Shown here: one piece after another, positions 1-64,000 of the stretch
How positions within the stretch are numbered: the stretch's first letter is position 1
How the letters are laid out: each line of letters starts with the position of its first letter
Assembly: GCF_026151205.1 (NCBI RefSeq)
Contig: NC_087079.1
Coordinates: 12,762,635-12,826,634 of the forward strand
Length of the DNA stretch: 64,000 nucleotides
From: Bolinopsis microptera
Lineage: Eukaryota; Ctenophora; Tentaculata; Lobata; Bolinopsidae
Direction: 5' to 3'
Translations under genes and position numbers: made by a program
Notes under the pieces: model-generated
Told to the model about the DNA's origin: nothing
Databases searched by the model: none
The model's input: the letters and a program-made list of their open reading frames with translations, nothing else

Positions 1-28
1 CCTGTCTGTAGCCCCACTGCACTGTAGC

Positions 29-140
29 CCCCCCCCCCCCCCTACATTGTGTTATTTTTAAATACCATGCCAGTTACCACGAACGATGGATGAATTCCGT
101 CCAGGGGGTTGAAGAGAGAGGGAGGGAGGGAGGGAGAGTG
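29..140. repeat. Poly-C run and GGGA microsatellite
   Basis: A run of C lies at about 29-43. A short GGGA/GAGG tract lies at about 112-136. The same tetranucleotide occurs as a 350-bp array in the two large inverted units near 50.6 and 57.7 kb. No gene is visible here. Confidence 0.8.
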
Positions 141-259
141 GGAGCACAGCATGGTTGCGTGTTAAGTTGATCTCGCGCTGCCTATTTTACCGTTACACAA
201 ACAAAAGATTTTCAAGTACTGGAAAATGCGTCAAAATTGTCTAATTTCCTTAAAAATTT

Positions 260-432
260 TCCGGGGGGGCTTCGCCCCTCTATCCCCCCGACAAGGGGCT
301 CCGCCCCTTGACCCCACTGGGGGCTGCGCCCCCAGACCCCTGCTATTGGGGGGGCTTCGCCCCCCTACCCCCCCACCAGGGGCTCCGCCCCAGGACCCCG
401 CAGGGGGCTTCGCCCCCTTGCCCCCCCTGGGT
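260..432. repeat. Array of GC-rich triloop hairpins
   Basis: Six consecutive perfect palindromes of the form GGGGC-TTC-GCCCC, with loops TTC, TCC or TGC and 5-7 bp stems, are strung together with CCCC-rich linkers. The stretch is open in one frame and reads as a Pro/Gly/Ala-rich peptide, but that openness follows from the base composition and I do not call it a gene. Single-strand folding would give a series of tight hairpins. Confidence 0.85.
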
Positions 433-440
433 TGAAGACG

Positions 441-3400
441 TGATGTAGCCCCTGTTAACCATTAACTGCTAATTATCATCAAATTATTTACTAATTGAGG
501 GCCTGTTTAAATATTGACATAATTTCATACCGAGCCTAAAATAGCTACGTTTGTTCTAAAATGGCTGTATTTATTTTCCTGTAGTTTGCTTGCTATCTTT
601 ATTACGCATCTTATTGAAGCATCTTAAACACTAATGTTCCTTTGACATGTACTTGTCAGACAATTATTATCTTATTCATTCATAATGTTCTGAGAATTGA
701 GCTTATTTATAAAGCCCTACCAACGTGGACAAGCAATTCAAAATAGTACTAATTCTTATCCTACCACTTTGCTTGACAGCAACTTCGCATGGCTTCATTT
801 TTAACAGCATCAAGCAGAATATTAACTCTGTTTCCAATGCCGGCCTTTCATTTTTTAGATTAAATGGCTTGTAGTAAAAGTTACACTAGCACCGACTCAG
901 CAAGGCGTGCCATACTGTTGACACAATGGCATCAAAAAGTGTTCAACAGTTTCTTTAATACAGTACCAGCTTTACTTTACTATCACTTTTATTAACATTT
1001 TAAATCTCCTACTGCTTCACCTTATTGGATGTCTAGTCAATTTAAGGGAGTTATCTTTCTGGGTCTTCAAGATTTATGCACAAGAACCACCCATGAAACT
1101 TCACAAATAGTTGTTTCTTAACCAATCATTGTTAATGTTTTACCAAGCCTCAGTGACGTTAAACACGATATCCGCCACCGTATTTAGTCACTGAAATTGA
1201 AACGGAGGGGTATGAAGCATAAATTACTTGGATTACGCAATAATTTTAACATACTTGACGTTGGCAGAGGCGGATACAGTAACACCCACGAAACCATTAT
1301 TTAAGTCATCAGCTATTTTGAATATTTCAAATTGATTGATTTATTATTCATAGCTATCCAACGATGCTTCTGTCTTAGCTAGCAAATATCCAATTTATTC
1401 AGTTCAACATGAATTTTACAATCTATTGTCAGCATTATGACAATAGCATTTTTAACTATTAAATTATGATATTGATATTAAATAAAAGTTCTACAATAAA
1501 CAAGTGATAGTAAAATCGAAGCCGAGGTCTAATCTTTTCCCTGACGATAAAACATTAAATCATAACGTCTGCCATTATCTCTTGTCATATGCTAAATTAC
1601 AGATATAATTGAAATCCTGATTTCTGGATGGTCTGGCAATTTGACGGTCCAACAGCAGTGCCATGGCACAAAAAAACTTCAGTTTGTGATTGGTATACTA
1701 GCCGATTTTCTAATTAGGTTATTAGCTTCAGCGAATGTCTGGCCACACTTTGAGGAGTACAGCTGACGGCAGGCACTGCATATTGACAGTGTTTGGACGG
1801 CACGTTGAGATCTGGTCACGCTTTTAGTTCAACTTGTAATTTAGTCGAGCTGGTAATTCACTGTCATGTATTAATTAAAAGTGTTCCGTGATGTTGCTGT
1901 ATATCTATTGAAGCTAGCTGCAATTTTAATGAAAATAGTCGTCTAGCAGATTTTAGACGAAGTTTGTTTCTTCAGCATGACGTCATATTTAGGTTTCTAC
2001 GAGGTTCATTGATTTGGCGAGATAACCTACTATAGTTAACCAATTTGTTAACAAATTTCATTAGTCTTTTACATCGCTTAATTAGCAGTATGAGGTGAAA
2101 ATGTCAACAAAAAAACAAAGTTAATAATGTGCTATGCCGTAATGGTTAGCCTTACAAATGCAAACAGGAGCAACAGGCTCGAACGCTTGTGCTGGGCTGC
2201 AAATTTTGCCTGACTAAAATTCTCAAATTGACGAGAACTGAGTTTGCAAAACTTGCTAGTTACGCAATTTATATCTGACAAAACATTGTTATTACGTGTC
2301 TATTTTTAGAAAGTTCTAGTGAATAATTGATGCCACAACTCTATAACATACAATTACATGAAGTTGAACGAATTTCTATTTCGATAAAAGAGAGGGTCTA
2401 TAGAGATAACGATACATCGTACATTTGCAGTAACCATACATATTGTGTGGTGACTTGACACAACGAAATCAGAAATGCGAACGTGCGAAATGTAATGTAA
2501 AGGGATTTGAATTTGAAGCGTGCAGTGTGCGCGCGCAGCAGTAGTATGTCCACGGGAGTCCTTTGCCTTTCGTCACGAACGCATCTTAAGTTGCAGTGAA
2601 GTCACGCCCTGCCCTTGTCGAATATCAATACGAAGTCCAAGTTGCACTGAGTCGCTCAATTAATTGATTTCATTGGATCCAGGATCTATCGATTACTTTT
2701 AAGTTTTAGTATAGTTGCTGTAATTCGTTTTGTGTCCAGCGAGGATCCTTATCAATCACCTTGTCGTGAGTTCTACTTAAGACTAAGTCTCGATATTCTA
2801 ATTTGTTTCATGATTGCAGACAAGAACCTTTGTGGAAAATCACAGATACTGATTTTTTTATAACCGACATTTGTTTGTGCCGGGCTAGGAACAAAGCTCA
2901 CTCCACAATTCCGGGTAAAATGTGCTATTTCGCACCGAGTACGCTATGGTAGATAACTTATTTTGATATGGAAATTGCACATCATAATGAGCTCCTCTTA
3001 TGCTGTTCAAATTACTGATGGCACATCAAACAATGCTGTAGTCATAATGACGCCAAGAAGCACTGCACAGAAGCTCTAGTTCTTGTGAGTTTTGTGTAGT
3101 GCCGTCTGTCCGGCAATTTGTTAGTCTGTTGTTTGAGTATTGTCGTACTGCAATTCAACAGAATAGTCTGAAATAGTGTTAATTTACATAGCTCATTCAC
3201 CGTATTATGCGTTGCAGGGAATTAATATTCAATAATCAATGATTGCCTTTTCACAGCTAGTTACAGTCTTCACTGCTGTATATAATACAGTATACGAGTA
3301 GATTTCAACCCTTAAGTATTAAGGGTTATCTCTGTCTACGTGTGGCTTGATTCAGCATGAAAGCAACATATTTTGTTGATATCGCCCTGAAAAAAATTAT

Positions 3401-3755
3401 CTTGAACTGTTTTTTGTTCGAGGACTAAACGCAAAATTAAACCTATCGTATTTTTTATTATTTTATTGTTTTGTTTATTAATCCAATATAACTTTGGCAA
3501 TTTTATGTTTTTCACAAGTCTGAAAGACCTTGTGCGTCAATCGATAAACAGCATATTGATATATTATGTTTCCATTTGATTAAAATGCCCTGAATACACG
3601 ATATACTATGTTACAAGCTTGATCAGTTTTTAGATTGTTTATCAGAACTGATTACTTTTCATTAATAAATGCTAATGACCTTTCAATCAGTTTAGCTATC
3701 GCGGGATCCTAGTTAATGCTCCAAAATAGGATTTGAAGAAACCTCACAGCTCAAA
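441..3755. other. No gene recognised
   Basis: AT-rich sequence with no convincing exon, RNA gene or repeat array on either strand. It could include upstream regulatory sequence or 5' UTR of the kinase gene that follows. No specific element can be supported. Confidence 0.5.
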
Positions 3756-3804
3756 ATGATCCCCGAAGAAATCCTAGATGGCTTCTTTCCCAAAGATCTC
3801 TCAA
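3756..3804 (+). CDS. Possible alternative first exon of the PIM-like kinase
   Basis: A short frame, [16 protein letters not shown], starts at an ATG in context AAAATG and ends at a GTAAAT donor in phase 1. The acceptor at 4651-4652 (TTCGTCAG) opens an exon in the matching phase that runs into the kinase Gly-loop. The competing start is the ATG at 4616 in the same downstream frame. Choice between them is inference from splice phase only. Confidence 0.4.
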
Positions 3805-6800
3805 GTAAATGAAACTCCGCTTATACTCCTTGTCTAAACAATTATTTATTTTCATAATTTATATAAAAGATTTTTCAATGACAATGTTGTGCCGTGTAGA
3901 TGCAATTAATAATTAATCTAAGACCCACCCCTCTTTTTTCGATGCTTCATTTCTATGTGACCAACAAATTATGTAGTCATTCATATAATTTCATGACAAT
4001 TAAATGTACTCAGTGGTCTCATAAAGCGCTCGTTAACTCATTATAAATCACATGGTCTTCACTCTATGCTGGTCACGTGTTGCTCGTTACCTTGCCGCCA
4101 AGATGTTGAATCTTAAAGCAATTAGCTTTCCTAGAGCTAATTGTTGGTAGATTTCATTGATTGCGTCATTTATAATTATGAGCATACATGGTTTGTACAA
4201 ACAACTGTGAGATTTTCCTGTGGACAGTGCATAAACAATATCACCGTATCGATGGGGGGCTCATCCAACAGTTTTTAAGTATGATGAGTAATGCAGGCAG
4301 CCATACCCGGATGCAGCAATTCAGGAGGACCAATTACCGCACCGCATTGCTCCACGTGATTCAGCTCGGCCAACAACATCACACCGTCACGTCACGAGTA
4401 CTTCACGTGGATATAACGCCTCGGCCTCCTATTGGTTGCCGTAGCATTGTTTTATTCACACACGCAAACTCTAGGCTCAGTGCTCTCTACGACAGCTGAC
4501 CTCACGCTTAATATATCTCCATTAGGATTGTTAAGATCACACGGCACACAGTTTAAATTTGTTTCGTTTGTTTGTTACACTTGGATACACTTCCTGGTCC
4601 TTCATAAAAACAATCATGTTGACAACTCCTGAATTACACGTGTATTCGTCAGTCTGTCGGAAGCGTCGCTTGGTCGAAAGCTATCAGCTTGGTCGACAAA
4701 TCGGGAGCGGTGGATTTGGAGCTGTGTTAAATGCCGTTTGTAAGACGACCGGTAACAAGTTGCCATCAAGAAAGTTCACAAGAATAATGTCCCCAAAAGC
4801 TACACGGTTAGTTCATTTTCTTGTATCGATGTGTAAAGTTTTATTTGATTTATACTATTTGTTCGCATCAGTATATCGTATAACGAGTTTAGAAAAGTTA
4901 CTGTTGTTGGAAACTTGCAAAGATTTCGCGATTGTTTCAATTTAGACTGACCCATTCTCGTCCTTCAGATCCACGGCAAAAGCATCCCCGCAGAGATAGC
5001 TTTACTCCAACACCTCAAGAAACACAACAACATAATCAAACTTGTGGACTGGTTTGAGGATAACAACGAGTTCATCATCGTGACAGATTGGTCCCCTGAA
5101 TATGTCGACCTGTTTGATTACCTCACCTCTAGAAATCCTCTTGATGAGTGCTGTGCTCGCAGGATCTTCAAACAGGTGAGATAAGACTCAAGATAAGGAG
5201 CACATTAGAAGGATTGAATGGGATATTTTGTTTGAAATGGGACTTAGTTAATCCCTTGGATTGGAGATTTGAATTTGTTTTATTTCAGATCGTAGAAGCG
5301 ATTGCGTACTGCCATGGCCGAGGAATATTCCACCGGGACATCAAAGACGAGAATGTCCTGATAAATGTAAAAACCGGTCACATCAAACTCATCGACTTTG
5401 GTTCGGGTGCGTTTGTTGAGGACGAGTATACAGATTACCAAGGAACGAAGGTTTATTCTCCTCCGGAGTGGGTCCGGTACCAGCGGTACAGCGGCTGGAG
5501 TCTGGAGAGCTGGTGTCTGGGAGTCCTACTCTTCATCATCATTAGCGGGGAGATTCCTTTCGAAACGGGAGGAGGATATCTTAAGGTGTACTCCTACCCT
5601 CAAGAGAAGAAGAATTTCTCTAGGTAAGATCTTGTTTTCTTTACTTCCTAATCTTCCTCTCGACTGGTGTTTTTACAGCTTGTTTTTGAGTTTAACAGAT
5701 AATTTTAATTGATATTTTCCTATTCATAGTATCTCATAAAACATCGTCCCCTGTTACTACTATCGCACATACACTGACTCGCGAAGTGCTGCTATAAATA
5801 GAACAAATCACAACCAGCTAGGAAGCTCAGAGCTGTTATGTCACGTGACCTACTATTAACTAGGGTGTGGCTGCTACACCCGCCCTGGTTCAAATCTAGT
5901 ATCTAGCTACAGTATCCTACTCCTAGGTAGATTTACCCGAACAATAGCAAATTGGGTGATTTCCCTTTGAAAGAGAATGCACATTATAATAGTTCTACCC
6001 TAAGATAGGAGTGTACCCCAAGATTGGCTTATTCGAATGTAGAATTGCGGTTCTGGCGGTACAGGAAAATGCGTGTCACCTAGCAATACCCATATATGGA
6101 ATAATTGGTCTAAATATAGAGCCGGGTTCTTTGTATACTTAGAGTGGTTCCTGGTTGCTTGTATAAGCCCTTCATGGTGAGCTCGTGAGATAATTCTAGA
6201 ACTTCCCCCTCAGGGAGCCCTGTCAGTGAGGTATAAAGTGGCCTGTGTGGGGGTACACGCTTCAGTTTTTGGTAATCACTATTCCGATTTCCGATCATTA
6301 TGGCTTAACTATCGGCGTGAAATTCAGTTAAACTGCAGTGGTGAATTTGCTGTATCCCTTTAACAATCATTAATTATGTCCTCTTATAATCACATGGTGT
6401 CCTCATGATTACGACAGTGGAGCACATGTCCCAGCAAAAACAACGGCAACTTTCCCATGAATAAGATATGGGTAACGTCATCTCCTATATTAGATTGTAG
6501 TATGCTGTTATATGGCCGTGTCCTGGTTGGTGGGACCAAGTGGAACATCCGGGTCGTATGATTGCTGAGAGAGAGTGGTAGCAGTATGACGTAGTATCGT
6601 GTCCCAGTAGCCCATATGCAGCTGTGTTCCGCCGGATATGAACGGTTATTATCAGCTGCTTGTGTGAATGGTTGGAGTCGTGTAGTTCTGTGGTTATGTC
6701 ATGGTTATGTCATGATGTAGGAAATTTGGGAGTTCTGAGTTCTATTTACAGAACAAATAGATTTAAAACCCTAGAAATTTACTAAGTTTTAGCTAATGAA

Positions 6801-7725
6801 GTTCCAATAAACACATACATATCACTTCAACAGTTCAAAAAGCGACTGAATTATCCATGTTCTTGATAACTGTAAACTTTCTGGGAAATAATGAAAGATT
6901 TTGGTTAGATTTCTTGTGGGCTTGATTATCAACAATTCAGCGGTAACATTATTGTTGGTTGTCTACGAAACAAGTATTTTCACTTTGTTGTCTTATAAAA
7001 ATAATCACAATTTTTCAATTTAGTTTCTTTAATAGTACCGTTAAAAGAAACTTTAGACATTTAAAATGGGGCATTGTTAGTCAAGACATTCATGAATGGT
7101 TTGCTCACCACTGCTCAAAAGACATTACAGCATTTCAGCGTATAAACATCGGGCTTTTTTTGGAGAATGTTAAATTTAGAATTTTAATGAGTCGTCCGAA
7201 CTTAGCGCTGTGATTATATGCGAGGTAATGATAACCGGATGTCGGATTCAAATTTAGCCTTTTCGTGCGTGGTGTGCAAGAATCGACTGCGACAACTTTA
7301 TGTAGGCAGGTCTATTCTCCGGATAATTTAAAGGAAACATGAGTTATCTAAGTTATGCTTTATAGTGATTACAACCCAATATCTATCATCAAGTTAATCA
7401 ATTTAATAACGACATAAAATTCACACACGCACAAAGCTATAAATTTGCAAAATACCAAATACATTCTCATTCACAGAATTCTCTGTAAGATAACCCACTC
7501 ATAAAAACTAACCCACCTTTTATTTCAGAATTAACAGATTTGATGGCCCGCTGTATGAACATCGACCCCAACAAGAGGCCCACAACCAAGGACATCCTCG
7601 AGCACCCTGGACCAAGGGATCCCCAAAAATACCCTCAAGCCCACAAGACTGCACCCTGCAAGGAGATCAACCTGGCTCAGTACATCATCCCTAATCCCAA
7701 CGAGAAAGTAGAGGTAGTCCAGTGA
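3756..7725 (+). CDS. PIM-like serine/threonine kinase (frameshifted model)
   Basis: Cytoplasmic Ser/Thr kinase of the PIM type. Exons seen: 4616-4806 (or 3756-3804 joined to 4653-4806), 4969-5175, 5289-5623 and 7529-7725. Motifs in order: Gly-loop GSGGFG, catalytic Lys in [15 protein letters not shown] in LIDFGSGA, and YSPPEW. The SWCLGVLLF helix lacks the usual Asp, as PIM kinases do; LMARC...[11 protein letters not shown] ends the C-lobe. Full length would be about 310 residues, the usual PIM size. Two problems are visible. The Gly-loop and AIKK lie in different frames, with one base missing near 4758. Exon 5289-5623 ends in phase 2, whereas the last exon needs phase 1. Either the assembly has small errors, an exon is unseen, or the gene is decaying. 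Family assignment is firm; activity is not. Confidence 0.85.
5624..7528 (+). other. Last intron of the kinase gene
   Basis: A 1.9-kb intron with donor GTAAGA and acceptor TATTTCAG. The splice-phase conflict across it leaves room for an unrecognised small exon. I saw no convincing candidate. Confidence 0.5.
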
Positions 7726-10140
7726 AGATATCTCACGCGTCACGGGTAACGCGGTACTTGTCACGATCTGGTCACGTGACATGATAAATGTACAAATGTC
7801 ACTGTGGCCAGGTGATGATGTAGACTTTTACCGGTTTCCCGCGTCAAAGTTTAGCTTTTAATTCACATGCAATTTGTTGAACTCAATGGCCAATGATGAG
7901 GGCTAGTCTCTGAAGCTCGAATAAGTCTGTTAAGTTGAGCAGTCCGATGTTCGTTGAAGGAGTACAATGATGTAATTGAAGCAATGAGCATAATTATGTA
8001 ATTTGTAATTGAATCGTCGATTGATGCCTGGTGGAGAGTATATATGATATATTTTCGTTACGTTTCGAGAAGTTTTAACGCGCAAGCTACATTTATAGAA
8101 CGCCAGGTTCAAGATATAGTATTTTGAAGGGGCCAAGGTTGAATGGTATGAATTATGAATTATGACGTCCTTGCAGTCAAAGTGACGTCACAAATTTGTG
8201 ACGTCATCATAGCTGACAGCAAGGCGTCTCATACAGTCCGACCTCTCGGCACAGGACGGTTCGAATGTATTGTCAGTTCGAAATGTGTCGATTTACCACT
8301 AACTCGGTTTGGCTGTATAACAAACCTATTACTTTACCGTCCAAGATATCATATATGATAATAATATGTATATATTATATATTTTGTTGTGAAATTCGTC
8401 GGTTTCCACTGCTGGGTTTTTAACCTATCATCGCTATTATTCCCACCATTTTCAGAGCACTGCTGCTGAAAGGACGGGCTCCCACAAATTTAGAACAAAT
8501 TTACCACAAAACGAAGAAGTACTATCAAAATTTTACCACCATTTTGGATGAACCTGGAAGATCAATTTCGTTGGAAAGTCGGGTCCCATGGCCCAGGTAA
8601 ATTACAGCCCCTTTCAGCACCCGCTTAAAAATGGACCATATCCAGCAAAATCTACCATACTGCATAAATAATGGATCAACGTTGGATCGGTTCATTTCCC
8701 CAAAATTTCTGCATATACTTAATATAGTTATAGCTTTTTATCAACGTTACCGCTTTGAGTTCCCATACCAAAAGTTTTAGTTTAAATTATTCGGCGTAGG
8801 TTTTAATTAGATATTGGTACTTAATTACCATTTTGTGGAAAATTTTGAGCAATTATACTGCATTTTTAACGCTTATATTATACGATGTTTTTATCTGTTT
8901 TCCAGATAAATGCGGTATAATTTCCCAATTCATTATTTTCCGACTGAAAATTTAGTTATACTTCTAGTTCAGCAACAAGGGTTTTCATGTGTGTCACTAA
9001 GGGTTTTCACAGCTTCATTCAATTTAACGTATCATTATTTTCGGCAGTGCTTATTTTCATGTTACGTTCTACGGAGTTTCAGATGTTCATTACCATTCAA
9101 TGTTAAATGAGATTTTACTTTACATTCACAACTATATATAATGAGTGTCGAAATTCAGAATTTCCTCAATTTCGACGGATTTTTTGTTCGGATACAACTG
9201 TTTAATATTTATCCTACTTGATGAGGAACATGATCATAATATTTCAATTTAATGACGATTTAAACGCTTTTTGGGTGATGTATAAATATAATATGTTGAT
9301 TCGGGTACTATTATATGTTTCTACGTTATTTTGAGTATTGATATAGGTATATTGTATGATGTTGTATGCGTTCAGTTCTGTATTTGTATTAATGAGATGC
9401 ATTTTTTCCAATTTATAGCTTATGTCTAGATATTTCTCGTAATAGTTCGAAATATTCTTGCCATGATCTAGCATCGATTTCATGATACCACGTGGTATCA
9501 GCTTTACTTATAGTTTTGCCTGAGCATAATGTATCAAATGTAAACTAAAGATAGTTAATAAGGTTTGGTAGATATTGGTGTATAGAATGGGGGCGAATTT
9601 CGTGTTGTTAATTTTGAATTTTCTTGTAATATTCGGGTTGATATGACCAAACAATATAAGTAGGTCACTAAAATAGATTAAATCAAAATAGTCTGGCAGA
9701 TCATCGAATACTTGATTGATATATACTAACGCATGATACTATTTTCAGTTTTCAAATTTCTACAATATGTTGGTGTTCGAATTTCTTTGCTTTTGGTCGT
9801 ATTTTTTGTAAATATCTTGAACTTCATGTTCTTTGGAATGTTTGACTTGTAAGTTCAGTGTGTAAATTGAGACTGGCTAATTGTTGGGAATTTTCACTGT
9901 GCTTTAGCCGTTATATCAAGTCAACCTGTTATGCGTATTTGTGATCGATTTTCAGTGTAATATATGATATATTTGATAGAAAATTGAAAAGAAAATGGTG
10001 CGTTTTCCTTGTTTGTATTTAAGTAAAATTCACAAATGGTATCCAAATTCAAAAGAGAATTCAAACTCGAACTTAAAATCATTTTGAAGTATAACTGATA
10101 ACGCGGGATGAAAGATTTTACGTAACATAACTGCGTTGTA
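7726..10140. other. Kinase 3' flank and intergenic DNA
   Basis: No gene recognised. At 8182-8206 two TGACGTCA sites (CRE-like, the ATF/CREB consensus) sit about 20 bases apart in a near-palindromic arrangement. Whether they are functional cannot be told. Confidence 0.4.
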
Positions 10141-10189
10141 GTTGTACAGCCACAGGGGACCAAGTTATAGTAATAGAGGGGTTGATTAT

Positions 10190-10350
10190 TTTTATTTGTG
10201 CAAAGTAATCTCTGACGTGCACCAAACATTTCACCTAGCCATGAGTCTACGCGTACTGCGTGACGCGCTTGTTTCACGGACGCGCTTGTTTCAGTTTCAC
10301 GGTCGAACGCTATTGCAAGTGCAAGCGAAATGGCTCTGGATAGAGCAAAA
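10190..10350. repeat. Dispersed CG-rich repeat module
   Basis: Contains CATGAGTCTACGCGTACTG followed by TGCGTGACGCGCTTGTTTCA. A close copy lies at 63660-63705 in the same orientation. It ends near a Box-like GGCTCTGGATAGAGCAA piece related to the modules at 10826 and 36250. Probably non-autonomous mobile sequence; the family is not identified. Confidence 0.6.
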
Positions 10351-10825
10351 CCAAACATGCACGTGGGGGCTATTCTGCATTTTCAATTTTAGAGATAATA
10401 GAGACAATTTTAACAACTGCGTTGTACAGATGACAAGGGTACCTCGATGTCAGCAGTCATATAATATGTCAGATGTACAACTTGAACTACAACTACTTTA
10501 ACGGGTGATACTCGTAAATAAATATCTGTTCCAACTCGGCGCGCGTCCTGGTAGGTTGTAAACCTACAACAAACTACTGTACTACAACTATAACAAGGGC
10601 GCGTTATATAATATTACTAGTATAATATTTGTAGCGCAATGCGTTACTGTGCCGCGCCCGCGCGCACTCAATGAGGCTTAACTCGCAGCGAGATCGCTAG
10701 ATCGGCAAAATGCGCGCTACTGTGCCTCACCGAGCTGCGATGAATTGACATCTACATTGTCAATTAAGTAATAAGTATAATATATGTATATTTTATTTTA
10801 TTTGAGTCAATAATGATGTGTTGCT

Positions 10826-10930
10826 CTATCCAGAGCCCTTGCGCTTGCGGTAGCGCGCCCCCGCCTATATTTTGACTTGTGAAACAAGCGCGCCCGCAGT
10901 GGCGCGAAATTAAAGCACATGGTTAGGTGA
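10826..10930. repeat. Dispersed repeat, copy 1
   Basis: About 105 bp beginning GCTCTATCCAGAGCCCTTG and including GTGAAACAAGCGCGCCCG and AAGCACATGGTTAGGT. A strongly similar copy is at 36250-36365 (same strand), and its first part recurs inverted near 63520-63560. Confidence 0.75.
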
Positions 10931-11204
10931 AATGATGTGTATGGTGCAGGCAAAACGTTTGACGTTGCCATTTTGGATTTGCCAATGTAATATACAGCAT
11001 GCAATATGTTTGTAGCGCGATGCACTACTGGGCCTGGGTCGCGCGCGCATCAAATAATGCTTCTCGCAAGAGATCGGCGAGATGCACCACTGTGCCTCAC
11101 CGAGCTGCGAAGGATTGACATCGTGAATCAAGCAATATGTTCAAACTTTTAAAGATATTGCACTAGTGACGGTATAAATACAAGTATGACGATCATTTAT
11201 CAAT

Positions 11205-11535
11205 TACGGTTGCTGATCCGCACGATTCCACAATTTCCGCTTGCAATATTTAATGTATAATTGAGAAATTGTTAGTAAATCGTTGACCATCGTTAATGAT
11301 TTAGCCCGGCGCGCGCTACTTCGTAGCACTTGCCATCGGGCCAACATATAACATTTCGAAAAGAAAGCGACGCGCGCTACTTCGAAGTTGACGGATGTTA
11401 CTCGTCTAAATTTCTTCGAAGTAGCGCGCGCCGCTTTCTTCTCGATGGCAAGTGCTACGAAGTAGCGCGCGCCGGGCCAAATCATTAGCAATGGTCAACT
11501 TCGAAGAAATTTAGACGAGTAACATCCGTCAAGTA
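11205..11535. repeat. Inverted-repeat cluster rich in GCGCGCTACTTCG
   Basis: GCGCGCTACTTCGTAGCACT and related blocks occur in both orientations, so the region can fold on itself. The right end (GAAATTTAGACGAGTAACAT then CCGTCAAG) recurs at 62398-62425 next to the same GACCAT..TTAATGAT and GCGCGCTACTTCG blocks. This marks a dispersed element family, and no coding potential is seen. Confidence 0.65.
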
Positions 11536-11756
11536 AATTGTTCCTCTGCTTTAAGTATTTACTTTTTAGTCGAATTTCGCCCTATTTGCACATTAATAAT
11601 ATTGTTTTTATTATTATTGTTATCCTTTTTCGTCAATTAATTATAATTGAATCATAAGTTAATTAGTAATAGTATAGGTATCAGAGACTCCAGTTTTTGA
11701 AATGAAGAGCAGTTCGCGGTTTTGTGGATCAATTCTATCTCCCTTCAGACAAGTAA

Positions 11757-12475
11757 GTGAGGTTTAAATGTGGTGTAAGTAAGGTTTAAGTGCGTTGTAA
11801 GTGTGGTATAACTATAAGTGAGGTTAAGTGTGTTGTAAGTGTGGTGTAAGTGTGGTGTAAGTGAGGTTTAAGTGTGGTGTAAGTGTGGTGTAAGTGTGGT
11901 TTAAGTGAGGTTTAAGTGTGGTGTAAGTGTGGTGTAAGTGAGGTTTAAGTGTGGTGTAAGTGTGGTGTAAGTGTGGTGTAAGTGTGGTGTAAGTGTGGTG
12001 TAAGTGAGGTTTAAAGTGTGGTGTAAGTGTGGTGTAAGTGTGGTGTAAGTGTGGTGGAAGTGTGGTGAAGTGTGGTGGAAGTGTGGTGTAAGTGTGGTGT
12101 AAGTGTGGTGTAAGTGTGGTGTAAGTGTGGTGTAAGTGTGGTGTAAGTGTGGTGTAAGTGTGGTGTAAGTGTGGTGTAAGTGTGGTGTAAGTGTGGTGTA
12201 AGTGTGGTGTAAGTGTGGTGTAAGTGTGGTGTAAGTGTGGTGAAGTGTGGTGTAAGTGTGATGTAAGTGTGGTGGAAGTGTGGTGGAAGTGTGGTGTAAG
12301 TGTGGTGTAAGTGTGGTGTAAGTTTGGTGGAAGTGTGGTGGAAGTGTGGTGTAAGTGTGGTGTAAGTGTGTGTAAGTGTGGTGTAAGTGTGGTGTAAGTG
12401 TGGTGTAAGTGTGGTGTAAGTGTGGTGTAAGTGTGGTGTAAGTGTGGTGTAAGTGTGGTGTAAGTGTGTTGTAAG
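11757..12475. repeat. 11-bp minisatellite (GTGTGGTGTAA)n
   Basis: About 65 copies of an 11-bp unit with GAGGTTTAA and GTGGTGGAA variants. The minus strand is open for 259 codons reading a His/Thr-rich repeat, because 11 bp cycles through all frames without a stop. That is a composition effect, not a gene. Confidence 0.95.
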
Positions 12476-12860
12476 TAATAGTTGTATAACATGTATCTCT
12501 CTATCTTATAATATATAGTACATGTATATCTTCTATTTATTGGATTCGGACAATTTCTCTTTACTTTATATGCCGAAATGTCTATAAAAGTATAAACGGT
12601 CACTTGTCTGTGCGTATTCCTACATTATCCCACTATACTGCTATACAAGAACCTCTTACTCAATTTAAGATTTCTTATTTGAATACATGGTTTGTCGCAC
12701 ATGGTTGCACAATTTTCTGCTACAATTTCTGCTACAATTTTATCAGACGCTTGAATGAAACATGTACATGAGTCATGGCGCCAAATCGTTAGATTAAGCT
12801 CTGATTGTTCTTAAAAAGCCGTTAATTAATTGACCGTTTATAATTACAGAAGGACACGTC

Positions 12861-13430
12861 GTAACACGTGATGTTGCTAGGTAACACGTGATTTTGCTAG
12901 GTAACACGTGATGTTGCTAGGTAACACGAGATGTTACTAGGTAACTCGTGATGTTGCTAGGTAACACGAGATGTTGCTAGGTAACACGTGATGTTGCTAG
13001 GTAACACGTGATTTTGCTAGGTAACACGTGATGTTGCTAGGTAACACGTGATGTTGCTAGGTAACACGTGATGTTGCTAGATAACACGTGATGTTGCTAG
13101 GTAACACGTGATGTTGCTAGGTAACACGTGATGTTGCTAGGTAACACGTGATGTTGCTAGGTAACATGTGATATTGCTAGGTAACACGTGATGTTGCTAG
13201 GTAACACGAGATGTTACTAGGTAACTCGTGATGTTGCTAGGTAACACGTGATGTTGCTAGGTAACACGTGATGTTGCTAGGTAACACGAGATGTTGCTAG
13301 GTAACACGTGATGTTGCTAGGTAACACGTGATGTTGCTAGGTAACTCGTGATGTTGCTAGGTAACACAAGATGTTACTAGGTAACTCGTGATGTTGCTAG
13401 GTAACACGAAATGTTACTAGATAACTCGTC
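12861..13430. repeat. 20-bp minisatellite with a CACGTG site in most units
   Basis: About 28 uninterrupted copies of GTAACACGTGATGTTGCTAG. Variants change CACGTG to CACGAG or CTCGTG. Most units carry the palindromic E-box CACGTG. Confidence 0.95.
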
Positions 13431-14007
13431 ACGTCGCGTCGCGTCGTCCAACTGTCCAATTGCGATAGGATGACGACAAATGAGACGCAAACGTAGTGAT
13501 TTGTTATAAAGCTATAACCATGCGTTCCTAATCCACACTCCTGATCGTTTACATACGTACTCACTTTCTAAATTTGATGGATTATCAGTCTACTGTAATC
13601 ACCCTCACGTTAGTAGTTTTGTTGTTGCACGTCTGTAGGCTTGTCGAGAAAATCGAAGCAGTTTTTCAGGGAAGCTTCTCCACCCTTATATTATGTTATG
13701 TTATTAACAGGAAGAGCGAAATAAATTCAATCACTGGAGATTTCAACTGCCATATTGACCCTGGAAGATTTTTACGTTCGCAAATGCCGGAGTGATCTTA
13801 CAAATATCAAAAGCGAGATTAGTTCATATTTCCATAAATATCGATTGAAGCGAATATATTGGTTCAAAGAACTTTAAAACATACTCAGGCAGGAGCAGAT
13901 CGTTATTCGTTAGGAAAATGATTAAAACATTAACAAAGTGGCAAGGAAAATTACTTTAAATACACCCCATATTAATTGAATTAGATTGAATTGTGTTTTT
14001 GATTTAG

Positions 14008-14539
14008 TTTATAAAATTTTATTTACCTACCCCCTTTAAATTCTCAAAAATAATTCCCAATAATTCCAAAAATTCCTAAATTCAAAATTCCCCAATTTCC
14101 AATCCCCATTTAAAATCAATTTAAAATCATTTTCAATAAAACCAATTAAATTCCAAAAAAAAATTTTTAAAACAATTTACCCCACCAAAATTTTCATTCA
14201 AAAATTTTCATTACTTAAAATCTTAAAATTTTCCTTTAAATTTTAACCCCCTTAAAATTCACCCCCCCAAAACCAAAACACCAAAAAACCTTACCCCCCT
14301 TTTTCCCCCCACCCCAAACACACCAAACAACCCCTTTCCCCCCCTTTCTTTAACACCCCAAATATAATTTCAATATTACAATTCATCCCACTATCCCAAA
14401 AAACCCCCCCTTTTAAAAAAAAAACCCTACCAAATAATTTTTTTAAAATTTTAAAACCCTTTACCCACCAATTTTACAAAACCACCCTCTAACACCCAAC
14501 AACCCCAAATTTCAAAACCCAAATCCCAATCCCCCATTT
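14008..14539. repeat. 532-bp stretch without any G on the + strand
   Basis: From 14008 to 14539 the + strand contains only A, C and T. One G follows at 14540 and the next at about 14623. Flanking DNA is ordinary. Short C and A homopolymers are common in it. No gene is visible. Confidence 0.9.
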
Positions 14540-15488
14540 GCTTAAAACCTAAACCCCTAATTCTAACATTTTCCCCTTTCAATTACAAATTTATCAAAAC
14601 ATTTCCCCAAAAACTCACCTATGAAGATTTCCCCACCCAAATTTAACGGCAAAAAAAACTTCTTTTTAACCCCCTTAACGTTTGAAAGGGTTATTTTCTA
14701 GTTTCTTAGATAGTTAGATAACTTAATCGCTCGAACGATGATTTATTATCGCTAGTTTCTGTTTGCAAAACATCCATATCCCCAGTAATTGTATTTCTCT
14801 CGAATTTCAGCTTCTTCTGATAAATGTAGCGAACTCATTCACAATTCATGTTGTTTATATGTTATTTATATATTAATTGAATGCAGAGTAAGTAATGAAT
14901 AAATATGACTAATTGTACAAATAATGGGATCAGACTATTTTAATATTTTATCCTGATATTATGTAGACAGCTCAAACTCTGAATAAAGATCACGTTGATT
15001 ATAAGCAGTGTCTCATTTCTCAACGACGAGCACAGATAGACATACCAAAACTGCAATTTCAATGTAAATGTGCCAAATTCCTGTTGGAATAACGGATATC
15101 CGACCCAATTCAAATTGAACTTTATAATTAAGAAGGTTGAACTTTGGAGCGCCCATAGTGTTCAACATGATGCACTGATCGCTGATGGAGATTTCTGATG
15201 GTTACATTCTCGATTAAACTCCAGTAGGACGCTCCCCCAGTGGAGGGTCTATATGACGGTGGTCAGTGGGTGTCGCGACAAAAAAAATTCTCGATTAAAG
15301 CCACAACCACAAGATCAGTCCAGAGTATCCGATTAATTATCTATAATTTCTTCTGGAGATTAGACATGGCTCTAAATATATCACCACTACATAAGAGTAG
15401 AAGTGCAATTAATGAATTAAAAGATCCACATGCCTCATTATAGTTGATGTTAGTCTGCTCATATCTCACTATCTGTAATATGTCAGAT

Positions 15489-15523
15489 ATAATCGGACTG
15501 TTCCTTAGGAACAGTCCGATTAT
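15489..15523. repeat. Perfect 16-bp stem hairpin
   Basis: ATAATCGGACTGTTCC, a 3-base spacer, then the exact inverse complement. It is followed by two tandem TTATAAGCTTGGC units. Possible end of a small foldback element. Confidence 0.8.
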
Positions 15524-15765
15524 AAGCTTGGCTTATTATAAGCTTGGCTTATTTTGTCCTTGGTCACGCCTTATCTGTGTTTTTACAGCTTGGAAACCGT
15601 TTATTTTTTCAAAATTTTAACATTCGACATAAGCTAAAATAAAAACAATCATGAATTATGTCTATCCAAGTACATAAGCAGCTTATAATAGAATCATACT
15701 ATCTCTTTAAAATTTTTGCGAATGACTTACTTACTTTGTTACGTTGTAGGGTTTCATAGAATCCT

Positions 15766-16535
15766 CTATCGGGCCATCGAAAAAGTCGACCCCCCGGACA
15801 GTGTAGAAACTGTTTTATCACCACTCCAATCAAGCAAGGAGTTTCCATTCCGACGGCTGTATCCTGGAGCTGGAGGCTCGTCCGGAAATGACTTCACAAA
15901 GTTCGTTAAAGCTGCTTTGAATTGCATAGGATCCTCGATGGTGTGCATATGTGTTGGGATTACATTCCATAATCGAGGTCCAGTGACTGCAAATGAGTTG
16001 TCATGTATTGCTTGATTACGTTGACTGCTGGACTTAGCTATACTGGGCACAACTGCTTTTTGACCATGTCTGAGAGTCACCGAGAACTTGATACCGATAT
16101 CATTAGGGCACTTGCAATGCAGAACTTTCCACATGTTGATGATTAAATACCGTTCTCTTCTTCTTTGCAATGACATCAGATCTAGGGCCTTTAATCTCTG
16201 CCAGTAATTGAGGTGCTGGGTGCCATCTATTTTCGATGTAAACGTACGCTGAATCCCTTCTAGCTGTTGGATGTCCTTGTTCTTAGAGCAATTCCACAGA
16301 GGACTGCAATACTCCAGATGGCTTCTAACGAGAGACTTGTACAGAGTCATCATGGTGGCTTTGTCTCTCGTTTTGAACGCACTTAGCACCCAAGAAGCAA
16401 CTTTTCCTGCGCGTTCAGCTATCCTGTTGACGTGTGGGGTCCATGCAGGACAAATCAGCGGAAACTGTCACTCCTAGATCTTTCACCGTTTGAGTGGGGT
16501 ACAGCATGTTTCCGTTCGACACTTCATATGTTTCA
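15766..16535 (-). mobile_element. Non-LTR retrotransposon, C-terminal reverse-transcriptase fragment
   Basis: The minus strand encodes a C-terminal segment typical of CR1/L2/Jockey-type LINE reverse transcriptases: VKDLGVTVSADLS, HVNRIAERAGKVASWVLSAF, TLYKSLVRSHLEYCSPLWN, DIQQLEGIQRTFTSKI, LKALDLMSLQRRRERYLI and GPRLWNVIP. A one-base frame change lies near 16450, between the first two blocks, and the palm domain with its YxDD motif is absent. It is therefore a 5'-truncated, inactive relic. Its broken 5' end touches the first unit of the 51-bp satellite. The family-level assignment (CR1/Jockey side) comes from this conserved C-terminal pattern. Confidence 0.88.
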
Positions 16536-16537
16536 CC

Positions 16538-19399
16538 ATGTGATACTACAATAATTCAATTAGTTCTAAAAGGATAATAAATGCAACTATGTGAATAAAT
16601 GCAACTATGTGTACAATAATTCAATTAGTTCTAAAAGGATAATAAATGCAACTATGTGATATTACAATAATTCAATTAGTTCTAAAAGGATAATAAATGC
16701 AACTATGTGATATTACAATAATTTAATTAACTCTAAAAGGATAATAAATGCAACTATGTGATACTACAATAATTCAATTAGTTCTAAAAGGATAATAAAT
16801 GCAACTATGTGATACTACAATAATTCAATTAGTTCTAAAAGGATAATAAATGCAACTATGTGATACTACAATAATTCAATTAATTCTAAAAGGATAATAA
16901 ATGCAACTATGTGATACTATAATAATTTAATTAATTCTAAAAGGATAATAAATGCAACTATGTGATACTACAATAATTTAAGTAGTTCTAAAAGGATAAT
17001 AAATGCAACTATGTGATACTACAATAATTTAATTAGTTCTAAAAGGATAATAAATGCAACTATGTGATACTACAATAATTTAATTAGTTCTAAAAGGATA
17101 ATAAATGCAACTATGTGATACTACAATAATTTAATTAGCTCTAAAAGGATAATAAATGCAACTATGTGATACTACAATAATTCAATTAGTTCTAAAAGGA
17201 TAATAAATGCAACTATGTGATACTACAATAATTCAATTAGTTCTAAAAGGATAATAAATGCAACTATGTGATACTACAATAATTCAATTAGTTCTAAAAG
17301 GATAATAAATGCAACTATGTGATACTACAATAATTCAATTAGTTCTAAAAGGATAATAAATGCAACTATGTGATACTACAATAATTTAATTAGCTCTAAA
17401 AGGATAATAAATGCAACTATGTGATACTACAATAATTCAATTAGTTCTAAAAGGATAATAAATGCAACTATTTGAAACTACAATAATTTAATTAGCTCTA
17501 AAAGGATAATAAAATATAAATGCAACTATGTGATACTACAATAATTTAATTAGCTCTAAAAGGATAATAAATGCAACTATGTGATACTACAATAATTTAA
17601 TTAGTTCTAAAAGGATAATAAATGCAACTATGTGATACTACAATAATTCAATTAGTTCTAAAAGGATAATAAATGCAACTATGTGATACTACAATAATTC
17701 AATTAGTTCTAAAAGGATAATAAATGCAACTATGTGATACTACAATAATTTAATTAGTTCTAAAAGGATAATAAATGCAACTATGTGATACTACAATAAT
17801 TCAATTAGTTCTAAAAGGATAATAAATGCAACTATGTGATACTACAATAATTCAATTAGTTCTAAAAGGATAATAAATGCAACTATGTGATACTACAATA
17901 ATTCAATTAATTCTAAAAGGATAATAAATGCAACTATGTGATACTATAATAATTTAATTAATTCTAAAAGGATAATAAATGCAACTATGTGATACTACAA
18001 TAATTTAAGTAGTTCTAAAAGGATAATAAATGCAACTATGTGATACTACAATAATTTAATTAGTTCTAAAAGGATAATAAATGCAACTATGTGATACTAC
18101 AATAATTTAATTAGTTCTAAAAGGATAATAAATGCAACTATGTGATACTACAATAATTTAATTAGCTCTAAAAGGATAATAAATGCAACTATGTGATACT
18201 ACAATAATTCAATTAGTTCTAAAAGGATAATAAATGCAACTATGTGATACTACAATAATTCAATTAGTTCTAAAAGGATAATAAATGCAACTATGTGATA
18301 CTACAATAATTCAATTAGTTCTAAAAGGATAATAAATGCAACTATGTGATACTACAATAATTCAATTAGTTCTAAAAGGATAATAAATGCAACTATGTGA
18401 TACTACAATAATTTAATTAGCTCTAAAAGGATAATAAATGCAACTATGTGATACTACAATAATTCAATTAGTTCTAAAAGGATAATAAATGCAACTATTT
18501 GAAACTACAATAATTTAATTAGCTCTAAAAGGATAATAAAATATAAATGCAACTATGTGATACTACAATAATTCAATTAGTTCTAAAAGGATAATAAATG
18601 CAACTATGTGATACTACAATATTTTAATTAGTTCTAAAAGGATAATAAATGCAACTATGTGATACTACAATAATTCAATTAGTTCTAAAAGGATAATAAA
18701 TGCAACTATGTGATACTACAATAATTCAATTAGTTCTAAAAGGATAATAAATGCAACTATGTGATACTACAATAATTTAATTAGCTCTAAAAGGATAATA
18801 AATGCAACTATGTGATACTACAATAATTTAATTAGTTCTAAAAGGATAATAAATGCAACTATGTGATACTACAATAATTCAATTATTTCTAAAAGGATAA
18901 TAAATGCAACTATGTGATACTACAATAATTCAATTAGTTCTAAAAGGATAATAAATGCAACTATGTGATACTACAATAATTCAATTAGTTCTAAAAGGAT
19001 AATAAATGCAACTATGTGATACTACAATAATTTAATTAGCTCTAAAAGGATAATAAATGCAACTATGTGATACTACAATAATTTAATTAGTTCTAAAAGG
19101 ATAATAAATGCAACTATGTGATACTACAATAATTCAATTAGTTCTAAAAGGATAATAAATGCAACTATGTGATACTACAATAATTCAATTAGTTCTAAAA
19201 GGATAATAAATGCAACTATGTGATACTACAATAATTTAATTAGTTCTAAAAGGATAATAAATGCAACTATGTGATACTACAATAATTTAATTAGCTCTAA
19301 AAGGATAATAAATGCAACTATGTGATATTACAATAATTCAATTAGTTCTAAAAGGATAATAAATGCAACTATGTGATACTACAATATTTTAATTAGTTC
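16538..19399. repeat. 51-bp satellite with a 1,027-bp higher-order repeat
   Basis: About 56 head-to-tail copies of a 51-bp AT-rich monomer containing GTGATACTACAATAATT and CTAAAAGGATAATAAATGC. Marker variants recur in the same order: TTGAAACTAC followed by a 7-bp AAATATA insertion occurs at 17466 and again at 18493, exactly 20 monomers plus 7 bp later. This is a true higher-order unit. Confidence 0.95.
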
Positions 19400-22085
19400 G
19401 ATTTCAATCTCCTGGTGGACAGCTCTGCAACAATGATTTTAGGTTTATTGTATTGTATTACTCTAGCGGGGATGATTCTGTTTAACCTGTACACTTTGTA
19501 GCTCTGTTTAATCGCAGTTTTATTGAGTTGCCCTTATTTGAACCATTTCTCGTTCTTTACCAAGGTTCTACCCCTAAGTTCCATGAGCCGTGTAATTGAA
19601 CTACTTGTACTTGGTCCGTCCAAAAATCTAATAAATTATCTTGTTCGACCTAGTAAAATGCGTTATTCTGTTCTTATACTTATTATGAGTAAATCTTGAT
19701 TCTTGAATACATTTGACACGATGCTTTAAAATTTAAAAGCTTCAAAAACAATAACCATTTTGCCCTTGTGTACAGCACAGCAACCGATTAATTTCAAAAC
19801 TTATCAATCTAGTTCGACCAACGAATATACTAAACTACTAGGATCCGACAAAATGCGAATATTCTATATGACATACGTTTTGCTGGAACCATTTAAGGTC
19901 GCAGAGTTGTTTAATGGTTTGACTTAGTGCCGAAAGTGATTTAGCGAACCTCAAATTTGATCTCATTTGATGGGAAATCATGGATATGTCTTAAGTAGTG
20001 CATTCAAGTATCTTAAAATTCGCTGTCTGGTTGCATTTTCATATGACAGTTGTGCAGGGCACGCAAAACTGCAACTTTAGATATGTTTCAGCTTGATTTA
20101 AATTCAACATAAGTTTATTTTTAATTATGGTTAATGAAAGTTTTATTGCACTCTAGGGAGGAAAGAAGACCATGGGACTTAGCCTAAAGAATGGAAACTC
20201 ACCCGCACACTCGCAATTAAATCAGGTCAGTTTGATTGAATTTCACTATGGTCAACCACGACGGGAGATAAATACAACTAAAAATGTTTTTGTTGTTGTT
20301 CAGGTAGCAGGCTTGCCACACATAGGTCCAGTAGTTTAGGTGCTAGGTTGTGAGGTTGTGGTACACACTTAACTAGGTAGTCTGAGAGTCCAAAAAGAGA
20401 TGCCAACAGCTAGTGTGAGCCTCTATTATACAGATAGAACACGACACTATAAAGATTACTTCATCACCCCAATGTAGGGAAGTATAAAACTCACTTCCTG
20501 TTTAACGGAGAATGGAATACGAGCCAGGATTCGGTGACACCATGGATCGAAAGTGCAAACTTACTAAGAAGATCGGGTACTGGACACAGCAGAGCAGATG
20601 TACGTGGATTACTGTTTTCAGAAAAACATCAACCACGGATGATTTTATCTGCGTGGTACAGTCAAACAATATGATAATTAATATACAAATCGAAACGACC
20701 GGTTGAGTCAAACAATTGTTTCCATCATGAAAGCATGATATCATCAGTAACAACTGGGGTAGGAACTAAAATTGTTTTTAGTACAAAGCTAAAAGTGTAC
20801 ATAAATAATCACTCGTGAAACATTATAATCTTAGTTGTAGTGGACGGTGGATTTTGACGTATTGAAAGCACGTTCCAGTCATTTTGTAGTGAACGTTATT
20901 GAACGTCAGTGAACGTCAGTGATTATCAAAACAAAAATGCATGAAAATAAAATTTTTGAAATCTTTGATGATAATAGTTCCATTGATAGTAATATTTGAC
21001 GGGATTATTATTATACCTATTGTCCATTCCTTTAGTCCGGGGCAAGAGATTAACAATACTCTTCTTTTCCAAACAATGCGTGTGCTCTGCTATACTAGAG
21101 TAATGTGAGTGTGACTATGTGATGATATTACAAAAACTTAGTGCTGTGCCAGTCTTTCTATCCGTCTATTTTTGATAAACGGATTAAACGGATTAAACGA
21201 TTCAAAAGTCAAATTACAATGGTAATGTCTGATCGCAGTATAAAAAGTAAATTTACCCAAAAGTCAAAAAAGTCAAAAAGTATAACTATATATACAAGAG
21301 CTAGTAGAATGAGAATAAAATTGAAACCATTATAATAAACAAAAAAATAACCCCCGCAAATCTTCAGAATGAGATTTTTTTTTTTTAATTTAAAAAGTCT
21401 TATAGAAGTGTTCCGAATCTATAAAGATTTAGTGGCTCACTTATAAATTCACTCGTGCGTAAATTAAAAAGACTAAGCTAAAATCTTACAGATGCGTATG
21501 TCTTAATTGTTAATTTTTAAAATGTGAATAGTGCATCTTGAACTGATAGTGATAGCAATTGTTTAGCACTTATCATAAATCTCTTAAGACGTTATTTTAG
21601 AAAAGTTGTTCAAAGAAGCAGGTCAGGACATGGAAATACTCGAATATTAAAATGCAGAAAGTGATTAGTACACAATTGAACAAACCATAATTGAATGAAC
21701 ATTATTGAAATCAAGGGGTACAGCGACAAACTGCCGATTTAAATAATTAACTAAAACATTTATTGCAAAAGATAGGGTAATAGATGTGGATACTGGCGGG
21801 GAGGTGATAATTGTTTGTTTACGTTTTAGGTGGCGCCTCTATTCAGCAGGTTGAAGAGGTGATACACATTTTGTATTATAGAACGCTTACATAACACTTG
21901 TAACTCCTTCTTGTTACCCCCCAGGATTTATTAACATCTTTAGTATTCCGGGCGCTAGTTTGCAACATTTTTTCAGCTTCGATCGTTCCTCCATCATTTG
22001 TATCTCCAAAATCTTTAGAGATCCGTAGTCATTCTCGCTCATTATTTCCTTCTTTGTTCTTCTCCTATAGCTGTGGATGTCAGCT
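19400..22085. other. Intergenic, no gene recognised
   Basis: A short open frame at 20512-20706 (+) is not supported by homology or splice context. Small GTCAAAAA repeats lie near 21255. An AATAAA on the minus strand at 21927-21932 may serve the GPCR gene. Confidence 0.45.
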
Positions 22086-23036
22086 CTAAATTTGAGGTCT
22101 GTATACCGAGACTGGCACAACCGAAAGGAGTTTCGAGAGGAGGAATCTCTGGAAACTTTTAATCGTCAGAACGTATATGTAAAAGTTGGCCGCAATATTT
22201 ATCATCATCAAAAAATAGCACAATCTGTAGAAATGGACGAGAAATAAATCCGAGGGATTTTTAATAAAGCTTCCAGTAATGTGATGAACAGTGATAGGCA
22301 GAGTTGAGATGCAGAATACAGCAGCAGTCAGGGTCACAGTCAGGGCTCCCTGCCTTGGAATGCTACTTTGAGCTCGTCTAGCAGATTGTGTTGCATCAAC
22401 TAGGTACATCAGTGTGGGAACGGTAGTGGCGACGATGATCAGATTAGGGACAACTGCAAAGATAAACACAGAAATTGGTATTATCCCCTTCCAGACATCA
22501 GAGGTGAAACCGTATTCACAGCTGTAGATTCTGTAGTCGAAGTTAACGTCATCCTTGTCTACAGCGAAGAAGCATATTGGTGTTATGAGGGTGAAAGCCC
22601 AAATGAAGCTGCAAACCTGATTTGCTCTTTTTTTTGACCAACTTGCTGCTCGGAGAGGGTGCCTGAGTATCAGAAACTTGCTTGTAGTGAGCACTGCGAT
22701 GAGGGACATCCCAGCTAGGTAGGTAAAGTAAGACGTGTATGCTACTACATAGCAAAGTATATCTCCTAGAATCCAGGATTTAGTAACCAACGAGATACTT
22801 ATAGGCAGAAACCTGTTCATTGTACTAGCCAGATCAGAAACAGCAATATGTCGGATTATTATGGCTAAAATCTTGTTGATCTTGAAGGCGTCCCTTTGGT
22901 ACGATGCATATAGGATCAAATTATCTCCAATAAGAGATGACAGGACACCAAATAAGAAGTAGGCAGTCCAAGAATTTCTTTCTGCATCGTTATTTATCCC
23001 GAATTTGATGTCGGAGTAGTTGCTTGTGGAGTTCAT
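22086..23036 (-). CDS. Divergent rhodopsin-like (class A) GPCR
   Basis: Single-exon 316-residue receptor in the plasma membrane. Two N-glycosylation sequons (residues 2 and 6) precede seven hydrophobic helices, at about 25-45, 56-84, 93-118, 141-160, 186-212, 230-252 and 262-285. Class A marks are GDN in helix 1, SD68 in helix 2, W in helix 4, and Cys residues before helix 3 and in the second extracellular loop (SCEYGF). The DRY motif is replaced by TSK, CWxP by CISTLP, and NPxxY by ANFYIY. A basic third loop (ARRAQ) and a short tail suggest G-protein coupling. The ligand is unknown. An AATAAA lies about 155 bases past the stop. An overlapping charged frame (21914-22120) may be a frameshifted longer tail. 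The class is firm; the subfamily is not. Confidence 0.88.
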   Translation of the reverse strand: MNSTSNYSDIKFGINNDAERNSWTAYFLFGVLSSLIGDNLILYASYQRDAFKINKILAIIIRHIAVSDLASTMNRFLPISISLVTKSWILGDILCYVVAYTSYFTYLAGMSLIAVLTTSKFLILRHPLRAASWSKKRANQVCSFIWAFTLITPICFFAVDKDDVNFDYRIYSCEYGFTSDVWKGIIPISVFIFAVVPNLIIVATTVPTLMYLVDATQSARRAQSSIPRQGALTVTLTAAVFCISTLPITVHHITGSFIKNPSDLFLVHFYRLCYFLMMINIAANFYIYVLTIKSFQRFLLSKLLSVVPVSVYRPQI

Positions 23037-23333
23037 CAGTTTATAAGAAATAATTCAGAGTGAAGAGCAATGGATATGTGACTATGGACACGATATTGCC
23101 CCAAATAAAACAAATTACGAACTATACGAAATAAAAAAGTTCAAAATATCGAAAACATTACTCAACACTGGATTTCGGATGGGCCAGGTCAATATGCACT
23201 GCATCAAATTTCATTTAAGTAACTCTAGAAGAGTCAAGAGAATATGTTGTATAAAAAAATGTGTGTCTCCTTAGACCCCAGCTAAACAGCACGTGACACA
23301 TCAAGTAATCTATCATTACATGCTTTTTAGCTA

Positions 23334-23495
23334 CGACCAAAGACTCCATCACGTACTGCAGTACGTGCTCACGTGCTGTCTTATAGCTAGGACCAAAGAC
23401 TCCATCACGTACCGCAGTACGTGCTCACGTGCTGTCTTAAAGCTAGGACCAAAGACTCCATCTCGAATTGCAGTACGTGCTGTCTAGCTAGCACC
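23334..23495. repeat. Three 56-bp tandem units carrying a palindrome
   Basis: Three copies of AAAGACTCCATC plus CACGTACTGCAGTACGTG plus CTGTCTTA..GCTAGGACC. The central CACGTACTGCAGTACGTG is an 18-bp perfect palindrome in the first copy and is degraded in later ones. Confidence 0.85.
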
Positions 23496-23976
23496 TCAGA
23501 CCGTGTTACGGTATCACGTGACTCGGTTAGTTAGATGAACAGAGGCTAGCTCCTTGCAATATAGATAAAATATTCTCCTTAGTTAGAATAAACACAATAA
23601 ATAGTAATACATGAGTTGAGTTTTCAAATATGTAACTCAGAAAGCGGGATTTGGACATTTTGTTAACTCAGAAGTCAGAATAATCATCACAACTTCTTTA
23701 CTCTTTCAGTAATCATACATTGTCTTGGTTATATTTAGATATTTATTTGCAGTTATTCCATTACCATCAACTTCAAATTCCTTTCGCAAAATTATTTCAC
23801 TTCATACATTAAAAGAAGAGTTCAATAATTTCCAAATTATGTCGCGTTGCGTCAATTATACGTTTGTACTACTATTGCTTCTAATCTAGATAGATAAAAT
23901 GATTGTAGGCACGGACTGTCAGTCTGCAGAAATCAAATAAAGCGGAAGAGACGAGAAGCTTACTAAAACCAAAGAC

Positions 23977-24036
23977 AACCCACGCGCACATTTGTGGACC
24001 AGAGTTTAAATCTGGCGCCTTAACCACTCGGCCATG
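23977..24036 (-). pseudogene. tRNA-Leu relic (anticodon TAA)
   Basis: The minus strand reads GGCCGAGTGGTTAAGGCGCC, anticodon arm CCAGA-TTTAAAC-TCTGG, and a Leu-type variable arm. The 5' acceptor strand and the 3' end are gone. The flank (TTTCATACCGCTGAATAAAG and GAGTAGCTGCAAG) matches that of the intact tRNA-Leu gene at 30.3 kb, so this is a copy of the same segment. Confidence 0.8.
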
Positions 24037-25545
24037 TTTCAATAATGATTTTGTTAATTTCATACCGCTGAATAAAGCCTCCGTCACTTTATCATTATTA
24101 CTAATTTATATAAAATTATATGGATTGTGAGTAGCTGCAAGTATCCAATAATTATTGGATTTTTAAAAATTAAAAAAAAAAAAGAATGGGTTTTCTGATT
24201 CTAACATGTATCGAGCAGATAATTCCCGTAGCTGTCTCTACCAACGCCTCCACTAATACCTTCTACCTCCCTATTATAGTACTTATAAATATAAATATAA
24301 TACCTGTGCCACAATGCAATCCTCACAACAATATCACATCAGTGAAGAGTATGTACAACGCAGTAAAAACAGTGTCAGCGTGACACAGAAAATGTAATCT
24401 ATTGTATCAAGGAACACACAGAGTATAAGGAATGTAAATAGACAAATGTGACGTACCACGTGGACTAAACAATACAGATCGATTAAGAATATAATTGCGA
24501 AAAACACATTCTTGACTATAACTTTATTTAAGTTTATTCAAAAGCCTGTAGTCACATAAATAATGAAATATCTTACACACATTTTGGTTGAGTGCGATTT
24601 TGCTGTCTTTTATTCTTTATTTTACCTTTTTTTTAAACATTTTTTTGAAGAGAGGCTGGGCCTGGGTTGCCCACGAGAGGATAGCATGTGGATGATTTGC
24701 CTACCTCTGGGGTATGGCAGTCCTATGTGCTAGGATGCCGTGGAAATCAGAATATGTAATGTAGGATGACGGTAAGTGTTGTAAGATGTGTCGTGTATGA
24801 ACGCTTATGTGGCAGTTGGGTGTGGAAGTGAAAGGTGCGAACTATAAAGACAACGTGTGTTTTTTTATACATTGGTACTGTTAAATTGTTTATTCATTCA
24901 TGATCTTCCCTTTACTTTTGCAATTTTCTTCGTGCAAAATTTCAGTTGGATATTTTTTTCACTCTTCCAAAAGTCTTTAGTATATTCCTATCGAAAGTTT
25001 AGAAAAATATGTCAATATCAAATATGAAAAACGAAAACTATGCCTAAATTTGTTGTTCGACTTTGAGGTGCAAAAGATCAACTTTCCAGTTGAATAAACA
25101 CATTTTTGAGGGCACCAAAAACTGTGGCAGGATTCAAAGAATAATTTCATTTTAAGCATCAAATTGATTGAGTTATAACATTTCAATAAAACAATTAATA
25201 TTGTTTTACGAAAAATACATTTAACCAGGAAATGCTCGATTACAGAAATTAGTGTTCCCAATGGTCACTAAACTTCCTGTGAGGTCATTTGGGTCGGAAA
25301 GTTTTGGTGTATTAATTATTATATATTATGTATTGAATTCGATTACAAAGCTGGAGTCAGATCTTGTGGAGGTATCTTTGAGAGTCTCGTTAAATTTTAA
25401 AACACTCTGCAATTTAACACGGAAACTGGCCGTTTAATGATGGGCAGTATGCAAGAATTGCCCGACCCAGTTCCAGCCATGACCAATCACCATCCAGAAT
25501 CATGAGTGTAAATTTTCCAAAAGAATTGTCCACTCCCCACTGCAG

Positions 25546-25803
25546 TTGTATTTGGGCTTTGAGCGAACAACATTTTATCTCCGGTTTACTGTGTATAGAC
25601 CTGCGCTACGTATCACGATATCAAATGGTCCTGTGTTGCATTTACAATTCAATAAATCAATGCCGCGCCATGGGCAATCGGAAAAACAAAATGGACCAGT
25701 GAGAGATTTCAATGACGCAAATATGTTTTTAAACGTTCCAGTCATTACCCAAATAAAGTGTGTCATCGGCCGATCAATTGGGCTTATCGCTGTCAAAGTG
25801 TAA
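25546..25803 (+). CDS. Candidate terminal exon, unknown protein
   Basis: A good acceptor (pyrimidine tract then CTGCAG at 25540-25545) opens an 86-codon frame ending in TAA. It reads LYLGFERTTFYLRFTVYR ... GPVLHLQFNKSMPR ... DFNDANMFLNVPV, with a protein-like alternation of hydrophobic and polar residues. No family is recognised and no upstream exon in phase 0 was found. Other frames are also partly open, so this could be chance. Confidence 0.28.
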   Translation: MYLGFERTTFYLRFTVYRPALRITISNGPVLHLQFNKSMPRHGQSEKQNGPVRDFNDANMFLNVPVITQIKCVIGRSIGLIAVKV

Positions 25804-26880
25804 CAGCTCGTAAGTGTAACAAATCAAAGAAATTTGAACAACACCCGTCGTCCTATGATCGTTACAAAAAGTCATAAAATGGAAAGTAGAAATTATGTGG
25901 ATGAACGGTGCAACGGAAGAAATTCAATCATACAATAAGATATGACAATAGATCAATCATAATGTAAAGCGACGGTTACTTGATATACGCTGGGGTTTCT
26001 TGTGTGTTTTTAATCATTTGTTCGTTGCATTGAGATCTTTTGTGGTTTGATCACGCTATTCGATGTTGTACGCATTACTTCGAATATTAAAATCCTTGAA
26101 AATTTAAAAGTTTGTGATAACCAGATATCTAAATTACAAATTTGCATAATATTTGAAACTACTTAAAGATTAATTTACGCTCAGGAAACCTTATCGGCTG
26201 GGGCCCATCTCCAAAATTAAAATAAATAGAATCTTCCGGTTTGTTGCAAAATGTTCGCCTTGAAAAAATAACCTTTCCTCCTCAGGAGGAAAATTAGGGA
26301 CATCGTAGATTTTGAGTTATCCCAAAAAGTCTTGGTCTAATAAAATTAGCAGCTTCAACTTTGCAGATTCTTGTCCTCTGATTGGCTGAATTTTGTCACG
26401 TGAAGCTGGAATGCGTCACGCGTGTAATAGACTTAAGCACGGGCGCGAGCATGAGCTTGCTGTGAAGAAAGACGCGATCACCTCTATAGTAAAACGCCCA
26501 GCCAGTAAGGTTTGCAGGGTGATCAAGAAGATACAAATATTAAGCACAATCTCCATTGGAGATTCTCCAAATCGATTGTAAAACTATAATATAGTTTAGC
26601 CTGAACTATAATATAGTTTAGCCTGATCTTTGGAATTAAAATAGTATTAGCCAAATACCAAATAAACTTTTAAAATTATTAATTGTCAATTTAATTAACA
26701 CCCTTATACCAACTTTATGTTTTATTTGGAAGTGGATAGGAACATAATTTATAAGTTCATTTTTTTAATGCTGAATGTTCTAAATATCACGTTGATAGAA
26801 CAAAGGGAAACTGCTTTTTTAGTTGAATGTAGTTGATCAACGGTTCAATATAACTCAGTTTCGGTGTAACTTAGACAACT

Positions 26881-27011
26881 GATAATGATTAAAAGGATAA
26901 TATCCGGTAGTTGAGACTAGGTAAGACGAGCGAAACTACTAGGTTTAGGAGGAAACGCAGCTGTAGGTTTCACTTGTCCTACTACCGGATATTATCCTTT
27001 GAATCATTATC
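26881..27011. mobile_element. Short foldback (MITE-like) element
   Basis: 31-bp inverted repeats with one mismatch bound 131 bp (26881-26911 and 26981-27011; they contain AAGGATAATATCCGGTAGT). The outer sequence TCATGAGACTGATAAATA..AGCGAAC matches the flank of the perfect palindrome at 53.7 kb in inverse orientation, so both belong to one family. Confidence 0.75.
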
Positions 27012-29031
27012 TTATCATGAGACTGATAAATAAATAGCGAACCTCTCCAGGATCTCATTAGACAACTGACTAAATCACATTACCGGTCTCCGGGACAAAT
27101 GTAGTTTATCGCTTTTCAAGCTGCAACAATTAAGAATCTTTAACTTTCTTGAAAATTACTGGGAGGAAGAGTAGGATACCACTCAATATACTGTTTAGAA
27201 TGGTTCAACAATAGTCTATATAGTTTCATACTCTGCCAGTCGAGCATCAAATGAATCAATTCATCCATAAGTGTTATTCGTAATGTTAAAACTAAACGTT
27301 AAAAATTGTATCAACTTAAGACTATACGACCTGCTTGATATATTAGTATTGTCTTTTGATTCGAATATTGCCCATTTTCTGCCATGAACCAATTAACTGA
27401 AAGTGGCTGTTTTGTCTTATTGTGAAAGACCGCCATTTTATCAATAGGTCAATAGATGACTATGTGTTCAAGATACTGCCGTAAAACTTGTTTGTACCGT
27501 GCCTCCCTATAATACCGTTAACGTCGATATACCTGGCCTCTTCTTTTTCCCCAAACTTTTAGCTAATTTGCTCGTTTTGTGCGAGAAAAGTGATTTATCA
27601 TAGCTCATGTCGCATTTTGTGGCGATTTGAGTACATATTCCATCACAATACGCCACAATTATACGTGTACAATATTGGGGAGACGCTTAACAGCAGGCTA
27701 TGTGACAGGGTATGCAGACACTGCTAGTGCTGGAGATTGATCATGTAAACCAATCTATACCGGTTTTTTTTCTATAGCACTTTTCGTTTCCCTGGTATAA
27801 AGACGTTTGACTGCATTTGTTTCATCATTTCCCTTTATTTCGTGTTGTAGATTACCATGAACGACCAGTATTTTATCACAACCTTGATCTGGTAATTTTG
27901 CTCCGATGAGACCCAGTCTGGCTCGATATAACTACAACTATATAACTATATAAGAAAGGTCGTTCGGCTAATTGACTAAATACATTAAAACTCTAATCAA
28001 GTAATTTAACGTAACTCCTCGATTCAACAAGAACGAGAACCTGAGAGTAATAAAACTTATGTAATATCATATCACCTTAATATCATATCATATAAAGGAT
28101 ACAATTGTCTGCTCACACACTCAATACTGCTATTTGATAGTTGATGCTTAGGTAATGTTGAGTAATGAGTCGCTTGGAGATCCCTGTGGTACACAGTGGT
28201 ATAATGGTAGGATCCCAACCCTTACATATAAGCATATATTATAATCAGTACCTCATAGTGTTATAAGGCTTGTGTTATCTACACAATAGGTTCCACTATA
28301 ATTACCATTGCTATTAGAGTATTAGTGTCATGAGTGTCATCAACTATACGATATCATGATGAGCTGATAATCCGTGGATTAATACGTAGTTCCTCCTCAC
28401 ATTACCTCCTCCTTGTGTAGTCCTTATCATATAAGAGCACATATTTTATAAAAATATCACGAATTGTAGTAAATAATAATTTTTGTTGAACTTTGAACTA
28501 CGTAGGGTGCACGAAGTGTTATGGCAAAGCTGGTTGTTTTTATAACTGACTCGGAAAATTAGTTGGACAATTTTCTTAATTAACGACCAATTATTCCATG
28601 TTTATGATTATGCCACGGAAGATAATTAAATATCCTATCTTACACACATGACATTTTCTTAATTACAATTTTGATCATGGCTAGTTACAAGAAAAATTTA
28701 AAATGGTTAGTTTGATACAATTGCAAATTTCCATCGACACAATTCCAAGATTTCTTTGAATTAATTTTATGCCTGATTTACATCATTGTTTCTGTTTTAG
28801 ATTTTTGGCAATCAGTATTAGTCATCACTCGGTGACATACACTAACTTAAACGGTTAAATTAGTCATAGTCATAAATTTGTCAATCCATAGATTAACTTT
28901 AATAATAGGTCTTTTTACTACCGTCGTTTCACTTTTCATTGATGCTGATCAACAAAATCATTTATACACTGTTGACTGTAGTTTGGGAACGGACGGTTAA
29001 GCAATTAAATTTGACGCTTTCAACGTTCCAG

Positions 29032-29187
29032 TATTCTGTCTTCCTGTAACCTAAGCTTGCCGTGATGTTCAAAACAAGCTATGTAGCCGTGATTCCGGAT
29101 TTAAGGTCTCCGATATCTGTAAGACAAAAGAGAAAAAGTCTGCCAGCTAACTCTGCCGAATTTTCCAAATTCCGACCCAACAGATAT
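29032..29187 (+). CDS. Kv channel alternative first coding exon A
   Basis: Acceptor ACGTTCCAG, a 33-base leader with an in-frame stop, ATG at 29065, 41 codons, donor GTGAGT in phase 0. It encodes MFKTSYVAVIPDLRSPIS... with KSLPANSAEFSK later. It is clearly a paralogue of the exon 85 bp downstream: same length, same splice signals, same MFK-SYV-V-P and LP-NSA pattern. Confidence 0.65.
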
Positions 29188-32100
29188 GTGAGTGTTTATG
29201 ACGACCATGATGTTTGCAATTTATTTTTATAATGTTCCAGCTGCTGTGTGCATGACCAATGTGCGGTAGTGATGTTTAAGCCGAGCTATGTTACTGTGAG
29301 CCCAACAATGACTCCAATTCCTACGAGGAAAACGAGGAACAAAGGCTTACCCTCAAACTCTGCTGATGTGGCCAAACTTTTACGAACTAGTTTTGTGAGT
29401 TTATGGCAGGAACTGTTCAATATTAATTTTTTAAATTCTCAAACACTTATATAAAACAAATGATTTGAGAGGTTCTTTTAAGATGAATAATTTAAAGATT
29501 TCTAGAGCCTATATTTTATTCTCGTGTATTGATCCGCCTCTCCAACCAAAACTTATCAATGCAGCCAAGATATTTGCCATTGCATTTAATTGCTTAACTT
29601 AGTTTTCAAAATAATCAATAAGTATGGCTGAACTTTTCGATAATTAATCCTTTATGCAGTCAACATGTTAGTTTGCACCTTAATTAAAGTTTAATGTAAA
29701 ATAATAATGAATACGATGATGTTACATCTAATTACATTGGAAAGTAGAACAATTCCTTATCCTGATAAGAGCCTTTGATAGTCGCAATAAACGGGAACAC
29801 TACACATTTTGCCACAGAAATCTGTAGTGTACCTGTGTGACAGAGGAACAATTTCAAAGGTAATTCGCTTTTGAAACTTGAGGACAATTACGAAAAGTAA
29901 AGAAAAACATTATTAATTCAAGAATTAGTGACAGCTCAAAAATGCAACTCGAATACATATATTTAAAGTCACTATTGTGACGGTACATTAGAACTAGACA
30001 GAAATAAAGTGTGAAGGGCCTGAACGGAACCCCTCGATTTCAGTTCCTTGTTTAACACTGCCGTACAGCAAGGACATCCACCGGGTTCTCCAAGGATGGG
30101 CACATAGCTCACTCCACACTATGTTCTGTCAAATGTTGCTTATATACCAAGGATCTACAGGAAATATTTCCTTGTAAGTTTTTTAGAGGGCGATCTGTGA
30201 ACAGACAACTACCTTATTCCCAACTATAGGAACTAAAATTCCTATACTATCCCAACGAGCTACACCAAGCATAGTTTCATAATAGTAGATTGTTTAAAAT
30301 GCGGTTAAAAAAAAGGAATTTGTCAGAAGTGGGATTTGAACCCACGCCCACATTCGTGGACCAGAGTTTGAATCTGGCGCCTTAACCACTCGGCCATCCT
30401 GACATGTTTTAATAATAATTTTGCAAATTTTATACCGCTGAATAGAGCCTGCGTCACTTTATCATTATTTCCATACATGGATTTTGAGTAGCTGCAGGTA
30501 TCTAATGTCATCCTCTCATGGATAATATAACGTTATGTTATCATCCATAATTGTAAGAACACTGCAAATTTTGCCACAGAAAAACGTAAAATTATAAAGT
30601 AAGCTACAAAATTAATCTGGCAGTTAACTGCAGCTGGTCAGCCAATAGCGAACAATAACCGCGAGACGATCACGTACCTTGCAATATGGCCTTTATATGG
30701 AGGATGGAGGAAAAAGATCATCGTGACAGAACATATTTGACGAGTTTCTGCTGTCAATGTTAAATGTCAAACTTATCTTGCTTTATTTTTTAATTCTATA
30801 TCCAATTTTATTATTAGATATTATGCTCATTATGTGAGATTATATGATTCTTGTTTTTTTCGAGCTTTCATAAATTTCAGATGCAAGGCCACTAGTCCCT
30901 TCATCATGACGATTAGTTCATTTTAATTTATCAGTGAAGACTTATTCAATTGTTTGACAAGATACATTTATTTCTCATCCATTCTTCAGGTTTAATGAAA
31001 TTTTAAACATTAAACTGGTCACAAATGTAGTTATAGCTTTTGAGCTCACTATGTCACACTATCAAGATTATTATAATACTAAAATGTACCTACACTCCAC
31101 AGAATATATCAGTACATGTTTCCGAATGAATTAGCACCTTAACATATTTCAGTTGTCTGTCCCCAACGAAGGAAATCACAAAAATGACCTACAGAATTCT
31201 TCTATTACACCTGAGGTTTGAAGTGTAGCTTTAAAAGATATTTACAAATAAGAAGTGGGCTAGATTTTGTAACACTTATTGATGCGGATATAAATTAATA
31301 TAATTAAGATAAATATCATTTGAATTTTAAGGAGTGCGCATGGCCATGAATAGTATTTAGAATACATGATGCTCTTAACACTCAAATACCTTTAAAATCT
31401 TGACAACAACGAACAGACAAAAATACAACCACGTCCCTCAGAATGGCCCCTCGAAACATGATCTCCCGTCAGATAATTCATCCTCAACTAGCATTGGCTG
31501 TGACACAGACGACATAATCCGCCTAAACATAAGTGGAGGTTACTTTGAGGTATCATTTCAAAATGTATTAATCAACAGCTGTTATATGCATTAGTATAAT
31601 TAGTATGATTAGTATGATTAATATAATTAGTATACTTAGTGTAATTAGTATAATTACTTCTGCAGCTTCTTAAGGTGGTTAATCGTTACACCTCGATTTG
31701 TACAGAGCTATTTCAAATTTTCGTTCAATGATATTTTTCTATTGAACTTGTAGTTGTACCATATAATATTTGGTTTTTTGTTTGTTTTTGTTTTTGTTAA
31801 TTCTCTTTCCGCATTAAAAGTAGACGGCACTCCTCGTATAATGAAAAAACAACAACAACGTTTTAAAGTTTCAAGGTAACCTTGTTACCTTGTAAACAGA
31901 AACCGGTAACTTTACAAGGTAACCTTGACGACATTAAGCAGATACAGCGATACATTGTTGGGTTCAGAAAATGATCTGAGGAAGTATTACTTGGAAGATA
32001 GGAATGAGTACTTCTTCGAGAGGAATCGACTTATTTTCAGGTTCTTCAATTCGTCTTAAAAATCAGACATTTTTGAGGAGAATTTCAAATCGACTATTTT

Positions 32101-35100
32101 TTATTTTGGTCCAAAGATAATTAATCGTTAGGAATCAGGAACCGTCCATATTCAGGTTTTCGATTTCTGAAATGAAATACAAAATACTTATTTTAAGATA
32201 ATTTCGTTACTGGTTACATTGATGCTATTTATTTTTGATAATTGTTTAAGGAGGTGAAAGTAATAGTTTTTAATTCATTTCAGCGCAATACTATACTTCT
32301 ACCAAAGCCAAGGAAAGTTCTACCGACCTACCTGTGTGACAGAAGAACAATTTTCGGAGGAAATTCGCTTTTTCAAACTTGAGGACCATTACGAAAAGTA
32401 AGGAAAAAAAACTTATTACTTAAGTTGGTGCAGTGGTATTGACATAATAACAGCTCAAAAATTCAACTCGAATACATATAATAGTAGATTGATTTAAATC
32501 AGTTTTAAATAATATAAAAGTTGTCAGAAGTGGGATTTGAACCCACGCCCCACATTCGTGGACCAAAATGTTCACTCGTACAGGTGGACTTTTTGAGACT
32601 TAGACCACTTTTCGAGCCTTAGACCACTCGGCCATCCTGACATGTTTTGATAAGAATTTACCACCTTTATACCGCTTATATAGAGCTTGCGTCATCATTT
32701 CGGAATGTCATGGAGTGTGAGTAGCTGCAGGTACGTGTATCTAATCAAGGTTGTTAATTACCTGAGGACCCCAGGCTTTAATGTTGGTAAACAACATTAA
32801 AGAAAAAACCGAATAGAGATTAGGCGGAATGACAGGCTGAGCGCGGCCCAGTAAGGTTGTTAAATACGTATTAGGAGGGAATACGTATTGGAATACGAAT
32901 ACGTATTAATCCTCGAAAATTGACGTATTACGAAAAGGTGTGTCGTACCTCGCAACCGGCAAGTTGTTACGCGGCTTTTGGCTTGAAGTTGAAATTGATC
33001 GCGGACGGTCTTTAAATTCTGAACATCAAAATCATTAAATATGTATTAATATGTAATTGATAATTTCGCAAAAAATGTTAGCTTATCGGATTATCCATGA
33101 AATTTGATTACAAATTTAAGTTATCATGTATAACTGCACTCCTTTAATGCATGATCAATGATGAGGGTGGCGCGCAGCTGTAATGTTTAATTTTGACAAA
33201 TTAGCGTATTACGGCGTATTATGGGCAAGTTTCCATAAACGATATTTTATGATCGTCGCCGATAATCGCTTATTGAGCGCTTTTTCGGCGCTTTTTTAAA
33301 AAAAAACCGTTTACAATCGCTTTTTTTACGATTATAAACGGTTCAAAAAAAATCGCTTATAATCGACTATAATTGGTGTCATAATTCAAAAAAGCGCTTT
33401 TTTGAATTTAAAAGCGCTTATAAGCGCTTTTAAGCGCTTACTAGCGTCGCTGAGCGATTTGAAAGCGGTTTTCCAGTAGGATTAGCGCCAAAAACGGGTG
33501 GATAAGCGGTTGGCCGGATAAGCGATTCGTAGGCGCTTTTTTGAACCATTTATAAGCGATTATAAGCGCTTATAATTGGGGTGCAATTTAGCTGTTTGTA
33601 AAGCGCAAATAAAGCGCTTATAAGCGCTTTTAAAATTGAGTCAGGAAAACGCTATATTACATCTTACAACCGCTTATAATCGATTATAAGCGTTTTTTCA
33701 GAAATCGCTTATAACAGCTAATTCATCGCTATTTCACCGCTTTTACCGCTTTTCCTATCATCCATGGCCAGGTGAGCAGGAATTAAAAAGCGCTTATAAG
33801 CGCTTTTTCGATGCTGCCCCTAGCCTGGTCGGAACGGGGTAGTGCCCGGAATTTAAAAGCGCTTATAAGCGATTTCTCAATTCCCCTTAACCTGGTTGGA
33901 ACTTTCATGTGCTTTTATGAGCAACCTGGGGTGCACAGGCAGAGTCAGGATTTAAAAGCGCTTATAGGCGCTTATGATCGCTTTTCTACCGCTTTTTCTA
34001 TCACCCATGGCCTGGTTGGCAAGAATTATAAAGCGCTTATAAGCGTTTTTTCAATGCTGCCCCTAACCTGTTCGGAACAGGAGTGTGCCCGGAATTAAAA
34101 AGCGCTTATAAGCGCTTTTTCAATGCTGCCACTAACCTGGTCGGAACGGGGGAGTGCCCGGAATTAAAAAGCGCTTATAAGCGATTTCTCAATTCCCCTT
34201 AACCTGGTCGGAACTTGCATGTGATTTTCTGAGCAACCTGGGGTGCACCGGCAGAGTCAGGATTTAAAAGCGCTTATAGGCGCTTATGATCGCTTTTCTA
34301 CCGCTTTTTCTATCACCCATGGCCTGGTTGGCAAGAATTATAAAGCGCTTATAAGCGTTTTTTCAATGCTGCCCCTAACCTGTTCGGAACAGGGGTGTGC
34401 CCGGAATTGAAAGCGCATATGATCGCTTTTCTACCGCTTTTCCTATCACCCATGGCCTGGTTGGCAAGAATTAGAAAGCGCTTATAAGCGCTTTTTCAAT
34501 GCTGCCACTAACCTGGTCGGAACGGGGGAGTGCCCGGAATTAAAAAGCGCTCATTAGCGCTTTTTTAATGCTGCGCTTATAAGCGATTTCTCAATTCCCC
34601 TTAACCTGGTCAGAACTGGAAATCAGTGTGCCCGCTTATAGTTATAAGTGCTTTTCTGTGCAACCTGGGGTCACCGGCAGAATCAGGATTTAAAAGCGCT
34701 TATAGGCGCTTATGATCGCTTTTCTACCGCTTCTACTAAATCGCTTGCCCAAATTTTAAGGAAATTCTTGTGAAAAGGCCCTTTGGGGCATGAAAATGAT
34801 CTATATATGTGTATTTTTGGACGCTGATTCCGAATCACCCCCCATGACGTAGGGTTAAAATGCTTCCCTGGAGAGTTATGGGCAAAAATCCGTTTTGGTC
34901 ACGTGACAGGCTAGGCTAGTAAAATACGAATTCGATTGTTTAGGGCCCGGGTTAGGGTTAGGCTTGTGGAACGGGTTATGGTTAACTTCGGGGTTATGGT
35001 TAGGGTTAGGGTTGGGATTAGGATTTATGTAAAACCGTTTTGTACGGCTGCAAAACCATAAAAACCAAAGTCACGTGAAATTTTTGGGCGAGCGAATTAG

Positions 35101-38100
35101 TAAAAGCCGAGTTGGACTCCAATATATGGAACAAATATTTTACGAGTGTCACCCGTCAATTCTCGCAATCACGTTCAACATTGCGCTTCGCACAAATACG
35201 GCGCGCGCTAACATTGACTCTTAAAATAATCGGATTGCTTTAATGTTTAAGTACCCGGGTTTTTACGCTTGCAGTGGCGCCCCACCTCCCGGTGACACAG
35301 AGGCGGTACTTGTGCGAAAAAATGTTTGCAGCCTGGGCACGGATCTAAGCAATTTTATATTGGGTGTCAAAATTTTGTCCTCATATCTGCAATCTGACGT
35401 CGCGCGTGGCAACATGAATACTGCGGGCGCGCGCACGAAGGCGAGTTGATGCTTTTCTTTACTTGTGAAACAAGTGGCGCGAATTTTACCAGGTGACCCC
35501 AAGCTAGTATGTTCATAAGCATAGCCTGGCGTAATTAAACCCTCTAAAACGCGCAAATAGGCGTGTTTATGCGATTTTACAATCAAATAATCAGATTTTA
35601 CAATCTAACTCAGCGCGCGGCTCTTGTAGTGCATACGTCACTTCTTTTTTATTGGTAGTTGGCGTGCACGTGATCTTTTGCGCGGCTCTAATTGGTTCTG
35701 AACGATCACGTGAATGCTAGTCCAATGAGCATTCGCACTTTTTTAGGGCGATGAAAGTCGTAATTCACTCAGCCCGAATAAAGATTTGGCGGAATGCAGA
35801 TAATGACAGGCTGAGCGCCGCCCAGTAACGCGAATTGTAAGCACCCTGTCACCCGATCTTAAGGTGACGTACGACACTTCGTTTAACAAACTAATTAAAA
35901 CGTTTTTTGTTTCCCGCTAGGCTCATTGGACCAGGTGAGCTTGCATGCTTGTGAATGTGATTGTAAGTACAGCTGTACTGTAGTTTATACCTAATTACCC
36001 CTACTGCAGAAACTGCAAAGTGCGGGAAATTTTGGGAACCAATATATGGTTGCCAAAATCGATGGAGGGTTGGCGGCTAGATCAAAGCTCAACGGCTTTG
36101 GATTAGGGGTGGACGATAAAATAAACTTGCTCAGATTTTAAAATTTTTTTGTAACACTGTTTTCTAGAGACTGTGAGAATTTTCACAATACCAAATTTGT
36201 CATACCTTTTTGGAAAGATCAGTGAGTTTCGCCTCACTAGCTGGGTGCCATTTGCTCTATCCAGAGCCCTTGCGCTTGCAGTAGCGCGCGCCCACTCACT
36301 TCTTGACGTACTTGTTGCTTGTGAAACAAGCGCGCCCGAAGTGGCGCGAAAGCACATGGTTAGGTAATGGGAAAAGCGGTAGAAAAGCGATCATAAGCGC
36401 CTATAAGCGCTTTTAAATCCTGACTCTGCCGGTGCACCCCAGGTTGCACAGAAAAGCACTTATAAGCGGGCACTCTGATTTCTAGTTCCGACCAGGTTAA
36501 GGGGAATTGAGAAATCGCTTATAAGCGCTTATTAATTCCAGGCACTCCCCCGTTCCGACCAGGTTAGGGGCAGCATTGAAAAAAAGCTTATAAGCGCTTT
36601 ATAATTCTTGCCAACCAGGCCTTGGGTGATGGGAAAAGCGGTAGAAAAGCAATCATAAGCGCCTATAAGCGCTTTTAAATCCTGACTCTGCCGGTGCACC
36701 CCAGGTTGCTCAAAAAAGCACATGCAAGTGGGCACTCTCCAGTTCCGACCAGGTTGAAGAGAATTGAGAAATCGTTTATAAGCGCTTTTTAATTCCGGGC
36801 ACACCCCCGTTCCAAACAGGTTAGGGGCAGCATTGAAAAAACGCTTATAAGCGCTTTATAATTCTTGCCAACCAGGCCATGGGTGATAGAAAAAGCGGTA
36901 GAAAAGCGATCATAATGCTTTTTAATCCTGACTCTGCCAGTGCACCCCAGGTTGCTCAGAAAAGCACTTATAAGCGGGCACTCTGATTTCCAGTTCCGAC
37001 CAGGTTAGGGGCAGCATTTAAAAAGCGCTTTTTTATTCCGGGCACTCCCCCGTTCCGACCAGGTAAGGGGCAGCATTGAAAAACGCTTATAAGCGCTTTA
37101 TAATTCTTGCCAACCCATGCCATGGGTGATAGGAAAAGTGGTAGAAAAGCGATCATAAGCGCCTATAAGCGCTTTTAAATCCTGACTCTGCCGGTGCACC
37201 CCAGGTTGCTCAGAAAAGCACATGAAAGTTCCAACCAGGTTAAGGGGAATTGAGAAATCGCTTATAAGCGCTTTTAAATTCCGGGCACTACCCCGTTCCG
37301 ACCAGGCTAGGGGCAGCATCGAAAAAGCGCTTATAAGCGCTTTTTAATTCCTGCTCACCTGGTCATGGATGATAGGAAAAGCGGTAAAAGCGGTGAAATA
37401 GCGATGAATTAGCCGTTATAAGCGATTTCTAAAAAAACGCTTATAATCGATTATAAGCGGTTATAAGATGTAATATAGCGTTTTCCTGACTCAATTTTAA
37501 AAGCGCTTATAAGCGCTTTATTTGCGCTTTACAAACAGCTAAATTGCACCCCAATTATAAGCGCTTATAATCGCTTATAAATGGTTCAAAAAAGCGCCTA
37601 CGAATTGCTTATCCGGCCAACCGCTTATCCACCCGTTTTTGGCGCTAATCCTACTGGAAAACCGCTTTCAAATCGCTCAGCGACGCTAGTAAGCGCTTAA
37701 AAGCGCTTATAAGCGCTTTTAAATTCAAAAAAGCGCTTTTTTTGAATTATGACACCAATTATAGTCGATTATAAGCGATTTTTTTTGAACCGTTTATAAT
37801 CGTAAAAAAAGCGATTGTAAACGGTTTCTTTTTAAAAAAGCGCCGAAAAAGCGCTCAATAAGCGATTATCGGCGACGATCATAAAATATCGTTTATGGAA
37901 ACTTGCCGTATTATGGCGTATTCGTGGACGTATTTAACAATCCATATAAATTACCGTATTACGGCGTATTACGACGTATTCTTTATTAGAACCGAATACG
38001 TCGTATTCTTTCACGAAAATTTGACGTATTTGACAACCTTGTATCTAATGTCATCCCTTCATGAATAATATAGTATAGATCGCCTGTTGCATATAATTGT

Positions 38101-39996
38101 GGAAATGAGCTAATTAAGGTCAAGGATACAATTTTGATAAAAGTTTGAAGGGTGTTCTCAATTTTTTTAACATATAATAGTAGATTGTTTAAAATGCGGT
38201 TAAAAAAAGGAATTTGTCAGAAGTGGGATTTGAACCCACGCCCACATTCGTGGACCAGAGTTTGAATCTGGCGCCTAACCACTCGGCCATCCTGACATGT
38301 TTCAATAATAATTTTGCAGATTTTACACCACTGAATAGAGCCTAGAGTCACTTTATCACTTTTCCATACATGGATTTTGAGTAGCTGCAGGTATTTAATG
38401 TTTTTTTTTTCTTTCTGCAACCAAAAAAATCAGTTAAACTTATCGAATTATTCGAATGCCAAGACAACAGCCAAGACAAACTTCTGTTTCATAACAGTGC
38501 ATAGGATTCATTTTTCAGATATGTAGAGAACATGGATGATGAAGATAAAGATTCGATCTCAGACGCAGATAAAACCTTTTTACGGAAATGTTGGGATTTC
38601 TTCGAAGAACCTGACTCTTCTAAAGCTGCACGTGTATGGGCTATTCTTGATGTTTTGGCCATTACTCTAGCAGTTGCCCTCTTTATCGTGGAGACAATGC
38701 CAGAAATCAAAAAAGCCATTGATTCAAAGGAGCCAAACAGCCAGAAAACGACCTTCAAAATAATAGAAACAGTTTGTATCATGTTCTTCACTATTGAGCT
38801 CATCGCTAGATTCATCTGCTGTCCTGACAAGTTTCTCTTCATAAAGACTGCCATGAACTGGATAGACTTAGTCACTGTCCTGCCGTTCTTCATACAGTTT
38901 ATGACAGCAGAGAATAAAGGGGGAGAAGCTCTTGTAGTTTTGAGGGTTCTAAGAGTGATTAGAGTCCTAAAGCTTGCAAGGCATTCCAAAGGTAAGAATA
39001 CTTTCTTGATATGTCATTAGTTAAAGTCAAAACTTAAATAATGTTGCAGAATCATTAATTGCAGGTTCTTGTATATAGACTCGTAAACGACCGAACGACG
39101 TGAAACCGAACTTCGGTCTCATACTTCGGTCACCGAAGTATTAAACTCCAATGAGTGCATCTTTCCTATGGAGAATTTGAGATACAAAATGATAGGTTAC
39201 ATATTTTATTGCCAGCATTAATTAAAAGATAGACTAGTGATTACATATCAGTCAGTATTTATATACGGTCACTGACAGGCGCATATAACTTTAATCCGTC
39301 CGCGCATATAACTTAGACGGATTCCTGTTAGTTACTTTAAGTTGATTGAACGCTCTTGTGAACTACAACAGATTACACTTCCATAGGTATTGTGATAGTA
39401 ACAAAGACTCTAGCAGCCAGTGTAAACGAGTTAGCACTCTTACTTTTCTTCTGGTTCATAGGAGTTATCATATTCGGTTCTATAATGTACTACTTGGAAT
39501 TCAAAGAAGACTTGGTTGGTTCCGCAGACGAGAGCAAGTTTAGATCCATACTAGAGGTATACTTGATTAAATAGCAGTATATTTCTATCACCATTTACTG
39601 AAAGTTAAGCTAATAAGTTATTATTGTGCTAGTATAGTACTAAAGCAATCACAGTTACTTTCTCAGAGCTCGTGGTGGGCAGTAGTGACAATGAGTACTG
39701 TTGGGTATGGAGACATGGTTCCTCTAACCCCATTCGGTAAGTGTGTTTTAATAAAGCGATCCTTTTGTTCCTTGATAATAATATGCGTTGTGTGTAATGG
39801 TGATTTGATGTTAGTTACTGATTCGAATTGCACTGTAAATTTCCATGCATTAATTGGGTTAATAACTTTTACTCTTCCAGGAAAATTGATAGCCTCAATC
39901 TGTATGATGTTCAGCATGATAGTGATCGCGCTCCCAGTAACGGTGATTGTCAGCAAATTTACAAGAGTCTATGCTAAATACAAGGACAAACTATGA
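29065..39996 (+). CDS. Shaker-type voltage-gated potassium channel alpha subunit
   Basis: Tetrameric plasma-membrane K+ channel, about 452 residues. Exons: 29272-29394 (or 29065-29187), 31153-31215, 31442-31549, 31919-32040, 32284-32397, 38519-38991, 39387-39556, 39667-39736 and 39881-39996. From the second exon on all splice phases agree. The T1 domain reads LNISGGYFE / TLSRYSDTLLG / RNEYFFERNR / AILYFYQSQGKFYRP / EEIRFFKLEDHYE. S1 is in exon 38519 (VWAILDVLAIT). S2 has FFTIELIARFICCP, S3 NWIDLVTVLPFF, and S4 LRVLRVIRVLKLARHSKG. The pore is TMSTVGYGDMVPLTPFG and S6 IALPVTVIVSKF. Two oddities: the first Shaker S4 arginine position is Val, and the S6 PVP motif is PVT. The 31153 exon is the least certain (weak GTTTGA donor). 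Introns hold tRNA-Leu copies and a 5.3-kb transposon. Confidence 0.93.
29241..29394 (+). CDS. Kv channel alternative first coding exon B
   Basis: Acceptor ATGTTCCAG, ATG at 29272, 41 codons, donor GTGAGT in phase 0. It encodes MFKPSYVTVSPTMTPIP with GLPSNSADVAKLL later. The frame is also open from the acceptor to the ATG, so it could be read as an internal exon. Linkage to the channel is inferred from order, strand and phase. Confidence 0.65.
29830..29970 (+). pseudogene. Decayed duplicate of a Kv T1 exon
   Basis: Matches 32331-32480, i.e. the 3' half of T1 exon 32284-32397, its donor and intron start. TACCTGTGTGACAGAGGAAC aligns with the functional copy. An indel puts TAA in frame after VTEEQFQR. 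It sits about 350 bp before a tRNA-Leu copy, just as the functional exon does, so exon and tRNA were duplicated together. Confidence 0.85.
30321..30403 (-). tRNA. tRNA-Leu (CAA)
   Basis: 83-nt tRNA on the minus strand. Acceptor GTCAGGA pairs with TTCTGAC; the D-arm is GGCCGAGTGGTTAAGGC; the anticodon arm CCAGA-TTCAAAC-TCTGG gives anticodon CAA. A long Leu-type variable arm precedes the T-arm GTGGG-TTCAAAT-CCCAC. A T run (8 T) about 7 bases downstream should terminate Pol III. It lies antisense inside a Kv intron. This is the best-preserved of four copies in the window. Confidence 0.92.
31590..31660. repeat. Degenerate (ATTAGTATA)n tract
   Basis: Short AT-rich tandem repeat of about 9-10 bp, just inside the intron after the first T1 exon. 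Confidence 0.7.
32522..32641 (-). pseudogene. Broken tRNA-Leu copy
   Basis: Both acceptor strands, the T-arm and the start of the D-arm match the copy at 30.3 kb. The anticodon arm is replaced by about 40 extra bases containing a duplicated TTAGACCACT block. No anticodon stem can form. It lies antisense in the Kv intron, about 125 bp after T1 exon 32284-32397. Confidence 0.88.
33219..34740 (+). repeat. Left inverted arm of the foldback element
   Basis: Dense AAGCGCTTATAAGCGCTT palindromes. The inner part repeats a unit of about 310 bp (CTCAATTCCCCTTAACCTGG at 33876 and 34189) containing GAGCAACCTGGGGTGCAC and CCATGGCCTGGTTGGCAAGA. Confidence 0.9.
34797..35075 (+). repeat. Dispersed repeat with interstitial telomere-like TTAGGG
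   Basis: CCCCCCATGACGTAGGGTTA, then CACGTGAC, then a degenerate run of GGGTTA/TTAGGG around 34945-35030. An inverse copy is at about 45120-45400. The telomere-like motif is part of the repeat in both copies, so it is not a fused chromosome end. Confidence 0.75.
35740..35835 (+). repeat. Dispersed GGCGGAATG...CTGAGCGCCGCCCAGTAA module
   Basis: A short module (AAAGATTTGGCGGAATG then CAGGCTGAGCGCCGCCCAGT). Related copies are at 32822-32856, 45509-45545 and 51490-51545, always next to other mobile sequence. Confidence 0.7.
36150..36365 (+). repeat. Composite dispersed repeat, copies of two modules
   Basis: First module (CTAGAGACTGTGAGAATTTT to CAGTGAGTTTCGCCT) recurs almost unchanged at 57060-57133, and diverged and inverted at 51720-51805. 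The second module (GCTCTATCCAGAGCCCTTG...) is the copy of 10826-10930. Confidence 0.8.
36367..37920 (-). repeat. Right inverted arm of the foldback element
   Basis: Inverse complement of 33219-34740 with modest divergence and unit rearrangement. The outermost part (CGGCGACGATCATAAAATAT then CGTTTATGGAAACTTGCC) is essentially identical to the left arm. Confidence 0.9.
38215..38296 (-). tRNA. tRNA-Leu (CAA), copy with D-loop deletion
   Basis: Same sequence as the gene at 30321-30403 except one base missing in the D-loop (GTGGTTAGGC). Acceptor, anticodon CAA, variable arm, T-arm and downstream T run are intact. May still be functional. It lies antisense in the Kv intron about 220 bp before the S1-S4 exon. 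Confidence 0.75.
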
Positions 39997-40479
39997 GACC
40001 TAAAAAACGAATGAAAAACAAGCCTTGCAATTATCTACAGAATATATTGAGTATATTTATGCTGTATAGTTGATTCCTCATTAACATAATGTATATAAAT
40101 AGATACATGGTGACAAGGAAACTACTACACCGATTTTCTTATTCGAAACTTACTAAACAGAAGAAAACAAAAAAATGTGGAATCTTGACTTTTTTACTTT
40201 TAGCATGTAGATTTTAGAGCGTGCTTTTGCAGAACTATAATCATATGATGTTCATACACTCTATATATACATGAAATATATATATGGAATATTCATATCG
40301 CGTGCTTAAAAGTTTGAGTTCATATTTTTCTAACGTCATGCATTATAGTTCAACCATTCATGCAGGCCTCAACAAGTTTAGATGGTCATGTTCAAAGCAA
40401 ACAGGAGAACGACAAGAAGAGCGCTCAATTTGTGGGCAACTGATTGAGAGTATTTGTGTTCAGACTTTGTCTCGTCTCC

Positions 40480-40515
40480 GTCTGTCTCGTCTCCGTCTGT
40501 CTCGTCTCCGTCTGT
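40480..40515 (+). repeat. Three copies of GTCTCGTCTCCGTCT-type 12-15 bp unit
   Basis: Short tandem repeat just before a GTAAGT sequence. An acceptor-like site at 40363 precedes it, but no exon is convincing. Confidence 0.6.
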
Positions 40516-40762
40516 AAGTAAATAATTTACTAAATTCAGTAAAATATAACGCAGGCAATAACAGCTAATATTGGGCTAAAATGTTTAAAAACATCTGAGC
40601 TATAACTACAAGCAGAGGATTAGCTAAATTAAACGGCTTAGGTCGCAGCTGACATGAGTGTGATGCACAACTTTCTACAGTACGAACATTTCATTTGTCA
40701 TTTGCTTCATTGTGTAACACAACAACAAGGGAATGAAACCCAAATAACTAAATTTGACTTAC

Positions 40763-43219
40763 TCTCTGTGCAGTCACTTTCAGCTAATCCCAATCCTGCG
40801 CCCACGTGAGTTCCTGCTGGACAAGGTGTGCAGGCAGTATCGCCGGCGTCTGCACTCCAATGATCTGCAGGACACTCTTGGCAATCAGCATCAGCATCCA
40901 AGTAATGGCCCCAATAGCATGAATCTGAAAATTTGGAATTTATAATGGTTTAACATAATATGTTAAAGCATGACAACATATGCGGAAAAGTAATATGAAA
41001 CGGTAGTTCTAAAACCGAACCAAACCAAACTCGATTGAAAACAAAAACCTTCATTATAGCATATGGTATGTATATTGTATACCCAGACCCTGTAATTATA
41101 TGATAGCCATGATCTAGTATACAATCATAATATACATTATTATATAGTATATAATCCCGTTCATGATTAGAAATGACTTGATTTGTAATACTTGCACACA
41201 AGAGAGTAAATCAAACAGTTTGGTAGATATTATATCGCAAAAATGTTCCGCTGCAAGTAGCCTTGTCATTGTTCCAGAATGTCCAAGCAACACTGGCATA
41301 AAAACTGACTTAATCAGTCCTATAATTTGTCTGGTCCTAGTCTGGCAAACCAAGCAGTTTGATTCTGCTCTACGGATCAGAGGCTTTAATTTTTGCGGCC
41401 AAATTCCAAAATTTTATTACAAAAATTCAGAATTTGGCCGCCAAATTTTTTTAGGCCTAAATCAAAAATTCGTTCTCAAAATAAGGTTGAAATACGATTT
41501 TGAGTCGATTCCGAAAATTTCATGCAAAAATTTTGAAAACTCATGGAGTTGTTATGATTCAATTCCGCGAATATCGCAAACCGAGATATGGGCAATTTAG
41601 TTCATTTTTTGTGGTTTTTTCGCCTTAGTATCCATATTTAAACAGAAATAAAGCTGTAACCTACAGAGAATATGTAGTTTAGGCTTATCTTTCATAAAAA
41701 GTAAGTTTCATTCAAAAATATTGATATTTGACCAATTTATGGGACGAAATCTACCAAATTTGGTGCGTATGCCCAAATATGGGCATATGGTTTTTGGCTC
41801 ATAACTCAGTCATTTTTTGTCCAATCTTGATGAAATTTCATATACGAGTTCAAGAGACCACTAGCTACAAGTAGAGCACCATAAACCTGGGTTTTGGGCA
41901 CGTTCAGGGTATTTGGCTAAATTGGGCCTAATTTGGACCAAATATGGGCGTGGCTGCCCTTCGCGCACCGTTTGGCGGTTGGGGTCCGGGACCCCCTCAA
42001 AAGTTCGGTCACTGGTCTTAGTTTGTTGGTCAACTGCTATCTCGAAATCAAGTTTCACAAAAAAATACCCATAAATATATAATAATAATATTAAAAAATA
42101 CCCAAAAATTGTGTCAAAAACGCGAATTAGATAGGTAATAATTATTTTAGTCTCTTGAGTCTTGACACCACTTTAGAGTAAGACAGGTTCCTGTTAGTTA
42201 CAATAAATCGGGATATTGTTATAAAAAGGAGACCCTATATTACTGGTAGTTCTGAAGCTCCACTCCCACACCACCCCACCCAACCCCACTCCCACATCAC
42301 CCCACCACCCCACCCAACCCCACTCCCACCACCCCACCACTCCCACCCACTCCCACCCAACCCCACACCACCCCACCACCCCCACCCAACCCCACTCTCA
42401 CACCACCCCACATCCCCTTTTTACAGTTAATTTATTAGGTATAACTGTATAAGCTTATAAGGTACCACCTATACCTAATTTATAATATATACCTAGATGG
42501 TAACCGGAAAACCCTCCCTGCCATGAGTTAAATCCCAGCAGATCAATCTCTTCTGTCCAGTAATTTTTCCAGTTTGAGTAAGCACATGTATCGTCTGAGA
42601 TGAGTAAGTTGATCACTTCCACTCCGTTGACCTGGACTTTAATGGACGGTTGTGCTCCTGTGGTGACAAGAATACTCCACAATTTCGCAGTTTCAGTACT
42701 GGGCATGTTCGCGGGAAAAGGGGTAAGACCGGTCTGGCAATTGTTTATCTTGTAAGTATCTTGTTGATCCTGGATAAGGTTCACGATTAACCCCCCTTGC
42801 TTTTCTTTTCCCGCATAGAAATCCACGATGAGTTTTGCATTTCTATTATTTTTTTTGTAATCATTAAGGTCAGTTTTTATCTGTATTGCAGTTCTCTCGA
42901 AGCTGTGTGGAATAGCTGTTTGCCCTTGTGACCCCATAGCATCAAGCAGGACTGTTTTCCATTGTATCTCTGTGAAAATTAATCTGTTTAGTTGATTTAG
43001 CTAGGGACTCATGGTACAGACTGCCCACCGGCAAAACTCTTTAAAAGACAAAAGTACGTGCGAATACACAATTATACAATTCTTTGAATCTGTTTTAATC
43101 GAGAGACCAAGAAACTCATGTTAAGGACTCAGGGCCTTGGGTACTGGGTAACATTTGATACCTGATTTCACTGTGTCGAGTGATGATAAAGCAAGAATTA
43201 CTGCTATTGGATAGATCAT
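40763..43219 (-). CDS. Secreted or membrane protein with GCC2/GCC3-like Cys repeat (3' incomplete)
   Basis: Three exons on the minus strand with matching phase-1 junctions: 43162-43219, 42493-42969 and 40763-40924. Exon 1 encodes MIYPIAVILALSSLDTVKS, a typical signal peptide. Exon 2 (about 159 residues) is a domain I do not recognise, with AKLIVDFYAGKEKQGG, SIKVQVNGVEVINL and YWTEEIDLLGFNSW; its beta-rich pattern suggests an extracellular binding domain. Exon 3 encodes a cysteine repeat, CQECPADHWSADAGD then CTPCPAGTHVGAGLG, of the ephrin-receptor-like (GCC2/GCC3) kind. It ends at a GTAAGT donor in phase 1, so more exons should follow below 40763; none was found before the Kv gene's end. Reading through the donor gives 17 more codons then a stop, a possible alternative end. 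It is convergent with the Kv gene. Confidence 0.8.
42245..42420. repeat. C/A-rich minisatellite (CCCCACCCAACCCCACTCCCA)n-like
   Basis: About 175 bp of CCACCCCACCCAACCCCACT variants in the intron between exons 2 and 3 of the Cys-rich gene. The other strand is GGGGTGG-rich and has G-quadruplex potential. Open frames here are composition artefacts. Confidence 0.85.
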
Positions 43220-44240
43220 CTCAGCTTCTTTGCCGATACCTACAATATTGATTCATGTAAATTTCAGAAAAAAATTAAAACAATTCTGGTTAAAATTGTA
43301 TCATATGAAGATAAAAGTGAATCGTAGAAAAGAATTCGCAATATCAGTAGACAGGAATCAGATAAATCAAAAATTAACAACGCTTTTGCAATCAATGTTC
43401 CTTATGGGCATTTTCTGCTCCGGATCCCGAGGGTCCAAAGGAAGTTTTGGAATTTCTCAACCTGTGTATATCTATAGAATTAAAAATACTATATTTTAAA
43501 CTTGACGAAATCCCCCTGGCAACGGGGACAAAACACTGAAAATCGACCTAAAATGACCCTCTGGTGTCAACAATTTCAGCTCGCAAATGGAGTTGAAACC
43601 TCGCCATTTTTAGCATAGCAGGGTTGTAAAAAAATGATAGGAATAGGCTATATTATATATATTATATAGCATTCTTAGAATTTTGATTAAGGCTTTAGCT
43701 TTTCTATAATTAACGTCAGAAGTGAGTTAAAATAAACGTTAGAATAATGTTGTTATTTTAGCAAAGGTAAATGGCGTCGACCGTTGCTTAGCAACATCAA
43801 GAAATTGCACGTGCGCGAGCAAGAACAGATTAGCAACACGAGTTGCCATGCTTTATGATACGTCATATAAACTTCGCAACTAGATCACAACTGACAACTA
43901 GCTCACATTTACGCTCACGCCATGACTATATAAATATTTATAAGTTTGGTTGTGATTCATATTTCTCGATGCGGTAGAGTAGAAAGTGTTTTTTAGGGAA
44001 TTTGAATATTTACAACTTTGTCGTCATTGTCAGATAAAATCCATGAGTTCTACAGTATAAGTATAACAGAGCTGTATGATAAAAATAAATTAAAACATAA
44101 TTACTGATTTTTAAAATTTCCTCGAACAAAGTTTTCGACTTGCGGGTTTCTAGTAAAGATATAATACATGCGGGAAAAATTATTTTCGAACTCTGAAAAA
44201 CAAGTGAGAAGATCAACGAAGCTATAACTCTATAAAAACA
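43220..44240. other. Upstream flank of the Cys-rich gene; no other gene seen
   Basis: AT-rich. May hold the promoter of the minus-strand gene. No defined element. Confidence 0.4.
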
Positions 44241-44249
44241 CGACACACA

Positions 44250-44585
44250 TCACCACTCACCAATCACGAGAAGAGCTAGCAGTGATTTAACTGTTTAGGG
44301 AACCAGTAACGAAATTTATGAAATAGCAGACCATCTAAATCTAATTGGTCTGCGAGAGCTCTAAACCAATTATTGTTTCCTTCAAAGCTTCAAGAAAACC
44401 TTGTTAGTTTGTTTATATTATACTTCATCGGTACTGGTATAGCAGCTAAAGACACGTCACCAATCACGATCAGAAGAGCTAGCAGTTATCTAGGGAACCG
44501 GAAACGAAAAATGAAATAGCAGACCATCTAATTGGTCTGTGAGAGCTCTAAACCAAATATTGGTTCCTGGTTAGTTTGTTTATAC
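44250..44585. repeat. Tandem duplication of about 200 bp
   Basis: CACCAATCACGA..AGAAGAGCTAGCAG, then AATAGCAGACCATCTAA and GAGAGCTCTAAACC, appear at 44256-44400 and again at 44459-44580. The AGACCATCTAAT..ATTGGTCT core can form a small hairpin. Confidence 0.75.
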
Positions 44586-45119
44586 TATGAAACAGACAGA
44601 GTATGAACTATAATGATCAAATTTCGTTTCCTCTTACGTTTGTGACCTTACGGTTGATGTACTCACGCCCCAGAAAATTTCTGAATATTTTCCAAAAATA
44701 AGCAATCTGAGCTTTTATGAGTGAATTACCTTTATACAGTTTATACTTTTATAGTGCTGCAACATAAACATGTGCATTGCGGTCATTTTAAGCTAAAGTT
44801 TTAGTCTCTAAGACCTTCAAAAGCTGAAATACAAATTTCTCATATACGATCCTGATATATATGAAATATGGGCGCGGCTCCACAGGGTTGGGACTACTAC
44901 TAGTGACAGTGACACAACATGCGACCCTCGGTGCAGTGATTTGAGTTACCAATGACCCTTATTTAATCATATTCATTATTCATTAGCAAAAAACTCTATA
45001 CATCGGTCATCGAAGTGCACACTCAACTCCTCCCTGCTACTACTACTAGCTGGAGTAAGATCAAAAGTGACTGTGAAGAGCTAAAGGCAGAGCTATTAAA
45101 AGTTTAGGATGATGATTAA

Positions 45120-45545
45120 TCACTCTACACTCGACTGTCACGTGACTTTTTCAACCCTTTCTCTAGCTGGTTCTGAACGACTTTTCGAAACCCTAACCCT
45201 CTAATCTGATCCCAACCCTAACCCTAACCCAATCCTTAACAAAAACATATGCTGAAACCCTAACCCTAACGCGAAATTAGACTAACTTCCTTATACGGTC
45301 ATATCACGTGATCGAGACAGTTTTTCGCCATGAATATCTCGTCAGGGGAGCATTTTAACCCTATGTCATGGGGGGTGATTCGGTTACAACCGTCGGGGGC
45401 CCTTTTAGAACAATCTCGAAGATCGACTGTAGAGTGATTTAGCACGCTCGAAAAGTTTAATTCAAAATATTACCCCAGGCTATTTTATTTTATATGCTCA
45501 TAATATCATAAAGATTCGGCGGAATGGCTGAGCACCGCCCAGTAA
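45120..45545 (-). repeat. Inverse copy of the telomere-motif repeat
   Basis: CCCTAACCC blocks at 45185-45270, then TCACGTGA, then CCCTATGTCATGGGGGGTGA: the inverse of 34797-35075. It is followed by the GGCGGAATGGCTGAGC module at 45515. Confidence 0.75.
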
Positions 45546-45649
45546 GATTGAACTGAAATATAAAACGCTCGGCTCTATAAATCTAAATGAGCAGGCAGCT
45601 GATCAACTTGATCTCACATGTGAGAATTCAGAATATGCATTCTCACAAT

Positions 45650-45760
45650 TAGGGACCGACCGGATATCCGGCTGAATCCGGATCCGGTCGGATATCCGGC
45701 TTCAATATCCGGTTCCGGCTCCGGCTCCGATTTCAAAAATTTTTGCCGGATATTTCTTTT
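45650..45760. mobile_element. CCGGATATCCGG-rich element end, possibly hAT-like
   Basis: Starts TAGGGACCGACCGGATATCC and continues with CCGGATATCCGG palindromes. A related stretch at 54217-54370 starts TAGGAACCGACCGGAATGGG. Shared TAGG-ACCGACCGGA termini plus palindromic subterminal repeats resemble hAT ends. The partner ends were not located. Confidence 0.45.
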
Positions 45761-48375
45761 TAAAAAATGTATTTCTAAAATCTTGAAATGCATATTTTTC
45801 GTCACATTTTAACTCAAATCCCTAAAAATCAAAACTTTTTTCACTACACTTAGAAAAACCGAAAAATATTTTTGGCTAATAATGAACAGAGTACCTACTA
45901 ATAGTAGGTAGTGCGCCATCGACATTGAGCCGCGCGTGCCGACTGTAGCCGTAGGATGGTTTTTTAGCGCTAATTTCGGCCAGCACAATTTTCTTCAATC
46001 AAATAGATATTAAGTATCCTTCCCGACCTCCAATTGCAACAAAAATTGGTAAGCTTACTTATAGACTTACAAGGAAAGTGTCCGAAAAATTTAAAGCATA
46101 TCCAACCATCAGACATTATGTTACAGCTAAAAGCAGCGTATTTTGCCCCATTTTGATCACTATATCAACTCCGATATCCACCAAATTTTTCGGACAGTTG
46201 TAAAAGCCCTATTGGAAGGTCGTCGCCAATTTCCAGAATGATCTCATTCAAGGAACTGAAGATAAATCCGAATAATACGACAAAAATGGTCAAATTTGGA
46301 CGAATTTGGTCAAATTACGCGACTTTTACAGCCACTTTTGGGATTTTACTAATTCACTCGCCAGCGCGCTATCACGTGTTTTTAATGCCGTGATTTCATT
46401 GGTCACCTCAATAACGCGCATTATTTGTGACAGCACAGTTGTTTTCACACAATTTGTCCACCGCGCGTGCAATAAACTCAATTTAAGCTCCGATTTGTGA
46501 CCGAAATGGCCGAATGGGCTATAATATGGTTTATGCAATGCATGGCCGGTAATTAGCTAATTGAATTTTAGGCACTGTAGGTTGCATAAATTCACGAATT
46601 ATCAATAATATGCAATAAAATTATTCCTGCAAGTTTTAATTCATTTAAGGTTTTATAGATCTTGTTGGTCAAGGGTAAAATATAAGCAGTATAATAAATC
46701 AATATCGAATTGTTTTCAGTTTTTCATCGCGAACAGATACCACTATTTCAAGTTGTTACACGGCCAAGGATAAATCTCACAATTGTTTAGATTTGTAGCT
46801 CTGTTTATCAACGGTGAGATTTCTGAAAAGGGCAATTGAAATTGAAATCGATTTGACTCTTAAACGTGCTTCAGCTCCAACTGTTAAATAGATCCACATT
46901 CTACATTCTACCAGATTCTTATCTACCTAGATTCTACCATAATATATAGTCGATATATTATATACGTATACCAGAGCACGTCACATTTCAATAATTTTAC
47001 AATATGTTATTTTATCAGCTACATATGTTCGAAGGATTAAAACACTTTTATGACGGTGCTGTTAGAATAACAGAATATTTACGCTATAAAACAGTTGACA
47101 TCAAGAATATTATAACATTACCAAACTAAGTAAAAAATAACAACTGTCCAATGTCCTAACCATGAACCTGACCAAAAATGTCAGTAAATATCAGTTTATT
47201 CGAAATCACAGTCATATCACTATGAAGACCCGTGTATTAGCCCGGTAGGTGAGGTATAATAGAGCCGGCCAGCCCGGTAGGTGAGGTCCAGTAGTTGCCC
47301 GGAGGCGGTGTAGATTTGGGTGATGAGGTCTCCTCCTGACACGTTGTACATTCCTTTGTGTGGTTCCTCCTTCTCTCCTTCCTCTTCTAGAATATCTGAG
47401 GGGGGAGGGTGATCACAGAGTAGGGAATGTATAATAAGGGATATTTTATAGTAGTGCTGTCACGTGACAAAAATGAGCTCTCGTTCGTTCATTACTTAGC
47501 CACGACCTGTCGACCGTTTTTGGAGAGGTTTATTAACTACTTCTATCTTACTCACTATAATTACTACAGTATTAGATCAGGGTCAGAGACGGGTTCAATA
47601 TTAGGATATATAAGCTACAGGAAAAGAAGATTAATTTTTATTAACGGCACTCTTCCCACAAACACCACGTACCGGGAAGAACAAGTCTAATTTTAGAGGT
47701 TGGTTTCCATCCAGCCACATCAGTGCTCTGAATAACAGCAGGACGTTGATGTTCCATGGTCTGGACTAGCGTACCACTTTTCCACCCTGGGGTGAAACAA
47801 GAGCTCCAGCTCGTACAAACTGCAGTCTTTACCAGTGGAAGACTTGAGGACTGAGGAGTTCTATCAGTTTCTCTATCAGAAGGATTAGGTCCTTGTAGGA
47901 GCTGGAGCTAGCAGGGAGGTCTCCGTACATGCCTGACCAATATGTTAGTTTGAGAAATACACAAACAATCATCAGTTTAACAAAACAATTATTACACCAA
48001 ACAATTATTAATAAAGTGAGGTTATAACTGTAAGCTTGTTACACCCCGCAATATCACTACCGTCCGGAACAATAATTGTTTTAAGTTATGATATTAAGTT
48101 TAACATAAGTTAATAGAATATTATTATATAAGTTACGATCGATTGTAACAAACCTGCAACATGACATTATTACAGGGAAGCCTCCGGGTGGAAAAACTCA
48201 GTACCATGGGGGGACTTCTGGCAACGTTCCAGGAACTTCTTAGTACGCTCTTCTCGAACCTTCTTCATGTGCCGCTGAATCACTTTATTAATAGTTTAAC
48301 TTTAGTCCAAGAATAGATTCGTAGAAAAATTAACCAGTAACTGCAGATTCCAATTAAACTAAAAAGTCATTGGTT

Positions 48376-48450
48376 ACTAGTTATTAGTTACTACTGTTAC
48401 TAGTTACTAGTTACTAGTTACTAGTTACTAGTTACTAGTTACTAGTTACT
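48376..48450. repeat. (TAGTTAC)n tract, copy 1
   Basis: About nine copies of a 7-bp unit. The inverse copy is at 60205-60270 in the other unit. Confidence 0.9.
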
Positions 48451-48843
48451 GATTGGAACCAGCTTCGTTTACTGGTTAATGTTTACCCAAGTATTCATAC
48501 ATACAATTATATAGAATAGTTATATACCTAAATCTGCTAATATAAAACCATAATAACTCTAAAAATATACATGTACACTGCGCAAAATTATGGACCTGGA
48601 AGTAAGACTAAATACTTCAGAGCTTAATACACAAATCAAAACAAAATTCTAGAAGACTGACAGTCTTGTGTTGAAAGACGAATGTGATTTAGAAGCTTAT
48701 CAAAAAATTAAAATCTTAGCGAGCCACGAATCCATAAATCCAAACAAAACTCTGTCTTGACACATTTCAAACAACAGTTTTGTCCACACTACACACTTTG
48801 CCTCCTTTAATGAAGTGTCTCTTATATCTCTCTCTTATATCTC

Positions 48844-49530
48844 TTATATATCTGGCTCGTCGTTTGATCTCTTCTTGAGTTCTAAAACAAGCTTTTGTTG
48901 TTCGGCACGTTCCTCTGGAGACCTATCCGGACTGATAAAGACTTTACCGAAATGCTCCGAGCTACGGAGATGCCTTGCTCTAGTCAAAATCTGCTGCACG
49001 ATTGTAGAGCTCGTCAAAGTCACCTTAACAGGTCTATCAGCCACCTGTTTCTTATCCTTGGATTTGATCAAACCAATTCTGCTAGCTTCTATTTTTGGCT
49101 TTTCACCAAGTTCCAACAACACTTGACCGACCTTGTCACATAACAGCTCACCTTTCTCTCCTTTAAGACCAAACAACATCAGATTCCGACTTCGGTCTCC
49201 TTCTGCTACAACATCCTTAATGACATTCTTCAAGATGTTTCTATCCGAATCCAGCAAAGGACCTGCTGTTGAGGTTTTTGATTCCTTTACCGCGGCGCTG
49301 TATGTCTTTAACTCGGATTTCACAGTATTCTCAACTGATGCTACAACCTCAGATTTCAAGTAATCAAGCTGCTCGTCTTTGACAGCTAGCAGCTCTTTCT
49401 GCAATACAACTATTGTCCCCTGGCTGTCAATTACATCGGAGTGCAATTTCTGGTTATACTTCTCCATCTGATCAATGTACAATGATTGCCTATACATAAT
49501 TTTTAACGCAGAATTGAGACTCTGAGCCAT
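48844..49530 (-). CDS. LINE ORF1-like protein, copy 1
   Basis: 228-residue protein, identical to the copy at 59128-59814. An N-terminal coiled coil (about residues 10-85, IDQMEKYNQKLHSDVIDSQG onward) is followed by SRNLMLFGLKGEKGE, the start of an RRM-like fold found in ORF1 proteins of animal non-LTR retrotransposons. Then come RPVKVTLTSSTIVQQILTRA, LRSSEHFGKVFISPDRSPEE and a basic tail. The family binds RNA of its own element. No endonuclease or reverse transcriptase frame follows, so this is an ORF1 without ORF2. Gene symbol not assigned. Confidence 0.85.
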   Translation of the reverse strand: MAQSLNSALKIMYRQSLYIDQMEKYNQKLHSDVIDSQGTIVVLQKELLAVKDEQLDYLKSEVVASVENTVKSELKTYSAAVKESKTSTAGPLLDSDRNILKNVIKDVVAEGDRSRNLMLFGLKGEKGELLCDKVGQVLLELGEKPKIEASRIGLIKSKDKKQVADRPVKVTLTSSTIVQQILTRARHLRSSEHFGKVFISPDRSPEERAEQQKLVLELKKRSNDEPDI

Positions 49531-49554
49531 GACTTCCCTAGTGATTTCTCTTCT

Positions 49555-49745
49555 ACCAATGAAACCCTGAGCTACAGTCTACACACGCGTTAACATGATT
49601 TGATTTAACAAGCCCGAGAGTTTTCCGGATCCATTCAGCTCCATCATCCCTCACTTCATCAAGCTTATAAGCCACGTATTTCTCAGATTTATACATCACA
49701 CAACCACGGCACCGGTTAAACAAGCAAGTCTTATCAACGTAATGA
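49555..49745 (-). pseudogene. Cys/His zinc-finger-like segment upstream of ORF1, copy 1
   Basis: Minus strand reads CLFNRCRGC ... HVNACVDCSSGFHW then a stop, a PHD-like spacing seen in the first part of many LINE ORF1 proteins. The stop separates it from the ORF1 frame, so it is either a broken N-terminus or a short separate frame. Confidence 0.55.
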
Positions 49746-50577
49746 TAAGTAACTGATAAGCGAGCAACAACGTATTGAAAAGCGTATTTACTGAACTGAA
49801 AAGTGTATTTACTGAACTGTTACTAGTTACTAGTTACTATAGTAGAACAATCAGTAAGCTTATCTACTACCTGTTATAACACTGGGTATCACTATAGCAG
49901 ATGTAATGAAGATCACGGTAGGCTCAAAACGAAATTGACTCTTATATCAGTAATACATAGTAACAAACCTGCCATTATTACTGTCCGGAGTCCCGGACAG
50001 GAGGATCCAATGAAATTACCTCAGCAACCAGTTGAAAAGCCAGGAAATTGACCAGAAAATCAATAACATGATACAACAATCCTGAGTAGAGTTGAGAACC
50101 TAAGGTTTTTAGGTCTTGATGTCATTCTGAATCCTCTCAGTCAAAGCCAAATAGTGGAAAGCAATAATATATAATGGTGGTAATTGGTACCCTCGAGATT
50201 AGCGCTGATCAAGAATGCCAACAGGGAGTAACAAAGAAGAATAAACCGAACATCCCAGTTGAATTTCTACTGCAAATTAACTTGAACACACGTCTGTAGG
50301 GTACCACGTGACACGCAATCTGGCCAATAAGCTATCGAATAGCAGTCACGCTGCCCAATCAGAGGGCTGGCTGTTAGTCGGGTGCGGACCACTTATGCCA
50401 GTCTAGCTGACGCCAAACAATTATAACACTGAGTACACTCAAATTCATAATTTCCAAATGTGGAGCTCTAAAAGAACAAATAGGAGCCTTGGTTCCTACA
50501 CCCGAATCTATGTATTACACATAAAAAAGCTTAAACCAAGATTATCTTAGAGATATATCTCCAAATACCATTTAACA

Positions 50578-50931
50578 GGGAGGGAGGGAGGGAGGGAGGG
50601 AGGGAGGGAGGGAGGGAGGTAGGGAGGGAGGGAGGGAGGGAGGGAGGGAGGGAGGGAGGGAGGGAGGGAGGGAGGGAGGGAGGGAGGGAGGGAGGGAGGG
50701 AGGGAGGGAGGGAGGGAGGGAGGGAGGGAGGGAGGGAGGGAGGGAGGGAGGGAGGGAGGGAGGGAGGGAGGGAGGGAGGGAGGGAGGGAGGGAGGGAGGG
50801 AGGGAGGGAGGGAGGGAGGGAGGGAGGGAGGGAGGGAGAGAGGGAGGGAGGGAGGGAGGGAGGGAGGGAGGGAGGGAGGGAGGGAGGGAGGGAGGGAGGG
50901 AGGGAGGGAGGGAGGGAGGGAGGGAGGGAGG
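50578..50931. repeat. (AGGG)n microsatellite, copy 1
   Basis: About 354 bp of GGGA with single interruptions (GGTA, GAGA). The long Pro-Ser-Leu open frames on the minus strand are composition artefacts. G-quadruplex potential is high on this strand. Confidence 0.97.
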
Positions 50932-51477
50932 AGTTGGTCGCATAATGACAGTAGAAATGATTGCAATGATTCTAAACTTTTCAATAGTTTTAAGGTTCAA
51001 AATTAAACATTAACGTGCGAGGTTGCGGTAATTTCTTTAATTATGTTTTCTAGTCAGGTTTACAACTCGGTGTTACATTGGTTTTCGTCCTGGTCGACAA
51101 TGCAAAATACAAAACAGTAAACAGTGCCACATAGAAAAGTACTAAAATCATACATTTTTCTTGGATGCATGTAGCTCTCATGACATTGAAACCATAAAAA
51201 AAGCTTACGAGAAGGGTATCACTTTAAGGCAAATGACAGATGACAGAGATATTCAACAAACTGCAAGCGATAGGTTTATCAGAAGGCATAATGCAGAGAG
51301 CGAGTGAAAAAGAGGAAGGAACAAAAGTTTGTATCTGATCTCAATCACACGCCAGCGCGCTATATCACGCGCACGTGACTTAAACACTGCAATATCATTG
51401 GTCATCTTTATATCCAATGCGAAATACAAAATAGCGCGCTTTTCCTATAATCCATGGCGAGTGAATTAGTGAAACCG

Positions 51478-52144
51478 GTCAAATTGAGTCCGAATAAAGA
51501 TTTGGCGGAATGACAGGCCGGCTGAGCGCCACCCATGCAGTAACCCTATTGGAAGATCTTCGCAAATTTTCAGAATGATCTCGTTCAACTTCAAGAAACC
51601 AAAGATATGAAAAAATAATACGACAAAAATCAATAAATTACGCCGCACAAAATTACGCGATTTTTAGTTTTACACCTACTTTTGCTCCAAAAGCCGCGCA
51701 CCATCAAATATGGCACTTAGGCGAAACTCACTGATCATTCCAAAAAAGTATGTCAAATTTGGTACTGTGAAATGTCTCACAGTCTTTAGAAAACAATGGT
51801 ACATGTACAAATATTTTGAAAATCCGCAAGAATGCCGCGCGAACTAGCATTCTTGTTTCAGCTTCGCATCGATCGTCGCAACGATCTTAGCTTCGCAACG
51901 CGAACGATCTTCGCAACGATCTCGATTGGTTGACATCGTCAATCAAGTTTATTTTTATCGTGCACTGACCCCCTACTATAGTCTAGTTATAGGCCCTTAC
52001 TTTATGTGCAAATAAGAAGAATTAGAAAAAGAAAAATGTGACTGCCGCTTGTTGGCCATCAAACCGAATCTTTTTTACATTTCTTAAATCGTAAACTTTT
52101 AAATAAATTACTTATATTTCACTTATATTTCATTTATATTTCAG
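51478..52144. other. Spacer start: dispersed repeats
   Basis: Contains the GGCGGAATGACAGG module, a diverged inverse copy of the 36150/57060 module, and CGATCGTCGCAACGATC-type palindromic repeats at 51860-51930. No gene. Confidence 0.6.
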
Positions 52145-52307
52145 TGCTGAGGCAAAGCTAAGGAATAAGCTGGCGTCGCTAAAAAGAGTAGCGGAACGTT
52201 CCCTCGACAAAATTAAGAGGAACAATTATAAGAAATCAAGGGACAATCTCGAAGGAAGAGAGTTTATTTTGAAATCATTGAGCAGTGATTCAGAGTATGA
52301 GGTGTAA
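52145..52307 (+). CDS. Orphan terminal exon, basic protein tail
   Basis: A strong acceptor (TATATTTCAG) opens a frame for 53 residues: AEAKLRNKLASLKRVAERSL, then DKIKRNNYKKSRDNL and SLSSDSEYEV before TAA. The composition is protein-like and coiled-coil compatible. It needs a phase-2 upstream exon, and none was found in the 670 bp back to the mobile unit, which may have separated it from the rest of its gene. Function unknown. Confidence 0.5.
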
Positions 52308-52372
52308 CGTCAGAGGTTTTGATGTGACGTCATAAATTTTGATGTGACGTCACAGGTTTTGATATAACGTTT
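52306..52372 (+). promoter_or_regulatory. Tandem CRE-like TGACGTCA repeats
   Basis: Three to four copies of a 22-bp unit TTTTGATGTGACGTCA directly after the stop of the orphan exon. TGACGTCA is the ATF/CREB consensus. It could equally be a chance microrepeat. Confidence 0.4.
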
Positions 52373-53059
52373 AGATAAATTATGTGCTTTTCCAATTCCA
52401 TAATCCATGCCCACATTTTCCTTATATGGATTTAAATTATTTCCTTAACAGATGCTTGCATATATTGCTTAAATAAATAGCTTAAATAGGCTTAAATTAC
52501 TTATCATCTGTTAGTGAAAGTAATTAACAGGTGGTGATATATTATACTCGTTTATAGGCCAGCTGCGATTAACAATCAGCTTGCAGTATCGACCATTAAA
52601 AACGAAATTTGCGTCTTCACGTGTCGATGAAAATAGCTTCCTCGCTCATATCATGGTAGCCGAATCTATTGAATCATAATTTGTGAGTTAAATAAATAAA
52701 ACGATTGTGAACTTTACAAATTTTGTAATCAGATGAATCGAGTCCGAAACAGCATGAAGAAATTAAATTAAATATGATATGATTCACGTTTTTTACGGCG
52801 TGGTAATATTCGTTTATTGATCTCTATTTGAAATATCTATTAACTGTTAATTGTTAATAATATAATGCTTTTTATCTTTCACTGATTACGCGATAAAAAT
52901 TTAAGTCCATTGTTGCCACCTGAAAGGTTGGTCATATTTAAGCTTACGATTGTGTAAAAATTTGAATTATTAATTTTTAATGTAACTCTGTAATTTTAGT
53001 TTAATTTTAAGCTAACAAAGATTATCGGTTTCAGGTTCATAATTATTCTTTTCATTAAA

Positions 53060-53275
53060 TTGATTTATACGAATATTGATAACAGCAAATATTTTGACAT
53101 ACGTTGCATGCCACTTTTCGCCGAAGCATGTATCAACAAATATCTGCATCGTGATGAAATGAATCCAGCAAGAGATCATTCACAGCAATTACATAAGCGT
53201 TATTTTTATGAATATGAACCACTAGACTGCTTACGAAATATGTTAAACTCTTACCAACCACGAGATCATGATTAA
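53060..53275 (+). CDS. Short open frame, unknown
   Basis: A frame of 71 codons preceded 27 bp upstream by an acceptor-like GGTTTCAG. Reads IYTNIDNSKYFDIRCMPLF, then YFYEYEPLDCLRNML. Composition is plausible for protein; no family recognised, no partner exon found. Confidence 0.25.
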   Translation: MIYTNIDNSKYFDIRCMPLFAEACINKYLHRDEMNPARDHSQQLHKRYFYEYEPLDCLRNMLNSYQPRDHD

Positions 53276-53689
53276 CAAGGAAATACTATAATTATATTAT
53301 AATATGAGTCCGATTTCAGAAGTCTATAATTATAATATTATTATTGGTACTGTTAGCAGCAGCTCTGCGCGCGCTCGCTGGTGGCAATTTCAAATTTTTA
53401 TGTTTGATATCTTTAATTTGATACACGTGAGTTTTATTTGTCTTCAATACTACTACATAATATATACTAGTGCTACATATTATTATATTAGAAAATAATT
53501 TGAGATTCCTACTCCTGCTACTATAAAACAAGTGCTGTGCGACACTCAATTGTCATAGGATGATGAGAGTTGCTTTTTGAAAAAATCCCTAATTAACAAT
53601 TCTAATCTTAATATAATTATAAAGCAATAGTACGTGCTAAAATATCAAATAACGGAGTAGTTCGCTGTTTATTAGTCTCATGATTGAAA

Positions 53690-53963
53690 TACTGATATCT
53701 GGATATTATCCGGTTGGAAGAGACAAGGACAAGTGAAACAAGGAAGTTAGGAGTAAGGGCAAATTTTCGGCGTCAACGCCATCTTCAGGCTCAAATTATT
53801 TGTTATATAGTAGTGTTGAAAGTATTAATACTTTCAACACTACTATATAACAAATAATTTGAGCCTGAAGATGGCGTTGACGCCGAAAATTTGCCCTTAC
53901 TCCTAACTTCCTTGTTTCACTTGTCCTTGTCTCTTCCAACCGGATAATATCCAGATATCAGTA
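53690..53963. mobile_element. Perfect 274-bp palindrome (MITE-like foldback)
   Basis: Two 137-bp arms match base for base around a centre at 53826/53827. The ends TACTGATATCTGG/CCAGATATCAGTA fit a TA target site. AGTACGTGCTAAAA occurs on both sides (53629-53642 and 53960-53973), which could instead mark a longer target duplication around a 317-bp insertion. No coding sequence. Confidence 0.85.
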
Positions 53964-54216
53964 CGTGCTAAAACATTGATAAATTCTTGAAAACTTGCCC
54001 TCAGGACTTCGTTGAAGTCGCGAAGTTCAACAAAAATAAATTATAACGTTGCCAACTCACAACTATAATAATTTTATACTAGAAAAACCGCGTCCCACGC
54101 GCTGGGGATGATTTAGGAAATTCAATATCCTAGATCGCGAACAGATGCAAATGGAATTTATTTCATTATTTATCATTTCCAATTATCACTATCAGGATCG
54201 GTTGCATTGCATTGTG

Positions 54217-54370
54217 AGTAGGAACCGACCGGAATGGGCTTTTGGCTGCCGGACCGGATTTTGCCGGATATCTATTATCCGGTTAGCCGGATTTTGCCGG
54301 ACCGGAACCGGTTGTTAGGAAGGGCAAATAATTATAAGGTTGCCGGAACGTGCCGGATCTTGCCGGAAAA
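54217..54370. mobile_element. TTGCCGGA-rich element, possibly hAT-like
   Basis: Starts TAGGAACCGACCGGAATGGG and repeats TTGCCGGA and CCGGTT motifs in both orientations; related to 45650-45760. Confidence 0.45.
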
Positions 54371-54580
54371 TTTAAATTAATCCTTATTATTGGGCTTTTA
54401 CCATTATCAATTATGATATTAATCTTTATATGCCATAGTTTGTAATTACACAATAAGTGTAAGCTTATACGAACAGGCCGATGATGTTTACAGTTACTGT
54501 TTAGGCCTAGCAGTATAATACATCTAGGTCAAATATCAAATCAACAAGCAGAACGTTGGAACAAGCCTAGACAAGTTATT

Positions 54581-54646
54581 ATCAGAAATGATATGCAATT
54601 GGCATATCCTACCATCAGAAATGATATGCAATTGGCATATCCTACC
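54581..54646. repeat. 33-bp unit, two tandem copies
   Basis: ATCAGAAATGATATGCAATT plus GGCATATCCTACC, twice, without mismatch. Confidence 0.95.
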
Positions 54647-54787
54647 ATGATACTCCTGCTTATAATTACGTAAAACGTATGATGAACTAATTTTAATAAA
54701 TTTTTTGAACATTTTCACTTTCAATATTTTGGACTAGTACAATTTTCGACATTTTTAAAGAATAGCCACTATTTACCACTTTTTTAC

Positions 54788-55063
54788 TGCATTTAATCTC
54801 CGCTAATAAAATGACTTCTGATCTAAATGTCGTAGAAGGTTCTAGATTTGATTGGGTAAACAATGATTACCTAATCGCTAATCACGTGACAGGGTGCTAG
54901 GATACCGTAATTGGGCTTTCTGCACATTGAATCTCCGCTAATAAAACGACTTCTGAATCTGAATGTCGTGGAAGGTTCTAGATTTGATTGGGTATTCATT
55001 GATTACCTAATCGCTAATTGCTAATCATGTGACAGGGTGCTAGGATACCGTAATTGGGCTTTC
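54788..55063. repeat. Tandem duplication of about 133-143 bp
   Basis: Two copies (54788-54920 and 54921-55063) sharing ATCTCCGCTAATAAAA, GGAAGGTTCTAGATTTGATT and ACAGGGTGCTAGGATACCGT; the second has an 8-base extra CTAATTGC-type duplication. Confidence 0.9.
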
Positions 55064-55800
55064 TGCACGATTCCCATAGTGGGGATCTAGTGCCAACCCA
55101 ATCACCTGATTCAACGTAATGCAACTTGTGGCATCAAAATTCGGTTTGGACGTTTGGAGGGAGTAAAATTACATTATAAATAAATGTGCAAAATCTAAAA
55201 ATGAAGTTCGGACGAATACTGTATTCCCTGTAATTGTATAACAGTCCGCTCTGAAGAATACATATATCCCTGAACAATCGCATATTATCCTCGATAACTC
55301 ACTTTGGGAGTTTGTGCTAGGGTAAAGATAGGTTACTTTTAATTCTTCGTAGCTTTGCGTCCATCGTTATGAATATGATCGTACGATTTTTTATTGAATA
55401 AAGTTTACTTTTATTATAATTGGAGGGATTTCGATATATCGATTGGGCGCAACTGTCGTATCTGATCAAGCAGTTTTTTAATTAGTGTAGGAAGGGGGGG
55501 GGGGGACAGGGGGGACAGGGGCCCTGCGGTTTCTTTGCGTTCGCGACTATACCCATTTGTGATTCCACTGTGTAGACGTAGGTATGACAAATCATATATC
55601 TTCGTAAAGTACATCCTCTGACTAGGAAATCACAAGTTTAATCAGTTCTGGAGACTGTTCCTGGACAGAGTTAAGACGGTTTAAAACTTCCGCGCCGCGC
55701 AATAGCCCCAAAATGGCTAAAAATATACATCGTCATAGAATAACTTTGCGTAGGGAATGCGCGAGCACGACAATATGATAGTTAACATTGATTTTCGGCC

Positions 55801-55875
55801 GCCGGCACGATAGCATAGTTGGCTAAGAGGGCGATTGACCGTGCTAGCTGATGGTTCGAATCCCGGTCTGACCTT
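55801..55875 (+). ncRNA. tRNA-like Pol III promoter unit (SINE head or degenerate tRNA)
   Basis: Box A TAGCATAGTTGG (55811-55822) and box B GGTTCGAATCC (55853-55863) both fit the Pol III consensus at tRNA spacing. The acceptor and T stems pair poorly, so this is more likely the head of a tRNA-derived SINE than a working tRNA. No SINE tail or target duplication was identified. Confidence 0.55.
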
Positions 55876-56999
55876 TAATTTAGTTTGAACTGAAACAAGT
55901 TGTTTACTATTTTCATCAAAAAGCTTCTCTAGTGTTAGGTTAATATTGATTAGTTAATCATATTACAAGTTGTACTATAGGATGAAATGTATAATTAGAA
56001 ATGGGAAAGCAGCTATACGCAAAGCGTCGTTATGCTACAATGTTATAGTAATAACATTGTTTGTCTCAGATTATTTTTAATACAAGAAGCGACCAGCATC
56101 GCATCTTCATCGATTAGTTCGGAGTCGTCGCTGTATTCAGCTATAACATTGATTTTTAATTGATACTTTAGCAGATATGAGCAGCTTTAATCAGTCTGAT
56201 TTGGTAGGTTTTGGGCTGGGCACAGTTTGCTAAGGATTCTGTTTCTATCTGTTGTAAAACTTGATGGTCTGCTGTGAAAAAAACATTTTGAAGGCAGAAA
56301 GCTCTGGATTGGTCTTTTAAATGCCTTTCTCAACGACAATCCCTCGTTAGCAGTTACTTATATTAAAACTTTTTGTTCGGACTATTGACATGTAGTGTCT
56401 GGAGAAGGAGGGCAACAAAGGAGCACTTCTCAGTTGTACAGTGGCCGGCATTTCTAGACGCTGCTATCCATTACCTTCTACATCTGAAACAGATTTTAAT
56501 ATAAGCAACTAATTAATAATACGGGTGAGACTTAAGTTTCAGTAAAATTAAATCTGACACTTGTGTGCAGTAACAAGAGAAAATCCAGTGCATCCATCGC
56601 CCCCCATAAAATCTGGGCAAGGGACCAAAAAGGGCCAACTTTTTTATTTAGGGTTCTATTTCTAAAAATGTTTGGGACAAAATTGTTAACTATGTTTTCG
56701 GAGTTTTTATGAAAACCACTTTTCTCCACATTTCATGCTACCCTGTTCATTATTAGCCGAAAATATTTTTTAATTGGCTTTTCAAAGTCCGCACCCACCC
56801 CTCGATACACAATTTTGGACTCGAGGCTTCCCCTGGTAATACGATCTCGGAAGGCTGGCCTTCGGCCCTTTGCAACACGAGCTCGGAAACGGGAGCTCTC
56901 GATACGAGAGGTACGTATCGAGAATGACTTGGACCGAAAATTAGTACAAATTTTTTCAGTTTTTCTGAAAAGCACTTTTCTCCACGTTTCATGCTACTA

Positions 57000-57175
57000 G
57001 TAGGGGGTGCACGATAAAAATAAACTTGCTCGGATTCTAAAAATTTTTGTACCACTGTTTTCTAGAGACTGTGAGAATTTTCACAATACCAAATTTGTCA
57101 TACCTTTTTGGAAAGATCAGTGAGTTTCGCCTAGGTGCCATATTTGATGGTGCGCGGCTTTTGGAGCAAAAGTAG
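57000..57175 (+). repeat. Dispersed module next to the right unit
   Basis: Contains CTAGAGACTGTGAGAATTTT to CAGTGAGTTTCGCC (copy of 36150-36235) and GATGGTGCGCGGCTTTTGGA, whose inverse is at 51690-51710. So the two big units are flanked on the inside by related but diverged repeat sequence. Confidence 0.75.
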
Positions 57176-57719
57176 CGGTTTCACTAATTCACTCGCCATG
57201 GATTATAGGAAAAGCGCGCTATTTTGTATTTCGCATTGGATATAAAGATGACCAATGATATTGCAGTGTTTAAGTCACGTGCGCGTGATATAGCGCGCTG
57301 GCGTGTGATTGAGATCAGATACAAACTTTTGTTCCTTCCTCTTTTTCACTCGCTCTCTGCATTATGCCTTCTGATAAACCTATCGCTTGCAGTTTGTTGA
57401 ATATCTCTGTCATCTGTCATTTGCCTTAAAGTGATACCCTTCTCGTAAGCTTTTTTTATGGTTTCAATGTCATGAGAGCTACATGCATCCAAGAAAAATG
57501 TATGATTTTAGTACTTTTCTATGTGGCACTGTTTACTGTTTTGTATTTTGCATTGTCGACCAGGACGAAAACCAATGTAACACCGAGTTGTAAACCTGAC
57601 TAGAAAACATAATTAAAGAAATTACCGCAACCTCGCACGTTAATGTTTAATTTTGAACCTTAAAACTATTGAAAAGTTTAGAATCATTGCAATCATTTCT
57701 ACTGTCATTATGCGACCAA

Positions 57720-58081
57720 CTCCCTCCCTCCCTCCCTCCCTCCCTCCCTCCCTCCCTCCCTCCCTCCCTCCCTCCCTCCCTCCCTCCCTCCCTCCCTCCC
57801 TCCCTCCCTCTCTCCCTCCCTCCCTCCCTCCCTCCCTCCCTCCCTCCCTCCCTCCCTCCCTCCCTCCCTCCCTCCCTCCCTCCCTCCCTCCCTCCCTCCC
57901 TCCCTCCCTCCCTCCCTCCCTCCCTCCCTCCCTCCCTCCCTCCCTCCCTCCCTCCCTCCCTCCCTCCCTCCCTCCCTCCCTCCCTCCCTCCCTCCCTCCC
58001 TCCCTCCCTCCCTCCCTCCCTCCCTCCCTCCCTCCCTACCTCCCTCCCTCCCTCCCTCCCTCCCTCCCTCCCTCCCTCCCT
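57720..58081. repeat. (CCCT)n microsatellite, copy 2
   Basis: Inverse of the 50.6-kb tract, a few bases longer, with the same kinds of interruption (CTCT, CTAC). Open frames reading Pro-Ser-Leu are artefacts. Confidence 0.97.
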
Positions 58082-58926
58082 GTTAAATGGTATTTGGAGA
58101 TATATCTCTAAGATAATCTTGGTTTAAGCTTTTTTATGTGTAATACATAGATTCGGGTGTAGGAACCAAGGCTCCTATTTGTTCTTTTAGAGCTCCACAT
58201 TTGGAAATTATGAATTTGAGTGTACTCAGTGTTATAATTGTTTGGCGTCAGCTAGACTGGCATAAGTGGTCCGCACCCGACTAACAGCCAGCCCTCTGAT
58301 TGGGCAGCGTGACTGCTATTCGATAGCTTATTGGCCAGATTGCGTGTCACGTGGTACCCTACAGACGTGTGTTCAAGTTAATTTGCAGTAGAAATTCAAC
58401 TGGGATGTTCGGTTTATTCTTCTTTGTTACTCCCTGTTGGCATTCTTGATCAGCGCTAATCTCGAGGGTACCAATTACCACCATTATATATTATTGCTTT
58501 CCACTATTTGGCTTTGACTGAGAGGATTCAGAATGACATCAAGACCTAAAAACCTTAGGTTCTCAACTCTACTCAGGATTGTTGTATCATGTTATTGATT
58601 TTCTGGTCAATTTCCTGGCTTTTCAACTGGTTGCTGAGGTAATTTCATTGGATCCTCCTGTCCGGGACTCCGGACAGTAATAATGGCAGGTTTGTTACTA
58701 TGTATTACTGATATAAGAGTCAATTTCGTTTTGAGCCTACCGTGATCTTCATTACATCTGCTATAGTGATACCCAGTGTTATAACAGGTAGTAGATAAGC
58801 TTACTGATTGTTCTACTATAGTAACTAGTAACTAGTAACAGTTCAGTAAATACACTTTTCAGTTCAGTAAATACGCTTTTCAATACGTTGTTGCTCGCTT
58901 ATCAGTTACTTATCATTACGTTGATA

Positions 58927-59103
58927 AGACTTGCTTGTTTAACCGGTGCCGTGGTTGTGTGATGTATAAATCTGAGAAATACGTGGCTTATAAGCTTGAT
59001 GAAGTGAGGGATGATGGAGCTGAATGGATCCGGAAAACTCTCGGGCTTGTTAAATCAAATCATGTTAACGCGTGTGTAGACTGTAGCTCAGGGTTTCATT
59101 GGT
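58927..59103 (+). pseudogene. Cys/His zinc-finger-like segment upstream of ORF1, copy 2
   Basis: Same segment as at 49555-49745: CLFNRCRGC ... NACVDCSSGFHW ending in TAG, 27 bp before the ORF1 start codon. Confidence 0.55.
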
Positions 59104-59127
59104 AGAAGAGAAATCACTAGGGAAGTC

Positions 59128-59814
59128 ATGGCTCAGAGTCTCAATTCTGCGTTAAAAATTATGTATAGGCAATCATTGTACATTGATCAGATGGAGAAGT
59201 ATAACCAGAAATTGCACTCCGATGTAATTGACAGCCAGGGGACAATAGTTGTATTGCAGAAAGAGCTGCTAGCTGTCAAAGACGAGCAGCTTGATTACTT
59301 GAAATCTGAGGTTGTAGCATCAGTTGAGAATACTGTGAAATCCGAGTTAAAGACATACAGCGCCGCGGTAAAGGAATCAAAAACCTCAACAGCAGGTCCT
59401 TTGCTGGATTCGGATAGAAACATCTTGAAGAATGTCATTAAGGATGTTGTAGCAGAAGGAGACCGAAGTCGGAATCTGATGTTGTTTGGTCTTAAAGGAG
59501 AGAAAGGTGAGCTGTTATGTGACAAGGTCGGTCAAGTGTTGTTGGAACTTGGTGAAAAGCCAAAAATAGAAGCTAGCAGAATTGGTTTGATCAAATCCAA
59601 GGATAAGAAACAGGTGGCTGATAGACCTGTTAAGGTGACTTTGACGAGCTCTACAATCGTGCAGCAGATTTTGACTAGAGCAAGGCATCTCCGTAGCTCG
59701 GAGCATTTCGGTAAAGTCTTTATCAGTCCGGATAGGTCTCCAGAGGAACGTGCCGAACAACAAAAGCTTGTTTTAGAACTCAAGAAGAGATCAAACGACG
59801 AGCCAGATATATAA
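59128..59814 (+). CDS. LINE ORF1-like protein, copy 2
   Basis: Identical 228-residue frame to the minus-strand copy at 48844-49530: coiled coil, then the RRM-like DRSRNLMLFGLKGEKGE region, then FISPDRSPEERAEQQK and a basic tail. The first ATG (GTCATGG context) is used because it follows a stop and matches the coiled-coil start. No ORF2 downstream. Confidence 0.85.
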   Translation: MAQSLNSALKIMYRQSLYIDQMEKYNQKLHSDVIDSQGTIVVLQKELLAVKDEQLDYLKSEVVASVENTVKSELKTYSAAVKESKTSTAGPLLDSDRNILKNVIKDVVAEGDRSRNLMLFGLKGEKGELLCDKVGQVLLELGEKPKIEASRIGLIKSKDKKQVADRPVKVTLTSSTIVQQILTRARHLRSSEHFGKVFISPDRSPEERAEQQKLVLELKKRSNDEPDI

Positions 59815-60379
59815 GAGATATAAGAGAGAGATATAAGAGACACTTCATTAAAGGAGGCAAAGTGTGTAGTGTGGACAAAACTGTTGTTTGAAATGTGTCA
59901 AGACAGAGTTTTGTTTGGATTTATGGATTCGTGGCTCGCTAAGATTTTAATTTTTTGATAAGCTTCTAAATCACATTCGTCTTTCAACACAAGACTGTCA
60001 GTCTTCTAGAATTTTGTTTTGATTTGTGTATTAAGCTCTGAAGTATTTAGTCTTACTTCCAGGTCCATAATTTTGCGCAGTGTACATGTATATTTTTAGA
60101 GTTATTATGGTTTTATATTAGCAGATTTAGGTATATAACTATTCTATATAATTGTATGTATGAATACTTGGGTAAACATTAACCAGTAAACGAAGCTGGT
60201 TCCAATCAGTAACTAGTAACTAGTAACTAGTAACTAGTAACTAGTAACTAGTAACTAGTAACAGTAGTAACTAATAACTAGTAACCAATGACTTTTTAGT
60301 TTAATTGGAATCTGCAGTTACTGGTTAATTTTTCTACGAATCTATTCTTGGACTAAAGTTAAACTATTAATAAAGTGAT

Positions 60380-60490
60380 TCAGCGGCACATGAAGAAGGT
60401 TCGAGAAGAGCGTACTAAGAAGTTCCTGGAACGTTGCCAGAAGTCCCCCCATGGTACTGAGTTTTTCCACCCGGAGGCTTCCCTGTAATA
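60380..60490 (+). pseudogene. Exon-like host fragment 1 in right unit
   Basis: Reads RHMKKVREERTKKFLERCQK then SPHGTEFFHPEASL and a stop. Well-formed protein sequence without LINE character; the family is not recognised. The identical inverse copy is at about 48165-48275. Confidence 0.5.
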
Positions 60491-60721
60491 ATGTCATGTT
60501 GCAGGTTTGTTACAATCGATCGTAACTTATATAATAATATTCTATTAACTTATGTTAAACTTAATATCATAACTTAAAACAATTATTGTTCCGGACGGTA
60601 GTGATATTGCGGGGTGTAACAAGCTTACAGTTATAACCTCACTTTATTAATAATTGTTTGGTGTAATAATTGTTTTGTTAAACTGATGATTGTTTGTGTA
60701 TTTCTCAAACTAACATATTGG

Positions 60722-60995
60722 TCAGGCATGTACGGAGACCTCCCTGCTAGCTCCAGCTCCTACAAGGACCTAATCCTTCTGATAGAGAAACTGATAGAAC
60801 TCCTCAGTCCTCAAGTCTTCCACTGGTAAAGACTGCAGTTTGTACGAGCTGGAGCTCTTGTTTCACCCCAGGGTGGAAAAGTGGTACGCTAGTCCAGACC
60901 ATGGAACATCAACGTCCTGCTGTTATTCAGAGCACTGATGTGGCTGGATGGAAACCAACCTCTAAAATTAGACTTGTTCTTCCCGGTACGTGGTG
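60722..60995 (+). pseudogene. Exon-like host fragments 2 and 3 in right unit
   Basis: After an acceptor-like TTGGTCAG: MYGDLPASSSSYKDLILLIE and KLIELLSPQVFHW then a stop. In another frame comes LYELELLFHPRVEKWYA, and in a third PWNINVLLLFRALMWLDGNQ then PLKLDLFFP, ending at a GTACGT donor. The changes of frame without introns suggest a captured and decaying gene piece. Inverse copy at about 47665-47937. Confidence 0.5.
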
Positions 60996-61260
60996 TTTGT
61001 GGGAAGAGTGCCGTTAATAAAAATTAATCTTCTTTTCCTGTAGCTTATATATCCTAATATTGAACCCGTCTCTGACCCTGATCTAATACTGTAGTAATTA
61101 TAGTGAGTAAGATAGAAGTAGTTAATAAACCTCTCCAAAAACGGTCGACAGGTCGTGGCTAAGTAATGAACGAACGAGAGCTCATTTTTGTCACGTGACA
61201 GCACTACTATAAAATATCCCTTATTATACATTCCCTACTCTGTGATCACCCTCCCCCCTC

Positions 61261-61440
61261 AGATATTCTAGAAGAGGAAGGAGAGAAGGAGGAACCACAC
61301 AAAGGAATGTACAACGTGTCAGGAGGAGACCTCATCACCCAACTCTACACCGCCTCCGGGCAACTACTGGACCTCACCTACCGGGCTGGCCGGCTCTATT
61401 ATACCTCACCTACCGGGCTAATACACGGGTCTTCATAGTG
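61261..61440 (+). pseudogene. Exon-like host fragment 4 in right unit
   Basis: Acceptor CCCCCCTCAG followed by ILEEEGEKEEPHKGMYNVSG, then GDLITQLYTASGQLLDLTYR and AGRLYYTS before a stop. A 16-bp CCTCACCTACCGGGCT is duplicated near the end. The inverse copy is at 47218-47397. Likely the next exon of the same captured gene as fragments 2-3. Confidence 0.5.
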
Positions 61441-62320
61441 ATATGACTGTGATTTCGAATAAACTGATATTTACTGACATTTTTGGTCAGGTTCATGGTT
61501 AGGACATTGGACAGTTGTTATTTTTTACTTAGTTTGGTAATGTTATAATATTCTTGATGTCAACTGTTTTATAGCGTAAATATTCTGTTATTCTAACAGC
61601 ACCGTCATAAAAGTGTTTTAATCCTTCGAACATATGTAGCTGATAAAATAACATATTGTAAAATTATTGAAATGTGACGTGCTCTGGTATACGTATATAA
61701 TATATCGACTATATATTATGGTAGAATCTAGGTAGATAAGAATCTGGTAGAATGTAGAATGTGGATCTATTTAACAGTTGGAGCTGAAGCACGTTTAAGA
61801 GTCAAATCGATTTCAATTTCAATTGCCCTTTTCAGAAATCTCACCGTTGATAAACAGAGCTACAAATCTAAACAATTGTGAGATTTATCCTTGGCCGTGT
61901 AACAACTTGAAATAGTGGTATCTGTTCGCGATGAAAAACTGAAAACAATTCGATATTGATTTATTATACTGCTTATATTTTACCCTTGACCAACAAGATC
62001 TATAAAACCTTAAATGAATTAAAACTTGCAGGAATAATTTTATTGCATATTATTGATAATTCGTGAATTTATGCAACCTACAGTGCCTAAAATTCAATTA
62101 GCTAATTACCGGCCATGCATTGCATAAACCATATTATAGCCCATTCGGCCATTTCGGTCACAAATCGGAGCTTAAATTGAGTTTATTGCACGCGCGGTGG
62201 ACAAATTGTGTGAAAACAACTGTGCTGTCACAAATAATGCGCGTTATTGAGGTGACCAATGAAATCACGGCATTAAAAACACGTGATAGCGCGCTGGCGA
62301 GTGAATTAGTAAAATCCCAA

Positions 62321-62440
62321 TTTGACCATTGTTAATGATCTGGCCCGGCGCGCGCTACTTCGTAGCTCGAGAAGAAAGCGGCGTGCGCTACTTCGAAGAA
62401 ATTTAGACGAGTAACATCCGTCAAGGACTCAATGAATTAC
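62321..62440 (+). repeat. Copy of the GCGCGCTACTTCG element
   Basis: GACCATTGTTAATGATCTGG, GCGCGCTACTTCGTAGC and AAATTTAGACGAGTAACATC match 11281-11535. It starts exactly where the right unit ends, so the unit may have inserted into an older repeat. Confidence 0.7.
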
Positions 62441-63640
62441 GACCTCAATCGCCCTGAAAAAAGTGCGAATGCTCATTGCATTGGATGTTAAAGCGCACGT
62501 GACTAGCATTCACGTGATCATTCAGAACCAATTAAAGCCGTGCAAAATCTGAATCCTTCGCAGCTCGATAAGGCCCTGTAATTTCGCCACTTCGGGCGCG
62601 CTTGTAGTTGTTTCACAATAGTAGAGGCTCTTACGGGCATTGTCTGCTCGATACGTTAGGGACCCCAGATACACCTTACTAGACGTATTTTTGACCGTAG
62701 AATCGATTGAAAGTGGTTTCAAGATGATTGGACTGATTGTGTTGGGGTAAAATCGCAAAAAACCGATTTTTGGGCCAAAAATAGGCCAAAAAACCATGTT
62801 TTTTGATATTTTGAGCAAGTTAATTTTGTTGGCATGTCGGCAAAACTTGCATAAAGATAGCTAAAAGACAGCCGCACAAGATTGTATAAAAATAAAACAA
62901 ATCCCTCTATTTGTTCTGAGGTAAAAATCCAAAAAAGTGGTAAAAATTTTGACTTTTTTGCTTGAAGTTTGAATAATTTTTTGCAGTTGTATTAAATCAA
63001 CCCAAAAATAGTCACATCGTGTTTGCCTAAATTTTTCCTTTCCGAGAAGTACCCACTTCATATACTTTATCGAAGTTTGAATATTGTCACTCCGCAAGCG
63101 TTTTTGCCAAATTTTCGACGCGCACTACGCGCAAAAGCATTTAGTTGTTATCAATTGGCACCCGCGCGTTCATCATAAATTTCAAACAGCTATAACTCAG
63201 CGAGATTATGTCCGTTCTAGCTCATATTTTCATACTAAATAGAAAATAATGTGATCTTATTGCTGACAAAATATGAATATAATTACTCTATTTGCCTTAG
63301 AGTAATAGACTGTCAAAGTTTAAAACGCGCATTGGTATAGCACGTGACTAATAAGTCCAAATTTATACTTCTTAACATATTATCGATCCTTAGACATCAT
63401 ACTATTGTGTCCAATTAGCGGTTAGGTCTCTAAACTCGTAGCAGAAAACACGTCTTTTTGCCCGTAAGAGCCTCTACTACAAGTCAAGAAAAGCCTTCTT
63501 ACCGCCGTGAGGCGGGCGCGCGCTACTGCAAGCGCAAGGGCTCTTGATAGAGCAAGCCCTGTAATGCATTTTGCCGATCTACAGCTCATGTAGCTGCGAT
63601 ATTTTATAAACATTATTGGATGCGCGGTGCGGCCCAGTAG
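62441..63640. other. Repeat-derived sequence, no gene
   Basis: CG-rich modules (AAAGTGCGAATGCTCATTG, CATTCACGTGATCATTCAGA) are inverse to 35680-35760. An inverted copy of the GCTCTATCCAGAGCCC-type module lies at 63515-63560. No coding region is supported. Confidence 0.55.
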
Positions 63641-63878
63641 TAGTGCATTGCTTCACATAGCCATGTGTCTACGCGTACTGCGTGACGCGCTTGTTTCACT
63701 GCAAGCGAGAGGGCTATGGTTAGTGGTTAGAGCAAGTGCATTGCGCTAAAAATGTGTCATGGCTATTTGAAAGCGCAATGCATTATTGGGCCGCGCAGCG
63801 CATCAAATAATGAATAATGTTTCTCACAACCATATTTGTTAGATCGATGCACCACAGGGCCATACCTTGTCCATTGTT

Positions 63879-63999
63879 GTCATACGTTGTATGACCCGCC
63901 GCGCACGAAGTGCGCGGCTCCCCCTGTAGCGTCGAAGACGCTACATAGTGAAACGACCGTGGGGGTCGCAACGTGATACAAGTCCATTGTTAATGGACT
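63879..63999. repeat. Run of perfect short hairpins
   Basis: Five palindromes follow each other: GTCATAC-GTT-GTATGAC (63879-63895), GCCGCGCAC-GAA-GTGCGCGGC (63898-63918), TGTAGCGTC-GAA-GACGCTACA (63925-63945), CGACC-GTGGG-GGTCG (63954-63968) and AGTCCATT-GTT-AATGGACT (63981-63999). Loops are mostly 3 bases (GAA or GTT). The array continues to the window edge. Confidence 0.9.
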
Positions 64000-64000
64000 A

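Follow-up and report, generated by a model that had tools for sequence, protein, structure and literature searches.

Two nearly identical transposon copies in opposite orientation, A and B, were characterized in a window of 64,000 nucleotides from Bolinopsis microptera, and their flanks suggest that they have exchanged their target-site duplications (TSDs) and that the interval between them is reversed. With moderate confidence, an inversion by recombination between the two inverted copies is regarded as the most likely explanation. This type of event is already known, and the signature is as published for the transposon Galileo; what is new, judged by the sequence, is the TSD exchange between A and B and the reversed interval. 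The exchanged TSDs and a split host repeat would give a base-precise view of a transposon pair reversing an interval. In so young a structure, an assembly error can still be distinguished from ectopic recombination or hybrid-element insertion on the basis of read and population data.

Table 1. Positions of the features in the window (ends are named in the orientation of each copy)
Feature	Position	Strand	Remarks
Host repeat, left half	45905-46340	+	MITE-like; starts TAGGTAGTGCGCC; flanking 7-mer CTAATAG
TSD1, outer copy	46332-46340	+	CCACTTTTG; A left end
Transposon copy A	46341-51477	+	5137 bp; ends GGATTTTACTAATTCACTCGCC ... GGCGAGTGAATTAGTGAAACCG; limits set by TSDs
Point of extra sequence in L009, L010, L011	48081-48086	+	common to A and B
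Nested 1.37-kb repeat in A	48450-49819	-	many further copies in genome
GGGA microsatellite array in A	50577-50931	+	contains every A/B difference except one
TSD2, inner copy	51478-51486	+	GTCAAATTG; A right end
Interval (A-B spacer), probably inverted relative to the insertion state	51478-57175	.	5698 bp
Host repeat, right half	57001-57175	-	MITE-like; finishes GTGCACCCCCTA; flanking 7-mer CTAGTAG
TSD1, inner copy	57167-57175	-	CTACTTTTG read on -; B right end
Transposon copy B	57176-62317	-	5142 bp; limits from TSDs
GGGA microsatellite array in B	57720-58081
Nested 1.37-kb repeat in B	about 58839-60208		coordinates obtained by subtraction
TSD2, outer copy	62318-62326	-	GTCAAATTG read on -; B left end

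Copies A and B and their family

The original prediction of two nearly identical units of about 5.14 kb, lying 5.7 kb apart in opposite orientation, was confirmed by an arm search and by alignment. The arm search printed two inverted pairs as 100% complementary, one of 4594 nt (46338-50931/57727-62320) and one of 548 nt (50930-51477/57176-57723), and the length and identity of the arms far exceed chance. When the arms were aligned end to end, a single substitution was found outside the GGGA array (47315 T/G), which is private to B; in addition, the global alignment contained an A/G substitution at 50839 as well as two indels, of 4 bp and 1 bp, within or at the array. Two further alignment differences, at 51478 and 51480, fall beyond the end of unit A. 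The whole structure spans 16 kb. The near-identity supports the earlier suggestion that the identity of A and B is of very recent origin or has been homogenized. The left ends of both copies read GGATTTT-ACTAATTCACTCGCCA and the right ends CGGTTTC-ACTAATTCACTCGCCA, and they are mutually inverted. The predicted inverse ends were hence seen in A as well as in B, apart from the leading C of CACTAATTCACTCGCC, which is present at the right ends only.

The nested repeat in A encodes a frame of 228 aa (48844-49530), which yielded only sub-threshold coiled-coil matches and no Pfam family at E values up to 0.01. It is the sole frame above 200 aa, and no transposase gene was found among the unspliced frames of A and B (introns ignored). 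An Rfam search over 44000-64000 gave nothing at the gathering score. Three related loci, L009 (C2), L010 (C1) and L011 (C10), contain an extra block of 2.9-4.1 kb that is rich in GGA-type repeats and is missing from both A and B.

The genome was searched for the unit and for its ends, and further copies with different flanks were found. Relatives of the unit, with the nested repeat left out, matched on nine other contigs, which bore out the proposal of a large non-autonomous transposon with additional copies. The terminal inverted repeats (TIRs) were recovered within two mismatches at both ends of L009, L010, L015, L019 and L052. Own-end TSDs matching in 9/9 positions were computed for all six other two-ended loci (these five and L066), and perfect 9-bp TSDs were also read from the printed flanks of L049/L050 and L036/L037, so that 8 of the 10 other end pairs examined have a perfect own-end TSD. 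By eye, no 9-bp TSD was discernible at L034/L035 (locus L053) and L029/L030, the ends of which deviate. Locus L066 was devoid of frames of at least 80 aa. A and B represent the same non-autonomous TIR transposon, the TSDs of which are 9 bp long. A text search of the literature for the TIR core gave no match, which says little, because sequences are seldom written out in text.

A 9-bp TSD and G-rich termini are compatible with Mutator-like or Merlin-like DNA transposons. The TSDs of Mutator-like elements (MULEs) have 8-11 bp, usually 9, and that of the A/B family falls within this range; Merlin elements have a transposase of the IS1595/IS1016 type. The hAT superfamily has TSDs of 8 bp, and the 9 bp found in 8 of the 10 pairs speak against membership in it. 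No clear transposase was found in the frames of 24 loci, the extra blocks of L009-L011 and L066, with Pfam searches of six frames; the frames were read for part of the loci. TIR cores also bound stretches of 10-20 kb in the genome. One frame is an exception: 301 aa long (L020:150-1052, minus strand), it matched DUF4371 (E 0.0022) and a zinc finger weakly, below the threshold. It sits within C4:2706946-2716892, a stretch bounded by two TIR cores, and may belong to a nested element; DUF4371 is known from hAT-type transposases. The frames of L052 and L016 were LINE-like, with an endonuclease (PF14529) and a 2OG-Fe(II) oxygenase (PF13532) beside frames that by eye resemble reverse transcriptases.

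Exchanged duplications and a split host repeat

The two flanks of each copy match each other poorly, in 3/9 positions for A and 4/9 for B. The cross comparison revealed a match of 8/9 between A-left and B-right (one mismatch) and of 9/9 between A-right and B-left, and the probability that both cross matches arose by chance is about 4e-10, equal base frequencies assumed. Two simple insertions in the present arrangement were ruled out, because the own-end TSDs do not match. Movement of the entire 16-kb structure as a single larger transposon was also rejected, as the outer flanks, CCACTTTTG on the left and CAATTTGAC on the right (read on the plus strand), mismatch.

The flanks A-left and B-right turned out to be the halves of a single MITE-like repeat of about 600 bp. 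All five copies that were picked by A-left alone continue directly into B-right. With the joined A-left/B-right query, 40/40 scored copies cross the junction at 97-98%, these being the best 40 of 1277 candidates and so picked partly for crossing it. In a control with A-left and A-right, 0 of 38 other matches pass position 156 of 300, under a ranking that would favour copies continuing into A-right. This uninterrupted target shows that the outer and inner flanks of site 1 were once contiguous. Moreover, the 7-bp TSD of the host repeat itself is split across the A-left and B-right sides and matches in 6/7 positions (7/7 in five of five intact copies), and given this match, an origin of the halves from two different repeat copies is unlikely. 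An uninterrupted copy of site 2 was searched for and not found, and site 2 therefore rests on the 9/9 TSD.

Because the TSDs are exchanged and the host repeat is split between A-left and B-right, the 5.7-kb interval is probably inverted compared to the insertion state. As assembled, one copy occupies the TSD1 site inside the host repeat, its counterpart stands in inverse orientation at the TSD2 site 5.7 kb away, and the sequence between the two is turned round with respect to the flanks. For the same two reasons A and B are not two simple insertions as now placed: of the two recent insertions that had been proposed, the copies of one transposon were supported, while the simple arrangement was not.

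Origin of the inverted interval

Recombination between the inverted copies would have proceeded in two steps. A local hop between the two sites would first have produced the second copy. A subsequent homologous exchange between the 5.1-kb inverted copies would have flipped the interval and swapped the TSDs, and crossover or gene conversion could have kept A and B nearly identical. The orientation of the interval may be polymorphic, and repeated flips are possible.

The second candidate, which is considered unlikely but deserves attention before the remaining ones, is that A and B are ordinary inverse local insertions and that the assembler placed the 5.7-kb middle backwards, so that the TSDs would only seem exchanged, the chromosome itself not being inverted. 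Near-identical arms of 5.1 kb in a structure of 16 kb are the classic setting for such a mis-orientation, and the only full-length copy of the interval was the interval itself, with no second haplotype, among the 40 of 4281 candidates that were scored. Concordance of TSDs offers a cheap test of assembly orientation near inverted repeats.

Next in rank, and likewise doubtful, is a hybrid-element insertion, in which the 5′ end of the element on one sister chromatid or homologue and the 3′ end of the corresponding element on the other would jointly have entered site 2; the inverted interval, a second copy and the swapped TSDs would then all result from a single step, here caught before the copies diverged. 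Such an origin is also allowed by the near-identity of A and B, which share the nested insertion, both lack the 2.9-4.1 kb block and show a single, B-private substitution outside the array; a single event would suffice, where recombination takes two. According to PMC2775673, the modelled outcome is strikingly like that of ectopic recombination, except that the copies are identical. However, identity does not decide the matter, because a recent local hop with recombination, or gene conversion, likewise yields identical copies, and no transposase is tied to the A/B family.

The high identity across 5.1 kb in inverse orientation would fit an inverted segmental duplication, as had been proposed, here one that took in a larger segment. 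This is highly improbable and was refuted by the junctions: identity ends at the transposon termini, beyond which the flanks differ, each junction contains half a TSD pair, and copies elsewhere have these ends and 9-bp TSDs as well.

Comparison with known systems

According to PMC2775673, copies in opposite orientation with exchanged TSDs are the mark of an inversion mediated by transposable elements, and both features were found for A and B. Galileo generated the inversions 2j, 2q7 and 2z3 of Drosophila buzzatii, and 2z3 resembles the present case: two opposite-orientation copies of one TIR transposon lie at the breakpoints, their TSDs are exchanged, and the non-inverted chromosomes hold the target once (PMC2775673). 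Chimeric element copies are the published proof of ectopic recombination. The Galileo copies are chimeric; A and B, near-identical and with their single difference outside the array private to B, may be chimeric or not. Galileo belongs to the P superfamily; its TIRs are relatively long and its TSDs have 7 bp, in contrast to the short shared TIR core and 9-bp TSD of A and B, and it gave rise to polymorphic chromosomal inversions, compared to an interval of 5.7 kb here.

The A/B family with its 9-bp TSD differs from Ac/Ds, which belong to the hAT elements, have TSDs of 8 bp and encode a transposase known to be active. For Ac/Ds in maize and rice, alternative or hybrid-element transposition makes a one-step inversion with duplicated element ends possible (mechanism partly after PMC2775673).

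Units A and B and their transposon family

The unit present in two opposite copies is a transposon. End-to-end alignment of the copies A and B revealed a single substitution outside the GGGA array, at 47315, and another inside it, at 50839, together with indels of 4 bp and 1 bp in or at the array. At 47315 unit A has the base found in 12/12 relatives checked (locus L012 left out), and thus the change is private to B. The two units are each other's nearest relatives among the copies examined, because they have features in common and no other match covers the whole unit among the best 40 of 497 candidates. These 40 yielded 83 matching pieces of unit A in the genome (265 Mb, 232 contigs), of which the window is C8:12762635-12826634. 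Once matches to the nested repeat only were left out, nine contigs besides C8 (C1-C6 and C9-C11) still contained pieces. The unit ends are GGATTTTACTAATTCACTCGCC (left) and CGGTTTCACTAATTCACTCGCC (right). The exact core of the terminal inverted repeat (TIR) occurs 113 times in the genome, the reversed control pattern 0 times. A stretch of about 0.4 kb in the same window lies between two related cores in inverse orientation (ACTAAATCGCTTGCC / ACTAATTCGCTCGCC), and the TIR family may therefore have MITE-sized members in this window; no 9-bp target-site duplication (TSD) was seen there by eye.

Three related loci, L009 (contig C2), L010 (C1) and L011 (C10), have 2.9 to 4.1 kb extra at unit position 1744-1749, which A and B are without; judged by low-complexity reading frames, these blocks are rich in GGA-type repeats. 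The array of A and B, about 355 bp, lies elsewhere in the unit. It seems that purine-rich satellites accumulate in this family. The nested repeat common to A and B, at unit position 2113-3482, is absent from this place in L009-L011 and is carried at many other genomic places. Its 228-aa frame gave coiled-coil matches, all sub-threshold, and by eye resembles LINE ORF1.

No transposase could be tied to the family among the frames read in part of the fetched loci and the six frames analyzed with Pfam. A 301-aa frame in locus L020, inside a stretch of contig C4 that lies between two TIR cores, gave weak matches to DUF4371 (E 0.0022) and a zinc finger (E 0.0045), both below the cut-offs. The DUF4371 likeness hints at a hAT-type protein. 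The frame is possibly a transposase remnant, own or nested, and probably belongs to a nested element, because hAT TSDs have 8 bp, which does not fit the 9 bp of the family. The LINE-type endonuclease frame inside the TIR-bounded L052 element is perhaps captured retroelement sequence; inspection by eye showed similar frames within or next to L017 and L018.

Features of the window and of related loci (window positions unless a locus or unit is named)
Feature	Position	Strand	Sequence or match	Size or basis
Unit A	46341-51477	+		5137 bp
Unit B	57176-62317	-		5142 bp
Interval between A and B	51478-57175			5698 bp
Site 1 repeat, left half	45905-46340
Site 1 repeat, right half	57001-57175
7-mer, left half	45898-45904		CTAATAG
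7-mer, right half	56994-57000	-	CTAGTAG
Nested repeat in A and B	unit 2113-3482			1.37 kb
Stretch between related TIR cores	34735-35101
Repeat beside B	62608-63200			at least 585 bp
Rhodopsin-family receptor frame	22086-23036	-	Pfam 7tm_1	E 9.4e-18
Protein kinase exon	5148-5627	+	Pkinase	E 8.4e-30
301-aa frame (contig C4)	L020:150-1052	-
LINE-type endonuclease frame	L052:761-1912		PF14529	E 6.2e-11
TSD	L009		TGTTGGTGC	9/9, computed
TSD	L010		GCCACGCGC	9/9, computed
TSD	L015		AAATTTGTA	9/9, computed
TSD	L019		GAAGCAAGA	9/9, computed
TSD	L052		ATTATCAGC	9/9, computed
TSD	L066		TACGCGTCC	9/9, computed
TSD	L049/L050		GTTTACAAC	read from flanks
TSD	L036/L037		GTTACCATG	read from flanks

The repeat beside copy B had 39 other matches with 99-100% identity and one with 96% (40 of 2220 first-look candidates scored), and it would be a very young, abundant family. 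The receptor frame and the kinase exon are likely host genes, and the receptor frame points to an animal as the source of the DNA.

Exchanged target-site duplications and the split host repeat

A perfect 9-bp TSD was present in 6/6 other loci that a script identified as two-ended, and with the pairs read from flanks the total was 8/10 end pairs outside A and B; copies with one end in the fetched sequence and L018, the ends of which are not an inverted pair, were left out of this count. The right ends of L066 and L036/L037 are of a related subtype. In L034/L035 (locus L053) and L029/L030 no matching 9-bp TSD was seen by eye, and the ends deviate.

The TSDs of A and B are exchanged. A is flanked by CCACTTTTG (left) and GTCAAATTG (right), which match at 3/9 positions, and B, read in its own sense, by GTCAAATTG and CTACTTTTG, which match at 4/9. 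Crosswise, the left flank of A matches the right flank of B at 8/9 positions (site 1), and the right flank of A the left flank of B at 9/9 (site 2).

The left flank of A is part of an abundant repeat of about 600 bp (40 of 1514 first-look candidates scored), called MITE-like because of its ends TAGG...CCTA and its 7-bp TSD, which agrees at 7/7 positions in 5/5 intact copies. All five copies picked by the match to this flank alone run directly on into the right flank of B. When both flanks were joined as a query, 40/40 scored copies matched across the junction with 97-98% identity, although these were the best of 1277 candidates and hence partly selected for crossing it. In the control, with both flanks of A joined, 38 other copies matched positions 1 to 150-156 of 300 only. 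The 7-mers next to the two halves in the window agree at 6/7 positions. Together with the junction-crossing copies, this indicates that the halves are most simply read as one repeat copy that was interrupted by the transposon and then parted by inversion of the interval.

For site 2, the 40 scored of 2305 candidates included no uninterrupted copy, and the support for the site is its 9/9 TSD. The window's own two halves matched the joined query on one side only, matches starting in the left flank of B ended by position 155 of 291, and a 29-base pattern over the junction of this site had no occurrence in the genome when up to 3 mismatches were allowed.

At L018 (C9:15553199-15560024) a right end of the family adjoins sequence that resembles site 1, belongs to the same type of repeat and differs by one base (TACTTTTGCTCC), which suggests a preferred target or shared history. 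A left end in this locus adjoins a GGGA tract, and thus the locus is rearranged or nested.

Origin of the inverted pair

Long, close and near-identical inverted repeats recombine readily. For this reason we favor, with slightly better than even confidence, that a recent local hop of the transposon produced a second, inverse copy nearby, that recombination between the inverted copies then turned the interval round, and that recombination or conversion led to their near-identity. An assembler flip of the interval between the two arms would yield the same picture in the assembly as a real inversion, and among the matches listed for the interval none but itself was full-length; we regard such a flip as rather unlikely. 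Hybrid-element insertion would account for the identity of the copies, but that identity is to be expected equally after a recent local hop and subsequent recombination or conversion. We regard this insertion, too, as rather unlikely.

The kind of event is already known. According to the Galileo paper (PMC2775673), exchanged TSDs on inverted copies are a mark of transposon-mediated inversion, ectopic recombination leads to chimeric copies, and hybrid-element insertion from one site has a strikingly similar outcome, but with identical copies. What is new is a base-precise example in another animal, and a third line of evidence, i.e., a split host repeat with its own TSD.
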